A stretch of 64,000 bases of DNA from Sphaerolaimus hirsutus (taxonomy: Eukaryota > Nematoda > Chromadorea > Monhysterida > Sphaerolaimidae), in contig OZ038458.1 in NCBI GenBank assembly GCA_964036195.1, positions 12,785,832 through 12,849,831 of the forward strand, in the 5' to 3' direction. The position numbers were made by a program, and so were the translations under genes. Within the stretch, counting starts at the first letter, position 1. Each line of letters opens with the position of its first letter. The notes beneath the pieces are model-generated. The model was not told the DNA's origin. It did not search any database and saw nothing but the letters and a program-made list of their open reading frames with translations. Positions 1-64,000 of this stretch are shown here, piece after piece.

Positions 1-258
1 CTCTATCAGACATGTATTACACAATTTCAATTGCAGTAAAAACATAACTTTGAAATATTTTAACATAGAGTTTTCTAAAAATCATATATTTGGTTTCTTG
101 TATGCATTTCTTTCTGTTCAGTGATCACCATGTTCCAAATTTTTTTATCTTTCTGCTGGTACTGTTTGCAATATGATATACATTTTTTGTGTTCAATGAA
201 AAATAAATGTTGGTTTGATGCAAAATATTTTTTTCCTCTATCATTAAGGCATCATTTA

Positions 259-721
259 CCGTATTTCTCCAATCAAAGCACCCCCCATTCAAAGCTCCCT
301 GGGTGCTATGCTGTGCAAAATGTTCCATATAAAGCACCCAGGTGCTTTACTTCTCATCCGAAAAAACTTTGGTGATTAGCATAAATAGTATTGTGGAGAT
401 GAAATTTCGAAATACAATCTGTTGCATAAGAATTTGTTTGCATGGCATGCAGGGTTCTTTGAGCTTACATATGCCTATTTTATTGGACGCTGCAGCTAAA
501 TCTAACGCGTCTGGACTCTGGGACAACTTGAAGTGGCGCTTGTGTTCAGAGAATGACATAAAGTATTGTTACCTTAAGTATCTATCAGTATAGAATAAAA
601 CATAGTATAGCACCCTGTGATTTGCATTGCACCAGGGTGCTATAAATGGCACTTGAAAAGTAGTCTGAAAAGTGGTCCAATTTTGTAAAGCACCAAGGGT
701 GCTTCGATTGGAGAAATACGG
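259..721. repeat. MITE with CCGTATTTCTCC inverted ends
   Basis: The left end reads CCGTATTTCTCCAATC and the right end is its near-perfect reverse complement, followed by TA on both sides. The interior has further inverted pieces containing AAAGCACC and GGTGCTT. This is a non-autonomous DNA transposon with no coding capacity. The flanking TA suggests a TA-targeting superfamily, but this is not certain because the TA could belong to the inverted repeat. It lies downstream of the last visible EDC4 exon. Confidence 0.7.
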
Positions 722-904
722 TAAACATTTTGTTATATCAAAAAATTGCCCTATATTAATTCTACATGAATCACCAAAACAATATTTACACAATTGCACT
801 TTTTTTAAAAATTATCATACTTTACTCTAACATGAATAATTGAGTGTTACAATATCAAATGAGTTTTGCTTAATAACATAGGAACATTTAAATCACACAA
901 ATAG

Positions 905-1120
905 CATCAAAGAAGGCTGGGTCAACTCATTTCTGAAAATGTATTTTTCGCAGTTGACAATATCATTTTACAATCAGACCTAACTACCCAAAAAATAACA
1001 AAAAACGGGTTAACGCGTACGCAGTTGCGTAGATGTCTACTAAGAAATAGGTTGCGTCAACTAAAATGGAGTTGACTCTGAGTTGACGCTGGAATCGATG
1101 TCAACTAGCGTGTGCAGCGC
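905..1120. repeat. Partial fold-back element of the CTAGTT/GTCAAC family
   Basis: The stretch holds several GTCAACT and AGTTGAC motifs in both orientations. It ends in a sequence (GTCAACTAGCGTGTGCAG) shared with the termini of other fold-back elements in this window, for example near 17290 and 60060. No clear left terminus is visible, so this is probably a decayed copy or half copy. Confidence 0.5.
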
Positions 1121-1152
1121 CATAGTGACACAAAAAGAACACCGATGCGCAC

Positions 1153-4100
1153 CTTGGAAGTGGCAGCCCGAACCACGGCCTCCCTGAGTGCCACGTCGGT
1201 ATTGCTCACTCTAGTTTTGAATTCTTGCTCCATCTTGGAGGACGTCCGTTGAACCGCTGGAAGGACAACTACACAAATCGCTGCGTTCAGACGAACAAAC
1301 GTCGCACAACGTAAAGCAAGATTCACCTGTATTCAACGTGTCGGCCACGTGTTTGTGCATGTCGGACGTGGCCACTTTGAGCTCCCTCTTGATGGGCTCG
1401 AGATCGACGGTGGGCGGCTTGGCGTTCTGCTCGTGCGCCTGCTGCTGCGCGGCCACGATGCTGTCTAATTGCGCGGAAACTTGCTCGCGTTGAGAAAGGA
1501 GCATGCTGTGCACGTGTTTGATGCTGCTGTCTGCGCATGGCGAGTGAAGATGGATTAACACAACCAGAAACGATTAGAAACAGTGGCCCTGCGCACATTA
1601 TCTTTCACACGAAATTCCGAAAACTCATAAATGAGCTTTAAACGTGTTTAAGTTTACCACAATGCACAATGAGTCGTTATTAATCTCCGTCAACTGTAGT
1701 TGACGGCCACCTCATTGTGGATAACTTAAATGCGTTCTAAGCTGATTTGTGAGTTCACGAAATTTCGTGTGAAACCTAGTGTGTGCAGGCACAGTAAAAC
1801 ATTGGACGAGCGACCGACTGTTGTCGTGCACGGCGTCGGCGAGCGACTTGAGCTCCTTGTGCACGTGGTGCTCTTCGGGCACGAGATTCTGTTTCAAACT
1901 GGCCAACTCGTCCTCTTGTCGCTGCATGTGGCACACGAGCCGCTCCAACTCCATGGACATCTTGGCCAGGGAGTTGCGCATGTCGGCGATGTGGCGGTGG
2001 TCGGCGGCGGACGCGGTCGGCGTGTCGGTGGACAGCTGGCGCGCGGTGCTGCTGCGCCAGTGACTCGACGAGGCGGTCCCGCCCAGCGGCGCGCTGCCCG
2101 ACGCGGCCATGCCCATGCCCGACAGAGAGGACGCTCCTGCAGGTGGAACGGGTGTAAACATATCGGACCAAATTGACGCCGAACTAATAGAAAATAATAG
2201 AAAACCGCAATTAGTGGGGGCGTGCTGGTGGTATCGGCAGTGTGCCTCAGCGCATGTAAACTCTCAGCGCATTTACATATGCTCTCAGCGCATCTATGCA
2301 CACTGTACGTGCGTGCAATGAACACTAATTCGGAATTTTCGACCAGTGTTTGTATTTACAATTTCTTTTTAACCAGGTCGTGTCGGACTCCATCCAGGAA
2401 ATTCATATTCATTCCACTTTGCAAGAAACCAAGCCACCAACCAGTGGGTATGGTAGCGAGCGTGTGCGCGACGGGCGTCTCCGGCCGTTCGATGGGCTGG
2501 CGGCGGCGAGATTTCCGCTCGTTCACCGCATCCGATTGGGCGTCGGGCGTGGCCGAGTCGGCGTCGCGCTCGTCGTACGCAGAGTAGCTGACTTCTTCTG
2601 ATAAATGTAGAAAACATGATGAACAGTCTCATTGCATCGTTGGATGGCAATGTGAACTAGGGATGGAAAAACACTTTTTGCTGATATTGGTCCAGATATT
2701 GGTTGGGTTGGGTTGCACAGGGTTGGCAAGCGATTTTTTAAGCGATTTTTTCAAAAATCGCAGCCCCATGCACCTGTTTTTTTTTAAATCGCTGGGGAAA
2801 AATTTGGTACTCATGCACTAGGTAAAATGCAAAAATTTTGCGCGCATGCGCGCAGTTTCATGCAAGCAATCCACTAGTTGCTATTTTCATGGCTTTTACA
2901 AGCAATGGTGTGGCCATGAGAATTCCCCATTAGCCATTGAAAAAAGCTACCTGAGTCCAACCAACCACAAGCCTCCTCATCGCCGTCATCATCGTCATCC
3001 CCGTCGACGCCATTGTCGTCGTCCAAAAGCTCACCCTCCTCCAGATCTACGGGGGACAAGCACAATATGCCAGTGTTCAGGGGTCTGGAACGGGGGGGTT
3101 CGTGGGGGGTGACACCCCAAACGGCCCAGCCATCTATACCGGGGGAACTTTTTTGGCCTTAAGGCTATAACCGTACCCCGCCGCGAATTTTTTTCCAGTG
3201 ATCTATCCCCCGAAGGCGCGATTTGCTATCCATCCACCCCCCATGGAGAGGGTCAAAATTCAAGATACCCCTGCCAGTGTTCATCAACCGTTTCACAGTA
3301 TGAAGCACAGTATATCCTTACCAGGCTCGAGACCAGTGGACTTGGACTGCTGGTGGCTAAGTATATCGAAAACCTCTCGACTGCCGGGACTTTCGGCCCT
3401 CTCGGCCGCTGGCCCGCTGTCGTCTTTACTCCGCCCACTGGCCTTCATGATGGTCGCAAGCGCCTGGTCCAACGTGCCGCGCCCGATCTCGAACCCGCCG
3501 CTAGACGACCTGCGGCAGTTAAATATGTGATCTGCCGACGGAAAAAGCGTGGTAACACACAATAAAAGTAAAAAATGCCATTAGTATTTTTTACTAGGGT
3601 GTCAGCAGATTTTTTTACGGAAAATGAGGCAAAAACAGAAAATTTGCCGGAAAATGGAAAATGAGGTGGAAAAAACGCGTCAAGCCTATTCCGCATGTAG
3701 ACCCATTATAGACACATTATACCCGCAGGGGTAAAAGAGGGGGGCGGGTAACCCCACCACAAACCGCCCAGCTATCTATATATCCCTGGCACAATTTTTT
3801 TGGAAACTTTCCCCTGAACACCCCCCCCCCGCGAATTGCCTAGCTATCGAACTATCTGGAGCGCTTTTGAGCAATTTTACCCTAATTTTGATCCAAAATT
3901 TTGATTTTCTTACAGATTTTCATCTTCAAAATCATTAAGTCATGTGTTTTACTGCCTATTTTCAGCATGCCGTGTATAATCAAATGTGTTCCTGGTCAAC
4001 ATGCGGGTTTACATGCGGAATAGTGCAGTGCCGAATAAACCCAGAAAATTTGTCAGAAAACGGGAAATGAGCTGGAAAAACAGAAAACTGTGCCAGAAAA

Positions 4101-4905
4101 TGAAGAAAAAATTGAAAAAAGGACGAAAAAATTTCTTGTGGAAACATAAATTTGACACCCTAACACCATTGACCGCCACAAAACGCAGTGCACTCACCTC
4201 TGCAACTCTGCATCAACAGGCACTCTGGATGAGGGGGGTGCCGACTGAATGCCGCCCACTTCGTGCACGGGCGTCGACGCGGTGTTGTTGTTGTCCTGTC
4301 TGCTCGTGTTGTTCGCCTCCTTGTTGTTGTTGCCAGTGGTCGACGGCGAGGGCGGCCTGCACGGGTGCAGAATGTCCAAATTTATACTCGGCGGGCCGCA
4401 GAGTGTGCGCTGAATCCTACCATAATTTAATGAATAAAATCTTGTGATAAATTACGTAATCGATTATTCCATAGTAAAACGAAATATTTTGATGAAAAAA
4501 CCGTATAATTTTAGTGTTCATTATTCAGATGTGTTATGGTAGGTTTCCATACTAAGTGTGATGTCCCCGAGTATAGTGTGCGACTGCAAGCGTCAATGCA
4601 AGAGTGTAAATCTATACCCAAACAATCTGCCAGACGGTAGAGTTGAGTCGATGGTCGCCAATATCGATGGAGTCGCTTCTGTGCCGCTTATGTTACAGCT
4701 CAAATCGGACAGCGGGTCCTCGTGTTCTGAAAAAGAGACAAAATCAAGCTGCATGTGTTTTGTGATTGCGTAATCATTCGAAAAAGATAACACACGTCTA
4801 AGGTATCCGGACTGAGTGTCCGCCTCTGGTACGCAGGGCGACAGGCACCGCGTGAGATCGCCCGCGCTCGCCGACACGAACTGCACTTCAATCTCCAGGA
4901 GCGTC
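1153..4905 (-). CDS. EDC4: EDC4 linker and coiled-coil exons
   Basis: These exons follow the WD40 part. The exon at 4905 starts RTLLEIEVQF, matching the segment after the propeller. The exon at 4356 is rich in Asn, Gln, Ser and Thr. The exon at 3046-2952 is a strongly acidic run (EEGELLDDDN then a D-rich stretch). The exon at 2136 starts with Ser/Gly-rich sequence and then forms a coiled coil (MSMELERLVCHMQRQEDELA). The exons at 1530 and 1256 continue the helical region (LLSQREQVSAQLDSIVAA; DVALREAVVRAATSK). In EDC4 the C-terminal helical part mediates self-association and P-body targeting. Linker exons are placed by splice-site look and composition only. Confidence 0.7.
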
Positions 4906-7900
4906 CTGCGCATTATCAAATCCACCAGATTGGCTCATTGTGTCCGAAAAAAGTGTAAATCAAAACAGCTGAAACTCACTTCGGATTGACGACTATAAGC
5001 AGCGCCTGCACGGAGTGGTAAGCGCCCAGCTCCGCGCTGGAATAGCACTCCGCCCCCAGGGGCAGGAGCGTCTTGTGCGCAGTGCGCACCACCTTGAGCA
5101 CGACCATGTCGTAGATGGGCTTGCATAGGGGGAAGTCGGAGAACGAGGCGAACCGCTTGCCGTCGCTGCCGCCGCTGGCCGTGCTGGTTGGCGCTGATGA
5201 GGGTGAGAAGGCGGCGCTGTTGTCGGCTGCGTCCGGCCCCTCGGTGGGCGCCAGCTCGATGCAGTACAGCGCCTGCACAAGGTACGTGCTGCTTTCGTAC
5301 ATACAATTATAGTAATTTATACATATGTAGCTAGTGTATTTGCTCGAATAATTTGCATCGGGAATTATTTTTTCATCAGACTTTTTTGGGCGCGAAGTAT
5401 TCCCGGGGGATATTATTCAAGTGTGGTAATTATAGTTAGGTATTGAATATGGTACTGACGTTTTTATACAGGGTTCGATGAAAAAGTGAGGCGCCGCCCT
5501 ACAACAGAACATCAAAACGCACTTTTCTCTGTTCGTCAGCAAGGAAGACATAGCAACCGGTGGGGTCGATCGCGGGTCGGAGCGGGGCGCTAGACACGAG
5601 CGACGGCTCGATGTTGAGCACGCCAAGGCACTGCCACATGACGCAGCTCCACAGCTTCAGCTCGCGGTTGCCCTTGGCCATTGTCACTGCCACTTTCCAG
5701 AAGGTGTCCCTGAAGGTGTAGCGGCAATAAGTGTGTGAAAATAAATACCGTATATCTTCGAATAAGTCTTCGGGAACGTTATTTTTCCTTAGATTTTGAG
5801 ACTGGTGAGTGATTCGAGCGGTGGAGTTATTCGAGGATATTTACATTATGTTCCACCCGTGTGATTATGATACAATGATAGATTTATATGATAAAAAATC
5901 AGAGATTTAAGTGGCAGGGTGGTCTACATTCTTAAATCGATGAACTACACCCACAAAAGTACAGCATAGCAGAAGATCAACCAACTCAGTGGAGGCCATG
6001 CTGAGGTTGTCCAGGAAGAACAGCGACTCTACTGGAGCTCCGTCGTGTGGAAACCAGCTGCGCGCCGGCCGCACGTCGTCCAGATTTTCAAGAATATAAA
6101 ACTTGACTGCCCCCGTCCGCTCGGTGGCCAACGCCAACGCGGTAGCGTCGGGCGACATCCACGCCGACATTATGTACTGCATTGAGAAGGGAAAGTGTAT
6201 CGAAAAGCTGACGAATTTCAATTGCGCAATGGGTTACGGACTATGTATATTTTACCGAATATAGAACCCTTCTCACAGCGACAATTTTTTTTGTCAAAAT
6301 CAACTATATCAGGATATTTATTTACATTTGCAAATTTCAATTTCAATTTGTATAAATATATCAAACTCTTCAGTGGCGTACCATTTTTGCATTTGACATT
6401 ACAAAAAATCCTTGAAACATTTGAATACTTGCCAACTGCTAACTTGAAAAAAATCGCATGCCAATTGTAGAGCTGACCCAACAACTTCATGTTTGAGCGA
6501 CAAACAATTTTAACTAATTTTTTCCTCCTGAGATGAAATCGTGTTGATTTCAAGCTCACATTCGGTTAACACAGTGAACACAGTGATCTGTCATCTAGAC
6601 ACAATAGATCAAGTATATCGGGGAAAAACCTACGTAAATCACGTCAGTTGCGAGAGTTTTAGCTTTAGTTTTTCATTACACTAGCGTTGCGCCTAACCTA
6701 TTGCATTCGTATGTGTTTTCTGTGAGGATTTTGAGAGACTGTTTTTTTAAATTGGAATGACTACCGACCCACTCGATATCGAATTCTCTCAGCAATCGAA
6801 CAATTAATCACTCAATTATTTCTGCATTTAGCGCTCAGATACTTTTGGAGACTCAGACACTTCAAATGTCATCAAATATTGCGCAAGTTTGCCTTGTAGA
6901 ATATATACATTGCAAAATTGAAAACAAAAATCAAAACTGAAACGTCGCTGCACAGACACAGACAGCAACCTTCGCCCGCACTCACATCATCGTCCTCAAT
7001 AACAACATATCCATCTTGTGTGCCGGCGAGCGCGTCGAAGTTGGTCTCGGGGCCGAACCGATCGACGATCGTGTCCAGCAACAGCAGCTCCACGCGCTTG
7101 CCCTTGTACACGGCCAGGCAGTGCGCCATCTCGTCCACTGATTCAGCAGAGTTGGTTGCCTGGCCGGTTTTTGCGTGGATTTTAAATTAAATTTAAAAGC
7201 GTGGTGAAAACAAATCAATTTATTCTTTTCGAGGTATTTACTTAAGCAATTCAGGTGCCAGTCCAGCACACCGTAAAGCACACGAACAGTCCACACAACT
7301 CACATGCACAGGTACATTCTCGGGCGCGGCTTGAGCCATCGCGGCAGTGGACTCTGAATTAGCGGCAGTGGAATTCCCAGCGGCAGCCCTGCCGCCGTCG
7401 GCAGAGTCTTCAGGCGCGTAGGGGCACCACACACATCGGTAGGCGGCCGTGCCCACTGGCGCCGTGGCGGGCGCGTACGTGCTCCGCATGATCACGCAGA
7501 ACTTCTTCCTGCGTGCATGTTAGAGTAGTGACGGCATGGCGTCATGGCGCCGGCGCACTTGAATAGACACAAAGTATATTGCAGTTTAGTAATAATAATG
7601 TAAATAGTTGATGCTATGAAGTGGACGCTTTCATCACTCATCAATTTCCATATTTTTCGCTGTTTTTATGTTTAAGGAAATTTGGCCGAGAATCTTGAAA
7701 CCGAATGTCGAACACCATAATACAATATTCCAAGTTATAGCAAATAAAACAACTTGAACGCGAGGCTAGATACCATCAAATGTCTATATTTTCCCACTGA
7801 CTTACATAACTAGCTGCTGATGATGTTGAGCGCCGGGCGGCGGCGTGGCCACGCTGTACACGTACACGTTGCCAGCCGTGTCCAGGCACGCGAGCAGGGG

Positions 7901-8774
7901 GTCCGCGCCCATCTGGGTGAACGACCAGGAGAGGTCGGTGCACGCGTCGATGAACGACTTGATGAGCGCGCGTCCCTTCGACTCGCAGTCGTACACGCGC
8001 ACCGCGCCGCCGGGCGGCAGCGACAGGGAGTAGGCCAGCAGGCGCCCGTCGCGATGCGCGGCGAGCAGACGGCCGGCACCCGGTGGTGCCCATTTGTATT
8101 CGCTGATGCGCGAACTGCGCACCTTTGGTGTGTCGCGCACGGGCGCGCCAGCGCGGCCGGATTCGGACAGAGTGACGCGCGCCACCCGCTGTCTGATGAG
8201 CGCCGTCGATCCGTCGGCCGTAGCGTCCAACGTGCTGCATCAAATGCATGGATAGTTTTCAGTCTACTCAGTAAAACCGAGCAAGGCCTGGCGGCAGTCC
8301 AAGACTGTGTTAAATGTCATTTGCCGCAAAATGTAATGTAAAAGACATCGCAAAATGTCATGTAAAAACCCTGCAGTGTCAGATGTCATGTAAAAGACGC
8401 TGTAAACTGTCATGTGTATCCACATCTTATTGTGTCGTATCCAAATCTTATGTTTTTGTATAGAAATATTACTCTTGGACACAAGATTTGGATACACATG
8501 AGACTTAGTAGGGATTTTCACACGACACTTTAATGGACACTTCAGAGTTTTCTACATGGCGCAGGACATCTTCCAGGGTCTGGGACTGGCACCCGGGGTG
8601 GCCGCCTCCGGCCACGAACACTCACATAGTATCAACCCTATCCTCCCCAGACTGCGCGGACGGCTCCATCACGCTGATCTCCACCGTGTTTTCGCAGTGC
8701 AATTCCGCAGCGGCCGTTTGTGCTTTTGTGTCGTCCAGTCCAAGAAGACGTTCCAACCACAGCGACACAAACAT
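1153..8774 (-). CDS. EDC4: EDC4 / Ge-1 homologue (enhancer of mRNA decapping 4), 3' end outside window
   Basis: EDC4 is the scaffold that links DCP2 to DCP1 in P-bodies and promotes mRNA decapping. Predicted exons, high to low: 8774-8626, 8234-7806, 7508-7304, 7159-6986, 6176 to about 5960, 5709 to about 5500, about 5290-4980, 4905-4796, 4726-4618, 4356-4198, 3509-3322, 3046-2952, 2597-2442, 2136 to about 1800, 1530-1327, 1256-1153. The ATG at 8774 is chosen because exon 1 (MFVSLWLERLLGLDD) joins exon 2 in phase and opens the region that precedes the WD repeats. Family-specific strings include LACLDTAGNVYVYSV, VWCPYAPEDS, SWFPHDGAPVESLFFLDN and NRELKLW. The order (N-terminal WD40, low-complexity linker, C-terminal coiled coil) is that of EDC4. 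The last C-terminal exons should lie left of position 1. Exon ends marked 'about' are not certain. Confidence 0.85.
1590..1795. repeat. Fold-back MITE, CTAGTT family, with GTCAAC centre
   Basis: Long inverted arms (CACACGAAATTCCG near 1607 and AAATTTCGTGTG near 1762) flank a short palindromic centre near 1690 with GTCAACTGTAGTTGAC. The right end carries the shared terminus CTAGTGTGTGCAGGCAC. Related copies lie at 12165-12410 and 62385-62590. It sits in an EDC4 intron, and its right terminus lies next to the end of the coiled-coil exon. Confidence 0.7.
2650..2935. repeat. hAT-like MITE fragments (TAGGGATGG / CAGGGTTGG ends)
   Basis: TAGGGATGG at 2658 and CAGGGTTGGCAAGCG near 2717 resemble the termini of the elements at 16888-17672 and 52598-53236. 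The text GGTACTCATGCACTAGG followed by a GCGCGCATGCGCGC palindrome matches their interior. No right end or target duplication is visible, so this looks like a broken copy in an EDC4 intron. Confidence 0.5.
3078..3273. mobile_element. hAT-type MITE, 196 bp, 8-bp target duplication
   Basis: The element starts CAGGGGTCT and ends ACCCCTG. It is flanked on both sides by the exact 8-bp sequence CCAGTGTT (3070-3077 and 3274-3281). An 8-bp duplication with a YARNG terminus is the hAT signature. The interior has the G-rich stretch and the AGCTATC/CCCCCGG motifs of a family with other copies near 3725, 10700, 50290, 51133 and 62742. It lies in an EDC4 intron. Confidence 0.85.
3595..4162. repeat. TAGGGTGTCA-ended element with a nested G-rich MITE
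   Basis: The left end TAGGGTGTCA at 3595 has its reverse complement TGACACCCTA ending at 4162. Adenine-rich GGAAAATGAGG and CAGAAAA motifs occur on both sides of a copy of the G-rich AGCTATCTATC family at about 3725-3985, suggesting that the latter inserted into the former. I see no matching 8-bp duplication, so the outer boundaries are tentative. It lies in an EDC4 intron. Confidence 0.5.
4383..4575. repeat. MITE with TATACTCGG inverted ends
   Basis: The left end TATACTCGG and right end CCGAGTATA are inverted. Inside them, CCTACCATAA and TTATGGTAGG repeat the symmetry. The middle contains AATTTAATGAATAAA. A second copy occupies 51645-51823 in a 53BP1 intron, so this is a dispersed family and not a local palindrome. 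Confidence 0.7.
4980..8774 (-). CDS. EDC4: EDC4 N-terminal WD40 exons
   Basis: Seven exons encode the N-terminal beta-propeller. The exon at 8234-7806 carries the propeller entry with GNVYVYSVATPPP. The next has AAYRCVWCPYAPEDS, like the IIWCPF segment of animal EDC4. The exon at 7159-6986 has HCLAVYKGKRVELLLLD. The exon at 6176 has SAWMSPDATALALATERTG and FFLDN. The exon at 5709 has GNRELKLWS and FLADEQRK. Exons 1 to 5 keep a consistent phase when joined at GT-AG sites, which supports the model. The boundary between the exons at 6176 and 5709 could not be fixed in phase. In other animals this domain is thought to dock decapping partners; I infer the same here. Confidence 0.85.
6200..6980. 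other. EDC4 intron without recognised content
   Basis: This is the intron between the EDC4 exons at 7159-6986 and 6176. It is AT-rich with short ORFs only. I see no RNA gene, no clear inverted repeat and no protein similarity. Confidence 0.5.
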
Positions 8775-10430
8775 AAAAAGCTATTGGCGATCAACTTCAG
8801 GTGCGGTGGGGAGTCATCGGCACTCGAATCAATCAATACACCGGACAACCCTGAAAAGCAGTGTGGAAAATACGTGAAGACATGAAAAGAAATGCGATAT
8901 GCGTTAGGGGGTGTCTGTATTACACTACACGATGGAGAGGGGGTCTCGTGAAGTGTGATAAAATTGTTTCTCTAATCTTCATTCAATGGCGATGAAAATA
9001 TATTTGGAAATAATTATCTGACATGCGCGAAAAATAATGCCGAAAAGAACATACGCATAAATGTTATTTGAAACAAACATATTTATAAAACTATCCAGAA
9101 ACTACATAACGATAGAAAAAACTCTGCAAAAATATTCAATTTGTCAATATTTCTGAGGTTTCCCCCAGAAATATCATTAGAATTTTCACCCAATTATTCC
9201 GGTTTCTATTTCCTATGTAAATTAAATGTAAATGTATTTTCGATGTTTGATTGTCGATTTTTAATGGATTATTCAAGTTCACTGGAATTTATATAATTTG
9301 AGCATAGCTTGATAAAAGCATAGCATATCAAACTGCTCAGAACTTTTGCCATCGATACATCTAAAGTAGACAAATTTCAGAGTAGCATAATATAACACAT
9401 TCTTAAAAAACAGTTCTCAAACACATTCATGGTAGGCGGAATGATTGCACTCTTCCTAAAGAGCGAAAAGGACCCTTAAGCACGATTATGAGTGATCAAG
9501 CGGGGGGAAATGTATACCGAATTGTTTTAAGTAAGATGTACCCATATCCACCTATTCAGGCACTACTGCTCGGTGCCAGTATGTGAGACAAACAATGATG
9601 CCTTCACTGGCAAACACTTTTCAGTTTTCCGGCGTACAAAGCTTATAAATAACAAATCGATTCAAAAAAACGTCGACCAGGGGACCTTTCACATGGTTAA
9701 GTAGATTTAGAGGACAAGAAAGTTGCGGGTGATTAATCAACTGAGAAATAAGATGTGCATGTGACATAATTTCGATCAGTTTACGTGTCATTTAACTTTA
9801 CACGCATCACATAAGGTGCGGAATTGCCATTGAAACTTATCTCCTGGCCGACACGGAAGAAATTATCGACCTCGATTAACTATGGCACCAAAAAATTCTA
9901 TCGCAAACAGAATAAATTATCACCGATATATGCGATTGAACTGCACCTTAAGGCCACCATTGGCTGAATTGAGTTTTTTTAATGATAAGATGTTTGAATA
10001 TAATAATTACAATCATCTGAACCCCTGTTTTTAATACTAAAGGCTAATACATACACGTTACCTAAATTTGGACCCTTAAAAAAATATTGTATCGCATACA
10101 CTTTGTTCAGAGCGATCATGAAAAACACGTAGTATGTATGTAAACAAAAATTACCTAAATATATGTGAATAAATGTCACTTCATGTTACAACTGATTTGC
10201 TTACACAAAAAAACCCCGGGATACACCACAGATTGTCGAAAAAACGTTCTACTGATCAAAGCAGAAATACACATTTTTCATATTTTTTTGCCATATCCTT
10301 TCACCAGACTTACCATTCGAAAAGTTACTAAAAATGTAAAACAATATAAATAGTGTGTTCTCGCTATTATGCGAACACGTCCACCAACAAAACGTCACCC
10401 AAACGAACATAAAACCCTTCTCAACCCCCA
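8775..10430. other. Intergenic spacer between EDC4 and the membrane-protein gene
   Basis: The spacer separates the EDC4 start (8774) from the stop of the upstream minus-strand gene (10431). It should hold the EDC4 promoter and 5' leader and the neighbour's 3' UTR. On the minus strand, directly upstream of the EDC4 ATG, there is a pyrimidine run ending TTTTCAG (near 8845), so a spliced 5' leader exon is possible. I recognise no repeat or RNA gene. Confidence 0.5.
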
Positions 10431-13400
10431 TCACTCATAAATCTGATAGGCAATACCCCTGTTCCTTTTCCACTTCCACCAAGCGCCAAGTACACCTGCC
10501 ACGGCGCCCAACAGGAGCATGCATACCGCCAAAGCGAACATGGCGCCGCCGCTGGCGCCGTCGTGCACCACGGTCGACCCGCCGCCGGAGATGATTGTCG
10601 GTGAGAGGGCCGAGTGCAGCGACGACTTTTTCGCTGTGATCTGTGCCGGTTGAAAGGAGTCCAATGATGTCAATGAGACGATGTAGGCCAGTATGAGGGT
10701 TGGGGAGGGGGTTACCCCCCAAACGCTCCAGCTATCTATCTATCCCGGGGGCCGCTCAGCTACATATCTATCACGAGACTACTTTTTGGCTACTATCCCT
10801 CGAACCCCCCCACATTTTTTTCAGCTATCTATCCCCCCGGAGGAGCAATTTACAATCTGAATGAACCCCCGGAGCGGTCAAAATCTAACGAACCCCTGAC
10901 GCAGACACTGACAGAAAGCCTTCAAAATGTTTACCTTTCAAGTCCAAAATTCAAAAGAGGTATGTACTCATGTGTTTTCAAAGCATATTTTTCAGTTTTT
11001 ACTTAATTGAATTAATTTATTTTCATTATGTGCTATTTTAAGGGGTAAAAAATTAATTGATAATTTTCACGCAGATGCTGATAATTTAATGTTCACACAG
11101 CGGCACAGTTTGCACAACGTCTTACCTTTGTGCCGCCGACGTCAACAACCAGTGCGCCATCATTTACGGTCGCGTTGAGCGTGTTGATGGCGTCGGACAG
11201 TGACAGCTCCTCCTTCTTGTCGACCACGGCAGCGCCGCTCACACCCGAAGGTTGCGCGAGCGCGAAGCGAATGCACAGGGCGCCCGTGGTGCTGTCCAGC
11301 CGCCACTGCGCGAGGTAATTCGTCAATGAAAAAGAGCCAATACAAAAGAGCCCAGAAATGAACTTTAATTTCAAATTCCACTGTATTATAAATTGGGGCC
11401 GTACTTTCAAATAATGCACTAGAACTTTACTTTATCATAAAATGAATTTGTAATGTCAGCATAATCAATAGATATGAACTAATACATTGAGTTCTGAATA
11501 AACCGCAAAGACACCTTGAGACGCTTCTTTCCACCACCAAATATTTGAAAATGTGCAATTATTGAATAAAAATTGGCAAAAGATACGAAAGGCTGGTCTA
11601 CAGGCTGTTGCACTGACCGAGATTTCAAATACCCTCAGTGGGCTGACATTGGCTGCGGTGGCAATGATGTTGAGCAGGGCCTCTCTCGCCCCCGCCGCCT
11701 GGTCCAACACCTCCGGTTTCACTGCACACAAAATTTCACGATGGCAAAAGTGACCGCAAAAAACATTTCCAAACTTCTCAAAACATCGTCAACACTCACA
11801 ATTTTCCACCTCAAACTCGAAGTAACTGTCGTTGGTGAACTTGGCGCATGCGTGCGCAGCGTCGAGCAGCATGTCGGCTGATGGGCTAGTTATTCCCGAG
11901 AGAGTCGACATGGAGATGAAATCTATCGCAGTTGTTTTTTGGTAGTCCACTTGGCCCGTTTTCGACTGAAGAAGTTCAGGGAAATGTTTGAAAAGTAGAA
12001 ACAATTATGTGCAAGTTTAATTGCGCAAACTTACGTCTCTGCTGTAAATTTTGAGAGCGAGCAGCGATGCCGGGCCCTTGTATCCAGTGCGATCGTCACT
12101 GAGCTTCCAGTTTTCCTGAGAAAGACAGGGGAAGGATGTCATGACTCATGTGATTGTCTCGATTACCGGAAACAAAATCTGATTTACATTGTGCGCATAA
12201 TTTTTCACCGAAATTTCAAGAATGTTGGAAACGCAAAAATCAGCTTTAAGTGCATTTTAGTTTGCCGGAATGAGTTATTTTTAATCCCCATCAACGGCAG
12301 TTGACGGTAGTCATTCTGCTAAACTCAATGCGAAGCTCAATCCAAAGACGACTTAGGAGTTTTCCAAATTTTTCAAAATTCCCGTAGGAAACTAGCGTGT
12401 GCAGGACCAATGGATCTACACACACTAGTTTTCACCGTGACTGATGTGAAAACTGAAATGGCGACATGGCGACATCCAGCCTACTCTTATTGTATGCTAT
12501 GTGTTTTAATTTTCAAATTTTAGCTTTCATTAATTTAAATTCAAATTTAAATTAAATTAAATCATTCAACCGTGTTCGTTAATATGCATTTGGAAAAATT
12601 TCAGTTTTCACACGAAGTCACGGTGAAAACTAGTGTGTGTAGGCACATTAGAATAAATAGCAATGACGTGTGTAAACTGACCGTTGAGAAATATGCTTCG
12701 CGTGTACGGCCACTGCCCGCTTCTTCGCCGATCCATACACGTGTCTTCACGCCCGCCAACGTGCGCTACGTTGAAGTCATTCGACTTTAATGTGAATAAG
12801 TATCGTAACTCAGCAGATAAAGGGTTAAAAAATTTCAAACAGCGAATATCGACTTTTAACGTAGAATACTGGGGAAAAATCGATCATTTTCGATATCGAA
12901 ATTATTTCCATTTTCATTTTTTTATTTGTGAAGTTTGAAGTTTTTTGATGAATGAAATTTTTTTTGTTCGATTCGAATAAGGTATTTACTTACCTCGCCC
13001 ACATAGCTGTAGGTCTCATTAGGGCTGTCGGCGCCAAGAATCCACTGGTTGGCATCTCGCATTTGCATCTTCCTTCCAGTTTCGGCATCGGCGTCCCACA
13101 AGTCGGCTGCTTTCGTGCTGATGGGCTTGACGCCGGCGCACTTGCCCGTCGCCGTGTCCATGGCGTATTGCAGACCTGAGTTATGGTTGCTTTGTTTACA
13201 GAAAATGCGCAAAGTCGACAAATGGGGACTTCCGTTCCAAAAGTTCACAAGCGCCAAATCCAGAAAAATCGAGTTAGCTGTAGATTCGACATCCACGTAT
13301 TAGGTTGTAAACTAATGAAGTGTCTTTTTTCGATTTCATACAAATATACATTTGTGCATCCCACATTCTTTTGTACGTAGACCGATTTTGATGCCATTTG

Positions 13401-16400
13401 AGTATGTTGGGGTTTGGGGTCTGGGCTATGAGGAAATGTTTTTGTTTCCTCGAATAATCCCCCAGTCCCGAGATAAGGGGGGTCTATAAAAAGGTGGTCA
13501 TTTTGCATGGCCGATCTACACATTCACTTTGAACCTTACTCACTCAGCCATTTCTGGGCCAATTTGGATCGTTCGACACTTAAAATGATCAGCACAACCA
13601 GTAGATTCCATTTTTGTAGTCGGATTAGTGATGTCTAAATTACGTATGCCGATTTGACCCAGTTTTAAAACACCAAAAATAAATTTTTCTAAACATGCTA
13701 TCATATACTTTATACAATGGGGATTCATATACCAAAAAAATTATTTCAATATCTCTTATCAATCAAAAGTAATAGAACTTTAAACTTCCGTCTCCCATAC
13801 ATGTAAATAACTAATCAAGAATGATGAATACAGATAACCTGAGCATAAAAATGAAACTTACAGGTTTTTCTGATCATTTTAAGTGTTCATTGGTGGAAAT
13901 TGGCTGAGAAATGGCCGAGATATGGATTTCTGAAGTCACATGCATTTGCTCGTCATGCAGATTTTTCTATTTATTGTTTGGAGGCGAATGTTTAAAGTGA
14001 TATAACTTTTGACTGGAGAGAGATATTGAAATAATTTTTGGGCCAGATTTTTTCTTTTTGTCTATAGTATATGATAGCAACTTCAAAAAAACCGTCTTGA
14101 AAAATTATAATTACGATTATTTTTCATGTTCAAAAACCGGGTCAAATCGGCATACGGGATTAAGACATCACTAACTCGACCACAAAAATTGAATCTGCGG
14201 ATTGTCCTGGTCATTTTAAGTGTTGAACGATCCGAATCGGCCCAGAAATGGCTGAGTTATTAAGCTTCAAAGTCAATGTGCATATTGGCCACGTAAAATG
14301 AACACCTTTTTATAGACCCCCCTTATCTCGGGACTGGGGGATTGTTTGAGCAAACAAAAACATTTCATCATAGCCCAGACCCCAAACCACAACATACTCA
14401 AATGGCATCAAAATCGGTCAACGTACAACACAATGGAAAGCACAAATGTAGATTTGTATGAGATGGCAAAAAAAGACACTTCATTAGTTTACAACCTAAT
14501 ATAATTCTGCCCATTTTGGTAAAAAATCAGTGTTATAGTCCATTTCGTTCCCGAGATACAGTGGTACCGTTTTTCAGAAAAATCACAATTTTCATATCGA
14601 AAGTGCACATCTCAGATCCCCTATGAAAAACAGAACTTTCATTTCGTAAGTGCACATATCCATGTCGGACCACCGGAGTTTCATTTCATATCATTACAAG
14701 TGCACATTTCCAAAAAATAGTTTCATTTCCAAAAGTGCACGCGTGCTCCGGATCGTTCGCGAAGAGCCGGCCGGATTTCCCATACAAAATAAAGTTTCAT
14801 TTCCAAATGTGCATACGTGAATTTCCAAATTTATTTTGCTCTATAAACCGAGTACGGGTATAAATATAGATCTGAAAATTTAGGTTTGTGTACTTCTCGA
14901 AAAGGGCTTCTCATTGGTGTAATTGGGTTTGCCCTGCGATGCACCGTTAGGAAGTTATTTACATTTCAAGTTCAAATTTTTAAATTTACTCCTTATTTTG
15001 GGTGGTTTACAAAATATGACATAACTCCCAAATTATTTACCAGCCGACAAAATTTAAGGACACAAAAATTGTAGACAAATGTCCGAGATATCTGAAAAGT
15101 GCAGGACAAGCTTTGTCGCCCAAACATGGCGCTGCCGGGCCAGCGCCAAACTTTAAAATGCGATTTTGAAAAATCGAAAAATCTGGATATGTTAACTTTT
15201 GGAATGAAAGTCCCCAAATAGGATAATAAAAAGACCCCAAAGGGCAACGGGTTCGACTCTTCGGGATCGGGATTTTAAATTTGTTCTGATATTGAAGGAC
15301 TTTCTCTGATTTGCCACAAAAATAGTCAAAAAATACACATTTCATAGTAGAAAGTAATTTTCAAAACTTTTTTTTCATTTCCACTATCCGGGATCTTTAT
15401 TTGAAAATTTTCAGTATCGGTACCGGTATCGGGATTCGTTTTTTTGAGATTTCGGGATAGGGATAAATTTTTTTCGAAATTTCGGGATCGGGATTGAGGT
15501 TTCAGGAAATTTTCCGGGATTCGTGATGGGGGGAATCCCGTTTGAACACTACCTGCGACGCGCAAACCACTCACCGTAATTGAAATCGTGCATCACAAAA
15601 AACTGGCCCTTGTCAGGTAGATCCAAGTCTCCAATGAAAGGCGGGTGCTTGGATTCATCAGCCAAATACGTGAACGCGGCTATCCTGGTGCCGTTGGGGT
15701 CGGGCGCGTTCGTGTACAGCAGGCGGTCGGTGACCGTGTACTCTTGGTTGTTGGAACGCAGCTGCATGTCGGCAGTGAAGTTGCCGATCGATGGAGGCTC
15801 CTCGCCGGGGTCGGCGCCCGCGCAGAATACACCCAGTGGTGGCTGAGTGCGTATTTGTGGCCGTGAAATGGACTCTTGTGGAAGTGACAAATTATTAGCT
15901 AACCTCAAGAAACGAAATTAAACATGGAAAATGTTTTTTTTAAACCGAATCATTCCCGTAAATATTTCAAATTTTCATTTAATTTCGAATTTTCCCAACC
16001 GGTATCCAGACAAGACTTGCCCGCCGGGTGACTCTTACACCTACTCCAAGTAGATTTTTGGCTAATTTTCCATCGCTATTATTTTTATCACTACGGTACA
16101 AAACTAACGAGGAAAAATGTTTCATTCATGGACGGGTCCACAGTCGCATGAACATCACTAAATCGCATGCTGCTGTGAAATAGGTCGCGGCTGGTGTCGC
16201 TGCCGCTCTCCGGCTCTGAGAATGAACGCGTCAACGTGCCTTAATCGACACAATGGAACAAAAATAAATGCCACACGAGCTCACCAAAGATAAGAACTTC
16301 AAGATAAACGGGCGACCCCTCTTCCCCAGCTTTAAAGGCGGGCTTTGGAGTATTTTTCCCGTCGTACTCATAATATCCAACTGATATTTGCAGTTTCGCA

Positions 16401-19400
16401 GTTCCATTACCGTCGGCGACTGAAGTTTGCTTGAGACAGCCAACCCACGTATTTAAGCGCATGCCGGCGAAAGTGGCGTTCTTTTCTATCCAGGAATCGA
16501 ACTTTGCCTCTGGGAGAGTAGTGGGGTTCACAGCAGGATATGTAGAGCATAGATGAACGCTTCAACGCACACTAGTCTGCACCGTGACTTCGGTGAACAC
16601 TGAAATGGCGACATGTCGCCATCCAGTAGGGTTCAGACAATATATCGTATCGAATATCGGATATCGACTGTTTTTTTCATATCGAATATCGACCAGTTTC
16701 GAATATCGACCATTTTTGAATATCGATATCAAATACCATTTTTCTGATACATCAAACCTGTATTGTGTCCCCAAATCAAGCTATTATTTTCATTTTGAGA
16801 TATTTGATTGATGTGATGTGTTTATAACATTTTAGTTGATGAGTAAAAGTAAAGTATTTACAATTTCAATTTTGTTGGAGTGCTTACTAGGGATGGCCAA
16901 GTTTTTTTCAAAGGTTTTTTTTTACAATAAAAAACGTTTCGTTTGAAGAAAAAAATCCAACCATCGAAACCGTTTTTTAAAAAAACCTTGACCAAAATTT
17001 TTAGTACTAAGCACTAGGTATTATGCAATTTTTTGCGCACAAGCGCGCAATTTCACATGCACATTACTATTTGTAGTTGTTTTCATTGGTTTTGCGTCAT
17101 TTTGAGTGTAAAAACTTCCACTTGTTTGTGCTATTGGTCCCACACACACTAGTTGACATCGATACCAAATGTCAACTGGTTCCGATCCCAATTCCAAGCT
17201 TGCATTCGAATGTCGTTCGTTGGCTCATCAGCAAGCTTTCAATTAAAATAGGAACCAGTTGACATTAGGTGTCGATGTCAACTAGTGTGTGTGGGCCCAA
17301 TGTGTCATAATAAGCCACGATATGCTAGTGTAGTAAATATACAATATACACCCAATGTGCCCCGACATACTTGTACAGTGTGAAACACTACTGCCAATGT
17401 GTTAGCCTCCTCTTATAACCCTATTTACGCACTTTTCCATGACCAACTTCACTTGAAATCATGAACGTTCGACAAAAAGCGATATACATAATAAGTCGAC
17501 GTAAAATGGATATTTTTGACAAAAATCACCATTTATAATGATATCACATGGCCATATCTGGGAGCTTTTAAAAAAAAACGGTTTTATTTTAAAATAAAAC
17601 CCTTTTTAAAAAACCCGGTTTTTATTTGAAAAAACCCTGTCGTTGAAAAAAAAAATTTTTTGGCCATCCCTAGTGCTTACTCACATTTCTTGTATTTGGT
17701 CTGATTTCCTACCTACCAGAAAATGTTGATATGCTGCTTTTCTTGCAACATACCTACCCTTAAGCAATTGTATTATTAGTACAATCGGGGGTGTATGAAC
17801 TGTAATGTCCACCAATTATGGTTTTCCTGCTACAATTTGATTCATCATGTTTTTCTTCCATTTCCTCATTTTAACTGTTCTGAACCTTGTTGAAATCACC
17901 ATTCATATTTCAGTAAAGAGATAATCAACTATGTTTGCAACCACATGAAAATACAATATGCTACTTGAAATATGCCTTGCTGTACCAAACACAAAAAATA
18001 TCGAAATATCGAATATTTTTTAATATCGACTATCGATATCGAGGTTCCATATCGTATCGATATCGAATATCGAGTTTCAGAAAAAATATCGAATATCGAT
18101 ATCGAGTTTTCGAAACATATATATCGAATAGATTATCGATATCAAAAAGTCATATCGTCTGAACCCTACCATCCAGTGTACAATTATTGTATGCTATGTG
18201 TTTTAGTTTTCAAATTTTCAAATGTAAACTTTCATGGATTTAAATTCAAATTTTAATCAAATTTTATCATCGAACCGAGTTGATTAATTTGAATTTGAAT
18301 AATATTAAAGTTTTCACCAGAGTCACGGTACAAACTAATGTGCGCAGCGCGTATACAACCAAACGCACGCGGGCGGTTGCGAATCCATGTGAACATGTCC
18401 ACGATTGATGTCCAGGTGGACGAGTTTCCCGAAGTGATAACCTTCAGATTGTCGTTGTCAAATGAAAATGGACTTCTCACCACCGATGTCTCGTTTAACC
18501 TGCACAAGCTGCCTGCGTCAGTGGACACGCACATTTGAAGGGTGGGGGGGGGGGTGGCAGTAAATTTTTTGCTCTGAACTCGAAAAATCGATCGATACGC
18601 GTTTTTAGAAATATTAAGAAAGTTCATATTCAAAAAAACCCAGAAGGTCAGAATATTTTGCAAATTATCGGTTCTGATTTACTAGGCATTATTTTACAAA
18701 AAATTGTCACCACTTCATGTTGTAATAAGCCGAGATATGTCAGTTAGCCGATGCGCTTCGATGCTAGAAAATTACCGCAAAGTCAATCCGAATCCAAATT
18801 ATGCTACTTCTAAACCAATGCATCTAATTATCACTGCGTTACTTTTGTCAAAGTTATAAACATTCGTTGAAAAAGATTCTTTGAAAAACAAGTCCCACAG
18901 GCAGCCCACATTCAACAAATCTTCCGCAAAAACCGACCATTCACATAAGTGACATTGGCTCCACCAGGAGTATATATCCACTGTTCGTTAGCCGCATCGC
19001 AGAGCACACTGGACGTCTTATCCTCTCGCACAGCGTGACGCATCCAATGCGCCCGGCGCTCCTTCGCGGACGGGTCGCCCTCGCCGAACTCTACCATCTC
19101 GAATGCCATCTGCAGACAACAACAACGAATAATATTGACGATTGTGCGGGGTCGGTAATTCGCCAGCTAGTGCTTGCGCGAGCTTTGGTATGAAAAAAGA
19201 GCAGTGTCACTATTATTACTTCAAATTTAGAAAGAACTTTTGACGCAGTGGGGGTTGAGGTAAACATATTGATTGGGAAACTATCAAAAAAAATTTTACC
19301 GATGTAACTATAAAGAAATTGCGTCATCCCACCCCACCCATGCAATGCACACGATCAATCGAATCGTGGTTTGGCGTTGGCTGAATACGGTCCGGGAAGC

Positions 19401-19907
19401 TTTCGCCCGGTAAGCTACGGTCGGATCGAGTAAAATTTTCGTATCTTGTAATTTCAATATTTGACGTGATATTACGTACTTTAATCATATTCTACATATT
19501 TTATGAAAGATGTGCTCCACGAATAGAGTTCGTTTTATTAATGGCCGCCGCATCTTTTAGATATCAAGATACCGCCAAACCGCCCCAAATAAGTGACGCT
19601 GACAAAAAAACCCAACCGGGCTGACAGTAAAGAACACAAATCAGTGTGCAGAAATGTTCAGGAAGAAAGTTTTTCATTTAACAGCGCGGGTTGAACCCCG
19701 AAAGTTTTCAAAAAAATCACCAATCTCCAAAAGCAGTGAACCAACTACGACACGCCCACCCCTTAAACGCACATAATAATCGCTGTCAGGCAACAGTTTG
19801 GGCAACGCGACGGACGTCTCCAGCAACTCCTTCTGTTTGTCGCACTTGTAGGCGGACAGCTGGCCGACCAGCGCCGAGCACAGCACACACAGCAAGAATT
19901 CACGCAT
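10431..19907 (-). CDS. Unidentified type I membrane glycoprotein, about 12 exons
   Basis: Predicted exons, high to low: 19907-19773, 19109 to about 18936, about 18513-18360, 16509-16285, 16215-16109, about 15875-15575, 13175-12994, 12115-12035, 11965-11800, 11721-11618, 11305-11126, 10640-10431. The total is roughly 670 residues. The start MREFLLCVLCSALVGQLSA is a good signal peptide. The ectodomain has scattered Cys and several N-x-S/T sites (NET, NAT, NGT, NFT, NDS). The last exon encodes a membrane span (AMFALAVCMLLLGAVAGVL) followed by a basic stop-transfer WWKWKRNRG and a short tail ending YQIYE. I do not recognise the family. It recalls large invertebrate ectoproteins with several LolA-like beta domains, but that is only an impression. 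Exon phases were checked only for the first exons. Confidence 0.6.
10690..10905. repeat. Copy of the G-rich AGCTATCTATC MITE family
   Basis: It contains GGGGAGGGGGTTACCCCCC, AGCTATCTATCTATCCC and CCCGGAGGAGC in the same order as the defined hAT MITEs at 3078-3273 and 51133-51632. It ends AACGAACCCCTGA. A clear target duplication was not found. It is in the last intron of the membrane-protein gene. Confidence 0.6.
12165..12410. repeat. Fold-back MITE, CTAGTT family, GTCAAC centre
   Basis: Inverted arms surround a palindromic centre near 12295 (CAACGGCAGTTGACGG), as in the copies at 1590-1795 and 62385-62590. The right end is CTAGCGTGTGCAGGACC. It lies directly beside the related element at 12417, so two members of the superfamily are adjacent. 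Confidence 0.6.
12417..12641. repeat. Fold-back MITE ending TACACACACTAGTTTTCACC
   Basis: The left end TACACACACTAGTTTTCACC (then GTGACT) is mirrored at the right by AGTCACGGTGAAAACTAG followed by TGTGTGTA. The interior is AT-rich and contains ATTGTATGCTATGTG. The same element, interrupted by other transposons, is at about 16565-18350. This uninterrupted copy shows what the empty site of the nested locus looks like. Confidence 0.75.
13300..14499. mobile_element. Mariner-like fold-back element, 1.2 kb palindrome, TA target
   Basis: The element starts TTAGGTTGTAAACTAATGAA and ends with the reverse complement. TA flanks it at 13298-13299 and 14500-14501. The arms run inward for about 500 bp each with scattered mismatches. 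Paired blocks include GAGATAAGGGGGGTCTATAA near 13468 with TTATAGACCCCCCTTATCTC near 14310, and the GGTCAAATCGGCATACG block in both arms. The TTAGGTTG start and TA duplication fit mariner. No transposase frame is present. It lies in an intron of the membrane-protein gene. Confidence 0.8.
14593..14825. repeat. Irregular short repeats of TTTCATTTC...AAGTGCAC
   Basis: About five degenerate copies of TTTCATTTC followed closely by AAGTGCAC occur at uneven spacing. The units are not exact tandem copies. No gene or RNA structure was recognised here. Confidence 0.5.
15235..15552. repeat. GGGATCGGG-rich hAT-like MITE
   Basis: Repeated CGGGATCGGGATT motifs on one side and a right end CCCGTTTGAACACTA match the family at 50631-50896 (start TAGGGTTCGAAACGGGA) and 52586-53614. 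The left end is degenerate. It sits in an intron of the membrane-protein gene, about 20 bp from the splice donor of the exon ending at 15575. Confidence 0.6.
16888..17672. mobile_element. hAT-type MITE, GTGCTTAC duplication
   Basis: It starts TAGGGATGGCCA and ends TGGCCATCCCTA, flanked by the exact 8-bp GTGCTTAC (16880-16887 and 17673-17680). The ends carry long runs forming TTTAAAA-rich inverted arms. The interior contains GCGCACAAGCGCGC. The same family is at 52598-53236. It contains the fold-back MITE at 17140-17302. Confidence 0.85.
17140..17302. repeat. Fold-back MITE CACACACTAGTTGACATCGA
   Basis: The ends CCCACACACACTAGTTGACA and the reverse complement at 17272-17295 enclose about 100 bp with GGTTCCGATCC and AGGAACCAG inverted. 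The near-identical copy at 59908-60066 defines the family. This copy sits inside the hAT MITE at 16888-17672 and is the innermost layer of the nest. Comparison with the uninterrupted relative near 52830 shows the host element lacks it there. Confidence 0.8.
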
Positions 19908-19979
19908 GGTCACGCGATTTTCGAAGATTCCTGGTTTTAGATGACAATTTTCTAAAAAATAAATAGTTAGCCAACTCAA

Positions 19980-20300
19980 AATGAATTAAATAAATCATCG
20001 CGATAATGTGACTGCGCGCATCACATCAACCCATAGATAAAGAATCGCCGTCAGATCGACCATGAACAGGAAATAACATGAAGCTTCATTTTGGTTGTCA
20101 TGGACATGGTTGGTTTTAGTAAAATTCTTATTACTGAAATTGTATTTTATCTTTATTAAAATTGTATTTTATTTTTATTTTATTCATGTTTCAGTTTATT
20201 TTTTATTATTTTATTCTGAAATGTCATTAATAAAATAAAATGAAACCATTTTACAAAAAATCGAAAATCTTGGATGCAAGGCCATAGAACTATGTGCACG
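19980..20300. other. AT-rich spacer upstream of the LINE
   Basis: The spacer contains repeated ATTTTATTTTTATTTTATT-like runs near 20140-20215. Similar T/A runs occur near 29590-29680 beyond the LINE. It should include the promoter of the minus-strand membrane-protein gene. I see no coding signal. Confidence 0.4.
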
Positions 20301-20548
20301 CTAGAAGCACGCTAGTTAGGTGAGGAGAGGGAAAAAAAAGAAAAAATTTCTTGAGCGCAATTTCTCTGAAGAAGCGCAAAGGGTGTTGAGACACCCTTCG
20401 TTGTGGGTGTTGGAGGGTGTGACACTGCAGGTGGTCCACCCAGTTTTTATTGTGTTACTTTTTGGACAGTTTTTTACGACTTTTTGTCCTTGTTGGTACA
20501 AAACAACCGTCTTTTTAGGTTGTACGTGACAAAGCCTAGTTTTGGCTC

Positions 20549-20977
20549 ATGTCCAAAAATTGTGAAAACGACTTCGTGGAGTCACGTGGCGACGCAGACG
20601 CCGATCGTGACCACGACTCGTCAATTTGGTCATCTGTTGCAGACCATAGTGCGAGTCCAGACGACGCACCGTCTGCAATAATTCTATCCACTTCGGGTGA
20701 AGGCCGGAATTTGAGTACGAGCGACTCTAACGTCAGTAAAAATACGATACTGAATTTGGCAGACATGTCGGAGGATAGATCGGCGCCAGACGAAGGGGAA
20801 CTGTCGAACAGCGAAAATCGAGACCCGTCCGGCTCGCAAGGCGCCTTGGTGATCGACGCGGGCGATACTATGGACACGCGCGACGAAAACATGCCGCGCG
20901 AGGCAAACAATGAGAGACTTGAGCAGAACGAAGTGAGTCATGCTCAATGGGTAGATGCTCGAGTTTTTCCGGCGTAG
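20549..20977 (+). CDS. Acidic 142-codon ORF, possible first exon of LINE ORF1
   Basis: The frame encodes a Ser-, Asp- and Glu-rich chain (MSKNCENDF to RLEQNE). A consensus splice donor GTGAGT follows codon 128 at 20933. An acceptor TTTTACAG at 21239-21246 would join it in phase to DAGGACSSSARKKR of the long frame, giving a 314-nt intron. Alternatively it is a short separate upstream ORF, overlapping the start of the long frame by 31 nt. No family is recognised. Confidence 0.5.
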   Translation: MSKNCENDFVESRGDADADRDHDSSIWSSVADHSASPDDAPSAIILSTSGEGRNLSTSDSNVSKNTILNLADMSEDRSAPDEGELSNSENRDPSGSQGALVIDAGDTMDTRDENMPREANNERLEQNEVSHAQWVDARVFPA

Positions 20978-23900
20978 CATTGCTGGTTTTACTTCCGATT
21001 TTATTTATGGGATCTACTCAAACTGAAGGGTTCATGACGTATCAACCAGAGTTGCACATGAATGTGCATACGGGTGGCTTTGGCACTCTGCCAAGTTCGT
21101 GGATCACGCTTAACATATCGATCGCGGTGTCATTTTCTACTGATCGCGCGCAAGCGATTAGTATTTGTCACCGGCTCATTTCATGTGGGTTCGAAATCGA
21201 CACTTTTGGCACAATGCCAAAATACGACATTTACGCCATTTTACAGGATGCTGGCGGTGCGTGCTCGTCTTCGGCGCGTAAAAAACGTGCAGCAGCCATC
21301 AGCCCAGGGGAAACCGCGAAAAAACGCCCCAAAGAAGACAAGGTATGTCCACTAAGATGTAACCAATCGCATGCAAGCGATGTTTGGTGTATTCAACGGC
21401 ATTTGATGGTACAGGGGCCGGAAGCCGTGGAAAACGGTCTCCGCCAGGCGCGCGAGATTGTGCGCCACGACCTGGACATGAACGTGGAGCCCGTAATCAC
21501 CCTCGACAATCTCGATTACGTGCTGAGCGTGCTGCTCGAAACAACACAGCGAACGCGCTCGCTGGAAAGCCGCATGTTGAAGGCGGAAAGGAGGGTGCGG
21601 ACTTTGGAGAAAGAAGTTGAAGAGCTGCAAGCAGACAGCTCGGATACCGACGTGACGGAAAAGGTGGCGCCGGAAAAAAAGCCCATTCCGCCGATCATGT
21701 TTTCGGCCTATGAGTTCAGTGACATGCTGAGCTTGACCTGGCCGTACAACATTATGATCGAAACCGCGGATGAAATGTTCCCGTGCATGATGTTGGCATT
21801 GATGAAGGTTGGCAAAATGAATAACAGCTTTCGACACAACCAAACACGGTTGTTGGTGGTTGTAAAGTACACCTACACTGTCACCGTTCAAATATTTGGT
21901 ACCTTTAAACACCACGTTTGTTTGCAGATGCAAATGGACCATTGCAATGCGCCCCAAACCGACCTGGAAGACTTCGAGGCGATTCGGACGGGTTACGTGG
22001 AACACGGGCCGGACGTAAACGCCTTTGATGAGGCGTTTTACGACTGGTACAGGGGCGCGCAAGCCCTGTGGGCCAGATTGCCGCGCGGCGGCCGCTGGTT
22101 CCCCTTGGACGACATCCACTCCATCGCGGACGCGAAAAACTCAGCCGCGTACAAGGCTTTGTCACACCTGGTAAGTACAGGTAGTGCCGATGACACACAG
22201 ATCACGGCTAGTGACAAAACGTCTACGCACAGACAGTGTCACAGAAAAGGTCAGATGACATCTGGTAAACTGACTTTAAAATGGAATCCATCGCAGCTAT
22301 CGGCGGCTGTGACGTTAAATGAACGTTTGCGCTGCACGCTTATGCGCACCTACATAGAGGTGGCGGGCGAGAAAAAGTGGCAAACTCTGCGTGCTGCCGG
22401 CGTGCACCCGTACAGTAGCCGCTGCCCGTGGGACTTCCGCTCGGCCTTAATTCTAGGCTCGGAGAAATATGAACAATCGGTGACAAAAATTTCATTTCGA
22501 GATGCGCAAATCTCATCTGTATACATAATTTTGAACATTCAGATTTTGACGCCAGATGAAGATCGCCAAAATTGGTTGCACCCGTACATGGGGCTCCTGG
22601 GCGAGGCCTGGATGGAGGCCAGGGCGACAATCGCTGACAATTACGCCGAAGACGGTCTGCTGAAAAAGTTGCACGACCGCGACTTTGCCGACTATGTGGG
22701 CACCAAGATTTGGTCGGCAGACCCCAACGAGCCATCGCATAAGGTGCGGTACATCGCCCATTTTGGCTCGCTCATCAGGGGCAGAGGAGAAAATGTCGAG
22801 CCACTTGCTCCAGTGGTAAACGCGCGCAATAACGCTCGCATCGGCGTTTACAATGCGAATGTGAGTGGAGAGCATTACAAACTAAGTGTAAACGCACATA
22901 CACAAACATTTATGCACCCCCATACGCGAACATTAACCCAGGTGGGCAGTGGACAAGCGGGGCAACACTACGGTGCTCGGGGCGGTCGCGTCGCTGGGCA
23001 GCGTGCCAACGTAAGACGCGGCGGTACAGCATCTCAAACATCTCAACCGCTTGCTCCCCAAAACTTTCAGGTGGGTGTAAATCGGGCTGTGATTCCGGCA
23101 CCGGCCCCGATCCAATTTCACACGCTGCCCGCACCAGTGACAAATACACTGAGAGGGGTGCTGAGTGATCTGGCGGCGGGTAGACGCGCCGACACCGACA
23201 ACATCATGGTGTCTGTGCCCGAAGCGTACCCGCACGAGATCAGTGTCCGGGCGCTTTTGGGACACATCATGGAGGGCGAGGGCTGGGCACCGCCCCCCAA
23301 GCACAGGAGCGGCGCGACCCCGCTCAATGTGTACTTTTATCAGCCTCGCTGGCGCGCTGGGCACGTGATAAATATGTCGCACAGTGAGAAGCGCGTTTTG
23401 GTCATTGGGGACAGTTCCACGAGTCGGAGCAAAATCGAATTGGCACGGTTTGTTCCAATATGTATACTACACATTGTATACGTGGAAAAATCTGATAATA
23501 TCGAAAATGTCCCCCATCACAGCTTCGGAAAAGCCCGCAACTGGCAAGTTACGGTCACCGAATTTGGCCGCTTGTTTGCCGGGAAACGAATGGGATGCTT
23601 TATCCCGACCGTCATGGGCGCCTACCGACCCGGAAACGCGTACGACGGCGTGCTAATTCGCAGCTGCCTCGATGTGGCGGCCGTTTTCGACGCCCAAAAC
23701 GGCCTGCTAGAGCTGCCGCGCGTGACATCGGCGCTCATCGTGCCGGCCAGCCAAATGCTCGAGCGCATGTTGGCCTGGTTGGACATGAACGGGATGATGC
23801 GCGCCCCGATCATGTTGTCCATGGTCAACCCGATGCTACAGGACAAACTGACCAGCACCACGGCCCCGACGGAGGTCTACGACGCCATGATGTGGGTCCG

Positions 23901-26900
23901 CGCGGTGGAAAGGGCGCTGATGTCGCACTTCGAGGGACACCCGCGCATCAGGGTGTTGCCCGCGGTGGACTGGTTGTGCACAAACCTGCCCCGCTACACC
24001 GCGGTGCGCGAGGAGGTCATGGGCTACCTGTACGGCTGCTCCAGGGACGGCCTGCATGGCTCGAACCTGTTCGATGCAATTACGGCGCGCGAAGCCATAA
24101 AAGAACTGAGCATGTTCGACGTGTGGGTTATTGAAAAGGGCGTAAACAAGTTAACCGCAGAAATGACTAGTTTTTTAACACCCCCCCACTGCTCAGAATT
24201 CCCGGCGCCGGCAGGGAGGGCGGGGGCGGGGCTCGCGATATACTCGCCACCCGTCTCGAGGCCGAACTTATCCCACCGACAGTCAAAGGGGAATGGCCGG
24301 CGTCAACGGCTGACGGCATTTCTCGTCTGGTGGAGATCCGTCGTTAGAAAGGTATGTTCTGTGGATGAGGAACTAAACAGCGAGAATCATAGATATCCGA
24401 TTTCCCTTTTATGCCACACACGACAGTTTGGCTTGTACAAGGCCGTGCATGGCCGGAAACTTGCGATATACCTAAAAATGGTATATACATTCTCACGCTC
24501 ACGCTCAGGCACCCCGTCAAAGTTTGGGCAGTTTGACCCGGCGGTTACGTGCGATTTTTTAGCTGTTGGAGCGGGCGTTGATGATTTTTGTTTTTTTGGT
24601 TTAGATGTGTTTTTTGGCACAATTCCAATATGGTGCTGCAATGCGCGCAGCACGTCTGGCATGCCGCTAATGTCCGGTACTAGTAAGACATTGTTTTTGG
24701 TTTTTTGTCAATCTCTCAGTTTTATCGATTCGAACGCGGCGACGCGTCTTCGCCAGGCAAAGTGTGCCTTGAATGGCGACTCCAGAAAATTGGCACAAAA
24801 TCACATCATGCATGATGTTATTTTGGTACGGACTGCGAAAATTTGGCAATTTGCAGGATTTGGCAATTTGCAGGAACTTGCAGGATTTGGCAATTTGCAG
24901 GAATTTTGGCAATTTGCAGGATTAATTGTGCCAGTTTTCGGTGTGGCTTTATTTTTGGTATATTCACTTATTTTGCCATATTTGCCAGTTTTATTTAGAG
25001 GCAGAATGACCTCATTGTGTGTCACAGGGACATTTTTTGGATTTTTGATCTTTTACGCGGAGATCTCGTTGGGCTCGTTTTATGCCTACTTGTTTTGCCA
25101 TCGCTTTAAGAAAATGTCACTTTTGAATAAAGTAATTGTGATTTTGATCGTGGCGCTGAATATGACGCATCAATGTGCTGCAGTGGGAAAACTTGATTCT
25201 GTTTCAGGAAACAGCCCTGCGATGGGAGCAGCTGGGAGCATTATCCTTAGCACGCTCCAACATTTTGGCACACAAGCAGGTGTGTTTGGCACACAAGCAG
25301 GTGTGTCAGAAAAATTGAATTTGACAGTGCTGTACCAGAATGTACGTGCGCTGCGCGGAAATTTCAACGCATTGAAATCGATGGCAGATAAGCACGGGTA
25401 CGACGTGATCTGTCTATGTGAAACACAATGCGAAAACGGGAACGACGCACCGATTTTGTGCGGTTACGATCGATTTCTGCGCCTGAAAGTCGATAAACGA
25501 CAGACAGGTGGCTTGGTCATTTATGTGAAAACTACATTAAAGGCTGAATATGTGGCTTGTAAAGTCGGATCACACGATGACAAGTACACCCTGCAAGTGC
25601 ATTTGAAGGGTGTCTCATCTCGCTTTGCAATAATCGTTGTGTACCTAGAAAACAATGGGAAGGCATCTAGATCCGGAGTTGTTCTAGACTCAAACGAACA
25701 AATACTGACACGATTGTCAGAAATGCTGGCGGTGAATCGCCGCAAAGGCATTGAAAGTCTGATAATCGGCGATTTCAACGGACACATCGGCTCTGGTAAA
25801 TGGGGTATACCTGGCAATAGCCCGAAATTGAATGCGAATGGCAAAATCATTCGTGACTGGTTCAAACACTCGGGTATGTCGCTGTTGAATCTGAAATTAA
25901 GGGGCATGTGGACGTTCACACGCAGCAACTGCAGGTCAATTATTGACCTGGCGTTTCTCGACCACTGGCAAAGTCATCTTCTAGATGGACATGTAGACGA
26001 TAAATCGATCCACAGTCCACTAAGCAGTGATCATCACGCATTGCAACTGAACTTGGAAATTGGTGGGTTTGTCAGAGATAAAAATGCCGGAAAAACGGCT
26101 TGGAAGCTCAAACGCACAGAAGATTTTGTGCAATTGAGGCAGGTGATGGAAAACAATCCAATGCCAGAAGCTGAGACGCCATACGCTCATGGTGATCTGA
26201 TTAAATCGATTCATGAGTGTGCGCACATCACAGAAGGTATGATGGGACGCGTAAAGTCGACATCGGGCAAAAAACTGACATGTCAGCGCTCGGATGCGTA
26301 TGAGTCGAAATTGGCGCGCAAGGTGAATAAAGCAAGGCGGCACATGAAAAAAAATGTGCATGATAAGCAAGCGCGCTTGAATTTACAGATTGCACGCATG
26401 CATCTGAATAAATATCGGATCGAAAAGAAGGAACAGACGGAATTGGAATACGTAGAACAGCTACAGAACCAATGCTCAACAGCGGTGCGGCGCTTGTACA
26501 GGCATGTGCATGGGTTCAGAGATGTAGCTCTGCGTCGGCTGGCTTTAGAAAACGACAATGGTGTGATCTGTGACGATATCACAATGAAAAAGGAACTCGA
26601 AAAAGCCTGGTCCATAGTCATGTCGCCTAATCCGGGGGCAAAGCATATGGATGCAAGGTTATGGAAAGGAGCTGATATAATTCATCCCGATACTGGGAGG
26701 AAATTAGAAGAGCCGATATCGATGGACGAATTGAAACAGGCAATTAAGAAAATGAAGAATGGAAAATCAGCAGGCACAACTGCGTTACCGCACGAATTTT
26801 TCAAAGCATTAGACCAGAGTCGGCTGGGGGAAATGCTGAGGCTGATGAATTCATGGCTGTCAGGTAATCCGATTGACGATGAAGCAAAAATATGCTCCAT

Positions 26901-28692
26901 GGTTTTGCTACACAAAAAGGGGAGCACTATGGACATCCGCAATTACCGGACATTGGGCATCGGATGTAATGTCCTGAAATTATACATGTCCATTCTTAAT
27001 AAACGGACATTATGGGCATTTGAAAAACACGATGGTTTTGGTGATGCCCAGGGCGGATTCAGAGGTGGTCGCAGAACATTGGATAATTTGGTGGTCATGC
27101 AAGCATGCAAGCGCCACGCAGACAAAACGAAAGGCAAACTAATCACGTGCTTTGTAGACGCTGTTAAGGCATTTGACAGAGTCAACCGGAAAAAGTTATG
27201 GGCAAAAATGCGCCACTTCGGATACCCCGCAGGGTTTATCAAGGCAATTGCAAACACGTATGATAAATTAAAGTGTAAAATGACATTTGGCGAATATAGC
27301 AGCGATTTGCTGGATTATCCCACCGGCTTGAGGCAGGGCTGTTGCTGGTCGCCAACGGGGTTTATTTTATATTTGGCCGATTTAAGACATCACCTAGAAC
27401 AGGCAGATGTGGGAGCTAAAATGGGCACGGAAAAAGTCCCGGGATTGTACTTTGCTGATGACATGTGTTTTTTAAGCAACACTGAATCCGATATGCAGAG
27501 AATCATGGACATTTTTACACAATGGTCCTGGTCATGGGACATTGCAATAAACCCCGCAAAAAGTTTTGTCCTTAGATGGGGACAAAAATCCAAACCGGAC
27601 AAAAAATGGCGCCTGGGGTACGACCATTCAAAAAAACCTCTCACGGTTTCGGAATGCGATAAAATCAAGTATCTGGGAGTGACTATTACGAGTCACAAAG
27701 ATACGTTTGAAGAACACAGAAAAAACTGTGTTCAAAAAGCAGCAGGATTGAGCAAATTAGCATCAAATGCTGCGAGGCGTACGTCGGCTAAATTCTGGAG
27801 CGTGGACATGATTTGGAAATGCTATGCGGAAAGTGCGGTCACATACGGACTAGAAGTGACAGGCATTCGCAAAAGCCAAATGGATGCAATCGACAGATTC
27901 TTTCTGGGCGCAGTAAAGTCTACTGTTGATTTGTGCAAAACGACATGCAGTGACTTGCTGTGGAAAGACTTGGGCCACGTAAGGCCCTCAGATCGAATCA
28001 AAAAGCACACAGTGAGCTACTGTGGCTATCTTTCGAGATTGACAAATAGCTTGTGCAAACGTGGCTACGATTTTCTGCTGCAGAACAAACCGCGACGCGC
28101 CGCGACAACTCCCCGTGAAATTATGGGCGCTTGTATACCGGATAGAGCGGAAATTTACGCCAGAACCTGGGGCAACACATTGGAGGAAACGAACGTTATG
28201 AAGAAATTCTGGCTCAACAAGTTGGTTAGACATCGTTGTTTGGAACGACAGGATCGCGCAATTTTACAACGCGATAGTCTGGCGAGTCGACACATGGATT
28301 TGTGCCCTCTAAATCTGCGAGCATGCAGAAACGGCCACTTCCGATGGTTACAAGCGCGATACAATAGTTTGCGGTTATCGGGCGAGCAGAGATGCTCCCA
28401 GTGTGTTGGGATTACGGGTGGGGCAGTGCTGACCGCAAAACATGTGCTGCTGTCATGCCAACACACGAAAACCCGGGAAAGTAGCAAAAGATTATTTGGA
28501 CAACTGGGTACGGGCTGCAGATGTATTGCAAAACCCGCCATGTCACCACTACAGAAATTGAGCTGGTTGACATCGTCTGATAGATGCGACTTGCATCGCA
28601 CTGCAGTCAGCACACATATTGAGAAAACTTTGGCCAGATGCGCAAATACAATCTGGAGGCCGCACATGACTGCTGTTCCCTCACAGACATGA
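20947..28692 (+). CDS. LINE polyprotein: putative SGNH hydrolase, endonuclease, reverse transcriptase
   Basis: The frame is open for 2581 codons. Residues about 200-230 form a coiled coil (LESRMLKAERRVRTLEKEVE). VIGDSSTSR (S near residue 823) and DGLH (near 1034) resemble the first and last blocks of SGNH/GDSL hydrolases, a domain known from ORF1 of some CR1-type LINEs. Residues about 1320-1420 hold three or four hydrophobic segments. The endonuclease begins near 1465 (YQNVRALR, CETQ, IIGDFNGHIG, SIIDLAF, SSDHHAL). The RT has FVDAVKAFD, LRQGCCWSP and FADD (near 2169). A CCHC finger lies near 2483 (CSQC, then H and C). The ATG at 20947 opens a signal-like stretch, but it may be intronic: translation could start at 20549 with splicing. 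One continuous frame for both functional halves is unusual; most LINEs use two ORFs. Confidence 0.85.
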   Translation: MGRCSSFSGVALLVLLPILFMGSTQTEGFMTYQPELHMNVHTGGFGTLPSSWITLNISIAVSFSTDRAQAISICHRLISCGFEIDTFGTMPKYDIYAILQDAGGACSSSARKKRAAAISPGETAKKRPKEDKVCPLRCNQSHASDVWCIQRHLMVQGPEAVENGLRQAREIVRHDLDMNVEPVITLDNLDYVLSVLLETTQRTRSLESRMLKAERRVRTLEKEVEELQADSSDTDVTEKVAPEKKPIPPIMFSAYEFSDMLSLTWPYNIMIETADEMFPCMMLALMKVGKMNNSFRHNQTRLLVVVKYTYTVTVQIFGTFKHHVCLQMQMDHCNAPQTDLEDFEAIRTGYVEHGPDVNAFDEAFYDWYRGAQALWARLPRGGRWFPLDDIHSIADAKNSAAYKALSHLVSTGSADDTQITASDKTSTHRQCHRKGQMTSGKLTLKWNPSQLSAAVTLNERLRCTLMRTYIEVAGEKKWQTLRAAGVHPYSSRCPWDFRSALILGSEKYEQSVTKISFRDAQISSVYIILNIQILTPDEDRQNWLHPYMGLLGEAWMEARATIADNYAEDGLLKKLHDRDFADYVGTKIWSADPNEPSHKVRYIAHFGSLIRGRGENVEPLAPVVNARNNARIGVYNANVSGEHYKLSVNAHTQTFMHPHTRTLTQVGSGQAGQHYGARGGRVAGQRANVRRGGTASQTSQPLAPQNFQVGVNRAVIPAPAPIQFHTLPAPVTNTLRGVLSDLAAGRRADTDNIMVSVPEAYPHEISVRALLGHIMEGEGWAPPPKHRSGATPLNVYFYQPRWRAGHVINMSHSEKRVLVIGDSSTSRSKIELARFVPICILHIVYVEKSDNIENVPHHSFGKARNWQVTVTEFGRLFAGKRMGCFIPTVMGAYRPGNAYDGVLIRSCLDVAAVFDAQNGLLELPRVTSALIVPASQMLERMLAWLDMNGMMRAPIMLSMVNPMLQDKLTSTTAPTEVYDAMMWVRAVERALMSHFEGHPRIRVLPAVDWLCTNLPRYTAVREEVMGYLYGCSRDGLHGSNLFDAITAREAIKELSMFDVWVIEKGVNKLTAEMTSFLTPPHCSEFPAPAGRAGAGLAIYSPPVSRPNLSHRQSKGNGRRQRLTAFLVWWRSVVRKVCSVDEELNSENHRYPISLLCHTRQFGLYKAVHGRKLAIYLKMVYTFSRSRSGTPSKFGQFDPAVTCDFLAVGAGVDDFCFFGLDVFFGTIPIWCCNARSTSGMPLMSGTSKTLFLVFCQSLSFIDSNAATRLRQAKCALNGDSRKLAQNHIMHDVILVRTAKIWQFAGFGNLQELAGFGNLQEFWQFAGLIVPVFGVALFLVYSLILPYLPVLFRGRMTSLCVTGTFFGFLIFYAEISLGSFYAYLFCHRFKKMSLLNKVIVILIVALNMTHQCAAVGKLDSVSGNSPAMGAAGSIILSTLQHFGTQAGVFGTQAGVSEKLNLTVLYQNVRALRGNFNALKSMADKHGYDVICLCETQCENGNDAPILCGYDRFLRLKVDKRQTGGLVIYVKTTLKAEYVACKVGSHDDKYTLQVHLKGVSSRFAIIVVYLENNGKASRSGVVLDSNEQILTRLSEMLAVNRRKGIESLIIGDFNGHIGSGKWGIPGNSPKLNANGKIIRDWFKHSGMSLLNLKLRGMWTFTRSNCRSIIDLAFLDHWQSHLLDGHVDDKSIHSPLSSDHHALQLNLEIGGFVRDKNAGKTAWKLKRTEDFVQLRQVMENNPMPEAETPYAHGDLIKSIHECAHITEGMMGRVKSTSGKKLTCQRSDAYESKLARKVNKARRHMKKNVHDKQARLNLQIARMHLNKYRIEKKEQTELEYVEQLQNQCSTAVRRLYRHVHGFRDVALRRLALENDNGVICDDITMKKELEKAWSIVMSPNPGAKHMDARLWKGADIIHPDTGRKLEEPISMDELKQAIKKMKNGKSAGTTALPHEFFKALDQSRLGEMLRLMNSWLSGNPIDDEAKICSMVLLHKKGSTMDIRNYRTLGIGCNVLKLYMSILNKRTLWAFEKHDGFGDAQGGFRGGRRTLDNLVVMQACKRHADKTKGKLITCFVDAVKAFDRVNRKKLWAKMRHFGYPAGFIKAIANTYDKLKCKMTFGEYSSDLLDYPTGLRQGCCWSPTGFILYLADLRHHLEQADVGAKMGTEKVPGLYFADDMCFLSNTESDMQRIMDIFTQWSWSWDIAINPAKSFVLRWGQKSKPDKKWRLGYDHSKKPLTVSECDKIKYLGVTITSHKDTFEEHRKNCVQKAAGLSKLASNAARRTSAKFWSVDMIWKCYAESAVTYGLEVTGIRKSQMDAIDRFFLGAVKSTVDLCKTTCSDLLWKDLGHVRPSDRIKKHTVSYCGYLSRLTNSLCKRGYDFLLQNKPRRAATTPREIMGACIPDRAEIYARTWGNTLEETNVMKKFWLNKLVRHRCLERQDRAILQRDSLASRHMDLCPLNLRACRNGHFRWLQARYNSLRLSGEQRCSQCVGITGGAVLTAKHVLLSCQHTKTRESSKRLFGQLGTGCRCIAKPAMSPLQKLSWLTSSDRCDLHRTAVSTHIEKTLARCANTIWRPHMTAVPSQT
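24849..24931 (+). repeat. Short tandem repeat GGCAATTTGCAGGA inside the LINE frame
   Basis: Four degenerate units of TTGGCAATTTGCAGG, with one shorter variant, occur in a row. They translate to FGNLQE/FWQFAG-like repeats. The array keeps the long frame open and lies just before the hydrophobic segments. An unrelated direct duplication (TTTGGCACACAAGCAGGTGTG) is at 25263-25306. Confidence 0.7.
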
Positions 28693-28740
28693 TGCGCTAG
28701 ATAAAATTCCAATGCATTGGAATTTTCAAAGTTATCATGC

Positions 28741-29756
28741 AGTTATGGATACACCGCGCCGGCAGCCGACGACCTTCAAGGCTCTCCTCGCGTCACTGGT
28801 CGACTGATACTAGTCCCATCTTTCTTTCAATTGTGATTTGTTCATTTGATATACGAGTTTTATATGTACAAAGTTATAATTGCATATTAGTCATTGCAGT
28901 TTATTTGATACATCCGTTCGCGTAATAACTGTGATAGAAATGTTATTGGTGTGACTCGACACACATGTCTTGCATGGTAGTCACTGCCACGGCGAACCAA
29001 TAATGAACATATCAAATTCAATTCAAGCATGCAGGTGAATACAAAAAAAATTTAACGTAGATTTTGTGAAATGGGTTGCGACGTTGGTATCTTGAATTTC
29101 GACCCTCACAGGGGCCGGATATTGCAGCTAATTGCTCCTCCCGAGGGAAGATAGCTAAAAATTTGTAATTTGCCAGCGAGGTGCCGCACATGAACGTTTT
29201 GTTGCACAAATGGGACTAGCAAACCACTAAATTTTTGGTGCGTGGGTCCAAAGGCGACCCATCTGCCAAGCACTTATTAATTTGGGGGGGGGGGTTACGG
29301 GGTTCGATATATAGAGGCTTTTTCAAGGAGAAAATCACAAAATTAGTGATTTTTTTAGGTGAAAATATATAAAAAAATGTGAAAACTTGCAATCATGAGC
29401 AAAAATGTTTTTAAATCACAACAATGAAAGCAACAAAATGGCACCAGTTCTGCAAATTGGCAGCTAAAATCTCAAGCAACAGGATACAATACTTTTTATA
29501 GAATTTTACAGACACTCGAGTTTTTGTAATTTTTTTACTAAAATTGTACAAAAATTCAAATTTCTGTACAATTTTACTAAATTTTGAATTTTAGTAAACT
29601 TGCATTTTTATTTTATTAATTTTCCATTTTATTTTATTTTATTTTATTCTCCAATTTTCCATTTTATTTTTATTTTTTTTCTGAGATTTTGCCAACCCTG
29701 GTCATGGAGCTGATTCGTTAAGTGTGGTCCACGTGTGTGTGCTGCAACAAAACAAC
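28741..29756. other. Spacer between the LINE and the LTR element
   Basis: It contains a G run near 29285 (a possible degenerate G-rich MITE), and T/A-rich ATTTTATTTT runs at 29590-29690. There is no gene-sized coding frame and no RNA gene that I recognise. Confidence 0.5.
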
Positions 29757-32376
29757 TGTCATGAATTTTCACCGGCTACTTTTTACTCAACCAAATTCCA
29801 CTATGGCAAACTGCCAAGTTTTACCGATCTCACACCTACTCGTTGGATGAGCGACAAAGTAAGGCAACGGAAAAGCGACTACCGATTGAATTCGCAACGC
29901 ACAATGGTGAATTCACCGAAGTGAATATCACAGGTGTACGCTACGTCAATTAAGTTAGCTTTTTAGCGAATGGCGTTTTTTATCAACGCACCAGCAATTA
30001 GTTGAATGTCTAATTTACACCAAGGGGTCCGAAGTTTTTAGAAGAGATTTTATTTTAGGCGATTTTTAGACTTAGAATTCACACATTTAGATAGAACACA
30101 GGGAACACACTGAGAGCGAGTTTCTAACCAGCGGCACAAAACCTTCGAAAAAACTCCAAGAAAATAAAACCGAAGCAATTTCGACTGAATCGACCCCTAC
30201 TCTAAATTACGGTACGCTTTTATACGCAACAACATAAGCCAAGTCCAGACAACACTTCCACATACCACGAGAAGCATGCTTACAAACGACTTTACAGACA
30301 CACGGAATTTTAAAACGGGCATACCTAAAATTATTCACGGCGTCAGTTTACAGGATACGTCGATCAACTACACAAAAACACAAAGAATTCACGCGCCAAA
30401 AATCGGGTTGGGAACAAGAGCGAGGATAAAAATAGAAAATGAGAAAATGAACGAATGCGACAAGAATAAAAAGAACAGGAAAAACACACGAGATACTGTA
30501 AAAACCTGTTTTAGCGCGAAAAAAAATGGCGGGCGATTCAAATTTTACTCAGCGAACTCTACCGAAATCCCAAAACCACCTCCACGAACGGGGAAACACA
30601 CAGCAATTAGCGAAACAAATAAACACGCGAACAATAATCCCATCAGCAAAAAGAGCGTATAATAAATGAAAATGACGTTGATATCCAAAGCGTAAGAAGC
30701 ACACGTATTATTAATGCACAACGAAAAAATGTCGTAAGTGGGATAATCCATGATAAAATTAGGATACCGGTAAGACGAATGGAACTAACTTTCACACTGA
30801 CTGTCAAGGAAAAAATGAATTACGGTACCGTTTTAAAGACTCTTAGCGGAAATTCTATCAGAGTGATTAAATAACTACGCACTCAAATCAGATCACCTTT
30901 ACACTTATCAAAATATTCGGGGAAAAAACAGGAAAAACAAGCGGCTTATTATTTCATCTCTTTGTATAATAAAGATCAACCACGAAATTTGCATAAATTC
31001 CTAAATATCCAAATGTCAAGTTATCAGTTCTCTAGGGGAAAGGGAAATACAAAAAAATCAATCTAGAAAAATAGCGAAGTTGCAAACGTAAAATCAAATA
31101 AAAATTAGCATACTCGAGTTTTACCTATTCCTTACCAAACCTAAAGTTAAAATGAAGTCGGTATAACGCTTGACAAAAATACGAACGCAAATGATTGGCA
31201 ACTTGAAAGTTTATAAATTTCAATCTTTGTATCTTAAATGCATGTTTGGATTGCATGACTTTTTGAAGTTTAAAACAACAACAAAAAACAAACTCAAGTG
31301 AATCCACTGCCACATGCCGAAACGCAACAGCCATTAACTACCGAAGGCACTTATCACGAAAATGACCACTCTCGCTGCTACACCACTCATTCTGCTACCA
31401 GAATATTAATTAGTTAGCCACGGCTTTTTGATCCCATACGCACTGTGCAAAAACCACACCCCGAAAGTACCGAACTGCTCAACTCACTCAAAAATAGGTA
31501 CACTTGTCACTGTATGGGTGCTTGTTTCGATGAGATCGGCGGACTGGGCTGTTCTCACAACAAGCCAAGGGAGTAGGCATTTAGACATGCGATCATGCCT
31601 GTCGAGTTAGACTCGATTCTTTTAATTACCTCTCATTTTCAACACCAATCATCATCACACCTCTATAATCAGTGTACCTTTGTAAAATCGCTTGTAAATT
31701 AACTTTTGTTTCCAAATCCGGAAATGCAGGAATGCACAGTACATACTAGATCAATAGCCGCGACCCTCACGTCAAAAAAAGTGCAACGAAAGTTAGTCAA
31801 AATTCAACCTATGTGCCCTCAGTTATCACTGACCATTCACGCACTACGACACGTAACTGCAGCGTCACTCTTTTTACTTAGAGGAAATAACTGAAACTTT
31901 GTTATGCAATCCAAACCGCTAGTAAAAAAAAAATTACTTTCAAATTAAACTGTCACAATTAAATTTGTTGCCAATTCACTTGTCTCACTTTCTAAAAAAA
32001 ACTACCTAATTAAAAAATCTAAACAAATAAAAACAACTATTTACATCACAGCGTCAACTTTGTGTCAGATCCTCAATACCTCCAATCCTTTCCTTGGCCA
32101 GAAAAAACACACATAACACAATGGGGCACCGGAAAAACGGAAATGCACGTTGCCACGTTGCCAACGTAGCGCAGCGACGTAGCCGAAAACGTCAACGCCA
32201 CGTTCGCCCACCGAATCGCCCAAAACCATCGTCGAAGTAGAACTGAAATGTTTAAATTATTGTAAGCTCGGAAGTGTAAACAACCCTCTACATAAATTCA
32301 TTAAGTAAACTACATATACATTTATACTTAAAATTTTTGAAATTTTACAATTTTTGGACACCCACTTTTGCTCACA
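29757..32376 (-). repeat. LTR, 3' copy in element orientation
   Basis: The copy is 2,620 bp and matches 45025-47644 throughout as far as I compared, including all short frames. On the minus strand it begins TGTGAGCAAAAGTGGG and ends CATGACA. It is much longer than typical Gypsy LTRs (a few hundred bp). The short frames it contains (for example 128 codons at 30276-30662 on the plus strand) are antisense to the element, and I do not consider them genes. Confidence 0.93.
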
Positions 32377-32679
32377 AACTCCACCAGCCATACATTTTAC
32401 CTCCCGGCTAAAATCGAAGCACAGCAAAACTATTAAAGAAACGAATTGAACTAAATTCCCGTTTTTTGAGAATTATTTTAAACCAATTTTAAATTTGTTG
32501 ACAACCATTACGCATGCATTTTTCCACACTTTGTTGAGAACACAAAAAAAACTTTTGAACCGGTAAAACTCAATAAAAATTCAATTTCCAACTCAACAAA
32601 AGCTCAATTCTACTGGTAAAACGTTCGCTCTAACAACTAAAAACAAAAACAAAAAAATTCCTGTACACCTAAATTACCA
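32377..32679 (-). other. 3' untranslated region and probable polypurine tract
   Basis: This lies between the helicase stop (32680) and the 3' LTR. On the minus strand the last bases before the LTR are GGCTGGTGGAGTT, a purine-rich stretch at the place where the plus-strand primer (polypurine tract) is expected. It is not a perfect purine run, so the exact primer is uncertain. Confidence 0.5.
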
Positions 32680-35600
32680 TTACTCCGCTTCCATCTCCTC
32701 CTCTGGCTCCAAACCTGCCAAAGTTGGAGTCACTGGCGGGGGCGGACTCTGTTCCTCTTGCGGTGGCGGTGACGCGCCAACTACAACAACCTGAACAGGT
32801 TGCTGCAGCTGCTGTGCGGCCACTTCCTCAGGCTGCTCTTGCTCCTGCTCATCTTCCTGCATGGGCTCAGCAGACTCATTGGCCTCCTCCTGGATGGCGT
32901 CCATTTGTCTTAGTATCTGCCGGTCTGGGCTCATGGACTGTTGCTGTCGCTCAGCGTCCAACTCGGTGTTCAACTCGCCCGCCATTTGAATTAACTCATC
33001 CAATTTTTCTCCAATGATTGCATTATTGGCCTCTTCAGTATCTGGCTCTGGTTCTTGCTCTTGCCGTTGACCTTCCATTGTCGGTTCCTGCTGTTGAGCA
33101 CCTTGTTCACTTTGCTCCTGTTCCACCTCCATCACTTCCTCCTCCTGCTGCGTTTTCTGTTTGTGTGCCGGTACGGGCGGCGCGTGTTCAGACTCCGAGG
33201 CCGAATCGGTTTCACTCGATCCCGATTTTGACGAACCCGACGACGAACTAGAGGAAGAGGAAGAACTCGACGAGGGAGAGCGACGACGACCGCGATACCG
33301 ACGCCGAGACCGAGAACAACTCGCTTTTTCGTCCGCGCGCGGCTGAACTTTTTCTGACTCCTCCTCCTGCTCTTCGGGCGGCAACATTTGCACGTCTGGG
33401 GAATCGGGAGCGGGAACAACGTCAGCGTCTGGCTGAGGGGACACTCGCTGTTCGCTCACATCCACCTCCTGAACCTCTTCCGGCGGCGGCGGAACCTCAT
33501 TTTCTTCTTCTTCTTGCACGGGCGGAGCGGGTTCTGGCAGATCGACCGGCGCACTTCTCCAGTGGCCCAGAAACCTAGCCAACGGGTCACTCTCCCACAA
33601 ATGTCGCTCGTGGTACGCAAAAACGTGCCCCTTTCCTAATTCCACCGCCACAAAGCGCCAGAAAAATTCAGAATGCAGCACGGTAGCGGCGTTCATAATC
33701 ACGACTCTGGCCGTTTTGGCGCGGGACGTGGCCACGTTGCACCGCTCCGGCATCGCCAAAAAGCCAATTCTGTCCATCACATCGCGCTCGCGCTGCGACG
33801 GGTGTCCAGTAGCGTCCACGCGCGGCGCGCTGCCCCTCACACATGACACAATTACCACGTGCGCTTCACGAGCTTGCGCTCGATCGGCAGTGATGACTTT
33901 TTTCCGCCAAAACGCTGGGGTCACCAAATAATCGGGGAACCCCTCACCCCCTAACAGCTGCGCCCAGCTCAGTCGCACCAATTCGTCAATCACTCTTCTC
34001 TCCTGCGCGGAATAGAAACACACAATCAGCAGCGAATCGGCGCTTTCTAAATCACTCCACGGAACGACATTCTCGCCCTCGCTGTTCAGCGCCAAAATGA
34101 CAAATTGCTGCACAACGCGCACCACAATGTCCACTTCCGTCAAATTTTTAACAGACACGCCCTCGCTCGTTTCGAAACCCATGTGCACGATCACAGAAGA
34201 CAAAGGCACCTGATCGGCACCGCAAGCCATGAGCGGCAAAGTATCTTGCCACTGACTGTATTCGTGGAACGCGCGCAATTGGCCATCGTACGCAGCGACT
34301 GAATTCGCTTGAATCAGCGCGTCGTGGCCGCGGAAGACAGTCTCGAGCTTCAGAATTGGGCACAACACACCTTCCACCAACCTATTGATCAGCGATGGAT
34401 CAGGTTTCAGGATCGGAGCGATCCATGAATGCGGCCTGACCATTCGGGTCAACTGCTTGCTGTCGCCAAACAAAAGCACCAAGCCATTGTGGGGGAGTCG
34501 AGCGTTTGAAACAGCGCCAAAAATCGCAGTTTCATCCGCCAAAGACGCCTCGTCCACAAATACCGCGGCATATTTCAAAACTTGCAGTCGCTTATCGCGC
34601 GATGAATCCAAGGTCACATGGACTTGGCCTGGCTGCAGCACATTCAACACCACCTTATGCAACCTAGTAGCCACCCTAACGAGGCGTCGCATTTCGCGCT
34701 TGTAAATTTTGCCCCACACCTGGTTGTCATCGACAAAGCCAGCCGCGGCCCCCCACGCCTGCACGCCCTCCTCTTGACCATCGTCCAGCGGCACCAGGTC
34801 ATCCTCGTCGTCTTCGTCGATGGACAAACGAACCAAAGGCAACTGCGACCGAATGGCTTCGAAAATGTCGGCGGGGTGCTGATTGTTCGCGATGATCTCG
34901 TTCAAAGTGTCACAAATATGGCGTTGAGCGGTAAAGCGTTCATAGGCAGTTAGCCAGTGGTCATTCAATCGGATCACATGCATGGGCATGTTTTGCGCGA
35001 TCAAATTCAGCAGCGGCAATTGCTGGAGCGTCATATCGACGTAGCGATCGTCAACTTCCAACAATGGACTCAGCACGCGAATCGCGAAAGCGGCGCGCAC
35101 CTGACAAAAACGCGCATAGCCAGGTGTTTGAAAATTTGGCTTATCATCCATCGCAGTCCACCTCTCCCTATCGCGCAGCAAAACTTCCACGACCGTTTCC
35201 AAATTAGGCAGACCAATGTTTGCCAAACTTTGCAACGACCGTCTGGCAGACTCATCAGCGGCCGAATTCACACTGCAAGTAGTCATTGTGGAGTGGTAAA
35301 GCGCATTTTTGTTTGCATCAGAGGGCAATTCCCTCTTCAGCGGGTTTGGCGGGCCATTTTTCTCAGTAAATTTGAACGCAACCGCGTACGCACACTGACT
35401 TTGCACAGTCGTTTTACCGGAACCGAACGGTGAATCACACATCAACAATAGCGGCGCAGTTTTTCGCACAGACTTGATAACTGACGCAATCACACGCCCC
35501 TGCCCCTCCTGCGGCCGAAAATCACCCTGCTGCGCTTGCAATAAATCTTCGCATGTGCCTCTGCGCACCTCGGCGTACAACCCGTCAGACTCAATTTTGT

Positions 35601-37236
35601 CGAGCGTGCGCTGCCAATCAGTCTCAACTTGGCTCAACTGCTTGTGCAGCACTACCGCCATTTTGACCTGGTCTTCCACAGCGAGCATTCCGGTGTTGCT
35701 CTCGGTTGGCCGGTAGCCACTAGGCCCCATTATGCACAACCGCTCCAAAGTTTCCATGCGGCCATTGTAGCTAGGCGACAAAGCGGAACCGCGCACCATG
35801 TAATCGCAATTAGGCAGCAAATGCGGCGACAGCGCCTGCGGCACCAACACATCCGGCTTGGCGATCAACTGCACCGCCTCGGCAGTGATGTCGGCGCTGA
35901 CCGTACGTAAATTTATTTGCGGGCGGCCAGTCAAAGCGCGCTCCTCCCCCCGGGGATCAGCTTCGACGATTTGTAGCGACGACATGGGCGAAGTGAAATT
36001 CAACATGTAGCCCTGCGCCTTATTCCTGTGCCACTCGGCCGTGTCGCGCATCGCAGCAGCTGGATTCAAATGCACGCGCTCCCACCTAATTATCGCAATT
36101 AATCCCCGCGGCCCATTTTGCCAAGTTACCTGCGCGCGCACCGCTTTCGCCCTAGTCGCAGTGTATCGCAAATGCGCTTCGTGACACACGTTAGCGGCGG
36201 CCAAAAAGATGGAACGAAGCTGCAGCTGAGAGGTGAGGTAATCTCTATTCATTTCGCCCTTCCATTCCATACCAGCCTCGATTTGCCGCGCCGAGAAAAT
36301 ACGCACGCCATACGCATGACCCCAATAAAAGTTGTTGACTTTGCCGGCGTCATCAAAAGCGTGATATTCTACATGCGCCACACCTAATTGTCCGGCGTGC
36401 GGGTGTATGTCACTTTCCATGACATTTTCGCTGTGCGCAAAAATTAACTTTTCAGGGCCCGGATCCCGCTCGTCGGCGCCTTTGAAGGGGGGTGCACTAA
36501 TGTACCGCGAAGGGGTGAACGCTGCCCTCAAACGCAAGTATCTCCACTTGGCCGGATAAGGATGATATCCTTCGCGATTTTCCTGTCCTCTCTGTGAAAT
36601 TTCCGATGCGGGCTCATCGACGGAGAGGTCAACCTGTCCTTGCGAAACGATAACAACAGGGCGGCCCAAAAACAATGGCATTTGAGCGTCATTTTTCATA
36701 ATTGTGACGCCTCGCAATTCCCAATATTTCGGATTGGCGCTAACCCTACTGATACCAGTCGCGACAAAATGCATGCCGTGGCGGACAAGCGGCAAAAACA
36801 TGTCGTAAGCTTCGTTAGTCTCGCGATATTCCCTCAAAATTTTCTGCACCGACCGCTCACGAGCGCGCTCCGCTTTGTTGACCGAATAGGTGAAAAAGGG
36901 ATAAGCCGTTTCCGCTTCCGACCACTCCGGATAACTTTCCAAAAGCGCCTGCGCATCGCCGTCGAAACGAATGTGGCATTGATAACTGGTAGGACGCGGC
37001 TCGTTACCGACGTGAACTCGATCCACTATTCCCGACAACTTCTGGTTGATGACAAATTCAGGACAAGTCGACCGGGCGTTTCGAGGAGGATTGTAGGGCA
37101 GCGGCGGAATAGTGTCACCGCCTTGTTTTCCATGAGAAGTCCACGACTTGAGCGGCGCTTTGGCTATGCGCCCGCCACGGTACGAACTGGAACTCGCTCC
37201 ATACCCACCCATAGGTACGCCACCCGAACTAGTCAT
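32680..37236 (-). CDS. Upf1-like superfamily 1 helicase encoded by the LTR element
   Basis: The ORF is 1518 codons. Residues about 1-590 are not recognised. The helicase core follows: Walker A SPFGSGKTT (near 604-609), Walker B with DEAS (near 894), LLFGDSKQL (motif III, near 925), VFRGHDALIQANS (motif IV), and a C-terminal RecA half with SCVRGS and GFLAMPERCNVATSRAKTA (motifs V-VI, about 1130-1172). These fit the Upf1/DNA2-NAM7 branch of SF1 helicases, many of which act on RNA. The C-terminal about 300 residues are low complexity: acidic and Pro-rich, an RS-like basic patch (RRRYRGRRR), a serine run, then Gln/Glu-rich repeats. It starts 533 nt after the pol stop, so it probably needs a spliced or internal message. 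Helicase ORFs are not a standard part of Gypsy elements. The role is unknown; protecting the element RNA from decay is one possibility. Confidence 0.85.
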   Translation of the reverse strand: MTSSGGVPMGGYGASSSSYRGGRIAKAPLKSWTSHGKQGGDTIPPLPYNPPRNARSTCPEFVINQKLSGIVDRVHVGNEPRPTSYQCHIRFDGDAQALLESYPEWSEAETAYPFFTYSVNKAERARERSVQKILREYRETNEAYDMFLPLVRHGMHFVATGISRVSANPKYWELRGVTIMKNDAQMPLFLGRPVVIVSQGQVDLSVDEPASEISQRGQENREGYHPYPAKWRYLRLRAAFTPSRYISAPPFKGADERDPGPEKLIFAHSENVMESDIHPHAGQLGVAHVEYHAFDDAGKVNNFYWGHAYGVRIFSARQIEAGMEWKGEMNRDYLTSQLQLRSIFLAAANVCHEAHLRYTATRAKAVRAQVTWQNGPRGLIAIIRWERVHLNPAAAMRDTAEWHRNKAQGYMLNFTSPMSSLQIVEADPRGEERALTGRPQINLRTVSADITAEAVQLIAKPDVLVPQALSPHLLPNCDYMVRGSALSPSYNGRMETLERLCIMGPSGYRPTESNTGMLAVEDQVKMAVVLHKQLSQVETDWQRTLDKIESDGLYAEVRRGTCEDLLQAQQGDFRPQEGQGRVIASVIKSVRKTAPLLLMCDSPFGSGKTTVQSQCAYAVAFKFTEKNGPPNPLKRELPSDANKNALYHSTMTTCSVNSAADESARRSLQSLANIGLPNLETVVEVLLRDRERWTAMDDKPNFQTPGYARFCQVRAAFAIRVLSPLLEVDDRYVDMTLQQLPLLNLIAQNMPMHVIRLNDHWLTAYERFTAQRHICDTLNEIIANNQHPADIFEAIRSQLPLVRLSIDEDDEDDLVPLDDGQEEGVQAWGAAAGFVDDNQVWGKIYKREMRRLVRVATRLHKVVLNVLQPGQVHVTLDSSRDKRLQVLKYAAVFVDEASLADETAIFGAVSNARLPHNGLVLLFGDSKQLTRMVRPHSWIAPILKPDPSLINRLVEGVLCPILKLETVFRGHDALIQANSVAAYDGQLRAFHEYSQWQDTLPLMACGADQVPLSSVIVHMGFETSEGVSVKNLTEVDIVVRVVQQFVILALNSEGENVVPWSDLESADSLLIVCFYSAQERRVIDELVRLSWAQLLGGEGFPDYLVTPAFWRKKVITADRAQAREAHVVIVSCVRGSAPRVDATGHPSQRERDVMDRIGFLAMPERCNVATSRAKTARVVIMNAATVLHSEFFWRFVAVELGKGHVFAYHERHLWESDPLARFLGHWRSAPVDLPEPAPPVQEEEENEVPPPPEEVQEVDVSEQRVSPQPDADVVPAPDSPDVQMLPPEEQEEESEKVQPRADEKASCSRSRRRYRGRRRSPSSSSSSSSSSSSGSSKSGSSETDSASESEHAPPVPAHKQKTQQEEEVMEVEQEQSEQGAQQQEPTMEGQRQEQEPEPDTEEANNAIIGEKLDELIQMAGELNTELDAERQQQSMSPDRQILRQMDAIQEEANESAEPMQEDEQEQEQPEEVAAQQLQQPVQVVVVGASPPPQEEQSPPPPVTPTLAGLEPEEEMEAE

Positions 37237-37769
37237 ATTTCACACTTCAAAGTAGAGCACCGGAAAACACAACTTATTGCTACTTAAAATGCGCCACCCA
37301 GAATGTCGGCACCGAAATGCACGAAGGTCTGAGCGACACCCTAATCGAAAAATTGCGAATTATTTTCAACGCACTACGTTGAACGTATTGCGCCAAAAAT
37401 AATTTTTATTTTGTTGCGAAATGGGCGAAAATGAGAACGAAATTAAAGAACAAGTTTAGAACGAAATAAATGCGATAATATGAATAACTGGTGAATTAAA
37501 ACTGCGACGACAATTAGGAACAAACAATTAATAACACTTATGAAATTTTCGCGCTTTACCTCTTACATAAAAAACCAACTTTTTGCTACAAAATTATCTC
37601 GCGCACAACCAAAAACACAAAAATTGCAACCCCGAACTCACCACGAATTGACGGCCGAAATTAAACGCGAATAATCCGAATAAAAATGAAATTGAATTTT
37701 AATTTAAGTTTCGAACGGAATAATTGACTTGGGACACTTTAGGTTGAAGAGCGGAAAATCTCGGGGTTT
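37237..37769 (-). other. Untranslated gap between pol and the helicase ORF
   Basis: This 533-nt stretch has stops in all minus-strand frames. It should hold the splice acceptor or internal start signal for the helicase ORF. I could not single out one acceptor with confidence. Confidence 0.5.
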
Positions 37770-40573
37770 TTAACCGAAAATCTGCGAATAGGTGGGATTA
37801 ACTGGTTCATTTGTTAATTTAACGCGATCAGCATGAACGGTATAAGTTTTCTTAGACAACCTATTAAACACGGTCACAATGGGATGCACATAATCTAAAC
37901 ATTCATACGGGCCAATATAATGATGCGTGAACTTCTTAACGCGACCTAACTTTCGAAGAATTCGGGGCGAATAAACGCGAACTGATTGACCGGGCTTCAA
38001 ATTCAAGCGGCGCGCACTGCGATTTGCAAAAAAACACTCTTTTTCTTGCGCGCGCTGTAAAGCCGAATGCGCGGCCGTGCGGACGTCCGAAAGTCGCGCG
38101 TCTAAATTTGACACAAAAGGACTATACGCCGTCGGCTTATCGGTCTTATCGGTGCCATTTCCCGTCGGCTCGATCATACGCTCCCAAAGTGACGGAGAAT
38201 TTGATCCAAATAGCAACGCATATGGTGTCACTTTCATAGAGGGGTGCATAGACGTATTATACGCATAGACAGCGGCGCCTAAGTGTTTGTCCCAATCCGA
38301 ATGCGAGCCATTCACATAATGCGAAATTATTTCCATTAAGACGCCATTCCTGCGCTCAACCAAACCATTTCCCTTTGGCGTGTAGTTGAAACACTTATGC
38401 TGCACTGTATTTAGATAACGTAGCAATTCCGCAAAAATGCCGCCAATGAAGCTTGGTGCATTGTCGGATAAGATTACAGCGGGCACACCAAAAATCGGTA
38501 ACACATGTTGCAAGAACGCAATAGCCACAGTATCTTGCTTCAAATTAGGAACAGGTACTGCTAAACCAAAACGCGTACATTGATCCACAAATACCAATAC
38601 ATGCACATTCCTTTTTTCGGTAATTGGCAATGGCCCTACTGCGTCAATCGCAATAAAATCACCAGGAAACTTGGCGATTTTCCGGCTCTGAATTTGAGTT
38701 TTCATTGAGCGGCGCAATCCTTTCTTCGCGTTGCACGAAGGGCAAGTAGAAACCCATCTAGCGCATTCTGGACGCATATTTGTAAACCAAGCAAATTCGC
38801 GCAATCTTTCAAACGTTTTCATCACACCTAAATGTCCAGCAGTGGGATGATTATGAGCCAATTCTAACACAGTGACAACTAGTGACTGGGGAATGCACGC
38901 AGGGTCGTATTTCCTTTCACCCACTAATATTGACGGTTCTGCATCACGCCTAACAACATCAAATTGATCAATGAAAAACGGTGGGGCCCTACGCAAAGTA
39001 GATTCCTCGCACATACGACGAATTGTAATTATATACGGTTCTTCTTTTTGCAAACGCGACAACTCTTCAATTGGAGTAATGGGAGGAGGTAAAGCATCGA
39101 GTCTTTCCGGTTTCTTAATTAATTGAACAGAACGGCGGCCACCAGCCATTAATTTAGGCGCATCGTCACTTTTGGGCGGCGATTTCAAAGCATTTTCAGA
39201 ATTGGACTCCACCTTCTTTTTACTTCGCACACGCATTGTCATTGGATGCGGCGCCCGCACAGTAGCAACGCTTGCCACTGGCAATTCAGTAGCTACCGTA
39301 ACTGACGGTTCCAGAGACTTCATTTTCGCATGTTTCAGCCAATTTTGAGCAGAAGCCAATCGCGCCATGGCCTTAGCTACCGCTTGACAAGCCAAATGTT
39401 CCTCAGATGTTAACAACGCCATTTCCTCAGTCAAAATTCTCGCCAATTCATCAACAGGTATATCAAATGCATATTCTTCAAACGCTTCGTCTAAATTAAC
39501 ACGCTCATCAAATTCAACGGGTGCATCACGCCGGCGCGACAAAGCATCAGCCAATTCGTTACTTTTCCCACGCAAATGCTTAAAAATAACTTGATATGAT
39601 TGAATAGCAAGCGCAAATCGGTGCAAACCCGTATGGGGATGGGTTTCCAAATTTGGATTTTTCACCCATGAAATACTTTTCGCATCAGTCCAAACTTCAA
39701 ACGGTCGGCCCGCTAAATAACAATGCCAATTGCGTATGCTCTCAAAAATAGCACATGCTTCTTGCGTAATTGCAGGCCATCGGGATTGCGCTTCGGAAAG
39801 TTTTCGACTATAAAATGAACACGCATGCAAAGCGGCGGCAGGTTCAGCGCGTTGTACTAAAATGCCAGCTAATGCAACTTTAGAAGCATCGGTAATAATT
39901 ATAAACGGTTTACTGGGATCAGGATACTGTATACAGGGACTTTCAGCCACCATCACTTTCAACTTATTAAAAGCTTCCAAAGCGGCGGGGTTCGCATTTA
40001 AATCTACGGGAGTACTTCCGCTATACTTTTCAGTTCCTAATTCAGTTTTCGTTCGAGTTAAATTAGACAAAGGAGCGGCATATTCAGCACATTTATGAAT
40101 TAATCTCCGGAAAAACCCAACGGCACCCAAAAACGCTTTAACTTCACGCACACACACAGGTAGCGGCCAGTCACTCAAATACTTTCGCTTATCATCTGGT
40201 ATACAAATCCCTTCACGCCCTACCATATAACCCAGGAATTTAACAGCAGTTGTGCGCGCGAAAAAACACTTTTTCGGGTGTATTTTAAAACTGCTACTTA
40301 TCAAACGCGACAAAACCTGACTTATATCACTCAAATGATCTTCCCATGACCTACTGTAAATGAGCAAATCATCTATATATACCAACACATTTCGATGCAA
40401 TAATCCAGCCATTGTAACTTCAAAACAGCGCTGCGCTAAAGCCGGGGAACACTTTAATCCCATCGGCAAGCGTTTCATCTGAAATTGACCAAAACAATTA
40501 CGAAACGACGTAATATGTCTATCATCCGGATGCAGCGCAATGTTGTAAAACGCTTGATTGATATCGACACTGC
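37770..40573 (-). CDS. pol, downstream part: RT palm, RNase H, integrase
   Basis: The open frame has its first ATG at 40478, but coding continuity clearly reaches back to the frame break near 40590. The RT active site VLVYIDDLLIYS is near residues 32-42 from that ATG. RNase H follows with ITDASKVALAG, TQEACAIFESI, VWTDAKS and DALSR. Integrase has the zinc-binding HHCC module (AHNHPTAGHLG, then CPSC) and the DDE triad: AIDAVGP, LSDNAPSF and LVERRNG. The C-terminus ends YSQIFG. This is the standard Ty3/Gypsy order. The enzymes would copy the RNA and insert the cDNA. Confidence 0.92.
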
Positions 40574-43500
40574 TAAAAATATTTGCAACTGTGCAATGAC
40601 TCTATTGTATCGTCTAATCTGGGCAGCGGAAATTGGGGAGCGTGAACTACTGCATTTAATCGTCGATAATCTATCACCATGCGCTTGGCACCATCCGGCT
40701 TAGTAACAACTAATGTCGGCGCGCAGTACGGACTCGTACTGTGTTCAATGACGTCATGCTCAAGCAGGCAACTTAAATGCTTTTCTAAGTACTGCTGGTC
40801 ATCCAAACTCAACCTATACATTCGACACGCGACCGGAATTTTACTAGTCAACTGAAGTCGATAATCAACCAATTCACTGTATCCCAAATCATACTTATCC
40901 CTGGCGAAAGCATCCTGATGAGTCAAAATTAACTCTTTTAATTGCTGGCGCTTAATTTCGTCCAATTCAACCGGTACTTCAAAATCCATTTCTCTCCCAT
41001 CGGCACAAACCACTTTCATAGTCGTATTCGCCGCTTTTGAAGGTACAGTGCCCTTCGTTGGTACTTTTTCCTCATTAGCTTCAAGTATAGTATCGGTAAA
41101 ACTCATATCACGCTCGCGGCACTCTCGCACCCACTCAGCAGGCGGATCACCTCGACGCACTTGTAAAACACACTCCACTGGCTCTACGATGGCAATTTTC
41201 TGGCCCACCTGCAACTTTACTGGCACCTCAGTCACATTAACACACCTCACCGGAAATAATTCACTCGCGCTTTCATAAACAGCATTAGCTGCAAACACAC
41301 CCGTTTTCACATGAAATTCATTCAAAGGCTCAATCGCAAACGTCAATTCATCAATTGGTTCAGATAATTTCGCACTAATTATCGTTTCATGCCGCGGCTT
41401 AATTTCAGTCGGTTCAGTCACAACTGCATAAATATGCCGTTCTTGCACTACAGGCGCTGGGTTGTCAAAAGGCACAGTCAACTTTTTACGCGCATCGCCA
41501 CTCTCAATTCGCAACTCGCGCGCAGGCATATCAATAACCATATGCCTCAATACATCAGCGCCTAATAAAATGTCGTCCGACAAGCCGCTAATCACCTGAA
41601 ATACAATAGAAAACGCTTTCCCGGTAATCATCACTTGAAGTTCCAACTGACCCTCAATTTGCAATTTGCATTGAGACGCGCTTTGCAATCCCCCCACAGG
41701 CGTGACCTCATCAAACGCTATGCAATTATTTCGATGCCTAGCCAACACCAGCGGGCTGCACAATGACCTCATCGCACCTGTGTCCAACAGACACCTTTTG
41801 TATTCATTCCCCTCAATTTCTACCGTAATCGACGGACTATAGTAAATTGGCACGAGTTCTTTACGCTTAGCCGTAATACTTTTGATGTTCGCAATTTCTT
41901 CACTGGTCAGCGTGACTACATTCACCTTTTCCATGACGGCAGAACCTTTAGGAACGCGCAGCGGCGGCAAACGCTTGAATCTACTCACTGGCGTTTCTTC
42001 AATATCGGCACCATACCCTGAACTGTCAGCGCTACCTGGATTTAACCTTTGCGGCGGTGTCACGGGGGTCGCACCCCTTGCAGGATTACGCCTATTTTCT
42101 ATTGCTAACATGCGATTTAATTGAACCCGCAACACTCTCATTTTTATCCAATCACACACTGTGAACACTAAATACAACACCAATTCACACAAAGCGGGCA
42201 GAATATATCTCAAAAACACGGAAGTACACATTCCAGCGATAAATCCCTCAAGAAAATTTCGCACGGTCAAAATCCACTCATCTGACACTCCTTTTTTCTT
42301 AACAACGCCACCACTTGGAACACCCAGGGCGTCAGCACTTGCAAAAAACGTAAATAGACAGCACAGGAAAAACACACGGTTCAACACACTGGGCAACATA
42401 CTCGGTTCCGACCACGTTCGGTACAAAGTCGGCACGCTCGCTTCACAATACTCGGACAACACGTACAATTCAGAGTCAGATGACGTTCGCGACAAACTAA
42501 TGTCCGGCGGTTCACACATAAATGTATGCATGGTCAATTCTAGCAGCGCTTCTAACTTAACGTACGTCAACGTGTCCTCAGGGTCATCATGCGGATGCTC
42601 ATCAGCATGCTCACAAAACCCGCTTATATTCAACCCCTGCAAACCCATGTGTTGCAATTGAGCCCACCACTTTGTTCGAAAAATCATGCTATCTAACGAA
42701 CGCGCATAAACCCAAGGCATAATCCAAGCCTCTCTTTCAAGCATGAATTGATGTTCTTGCGGCGTTATTTCAGGCGGATTGCATGGATCCTCTGCTTCCT
42801 CATCTGAACTTTCAAGACCCGGTACAACCCTAATCATGCGCACATATTCCTTACTTTCTTGCACGCTGCGTGCATGATTCACTGAGTTCGCAGACACGCG
42901 CGTCGGATTTAACGCAGTCAATTCAGTTGACGGAGGGGCCGCAATGGCCATTTGCGATGATTGAACTTGTTGCACTGGAGACCAACTAGTAGTTGACACT
43001 TGCGCGGGAGGGGGATAATACAGGTAAGGCGGCGCTTGCATGGAATATACAGGTTGCTGTGCAGAGCGCATCATATTCGCTGGACCTCTGAAGTTATTCA
43101 TCGGTCGCTGCGGCGGCCCGCGCCGAAAATTTCTAAAGCGCGCTTTTTCCTCTTCTGTCAATTTAGGACAATCAGAGCGAAAGTGATCATCTGCCCCACA
43201 TTCATAACAGCCCTCATCAAATTTACGCGGCCTAAATTTGGAAACTGGTTTCGCAGCATTATTACCTATCAATTGCTTTTCCAAGTCAACTAAACGCTTA
43301 TCCTTATCCTCTAACTGCCTAGAAAGTTCTTCCAATTTCAGTCGCTGTTCCTCAAACTTTGGATTTTCCACCGCCGCCGGAACGGGCGGGGAATTTCCGA
43401 AAGCTCCCGCACCCCCTAAAGCAAAAATTCGCTCGATTACCGAATTGGTGGCTTCTGAAACTAATTCAGCGTTGGATTTTGACTTTTTCTTACCACCCAC

Positions 43501-44964
43501 TTTGTCCTTATCAATTTCCAGAAAACTTTCTTGCGTGCGCGCATTATTGACTACGTCTTGAAACTTAGCCCCGGCAGTAATAGATACATTCCTACGGATG
43601 TCAGGATACAATCCACTGACAAATTTCGCCACTGCCATCTTTTCGCGTTCAATTTTTGAAAGTTTCGGGAAAGCGCGTTTTATAATTTTCTCCAGCCGCA
43701 CTGACCAATTTAACACATCTTCATCTTCGCCCTGCTCACTACTAATCACTTCCCTTTGCGCATGATGCTCCGAAATGGGGTTAGTATAATAACGTTCCAA
43801 AGCATCCATGAACTCCTCATAATCTAAATTAATCAATTCACTCTTATGCGACATGTAAATCGAACGCGCGCTGTCACGCAAATAAACCGGAAGCAACGAT
43901 TTTCGCTCATCCGTCGGAATTTGCAACGCCTCACAAACTGCGTCCCAATTTTTACGCCAATCAGCAAATTTATCATCAGCGCGCCCCTTAAAAGGTATCA
44001 CCTGTCCAGTAAGCGCGGTCATGGCAGCAGCATAACCCTCCCTACTAGTAGCAATCATACTCACAGCAGGTATAGGTGGTGTGGTAGCGGTAGAGCACCC
44101 TCCCGAATTAGAAACAGCGCTAATTACAGAATTAATCGCTTGCATATCAGGCTTTTCTAAATGAATATACTCAGCAAATGCATTAATCGCGTCCGCAATT
44201 TGACTCACATCATTTCGCAAATTATGGCAGTCAACACCTAACTTTACTAATGACACTAATTTTTCGTCATTATCACTCATGTTCCCATTTTCCAGAGAAC
44301 TCATGGGTCGCTGATTATACAAATAAGCGGCAATACTCACCGTTTGAGTCACGACCTGACTAAGGTTCCATTCTGACCCCTGAACCGAATTCCCCACTAT
44401 CGACGAATTAATTTGATTCAAAGTCAAATTTTTCGCTTGAATCAACAATTGCACCACATCGGGACCCGTGTTCACACCACTACCGCTCGCATGCGCCATA
44501 CTCAAGGTAGAATACCGGAAAAACACACACTCACTCGACGACTGGGTACTCGCGCTTCGGTACCCGGCACTCGCGCTTCGGTGCCCTAACTTACTTTGCC
44601 CTACGGTCGGGAATGGCACCTCCGCACCCGCACTTGGCTTGCCTTGCTCACAGGTCGGGAATGACTCCTCCGCACCTCTTTCAGGGACCGGTCCTTCCGC
44701 GTCCACCCAGCAGTTGACGTCAAAGTCGTTAGGTTCGTCACTCAACTCAGCGGTTCCCGGTTCAGAACAGTGCGCGTCCGTACTGAACTGAACCGATTTC
44801 GGTTTTTTCTTACTTTTCCGCTTTTCCCTTTTTTGCCCACTAATAATTTCGTCAGTTTCGCGTCCCAAAACGAAAATATCCGTGCTTATCGGTTGCGTCG
44901 ATCGGGTAGCCTTCCGTTCCTCCAGCCGGGCGGTGGTTCGTTTGTTCTCACCAGCGATTGTCAA
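40574..44964 (-). CDS. gag-protease and N-terminal part of RT
   Basis: The frame has 1463 codons. The first ATG lies 60 nt after the LTR; an internal ATG at residue 156 (MAHASGSG) may be the true gag start, because the first 155 residues are low complexity. A gag-type region spans about 300-500 (VSGLYPDIRRNVSI). The zinc knuckle CYECGADDHFRSDC is near 585-598. Two hydrophobic stretches follow at about 855-885 (VFFLCCLFTFFASADA) and 895-940 (YILPALCELVLYLVF). The aspartic protease has LLDTGAM near 1060 and ILLGADVL further on. RT begins with CRMYRLSLDDQQYLEKHL and PTLVVTKPDGAKRMVIDYRR. The frame stops near 40574 in the middle of RT, so this copy cannot make full pol without a frame change there. 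Membrane segments between the knuckle and protease are unusual. Confidence 0.9.
40585..40600 (-). other. Frame break inside RT
   Basis: On the minus strand a run of five T followed by AGCAG puts a stop in frame in the middle of the RT domain; similarity to RT continues in the +1 frame. The site is inside a conserved domain, not at a gag-pol border, so programmed frameshifting is unlikely. A single-base indel in a homopolymer, real or from sequencing, is the simplest explanation. Confidence 0.8.
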
Positions 44965-45004
44965 ACGGTGATCAGTCGCCTGAACTCACTGGGAATATTA
45001 AACA

Positions 45005-45022
45005 AACCACTCGCTGCTACCA
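45005..45022 (-). promoter_or_regulatory. Primer-binding site, initiator-Met-tRNA-like
   Basis: On the minus strand, two bases after the 5' LTR, the sequence TGGTAGCAGCGAGTGGTT follows. It starts with the TGG complementary to a tRNA CCA end. The first nine bases match the 3' end of animal initiator-Met tRNA, and TGGTT agrees further in. This supports tRNA-iMet priming, as in many metazoan retroelements. Confidence 0.7.
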
Positions 45023-45024
45023 GT

Positions 45025-47644
45025 TGTCATGAATTTTCACCGGCTACTTTTTACTCAACCAAATTCCACTATGGCAAACTGCCAAGTTTTACCGATCTCA
45101 CACCTACTCGTTGGATGAGCGACAAAGTAAGGCAACGGAAAAGCGACTACCGATTGAATTCGCAACGCACAATGGTGAATTCACCGAAGTGAATATCACA
45201 GGTGTACGCTACGTCAATTAAGTTAGCTTTTTAGCGAATGGCGTTTTTTATCAACGCACCAGCAATTAGTTGAATGTCTAATTTACACCAAGGGGTCCGA
45301 AGTTTTTAGAAGAGATTTTATTTTAGGCGATTTTTAGACTTAGAATTCACACATTTAGATAGAACACAGGGAACACACTGAGAGCGAGTTTCTAACCAGC
45401 GGCACAAAACCTTCGAAAAAACTCCAAGAAAATAAAACCGAAGCAATTTCGACTGAATCGACCCCTACTCTAAATTACGGTACGCTTTTATACGCAACAA
45501 CATAAGCCAAGTCCAGACAACACTTCCACATACCACGAGAAGCATGCTTACAAACGACTTTACAGACACACGGAATTTTAAAACGGGCATACCTAAAATT
45601 ATTCACGGCGTCAGTTTACAGGATACGTCGATCAACTACACAAAAACACAAAGAATTCACGCGCCAAAAATCGGGTTGGGAACAAGAGCGAGGATAAAAA
45701 TAGAAAATGAGAAAATGAACGAATGCGACAAGAATAAAAAGAACAGGAAAAACACACGAGATACTGTAAAAACCTGTTTTAGCGCGAAAAAAAATGGCGG
45801 GCGATTCAAATTTTACTCAGCGAACTCTACCGAAATCCCAAAACCACCTCCACGAACGGGGAAACACACAGCAATTAGCGAAACAAATAAACACGCGAAC
45901 AATAATCCCATCAGCAAAAAGAGCGTATAATAAATGAAAATGACGTTGATATCCAAAGCGTAAGAAGCACACGTATTATTAATGCACAACGAAAAAATGT
46001 CGTAAGTGGGATAATCCATGATAAAATTAGGATACCGGTAAGACGAATGGAACTAACTTTCACACTGACTGTCAAGGAAAAAATGAATTACGGTACCGTT
46101 TTAAAGACTCTTAGCGGAAATTCTATCAGAGTGATTAAATAACTACGCACTCAAATCAGATCACCTTTACACTTATCAAAATATTCGGGGAAAAAACAGG
46201 AAAAACAAGCGGCTTATTATTTCATCTCTTTGTATAATAAAGATCAACCACGAAATTTGCATAAATTCCTAAATATCCAAATGTCAAGTTATCAGTTCTC
46301 TAGGGGAAAGGGAAATACAAAAAAATCAATCTAGAAAAATAGCGAAGTTGCAAACGTAAAATCAAATAAAAATTAGCATACTCGAGTTTTACCTATTCCT
46401 TACCAAACCTAAAGTTAAAATGAAGTCGGTATAACGCTTGACAAAAATACGAACGCAAATGATTGGCAACTTGAAAGTTTATAAATTTCAATCTTTGTAT
46501 CTTAAATGCATGTTTGGATTGCATGACTTTTTGAAGTTTAAAACAACAACAAAAAACAAACTCAAGTGAATCCACTGCCACATGCCGAAACGCAACAGCC
46601 ATTAACTACCGAAGGCACTTATCACGAAAATGACCACTCTCGCTGCTACACCACTCATTCTGCTACCAGAATATTAATTAGTTAGCCACGGCTTTTTGAT
46701 CCCATACGCACTGTGCAAAAACCACACCCCGAAAGTACCGAACTGCTCAACTCACTCAAAAATAGGTACACTTGTCACTGTATGGGTGCTTGTTTCGATG
46801 AGATCGGCGGACTGGGCTGTTCTCACAACAAGCCAAGGGAGTAGGCATTTAGACATGCGATCATGCCTGTCGAGTTAGACTCGATTCTTTTAATTACCTC
46901 TCATTTTCAACACCAATCATCATCACACCTCTATAATCAGTGTACCTTTGTAAAATCGCTTGTAAATTAACTTTTGTTTCCAAATCCGGAAATGCAGGAA
47001 TGCACAGTACATACTAGATCAATAGCCGCGACCCTCACGTCAAAAAAAGTGCAACGAAAGTTAGTCAAAATTCAACCTATGTGCCCTCAGTTATCACTGA
47101 CCATTCACGCACTACGACACGTAACTGCAGCGTCACTCTTTTTACTTAGAGGAAATAACTGAAACTTTGTTATGCAATCCAAACCGCTAGTAAAAAAAAA
47201 ATTACTTTCAAATTAAACTGTCACAATTAAATTTGTTGCCAATTCACTTGTCTCACTTTCTAAAAAAAACTACCTAATTAAAAAATCTAAACAAATAAAA
47301 ACAACTATTTACATCACAGCGTCAACTTTGTGTCAGATCCTCAATACCTCCAATCCTTTCCTTGGCCAGAAAAAACACACATAACACAATGGGGCACCGG
47401 AAAAACGGAAATGCACGTTGCCACGTTGCCAACGTAGCGCAGCGACGTAGCCGAAAACGTCAACGCCACGTTCGCCCACCGAATCGCCCAAAACCATCGT
47501 CGAAGTAGAACTGAAATGTTTAAATTATTGTAAGCTCGGAAGTGTAAACAACCCTCTACATAAATTCATTAAGTAAACTACATATACATTTATACTTAAA
47601 ATTTTTGAAATTTTACAATTTTTGGACACCCACTTTTGCTCACA
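45025..47644 (-). repeat. LTR, 5' copy in element orientation
   Basis: The copy is 2,620 bp, the same length as the LTR at 29757-32376 and apparently identical. It is followed on the plus strand by CAAC, matching the duplication at the other end. It should carry the promoter of the element on the minus strand. I did not identify a definite TATA box or polyadenylation signal. Confidence 0.93.
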
Positions 47645-47984
47645 CAACCCCAACTCTAAAACAGTCCAAGTGTGATATTCTTGACGGGGTGGTTGTCGTG
47701 GCAGCTGGTTATCCAGCACTAGCCATTGCAATCATAAATTTCGGGCTAGGGGTTTCATTGAAATGAGTGAAAGCCACTGCCACAAGAGCATTGTAATCAT
47801 TCACGGATTTCACATGCCATAATTCCAAAGTTTGACATGATGAAGTTACATGTCAAGTTCAAGGTTGGCCTGAAAGCGATTCTTGATCTGTTTGGTTCAG
47901 TAGGCCGTTGGTCAGCGGTCAAGTGAATATAAAAACCAGTTTTTAGTTATCGCATTTAGGAACGCGAATTTTGCCTCTGCCGTG

Positions 47985-48594
47985 CAGAGTTGTTAGAATT
48001 ACTGAACTTTTTAAAAAGTATATGTAAACGTAAAGTATTTTTTTTTACTCAACACTCAAAGTACAGAAAACGTAAAATACTTATTTTTTACTCGTACGTA
48101 CGCGTAAATGTGGGTACTTTTCTTGTGAGTGTAGAAACGACTACCTTTCTTCATAGAATTTGTAAAAAAGGCACATTTCATACGTGAACAGCACAACGTA
48201 TTTATGTTTTTCTATAAGCAAATGATAGATAAAATAGTTTTCAAGGTCTCTTAGGTATGCTGGGAGATAAAAATAGCCGCTATCCCGACTCGTTTCCACT
48301 TCTATTGTCTCCACAACCATTTCGATTTGGTTGCGATTTTGTTTTAAAGGCACTACCCCCGTGTATCTTTAATATTCAACGGAACCACTTCTGTAAATAC
48401 ATACATAGCAGCGTAGTCACTTTACAAATGTCCCACATTGAATTTTCTGAAATACGTTTTCCGTACGCGTATGCTTTGAAAATGTACGCGTACAAGTGCG
48501 TACGGTATTTAAAAAAAGTATATGTAAATGTATTTACCGCGTACTCGCGTACGCGTATTTTTCGAGTAAACGTACGTACCTTTTAACAACTTTG
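47985..48594. mobile_element. hAT-type MITE with CTGCCGTG duplication
   Basis: It starts CAGAGTTGTTA and ends TAACAACTTTG. The 8-bp CTGCCGTG flanks it exactly (47977-47984 and 48595-48602). The interior has ACGCGTACGCG-type motifs and runs of T. It lies between the giant LTR element and the 3' end of the 53BP1 gene. Confidence 0.8.
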
Positions 48595-48602
48595 CTGCCG
48601 TG

Positions 48603-50100
48603 CAATGTTGTTATAGGCAAAACATTATTCATTCGGGTTAACGAAAACAAACCGCAAGTTGACACTGATATTTCAGTTGACAGCTGACCGACAGTCAACT
48701 ATTTATTGCGCAGCTCTTACAAGGACGGAATTCCCGACCAAAGTTTGCAAACAGGGTGTGCACCCAGATCTAAAAATCTAGCAACGCGTGACCATTTCCT
48801 CCTTCATTTTGGTGAATACAATACAAATATTTACTCGGCGGGGGACGACACATTGAATGGATGATGCCTGAGCGACACCTACAGCGCGATCAAGCACTAG
48901 TATACTGGGCGGACAGAACGCTATACAATGAATTCTACCATATTTTAATGAATAAGGTTACGTGCAAAATTGTGCACCACATTCACCCAAGGTGGGAGCA
49001 ATGTGAACTGATACGAATTTTTTATGCCTGTTCGTTTTATTCCAATGGGATACGGTAGATTTCATTGTAACGTGTGCCGTCAGTAGACTATACAGTACCA
49101 AAAATTGCGCCAAGCATCATGCAAAGTTAACATTAAATAGTGGACAGGGGCTCCCGTTTCCTTTTTACCAACGATCTCTTTGAAGTCTACCGATGGTGAT
49201 TACACGTAGAATGACTGGATAAATAGAAGGTGTACGCGTAGAATTGAAAATGGGGGAACGAAGCAAAACAACAGCTGAGAATGTTTTTCGTAAAGAATTC
49301 CGGCCACAGTACAATAACATAAAATATTTACTAATTACTCGCAGTCAAAAAATCAAATGAAAAAGGTAAAATTTAGGCTTACGCATACCGTATAGACGAA
49401 GATGAATAAAGTGGTGGTTTGGTAAACGATAATGACCGTGTCAAATTCTACGATACAAGTAGCGCCGCGCAGTGAAGTGCAGGGTGATTCTGAAATTTTG
49501 AAAATGGCTGTAATGCTACAGTAAATATTCACATATACCGCATTTCCTCTGCAAAAAATCACGGACTGGTATGAGAATGCTGGCGAAACAATTACCCCCT
49601 CAAATTAAACCCTCTGGTCGCCGCATCGAGAAAATAATGTTCTAACTGACACACGGACACCTAGGAGCGTCTGCTATCAATCACCCTGAACCAACACAAA
49701 TACACGCATTTACACCGATCAATTTAATTTTGAAAACAATAAATTTATGAATCGCGCGAATTACTGCTTCGTATTTATACAGAAAGTTTCTTTCTTAGCA
49801 CGTACCGACGTGCAGCAGAATACAGCTGTACGAGTACTGATGTTCTGAAATAGCTACTGTTCAATATTCATAGAAAATCATCGGGCATGATGTGAAATGT
49901 GCCAAAAACACAAACATTGCAAAACGGAGATGTGCACATATTTTGTCGATTAAGAAATATTCTTTGTGACGCATGTTGGTCAGCAACTTAATCGTTGTTC
50001 AAGTTATGTTTGAACATTATTTAATATTTATTACCACGTAAATGAGAGCACACTCCCTAAGTGCTATGCCTACGATTACTTCCTTCAGCGCGGAAACTAT
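48603..50100. other. Intergenic region downstream of the 53BP1 gene
   Basis: The region should contain the 3' UTR of the minus-strand 53BP1 gene (stop at 50101). Only short frames are present. I see no repeats with clear ends and no RNA gene. Confidence 0.5.
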
Positions 50101-53100
50101 TTAATTCGTTTGACCGTCCACATAATTCCAGCGGTATTTTGTGTGCGCCTTGGGGTCCGGCAACTGGCCCGTGATGATCGCCTGTGATAGTAGTTAGATG
50201 TTATTTAAATAGTTATGTATGATTTAGATGTAGTTTTAGTCGACAACGTTACTGTAGAAAATCAATACGTGCAGAAATCTGAAATCTCGAATGGGGGAAA
50301 GGGGGGCGGGGTAAACCCAGCCCAAACCGCCCAGCTACCTATCCCAGAGGCAACTTTTTGACTACTATCCCCTGAATCCCCAAAAAATGGCTAAAAATAA
50401 GTTACAATAGCCAGCCACAAGTAAAAAATAGAAAGAAGACGTCTCAATCACAATATGAACGAAGTAACCTGTATGAGCCACTCGGAGCTGACAGCGGCGG
50501 CGCAGTGGCTCTCGGCAGTCTGCAGCACCTCGGGCGTGCACGTGTTGTCAGTCACCAGCACGTCCAGCTGGCTCTCACCTGCTGTGGTGCAGGCACTTTG
50601 GTGCAACCGTGGAACCGTCGTGACAGACACTAGGGTTCGAAACGGGATTTGGCAGTACCGATCCCGATATCTCGAAAAAGAATCCCGATCCCTAAATTTC
50701 TTTAAATCCCGATCCCGTGATCCTAATCCCGATACCGGAAAAATTGGTGGAAATGATAAAAAAGTTAAAAGGACATTTTTGAGGCAAATCAGAAAACTAT
50801 CAATAATATCAGAACAATGTACAAAATCCCGATCCTGAAATCGAAAAAAACGAATGCCGATCCCGAAAAACTAAAAAACCACGCTCGGCTTAACAAAAAA
50901 CGAACCCTCATCGTTGCTGTGCTCGACGGGCGGCATGTTCGTGGACACGTTGCCCGACATGAACTTGACCAGCGGCGCCCAGATCTCCACGAAGTCCATC
51001 ACGTTGCTCTCCTGTTCGTCGGAGCGGTTGGCCGTGTACACGACCAGCTTCTTGCCCGCCAACAACGTGGGGCACCGGTCGTGCCTGGGTCACGGTAGAA
51101 ATGATTGCGGAGATGAGATAAGCACACATATTCAGGCCGGGGTCTCCTAGGGGGGGGGGGGCTGGGGGGGGGCTGCCCCCCCAAATCCACCAGCTATCTA
51201 TCTATCCCGGAGGCTGCTCAGCTATCTATCTATCCCGAGGCAAATTTTTTGGCTACTACCCCCAAAGACACCCCCCCCCAATTCGCTCAGCTATGTATCT
51301 ATCTGGAGTGGTTTTTGAGAAATTTTGCCCCAATTTTCGCTCAAAATCACTAATTTTCGCACCTTTTTATAGTTTTTCACCTTAAAAATTGTGCTTTCCA
51401 GCTATATACATGGTAATAAACCTATTTTTAGCCATTTTATACCTACTTTTGGTTACTTTGAACTGATTATTACCGATTTTTACCCTCTTCTGCCTTCTTA
51501 ACCTTGAAAAAGCCTATATATTATGCCCCCGCCAGTCCACCCCCAGAAATTTTTTCCAGCTATCTATCCCTCAGGAGGAGCGATTTGCCACCCATCCAGC
51601 CCCCGCGAGGGCCAAAATCCTGGAGACCCCTGCACATATTTACATATGCCGAGTGGAGTGCATACTTTGCGCAGAATCCTATCATAATTTAATGAATAAA
51701 TTTCGCAATTCATTATTTCATAGTAAAAACTAAATATTATGAAAAAACTGTATACTTTTTGGTTCATTATTCAAATGGATTATGGTAGGTTTCCATACAA
51801 AGTGTGATGTCCGAAGAGTATACCCAAGTAGAGGCACAAACCATTGTGTCAAGCTGCCCGTCTCCAAACTGACACCGGCGGGGAGGCAGAAATCGCGCAT
51901 CACATCCGCATCGTCGGGATCCAGGTACTCTTCCTGCGAATGCAAAAAAACCGATAAAATAAAAATACAAAAAAAGAGCAGGGCCAATTCCGCAAAAAGA
52001 GAAGTAAAACGTGAAGTGAAATGATTAGTCAAATGCGAAGTGAAAAGCAAAGAGGAAAGTTAAGTGAAATAAGAAGGGAAATGAAAAGTGAAAAATAAAA
52101 AAAAACGTAAAGGATGAATTCTGACTTAGAAAACATTGTTTCTGATGACGGTAATGGTGATTTAGTGAGAAAAGTGCCGATTTTTTTTGCTCGAATCGAA
52201 ACTTTGGAATTGAAATGTTACATTATTCAAAAAAAAACTATTTCACTTCACTTTTCACTTCTGCTTTCACTTCTCACATCTCCCGTTGCATAATTAGCAC
52301 CAGGTGCATGTGGAACTACAATGCCCAACCGTTTTGGCGCACTGGTGCACCCAGGTGTGCTTGAGGCAGCGCACGCCGCGCGCCAACGCCGACAGGTACT
52401 TGTGCGTGCGGTAGTGCGTGTCGGCGATGAGGAAAATGCGCTGCTTGGCCGAGCTGCCCTGGTGGCGCCACTGGCTGAAGTCCTCGAACACGGTGCCGCC
52501 CCGCTCGCGGATCATCTGCCGCACTTCGCGCTTGTTGAACGCCACCTCGGACAGGCAGTCGTCTGCGCAAACGAGTACATTTCAGTAGGGTTCAAACTAG
52601 GGTTGGCCGATGTTTTTTTTTAAACGTTTTGTTAAAAAAATAACATGACGTCCGAAATGTTTTTAAAAAAAAAACATCAGCCGAAATTTTTGGTACTAAG
52701 CACTAGGTATTTTGCAAAATTTTTGCGCGCAAGCGCGCAATTTCACACACAAATTGACATTGGTGGTTGTTTTCATTGGTTTTGTTGCATTTTTAGTATC
52801 AAAACATCCATTTCTATGTGCTACCATGGGTGAATAAGCCGACATATGTTGCTGTAATATATAATATTGAGGTAATGTGCTTCCATGTACCTCCACAGTG
52901 TGTAACTTCATTCCCAAAGTAACAACCTCCTTTTATAACCTTGTTTGATCACCATTCCGTGCCAAACTTTACCTGAAGTCATGAACATTCGACTATAAGG
53001 CGATATACGAACGATATGTTGACGAAAAATGGATATTTTTGACACAAATCACCACTTATAATGCTATCCCATGGCTCCACAGCCATTATATGGTCATATT

Positions 53101-53755
53101 TAACATCACAGAGTATTGCCAGTGTCTGATATACCTATATATGTTGACACTAGGTCATATCTGGGAGCTTTTAAAAAAAACGTTTTTTTTTTTAAAAAAA
53201 CATCGAGTTAAAAAAAAACGTTTTTTTCCAACCCTAGTTCAAACTCCAGTACCCGATTCCGAATCTCGGAAAATTCCCGGACTTTGCAGCCCCAATACCG
53301 AAATCTACAAAACATACAAAATTCGTCCCCGATTCCGGAATTTTTTTCTTCAAAATTTGCCAATTTTGCAGTGATAAATGTATATGGAAAAACCCCAGTG
53401 AAGCATTTCATGCCAGTTCTATGGCACCCAAGCGTGTTTTTTGACCTTTTTGTGAAAATTTCAAAACCCCCCCCGGCAATACCGGTACATTGTCCAAAAT
53501 CCCGATTCCCATACGAACAACGCCAATCCCGATCCTGTGACTCCAATCCCGATCCCGAAAATTGAAAACAAAGAAACAATTCCGATCCCGAGTCAATCCC
53601 TCAAGTCAACCCTATACGTCAGTAACACAAGACGGGACAGAGATAGGAACCCATAAAACAGGGTGCAAACACACCGTCGGCATTCTGATTGGGGCGAGTA
53701 GCAGACGTCAGCACGAAGCACACGCCCTTGAAGATTTGCTTGCGAAGGGGATGCG
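50101..53755 (-). CDS. TP53BP1: 53BP1 C-terminal tandem BRCT exons
   Basis: The first BRCT begins with IFKGVCFVLTSAT (exon at 53755). It continues in the exon at 52562 with VRQMIRERGGTVFEDF, IADTHYRTHKYLSALA and LKHTWVHQC (the Trp-containing BRCT helix), and with CLPAGVSLETGSLTQW (51936). The second BRCT has KKLVVYTANR (51087), LDVLVTDNTCTPEV and SSEWLIQ (50630), and ends TKYRWNYVDGQTN with the stop at 50101. Order and spacing match the 53BP1 pair, which binds partner proteins such as p53 and, in mammals, phosphorylated H2AX. The two introns between 51936 and 50469 consist mostly of MITEs. Confidence 0.88.
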
Positions 53756-56700
53756 CTGAAATAAAATTTAATGTAAATAGCAGTCACACCGATCGAACAA
53801 TTTTTTCAGTCAAAACAACTGACACAACGCTTCGCCTCGGGTTTCCGACCGCGGCAGGGTCTGCTGCTGTTGCGCCGGCTGCGAAGGCGCGTTCGCGTCG
53901 GCAACTGCGTGCGTATTGGCGGCGGCGGCGGCGCCAGGGTCGTCCGGCAGCGGGCGCGCGGCGCGGCGCGGCTTGGGGCTGGGCCCGGACGCACTGGAAG
54001 GGGTCTTCGGGTGCCGTCGCTTGGTGCTCGATGCGGGGCGGGCGGACGACGGGGTGCCGGCCGCTTCGTTGCTCGCCGGCTCGACCACGTGGGGATGGTA
54101 CTGCGATCCGTTTATCAAAGGTTAAAGGTTTTCTTAGGTTGTCAGCTTTTCTGAACTGTGATGAACGTTTCTCGAAGCACATCAGATCAACAATATTTGG
54201 GTAGAAAAAGAATAATAATTTGGGATAAAATTTCCCAACCCTAACACATAAAAATTACTCGTAATTCATTTTGTCAATTCGGTTACACTTTAAATTTCAC
54301 ACCATAAAATCTTTCAGACTTCAAACCCAAACTTTTTGGCGCGCCACACAATGAAACTTTGAGTTACGCGTACGAACGTTTTTTAGATCCGGAACTCTAA
54401 GTTTTGAAGAAAAAATAGGTCCATCAAATTTGTTTTGAACGCATCAAAATATCAGTGTGTGGTGCGTCTTTTAATGAAAAGGATATTTATATTTTGCTAT
54501 AGACATAAGCTCTTGACACTAAATATACTCCTAAATCCACATATGCACAAAAAAGCAAAAAAGCTCGCCAGAAACTCACCTCGACCTGCTGCACGGGCGT
54601 GCGGTGCTCTCTAGTCTTGCTCTCGGTCACGTTGGCCAGACTCATGTCGCCCTGCGTGAGCACGTCCTCCTTGCGGACGAACTCGACTCGCTGATCGGCG
54701 TCGATCAGCAACTTGGACCAGACCACGGCGCGGCGGTCGCCAGTCTCCACGTCCTTCACGGACAACTCGTGGGCCAGCCAGTCGTCCGCGTTGTTAGGTG
54801 AAGGCAGCTGCGAAATGCATTTGCGTTACGGACTGTTTCTCGGCTTAAGACGACAAGCGCCACGTAAAAACCGACCTTGGCTATTTCCACTTCGCGCAGA
54901 ACCTCGTCCGCAGTGCCCGCGTTAACAATCTCCATTATCTGCGGGCAATTTTCGATCAGCAACAGTTCGAATTTCCGAGAGAAAAATACACAACCAACTT
55001 TCTTTCCGGGTTCGAGCGCAGTGAGCGAAATGACGTCACCGGGCGGGGCGTTGCGCACGACACCATCCATGACGAACTTGACCTTGTACCTGCCCAACCC
55101 GTCGCGATGCGACACCTTGGCTGCGTACAGCTCCTTGCCCCACGCGGCGTAGACCCTGGCGCCGGCGCCCAGACTGGAACTGGAGCCGGTCGGATTGTCA
55201 GCCAGCAACTGCTCCTCGGCGTTCAGTTTTGGAATTTTCACCACCGCCGGCGAGCGCACTGGCAGCAGCGACTCGCGGGCTTGCGATCTGCACAAAAATA
55301 TAGCTCTAAATGTGAGTGAGTTATCGAAACTCACATCATAAAATTTTTTTCAGCGCCCAAACAATAATTTTTTAAAATTTTAAAATAGGTGTGAAACACC
55401 TTTTTAAGAAGTTTTTCGAAGACAAATTGATGGAGCAACGGATTTTTTTCCGGGCTGAATGTGCAACATAGCAACGATTCTTAGAGTCTATCTTAAGCCC
55501 CCTAAAAGCCTCCAGCTATCTATGTAACCACCAGGAGGTCCAAAGCACCCAAACCCCCGACGCAAGTTGATCTCACCTCCTCTTTTTGCTACTGGTGGGC
55601 GTTTTGAGCTCGCTGCTCTGCGACGTGTCGCGCCGCTCCACATCATCATCATCATCATCATCGTCCACCTGCTGTTCCTTGAGGCTTTTCCTTTGCTGCC
55701 GCTTTGAGGGCTTCTCCTCGGCCGGCGGCGTTCGCTTGCGGTTGCTGTTGCCAGTGTCGCTGTCGTTCGCGTCGGCCATCTCGGTGAATATGACCGACTT
55801 GTTGTGGTGGCCGCTGGCGCCCGCCGCGCCCATGGACTTGGTGCCGCGACGGCCGCCCGGATGTCCCTTCTGAACGACAGTAAAAGTACGAGGTAATAAA
55901 GCAAATGCAGCTATTTACATAATGTACAAAACTCACGGGATTCGCATCATCAGTGAGTCGCATCCTTGGCTGGCTGTTGGGCGCCGATTTTGGAACCGAT
56001 CTGTAAAGGTTGTGACTTGTAGATGGTGAAAATTGTAAAAATCAAAATGGTCACTGTCGCTACCACAAAGTTTACTTTAAAAAAACGCTTATTAAAAATA
56101 AATAATTAAATGAAAAAATCGTGCCATCCCTATGCCAGACAAAAAAAGCAGCAACTCACCCAGCGGCAGGCTTCTTGTTCATGGGCGAGAAGGACATTTG
56201 CCAGCCGCCAGTTCTCGTCACGGAAACATTGACGTGTTTCATCGGCTCGGGCGAGTCCGAGTCCAAGTCATACGGGTCGGCGGCGGTTCGCTGCAGCTGC
56301 TGCTTGCGCGACGGCTGCGGAGTCTTGGATGACACCTTCACGTCTGGGGCGGGCCGGCGGCCGGCACGGTGCGACTGCGATAGAGAGATAAATATTCCAC
56401 TGACGAGAGAAAGGGAACCTGGAGCTAGTTCCAAAGCTAAGAGTAAAAAGTGAAGAGTAAAGAAAAAGGACAGATCGCAAGTAAAGAGTAAAGAAAAAAG
56501 TAAAGAGAAAAGTAGAGTGAAGTAAAAAGTAAAGAGCAAAGAAAAAAGTAGGGAAAAGTGAAAAGTTAAGAGTGAAGTAAAAAGTCCACAGTAAAATGAA
56601 GGGTAAAGAAAAAGTGAAGAGAAAAGTTAAGAAAATGTGTAAGAAAATAAAAAATATAAAAGTAAAAATTATTTTTATTTTTTAAATCATTTATCGTTGT

Positions 56701-59700
56701 ATTCCGTATTTCCCGTTACTTTTCACTTTAATCTTTACTTTTTACGTAACTCCCCACTTTTTACTTTTTACATTTGACAAATGCAGACGTTCACCTGAGA
56801 CACGCGAGCGCTTTGCGCCTTCATCCGCTGCGCGTTCTTGGCCTGCACCGGGGTGCTGGCGGGCGCACGAGGCGTTCGCTTCCCTGGAGTTACATGTTGG
56901 TCCTCTTCAGCTGCGTCAGGTACATCCACAGGGTCGTCACTTTCCATTGGCTCTGCTGCGTCGCCGCTGACGACAGCATCATTAGATGGCTCCTCAACAG
57001 CATCGACCTGCTCCTCCTGTTGGTAAGTGTAAAAATCAGTGCATTGGTAGAAAAAATTGATGCCAACCGTTTTTTCTCGAAATACCCCACTCAAAAAAGC
57101 CACTACGAATTAACAAACACCCCCCCCCCCGAAATACCACCCTTCTGGAATAATGTACATCATGTGTGCAATGTACATGATGTATTTATTGCTGATAGTT
57201 TGTATGCAGCTAAACATAATAAATATGTATACTAGTTTGTGTAGCGATGTACATTGATATGTCCAAAGAGTACAATGAATTCCACAAAAATTTCCGACGA
57301 AATAATAACCCCCTTGGTTGACCCCCCCTCGAAATTTGCACTGTGAAAAAAGAAATCTTCCGGGGTATTTCGAGGAAATCGGATGCGCGAAAAAGTGCTT
57401 CATACGCAAATTATCCCTTAAGTAACCTTCTCATCATCATCATCCACCCTCTTTGGTCGCTTAGCAGGCTGCCGTTTTGGCGTCTTAACGATCCCCTGTG
57501 GCGCGGCGCCATCGCCAGACTCGTCAGTCGACTGCTTGCGTTTGCGCAAATTTCGACCCTCAGTTTGAGGTTGCGCCACTGACGCCGGTGCCGACGGGGT
57601 CGAAGTGCCACGGGGCGGTCTCGCCCTGTGACAGCAGATGTAAAGTGGAAATGCGTATATCATAACATTGTCATTAGAAAAAATGTACCATGTTTAAGGT
57701 CACAATTTTTGTCAGTGGGTGAAATTTAAAAAAACCGTTTTGACAGTCTAGAAACTACAATCGAAAAATGCCCATTCCCACCGCGCCTAATCAATGTGTT
57801 CTTGTGATAATTTGCAAATTACTGTTTGACGGATGAATAGTCGAGTGCCAATAAAATACCGTTTCGGAGGGGGCTCAGTTTTGGGCGGCGCTTTTCCAGC
57901 TTTTGGTTTCTGCACGCCATCCGTCTCTTTGACAGCCTGTTTTGGTGTCTCGGTGGTTTTGGGGGGCGACGAGGGTGCAGCGCGTGCCGATCGACGTCGG
58001 CCGGGCGTGTCTACTGTTGATTCACGCGACGTCTTGTCGTCCGCACTCGCTTCCTCAGCCGCCTGTGCGTACAAAAAAGGTAAGAGATGCGGCCATCAAG
58101 GCTCACACATGGGCTTGGATTCAGTTAGAGACAAACCGAAATGCCACATTTTTATAACGTAACATTTTTTGACAAATGATTTTGTAATCCGATCTTTAAA
58201 AAATCACAAAAGAATTGAAATAAATTTTCAATCAACAACCTATTTACAGACATGTGATGGTGATTCGCGTTTGTTCTTGCACAAACAGTCGAGTTAATTT
58301 TAAGTTAGAGAACCGAACCCACACTTCAACCAACCTTCTCCACACTCTCATCTCCAATCTGCTTTTCGTCGGCAGAATCATCACCAGCAACATCAACTTT
58401 CGATCGGCGCGGCGGGCGGCCCCTCGGCGTGACCGGTGTTTTGGGCGTTGGTGCCGCAGCTGCGGGCGTGCGGCCGCCGCGCCGCGGCGTACGTCCGGCT
58501 GGGACGACCGCAGCGGATGGGGTGTCTTTGGATGTTGCGTCCGACTGTAATGGAAACGTTAGGCCCCTTTTACACCTTTTTTCTGTGACGACTCTGACAA
58601 CATGGAAAAAGTTGAATAAGTCAAGTAAAAAGTACCATATTCATCAGATAAAATGACCAAGTATACATACCACCTAGGCGTATATGCATGCTAAATTGCA
58701 GATAAATCGTGCTTGTCGTTCAAGAGTTATAGACGTTTGAAATTTTTTTACCATTGTCGCCATCTGTCGGGCTTTGACAATGGCACATTTTTTCAAACGT
58801 CTATAGCTCTTGAACGACAAGCACGATTCATCTGCAATTTGACATGCATATACGCCTAGGTGGCATGTATACATGGCCATTAAATCTAATGAATATGGAA
58901 CTTTTTACTTCACTTATTTAACTTTTTCATGTTGTCGGAGTCGTCACAGAAAAAAGGTGTAAAAGGGGTCTTAGGTAGCGTTTACATGGGTTTTTTCTAT
59001 GATGACTTGACAACACAACAAAGTTCAATAAGTTGAGTAAAAATGTTCTATATTCATGAGAAAAAGTGGTCAACTATACATTGTACCTAGCCAACTATAC
59101 ATTCTACCTAGCCAACTATACATTCTACCTAGCCAACTATACATTCTACCTAGCCGACTATGCATGCCACATTGCAGAATCGTGCGTGTAGCTCATAAGT
59201 TATAGATGTGTGAAAATATTTGCCATTGTAGGACAGTTACCCGACAGCCGGCGACAACCAGTTACAATGGCAAATTTCTTCCAACAGCAAATAACTCTTG
59301 AGCTATAAGCACGATTCTGCAATTTGACATGCAAATTCGCCTAGGTAGAATGTATATTTGATCACTTTCTCATGAATATGGAACATTTTTACTCAGATAA
59401 TTGAACTTTTTTGAGTTGTCGAGTGGTCACAAAAAAGCTGTAAACGCGGCTTTCCGAGTGAGTGCGCATTTTACTGATAACCTTTGGTGCCTATGAAAAG
59501 GTGATAAAGTGGGTGCAGATTAAGCGTGGCGAGGGCGATTAGAAGAAAACGTCGTCCCCACAGCAAAGCAAACTTCACCTCTTCCAGCGTACTATCGGGC
59601 TCAGCTGCCGGCTTCGTTTCACTATCATCAGTTTCAACTTCGGCAAGCTCATCCGCAGCGGGTTTTATCTGCTGCCGGGGCGTCCGTTTCGGAGTCACAT

Positions 59701-62285
59701 TTGACGTCCGGGCAGGGCGACCGCGACCGCGGGTCTAAGACAGAAATATATTCACCAGTTGAAAAAATTCCCTGTCGTTTGTTAATAATCTACAAAATAG
59801 CAAAAGTGAGGTCTCCAAAATTCGAACCGTTTTGAGGGGTTCACATCGACGGAAAATCGCAGTTCAGAGAGTTTTTAACATTGAAATTTTTATAGGTTTG
59901 CAATCCCCACACACACTAGTTGACATCGACAACAAATGTCAACTTGTTCCAATCCCAATTCAATGTTTGCATCTGAACATAGTTCGTTGGCTCGTCAGCA
60001 ATTTTTGAATTGGGATCGGAACCAGTTAACATTTGGTGTCGATGTCAACTAGTGTGTGTGGGGCCAATACGGGGCACAGGGAAAAATAGTTGATCCCGGG
60101 TTCGACGTGAACACAGACAGCTATACCTCATTTCGATGAACCGGGTTGACACCCATCTCGACACAAACGCATTCCGGAGACCCCAAGGTAAAAAGTGAAG
60201 TATTCAAATTAGTCAATTAGCCGAAAAGAAGCAAAAATAGCTACACATCACCCAAAAATTGTGAACTGACGCGGGACGGCGTGCCCTTGGAAACTTTTTC
60301 GCCATCAGCTGGCGAAATTTCTTCCGTGACAGAAGCATCTGCTGAATCTGATACCATAGACTCTTCCTGCACACCATCAGCTTCCGCCAACTCAGCGGCA
60401 AGTGGCACACTTTGCTCATCTTTGTCTATTTTTTCTTGTCGCTTGGGTGTCCTTTTAGGCGTCACTTTGGCGCTAGCCGGTGTGCGGCTGGGACGGCCGC
60501 GACCGCGAGACTTCAAAAATTGAATAAAAAATTAATGAGAAAAGGTGAGCCGAGAGTAGTGAGTTGCAGAAAAAAACATAACAGAATTTGTGAGTAAAAA
60601 GCGGAAAAAGTTCTGAAGAGCAACGGCACTTGTCGAGCAAATCCAGTAATAAAATTGAACGGTAAACAAATACGAAATGCGGACTCACTCTAGCAGGAGT
60701 GTCTTCAGTGGGCTTCTTATCTAAATTCTCATCGCTGGCAGTTTCGTCCCGCTTTTCTTCCAGTTTCTCCTCATCAAGGGGTTCCTTCTCAGCCTCGACA
60801 ACATCCTCCTCTACATCAGCACCCTGCACAGCAGCGTCCTGAACATCATCAGCTTTCGGGTCGACAGCCAACTCCGCACATTCATCTTGTTCAGTGTGCT
60901 TCTCTTCATCGGGCGCACAAACTTGCCCTTTGTCGGGCTGCCCGATTTTTTGATTGTCTTCATTATCTTTTTGATCGTCATTTTGGTCCGTATCGATCTT
61001 CTCATTGGAAAGTTCAGCAGTGACGTGATCGCTTTTTGCATCCTCGTGGGGTTCGTCCACTGGCTGCTGAACAGTTTCAGTCGCCACTGTACTCACTTCG
61101 ACATCGGCCTGAAAATCATGACTTGATGAAATGTTGAAAAACTGATGTTGAGATACTTACTCCTAACAGGGTCACATTCAAATGACCGCTTCGATCTACC
61201 TATTTATGTTGAACCCTCCAACCTAGTTGTAATAAGTCCATGCTGATAGAAGTGATTTTCATCTTTCAGAGCGCAATGTTTCTCAAATAAATATTCAAAG
61301 TTAACGTATTCATGAATATTCAATTATTCGTATTTGTATTCAACAATGGATTTATCACTCTTTTACAAAAATCGCATGCTCTACTTGTCATTTCCAACGT
61401 GATACATAAATAAGTGCGAATGCAAAGTATCAAGTCGGCCAAGTATGGTTTAATTTCTACCCCATACCACCCAGTTCAACCTTCACAATCAACCGAAACG
61501 TTGTATGGAGAAACCCTACAGGGTCAAGTAAATGAACTTAGATGATCAAACCAACATCAGTGGCCTCAGCGCCGTCAGTATCCACTTTCGGTTGCTTATC
61601 CTGCTCATCAGCAACCTCCTCGGGCTGGTCATCATCAACCTTTGGCTGGTCGTCCTGCTCAAGTCCATCGGAATGGTCAGTAGTGACGGCAGTGGCGGAA
61701 GTGGTCGGTTCGGCGCTTGTCGATTCGCTCGCTCCGGCAGATACGTTGATAGAATCAGAAGGCAGCGCCGTGTCGCTGGGGTCTGTGTAATATTTGATGG
61801 TATGCTATTTGAGAAAACTTATCACCGGAGTTTCACCAATCGCTAGGGTTGAACGATATTTATACTATATCGAATATCGACCATTTTTCATATCGATATC
61901 GGAAATTATGAAAAAATATCGAATATCAAATGTTTCAAAACAAATGAAAAATGGTCGATATTCGATACCAAATCGATACTAAATATTCAATATCAACCAT
62001 TTTTCCTTTTGAATATCGATATATTAAAACCGCCCAACATTCTCCTTCAAAACTCCTGCCAAAAATGTGTAAAATTAACCACCCACCGGACTTGTGCTGC
62101 AGCTGCCCCTCCTCTACCATATCTACATCATCACTAGCATCAGGTATTTGGTCCGGCGGCACGGCCTCAGACGCATGCCCAGAGGTGTCGGCGGTGGCTT
62201 TGAGCGCGGCGGACAGCGACAAGTCGTGCGGCTGGTCGTCGTTGTCGTGGGTGCCGTTGAGCGCTCCCTTGTCGCACGGCGGCAG
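50101..62285 (-). CDS. TP53BP1: 53BP1 homologue (Tudor and tandem BRCT), 5' end not found
   Basis: 53BP1 binds methylated histone H4 at DNA breaks and steers repair. Predicted exons, high to low: 62285-62087, 61782-61556, 61108-60689, 60511-60273, 59737-59580, 58546-58339, 58063-57865, 57627-57427, 57020-56797, 56374-56162, 56001-55938, 55870-55578, 55287-54876, 54807-54580, 54099 to about 53828, 53755-53675, 52562-52333, 51936-51824, 51087 to about 50897, 50630-50469, 50181-50101. The identity rests on the C-terminal BRCT pair and the Tudor exon. The exon at 62285 begins at a splice acceptor (CTCTCACTCTCAG), so at least one more 5' exon is needed; 62.3-64 kb shows only repeats. Exon limits were read from GT-AG sites and are good to a few bases for most. 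Confidence 0.8.
50280..50400. repeat. Fragment of the G-rich AGCTATC MITE family
   Basis: GGGGGGCGGGGTAAACCCAG, CCGCCCAGCTACCTATCCC and TTTTTGACTACTATCCCC match the left half of the family. The right half is missing. It lies in the last intron of the 53BP1 gene. Confidence 0.55.
50631..50896. repeat. GGGATCGGG-family MITE filling a 53BP1 intron
   Basis: The left end TAGGGTTCGAAACGGGA begins at the first intron base next to the exon at 50630, so on the minus strand CCCTAG forms the splice acceptor. Repeated TCCCGATCCCGATA motifs continue almost to the presumed donor (GTTAAG, about 50891-50896). No matching 8-bp duplication was found. The family also occurs at 15235-15552 and 52586-53614. Confidence 0.6.
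51133..51632. mobile_element. hAT-type MITE, CACATATT duplication, G-rich family
   Basis: It starts CAGGCCGGGGTCTCC and ends GGAGACCCCTG. The 8-bp CACATATT flanks it exactly (51125-51132 and 51633-51640). At 500 bp it is the most complete copy of the AGCTATCTATC family, of which the 196-bp element at 3078-3273 is a short form. It occupies most of the intron between the 53BP1 exons at 51936 and 51087. Confidence 0.85.
51645..51823. repeat. Second copy of the TATACTC MITE
   Basis: It shares AATCCTATCATAATTTAATG, TTATGGTAGGTTTCCATAC and AGTGTGATGTCCG with the copy at 4383-4575. Its right terminus GAGTATAC coincides with the splice donor (GTATAC on the minus strand) of the 53BP1 exon ending at 51824. 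Together with the neighbouring hAT MITE it makes up nearly the whole intron. Confidence 0.7.
51985..52290. repeat. Purine/pyrimidine fold-back of AAGTGAAAAG motifs
   Basis: A purine-rich tract of degenerate AAGTGAAAAG units (51990-52110) is followed by pyrimidine-rich TTTCACTTCACTTTTCACTT (52235-52285), able to fold back. A similar pair lies at 56430-56775. Both are in 53BP1 introns. No coding signal is present. Confidence 0.55.
52586..53614. repeat. GGGATCGGG-family MITE, interrupted
   Basis: The left end TAGGGTTCAAAC at 52586 is followed after 12 bp by the nested element at 52598-53236. The family sequence resumes with TCCAGTACCCGATTCCG and ends TCAACCCTA at 53614. The interior shows the ATCCCGATCC motifs of the family. 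The flanks (CATTTCAG, TACGTCAG) are similar but not identical. It lies in a 53BP1 intron. Confidence 0.65.
52598..53236. mobile_element. hAT-type MITE, GTTCAAAC duplication
   Basis: It starts TAGGGTTGGCC and ends CCAACCCTA, flanked by the exact 8-bp GTTCAAAC (52590-52597 and 53237-53244). The interior is colinear with the element at 16888-17672 (GCGCGCAAGCGCGC, TTGTTTTCATTGGTTTTG). It inserted 12 bp inside the end of another MITE. Confidence 0.85.
54180..54575. other. 53BP1 intron without recognised content
   Basis: This is the intron between the exons at 54807-54580 and 54099. It is AT-rich, with no terminal repeats or coding frames that I could support. Confidence 0.45.
54580..55287 (-). 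CDS. TP53BP1: 53BP1 Tudor region exons
   Basis: The exon at 55287 encodes GARVYAAWGKELYAAKV and GRYKVKFVMDGVVRNAP, a Tudor barrel like the first 53BP1 Tudor domain, followed by a second strand-rich half (KKVGCVFFSRKFELLLIE). The exon at 54807 continues with RRAVVWSKLLIDADQRVEF. In 53BP1 the tandem Tudor reads dimethylated H4 Lys20. The aromatic cage cannot be judged by eye beyond the conserved Trp and Tyr in YAAWGKELY. Confidence 0.8.
55578..62285 (-). CDS. TP53BP1: 53BP1 N-terminal basic/acidic exon series
   Basis: Twelve exons encode disordered sequence. Many start with a basic block and end with an acidic one. The exons at 60511 (SRGRGRPSRTP, VTPKRTPKRQ) and 59737 (TRGRGRPARTS, VTPKRTPRQQ) are clear duplicates, each opening with an AT-hook-like RGRGRP. 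Weaker versions are at 58546 (TPRGRPPRRS), 58063 (TPGRRRSARAAP), 57627 (RARPPRG, KTPKRQP), 57020 (VTPGKRTPRAP) and 56374 (SHRAGRRPAP). The exons at 61108, 61782 and 62285 are acidic. The exon at 55870 has a run of Asp. This fits the long unstructured N-terminus of 53BP1 in general, although the exon repeats are distinctive. Confidence 0.7.
56430..56775. repeat. Degenerate AAAGTGAAGAG purine tract with pyrimidine partner
   Basis: About 200 bp of degenerate AGTAAAGAGAAAAGT units (56440-56640) is followed by a T/C-rich complement near 56700-56775 (CTTTTCACTTTAATC, CTTTACTTTTTACG). It resembles the tract at 51985-52290 and forms a fold-back in a 53BP1 intron. Confidence 0.55.
58562..58970. mobile_element. 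Harbinger-like palindromic MITE, TTA target
   Basis: It starts GGCCCCTTTTACACC and ends GGTGTAAAAGGGGTC. TTA flanks it at 58559-58561 and 58971-58973. The arms are inverted almost to the centre near 58762 (AATCGTGCTTGTCGTTCAAG in one arm, its complement in the other). A 3-bp TTA duplication fits PIF/Harbinger. It is in a 53BP1 intron. Confidence 0.7.
58974..59450. mobile_element. Second Harbinger-like palindromic MITE with 21-bp tandem repeats
   Basis: It begins GGTAGCGTTTACATGGG directly after the TTA shared with the previous element and ends GCTGTAAACGCGGC, followed by TTT. It is a diverged relative of the element at 58562-58970. It contains about four tandem copies of TAGCCAACTATACATTCTACC (about 59070-59165). 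Confidence 0.65.
59908..60066. repeat. Fold-back MITE CACACACTAGTTGACATCGA
   Basis: The ends CCCCACACACACTAGTTGAC and the reverse complement (near 60040-60064) enclose inverted GTTCCAATCCCAATTC and GAATTGGGATCGGAACC. It is near-identical in structure to 17140-17302. It is in a 53BP1 intron. Confidence 0.8.
61844..62030. repeat. ATATCGAAT-rich hAT-like fragment
   Basis: It starts TAGGGTTGAACGATAT and is dense in ATATCGAATATCGACC motifs in both orientations, like the ends of the element at 16627-18168. A matching right terminus was not found, so it may be truncated. It is in a 53BP1 intron. Confidence 0.55.
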
Positions 62286-62384
62286 CTGAGAGTGAGAGAG
62301 TGCGGTGTGGAGGGAATGTAAATGGGTGGAGATCAATCAGATAATCGATTTCAGCCTAAGTGTAGCTTTTTATTTATTGGTTTT

Positions 62385-62590
62385 ATTGTGCCTGCGCAAA
62401 CTAGTCTTCAACCGAAATTTCAAAAACCTATAAATCAGCTTTGAACGCATTTGAGTATTCTAGAATGGGGTGTCCGTCAACTGCAGTTCCTAGAGATTAA
62501 AAATGACTCATTCTAGAAAACTCAAATGCGTTCCAGTTGATTTATCAGTTTACGAAATTTCTGAAATTCGAAAAGAAAATTCCCGGGGGA
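62385..62590. repeat. Fold-back MITE, CTAGTT family, GTCAAC centre
   Basis: It begins GTGCCTGCGCAAACTAGTCT and has inverted arms (CAACCGAAATTTC near 62409; GAAATTTCTG near 62557) and a GTCAACTGCAGTT centre near 62475. It matches 1590-1795 and 12165-12410. Confidence 0.6.
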
Positions 62591-62741
62591 ATTATAGGAG
62601 CAAATACGTAAACAATTTTCGGATTGAAAATTGGTAAACAAATGAGTAGTTTGAAAAAATTGGTCCATTAGTTTCATAACCGGGCCATTCGGGGGCAAGG
62701 ACCAGGGGTAGTGATTGGGGCCACCACTCTGGCTAGCATAA

Positions 62742-63300
62742 GGGTTCAAACGGGCAGGGTAGGAAAGAGGGGTTACCCCGCCAAACCGCCCAGCTATCTA
62801 TCCCGGAGAATTGTTGGGCTAATACCCTAGGGATGGCCCCGATTTTTTTCAAAGTTATTTTTAAATAAAAACGTTTTATTTAAGTTTTAAAACCTTTTTT
62901 GGCCATCCCTATACTACTCCCTAACACCCCCACACCCCACCCCCCAAATAGCCAGCTATCCACCTATGCGGAGTGATTTTTGAGAAATTGTACCCCAATT
63001 GTTGCTCAAAATCGCTACTTTTCATGCCTTCTTATAGATTTTCACCTCCAGAATCGCTGTTCATAATTGCCAATTTTATGCTATTTTGACTGCGTTCATA
63101 GACCATTTTTCACCTACTGTTAGCGAGTTTTCTCCCTTCTACACCTCGAAAAATCTATATATTGAACCCCCGCGAACCCCTCCCCCCAGAAATTTTTTCA
63201 AGCTATCTATCACTCCGGAGGAGCGGTTTGCTATCTATCCAACCCACCGAAGGGCAGCGTGGCCACGTTTCAGTCTCAACAAAATGATGAGAACCCCCGT
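62742..63300. repeat. G-rich AGCTATC family copy with a nested TAGGGATGGCC MITE
   Basis: The left part has AGAGGGGTTACCCCGCC and CAGCTATCTATCCCGG. The right part has CAAGCTATCTATCACTCCGG and ends near GAGAACCCCCGTG. A short element (62828-62911, TAGGGATGGCC to GGCCATCCCTA) interrupts the family motif GGCTACTATCCC. Its flanks are only partly alike. Confidence 0.6.
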
Positions 63301-63304
63301 GACA

Positions 63305-63465
63305 CAATGGGCCCACACACGCTAATTGACATTCGTTTTGATGTATCGATAATGTCAATGCAGAGTCAACTGCCAATTTCGTGATTGACACGGAGACACT
63401 TTTAGTTGAAAACGTGCGCAAAAATTTTGTGTCAACTAGCAGTAGACATTTTGTGTGGTAGTGTT
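63305..63465. repeat. Degenerate fold-back element of the CTAGTT family
   Basis: It starts GGGCCCACACACGCTAATTG and ends with GTCAACTAGCAGTAGAC and TTTTGTGTGG. The arms are much diverged. It is followed by GTACGCGT motifs up to 63560. No gene is seen from here to the window end; 63580-64000 is AT-rich. Confidence 0.5.
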
Positions 63466-64000
63466 TGAGTCAATTAAAGTGTACGCGTGCGTTTTACTGC
63501 GCACGCGTTCACAAAAAAGCGGACGCATCCGTTTTCCTGCGTACGCGTTCATTTCTGAGCAGTATGCGATTTTAATTGCTAAATGTAACTCGTTGAAAAA
63601 GTTAATTAGATTTTATGTTTTTAAGTACATATTTAAGTATTTTACAAGTGAAATATGTGATTTTTTGTGATATTTATCATGTATTTTTATTTTTGTTGAT
63701 ATTTACATATATATATTTCAAAGTCGTTTTTAATTACATTTTTTATATCAGTTTACGAATTTTCAAGATGAAATAAAGTGAAATTTTACGAAATTTAAAT
63801 GGATCATGAGATCAAGTGACATTTTAAAATGCAAAATATGTAAATTATGTAATATTGTTCAAGGGAAATAACACACAGTAAGTAAAACAATTGCTGTTCT
63901 ATTTCATGACAGCAAAAATAAAGTTCAATGATTTTAGCGAAAAAGTAACAAAAACGAGTAACAAAAACAAGACTCGTTGATTGACAAGATTTGAATTTTG

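What the first reader, a model, noticed from the sequence alone, without database searches (positions are those of the whole stretch)
32680..37236. Upf1-like SF1 helicase carried as a third ORF by a giant Gypsy-like LTR element
Seen: an intact 1518-codon frame inside matching LTRs, in the same orientation as gag-pol and between pol and the 3' LTR, with Walker A GSGKTT, DEAS, GDSKQL and Upf1-type C-terminal motifs. Known: Gypsy elements may carry an envelope gene here, and Upf1-type helicases act in RNA decay and silencing. Inference: the element acquired an RNA helicase that could protect or remodel its RNA, or interfere with host nonsense-mediated decay. The 590-residue N-terminus and the RS-like, Ser-run, Gln/Glu-rich tail are unexplained.
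Basis: partly seen in the sequence, partly recalled or inferred. Interest (0 to 1): 0.88.

Follow-up and report, generated by a model that had tools for sequence, protein, structure and literature searches.

The report
Retroelement carrying a Upf1-like helicase gene
A very recently inserted virus-like jumping element, probably in a roundworm genome, carries beside its usual genes a large gene for an enzyme related to the helicase that cells use to police their messenger RNAs; such a passenger is unusual and could let the element manage or defend its own RNA, but only one copy could be examined.

Summary
On the minus strand, 37236-32680, lies an intact 1518-codon ORF with an AAA_12 (Upf1-like SF1) helicase core and its core motifs. 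It sits between integrase and the 3' LTR of a 17,888-bp Ty3/Gypsy-type element with identical 2,620-bp LTRs and CAAC duplications: a recent insertion. The 533 nt before the ORF3 ATG are depleted of ATG (1 seen, 6.6 expected, P 0.0025), like the gag leader, unlike the stretch after ORF3, suggesting that ORF3 has its own mRNA. No close relative was found; the nearest are helicases of prokaryotes and a phage, 21-38% identical. It is not Upf1 itself (no Cys/His cluster) nor the viral-type helicase known from insect retroelements. Its codon use differs from gag-pol. Other copies, dN/dS and RNA could not be examined: the genome search did not complete. This copy's pol is broken by a frame change in RT. 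Best reading: an accessory helicase acting on the element's own RNA. Main rival: a passenger gene in this copy only.

The parts
29753..29756 (.). target-site duplication CAAC, left
   Evidence: sequence read directly
29757..32376 (-). 3' LTR (2,620 bp; identical to the other LTR)
32680..37236 (-). ORF3: intact 1518-codon frame, Upf1-like SF1 helicase
32683..33552 (-). ORF3 tail (residues 1229-1518): Glu/Gln/Pro/Ser-rich, with Arg-rich stretch and Ser run from residue 1322
33691..34395 (-). ORF3 AAA_12 domain (residues 948-1182)
   Evidence: E 1.3e-19
33715..33744 (-). motif VI RCNVATSRAK
33832..33885 (-). motif V region DRAQAREAHVVIVSCVRG
34450..34467 (-). motif III GDSKQL
34543..34557 (-). 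motif II (Walker B) VDEAS
35410..35424 (-). motif I (Walker A) GSGKT
35467..37236 (-). ORF3 N-terminal region, residues 1-590, no recognised domain
   Evidence: structure model unusable
37237..37769 (-). non-coding gap pol-ORF3, depleted of ATG; probable 5' leader of an ORF3 mRNA
37770..40601 (-). pol, second frame: rest of RT, RNase H, integrase
40573..44964 (-). gag-pol, first frame: PNMA-like capsid, weak CCHC and protease matches, start of RT; ends at the frame change in RT
42145..42399 (-). hydrophobic, TM-like segments between CCHC and protease
44497..44499 (-). first gag ATG; no ATG in the 525 nt between it and the LTR
44594..44594 (-). strongest splice-donor-like site of the element (AAAGTAAGT; G of GT), in the gag leader
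   Evidence: consensus match only
45010..45022 (-). probable primer-binding site TGGTAGCAGCGAG, two bases from the 5' LTR
   Evidence: read by eye; tRNA not identified
45025..47644 (-). 5' LTR (2,620 bp)
47645..47648 (.). target-site duplication CAAC, right

Best explanation
ORF3 is an accessory gene of a large, recently active Ty3/Gypsy-type LTR retrotransposon. It encodes an apparently catalytically intact Upf1-like SF1 helicase, acquired separately from gag-pol and translated from its own (spliced or internally started) mRNA. The protein most likely acts on the element's own long, polycistronic RNA: it binds and translocates along it, strips or remodels host RNA-surveillance and silencing complexes, and so helps export, stability or packaging. 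Shown: element, ORF, motifs, position, ATG-depleted leader, distinct codon use. Inferred: separate mRNA, separate acquisition, RNA as substrate, benefit to the element.
For: Intact 1518-codon frame in a complete element with identical LTRs and a target duplication. AAA_12 at 1.3e-19; best single-sequence PDB matches of the core are NAM7 (6.5e-4), SMUBP-2 (0.022) and Upf1 (0.023); a three-row profile reaches NAM7 at 5.6e-42, SMUBP-2 at 8e-39 and Upf1 at 2e-38. Walker A, DEA, GDxKQL, FRxH, the Q and E of motif V and SRA of motif VI are invariant with a phage and a cyanobacterial helicase. ATG depletion before ORF3: 1 in 533 nt, P 0.0025; same for the gag leader (0 in 525, P 0.0025); none in the control stretch after ORF3 (5 seen, 4.1 expected). 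The strongest donor-like site of the element lies 95 nt before the gag ATG. Precedent: the C. elegans element Cer1 makes a non-envelope protein, CERV, from a spliced mRNA, needed for export of its genomic RNA (PMC10309623, abstract and passages).
Against: One copy only; no second copy, no dN/dS, no RNA data. No good splice acceptor in the pol-ORF3 gap (best 5.6 against 11.4 for the best in the element, C. elegans-like weights recalled, not fitted to this host). An AATAAA in that gap (read by eye) would, if used, end transcripts before ORF3. Codon use unlike gag-pol would also fit a passenger gene. The helicase could act on DNA. The pol of this copy is broken. ATG depletion would also be found if a host gene had been taken up with its own 5' leader; and in the gag leader the other-strand control CAT is low too (2 in 525), though not in the gap (9 in 533).
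Confidence: 0.5

Rival explanations
1. Passenger: a host (or foreign) helicase gene was carried along, intronless and with its 5' leader, in this copy or a small subfamily, and does nothing for the element.
For: ORF3 codon use differs from gag-pol in 6 of 6 windows (0.07-0.20 against 0.33-0.69 for 9 of 9 gag-pol windows) and correlates better with 513 codons of host exon-bearing frames (0.72, against 0.29 and 0.14 for the two gag-pol frames). Identical LTRs mean that even an unselected gene would still be intact.
Against: The host model (266 codons) fits ORF3 worse than the gag-pol model, and the LINE model fits it best, so ORF3 is not plainly host-like. No near relative in the protein database (0 of 7992 and 0 of 7989 scored candidates). 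No AATAAA seen by eye between ORF3 and the LTR (sequence), so no sign of a gene with its own 3' end.
Confidence: 0.27
2. Counter-defence: the helicase is a decoy or antagonist of host Upf1/NMD or of a small-RNA pathway, acting in trans on the host machinery rather than on the element's RNA.
For: Closest solved structures are NAM7/Upf1 and SMUBP-2. A gag-pol mRNA with ORF3 and a 2.6-kb LTR behind it would have a very long 3' UTR, a known NMD trigger (recalled). Helicases of insect retroelements showed weak silencing suppression in a plant system (PMC6338049, part 1 of 4 read).
Against: No Cys/His cluster: only six cysteines, widely spaced, in residues 1-590, so a Upf1-type zinc domain (recalled as the Upf2-binding part) is missing. 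The catalytic motifs are kept, which a pure decoy would not need. No functional data.
Confidence: 0.13
3. Helper of reverse transcription or DNA repair: the helicase unwinds template RNA or cDNA during copying of a 17.9-kb element.
For: Large element; SMUBP-2 and DNA2 are among the profile matches; co-operation with RT was proposed for insect elements (PMC6338049, part 1 of 4).
Against: Separate ORF downstream, not part of the Gag-Pol polyprotein, so no obvious route into the particle (inference).
Confidence: 0.08

Closest known systems
Eukaryotic Upf1/NAM7 and SMUBP-2 (Upf1-like SF1 helicases)
   Same: AAA_12 domain and core motifs I, II, III, V, VI
   Different: No Cys/His-rich N-terminal domain, 289 residues between motifs I and II, unrecognised 590-residue N-terminus, Glu/Gln/Ser-rich tail; weak single-sequence match
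Viral-type SF1 helicase domains in insect LINEs and some LTR proteins (PMC5563155 passages; PMC6338049 part 1 of 4)
   Same: SF1 helicase acquired by a retroelement
   Different: Those are related to replicase helicases of plus-strand RNA viruses and fused to retroelement proteins; here a free-standing Upf1-like ORF3; no viral helicase family among the Pfam matches at E up to 10 (filters drop most matches above 0.1)
CERV of Cer1, C. elegans LTR element (PMC10309623, abstract and passages)
   Same: Extra, non-envelope protein from the 3' part of a nematode LTR element
   Different: CERV is 517 aa, no helicase (the word was not found in the paper's main text)
ORF3 enzymes of bdelloid rotifer LTR elements: DEDDy exonuclease, GDSL esterase (PMC5408684 section 10)
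   Same: Captured enzyme as separate ORF3 in place of env
   Different: Different enzymes; helicase is mentioned there only in a reference title
Burro giant Gypsy-like elements of planarians (PMC6431247 passages)
   Same: Giant Gypsy element with host-like extra domains
   Different: Extra domains in a polyprotein and accessory ORFs; no Upf1-like helicase in the passages read
MkoA-type and other prokaryotic or phage AAA_12 helicases
   Same: 21-38% identical stretches; PADLOC MkoA 8.3e-13
   Different: Match confined to the helicase core; unrelated setting

Membership tests
Ty3/Gypsy LTR retrotransposon | two LTRs with target-site duplication | tested here: met
   2,620 bp identical, CAAC both sides
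Ty3/Gypsy LTR retrotransposon | gag, protease, RT, RNase H, integrase in that order | tested here: met
   capsid match is just at its cutoff (25.1 against 25 bits), CCHC and protease matches are below theirs; RT split by a frame change
Ty3/Gypsy LTR retrotransposon | pol most similar to Gypsy-type pol | tested here: met
   395 proteins at E up to 1e-3 of 7990 scored; of the 120 listed, 8 bear an element name (7 Tf2, 1 17.6), all Gypsy types, most have none; no BEL or Copia set was compared; place in a quick tree unsure, long branch
Upf1-like SF1 helicase | AAA_12 domain and motifs I, II, III, V, VI | tested here: met
Upf1 proper (NMD factor) | Cys/His-rich N-terminal zinc domain | tested here: not met
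   six scattered Cys in residues 1-590, no Pfam match there
Viral SF1 helicase captured by retroelements | match to the viral helicase family | tested here: not met
   not among Pfam matches at E up to 10
Envelope ORF of errantivirus type | fusion glycoprotein with signal and TM | tested here: not met
   one weak hydrophobic stretch, residues 1032-1050, inside the helicase core, no Pfam match
Stable gene of the element family | present and conserved in other copies | not testable with these tools
   The genome search unanswered 14 times; no other copy found in the rest of the window

The most novel reading that the evidence does not exclude
A lineage of giant Gypsy elements carries its own Upf1-like helicase, made from a separate mRNA, which takes over RNA surveillance on the element's long genomic RNA and so counters NMD or small-RNA silencing: a retroelement-encoded rival of Upf1.
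Probability: 0.2. Interest if true: 0.85.

Novelty: new variant of a known kind. Interest (0 to 1): 0.6.

Why it matters
LTR elements are known to pick up extra ORFs, and insect retroelements carry viral-type helicases, but the listings of my ten literature searches showed no Upf1-like helicase as the free third ORF of an LTR element. If conserved across copies, it would give a direct handle on whether retroelements fight RNA surveillance with the host's own class of enzyme, and on how very long retroelement RNAs are kept stable and exported.

Tried and rejected
Structure prediction of residues 1-612 and 523-1215 of ORF3, without an alignment, gave pLDDT 32 and 34; no fold search was made with them.

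The protein database does hold eukaryotic retroelements, so the lack of hits is not only missing coverage, but the word-based search misses distant relatives.

An insertion boundary around ORF3: only short repeats that look like chance. A relation of ORF3 to the LINE product: only a weak match of the low-complexity tail, E 0.015. Structured RNA in the pol-ORF3 gap: z -0.93, not significant. Rfam and tRNA: nothing in the window. A programmed frameshift as the cause of the pol frame change: considered unlikely because it falls inside RT; not tested.

Full report
What is there. Plus-strand translation of the same stretch is broken by stops. It lies inside an LTR element of 17,888 bp, 29757-47644, also read on the minus strand. 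The two LTRs are 2,620 bp each with no mismatch: the first difference in the comparison falls at the LTR end. Both flanks carry CAAC. The insertion is therefore recent. A probable primer-binding site, TGGTAGCAGCGAG, lies two bases inside the 5' LTR (by eye; the tRNA was not identified).

The element. The first frame (44964-40573) holds a PNMA-like capsid match (1.4e-5, just at its cutoff), zinc-knuckle and protease matches below their cutoffs, and ends at the start of RT. The second frame (40601-37770) holds the rest of RT, RNase H and integrase. The order is that of Ty3/Gypsy elements. The frame change falls inside RT, so this copy's pol is broken, unless the change is a sequencing error; intact copies could not be looked for. 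A search with the second frame found 395 proteins at E up to 1e-3 of 7990 scored. Of the 120 listed, 8 bear an element name (7 Tf2, from fish and sesame; 1 17.6, from Bombyx), and unnamed or hypothetical ones include proteins of Caenorhabditis brenneri, Daphnia and an alga. A quick tree of these 120 and the window's pol puts it on a long branch with no sure neighbour. The host is probably a nematode: the flanks hold exons with Ge1/EDC4 WD40, Hsr-9 Tudor and BRCT matches. This is an inference from family names.

The third ORF. Pfam gives AAA_12 at 1.3e-19 over residues 948-1182 and nothing else above a curated cutoff, even at E up to 10. PADLOC gives MkoA at 8.3e-13, NCBIfam the IGHMBP2 helicase at 4.4e-9, far below its cutoff, PHROGs nothing. 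Against solved structures, the core alone matches NAM7 at 6.5e-4, SMUBP-2 at 0.022 and Upf1 at 0.023. A profile of the core with one phage and one cyanobacterial relative reaches NAM7 (5.6e-42), SMUBP-2, Upf1, Sen1, ZNFX1, DNA2 and Aquarius; since the core alone is weak, most of that strength must come from the two added rows. Walker A, DEA, GDxKQL, FRxH, the Q and E of motif V and the SRA of motif VI are invariant in the three rows, so the enzyme looks competent. The N-terminal 590 residues match nothing and contain only six scattered cysteines, so the zinc domain that marks Upf1 is absent. Motifs I and II are 289 residues apart in ORF3 and roughly 330 in the phage relative (from the alignments). 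The tail, residues 1229-1518, is rich in Glu, Gln, Pro and Ser with an Arg/Ser stretch; its SR-25 match is below the cutoff and may be composition only.

Relatives. No protein of 7992 and 7989 scored candidates reached the threshold. Plasmid and phage records give 12 and 1 matches at 26-32% identity over part of the core. These show a widespread superfamily, not an origin. The phage match (58.5 bits in a two-sequence comparison) is stronger than the match to any solved Upf1-like structure (21.3 bits at best); the programs differ and eukaryotic relatives are few in what was searched, so this does not prove a prokaryotic source.

Signs of expression. Between pol and the ORF3 start lie 533 nt with one ATG; dinucleotide shuffles give 6.6 on average, P 0.0025. 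The last 331 nt, a stretch chosen after seeing the ATG, have none (P 0.0035). The gag leader has none in 525 nt (P 0.0025). A control, the 303 nt after ORF3, has five against 4.1 expected. The other strand (CAT) has 9 in the gap and 2 in the gag leader; the LTR has 32 ATG and 37 CAT in 2,620 (all). So the gap shows a strand-specific lack of start codons; in the gag leader the other strand is low as well. Start codons are thus avoided just before gag and just before ORF3, as expected if both are reached by scanning ribosomes on their own mRNAs. The best donor-like site of the element, AAAGTAAGT at 44594, is 95 nt before the gag ATG, but the gap has no good acceptor, so an internal start of transcription is as possible as splicing. 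Splice weights were recalled C. elegans-like values. An AATAAA lies in the gap and none between ORF3 and the LTR (by eye); whether the first is used is unknown.

Origin. GC at third positions is 0.60 in ORF3, 0.45 and 0.38 in the two gag-pol frames, 0.55 in a LINE in the window and 0.68 in 513 codons of host exon-bearing frames, or 0.81 in the 266 host codons that lie inside Pfam matches. The difference in fit between the gag-pol and host models is 0.07-0.20 in 6 of 6 ORF3 windows, 0.33-0.69 in 9 of 9 gag-pol windows (each left out of its model), and -0.27 to 0.33 in 10 LINE windows; over the whole of ORF3 the LINE model fits best, then gag-pol, then host. ORF3 is therefore set apart from gag-pol but is not plainly host-like. 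This fits an acquisition separate from gag-pol, and fits a passenger as well. The host sample is small.

How it may work. Inference: the element's RNA is very long, carries ORF3 and a long LTR behind the gag-pol stop, and should be a target of RNA surveillance. A Upf1-like translocase made by the element could strip or remodel proteins on that RNA, much as Cer1 uses its own protein CERV to get its genomic RNA exported (PMC10309623, abstract and passages). Alternatives are listed as rivals; the strongest is a passenger gene.

Known and new. Papers seen: PMC6338049 (part 1 of 4 of the text), PMC5563155 (passages), PMC10309623 (abstract and passages), PMC5408684 (passages, and section 10), PMC6431247 (passages). 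They document viral-type SF1 helicases in insect LINEs and some LTR proteins, exonuclease and esterase ORF3s in rotifers, and giant Gypsy elements with extra domains in planarians. Ten searches, judged by their listings alone, showed no Upf1-like helicase as ORF3 of an LTR element; several listings were capped and the library lacks most subscription journals. I file it as a new variant of a known kind: accessory-gene capture by LTR elements.

Limits. Everything rests on one copy. The search of the organism's own genome did not answer in 14 tries. Selection on ORF3, its presence in the family and its mRNA are untested. Structure models were unusable.

Noticed in passing
20947-28692 (+): A LINE-like element with an unbroken 2581-codon frame: endonuclease and RT at the C-terminal end, and about 1450 residues before them with no Pfam match. 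By eye the stretch VLVIGDSS ... DGLHGS resembles an SGNH/GDSL esterase; that motif is recalled and not confirmed.
   Followed up: partly
42145-42399 (-): Hydrophobic, membrane-like segments (residues 856-940) in the first gag-pol frame, between the zinc knuckle and the protease, an odd place for them.
   Followed up: no
40573-40601 (-): Frame change inside RT splits pol in a copy whose LTRs are still identical, so the lesion is very young, came with insertion, or is a sequencing error.
   Followed up: partly
44500-45024 (-): The 525-nt leader between the 5' LTR and gag has no ATG in any frame (P 0.0025) while the gag frame stays open through nearly all of it.
   Followed up: yes
37237-37769 (-): The gap before ORF3 folds with a long A/U-rich hairpin and holds an AATAAA, but the whole gap is not more stable than shuffles (z -0.93).
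   Followed up: partly
5499-6233, 52294-52581, 54756-55349 (-): Host exons on both sides of the element: Ge1/EDC4 WD40, BRCT and Hsr-9 Tudor; suggests a nematode host.
   Followed up: partly
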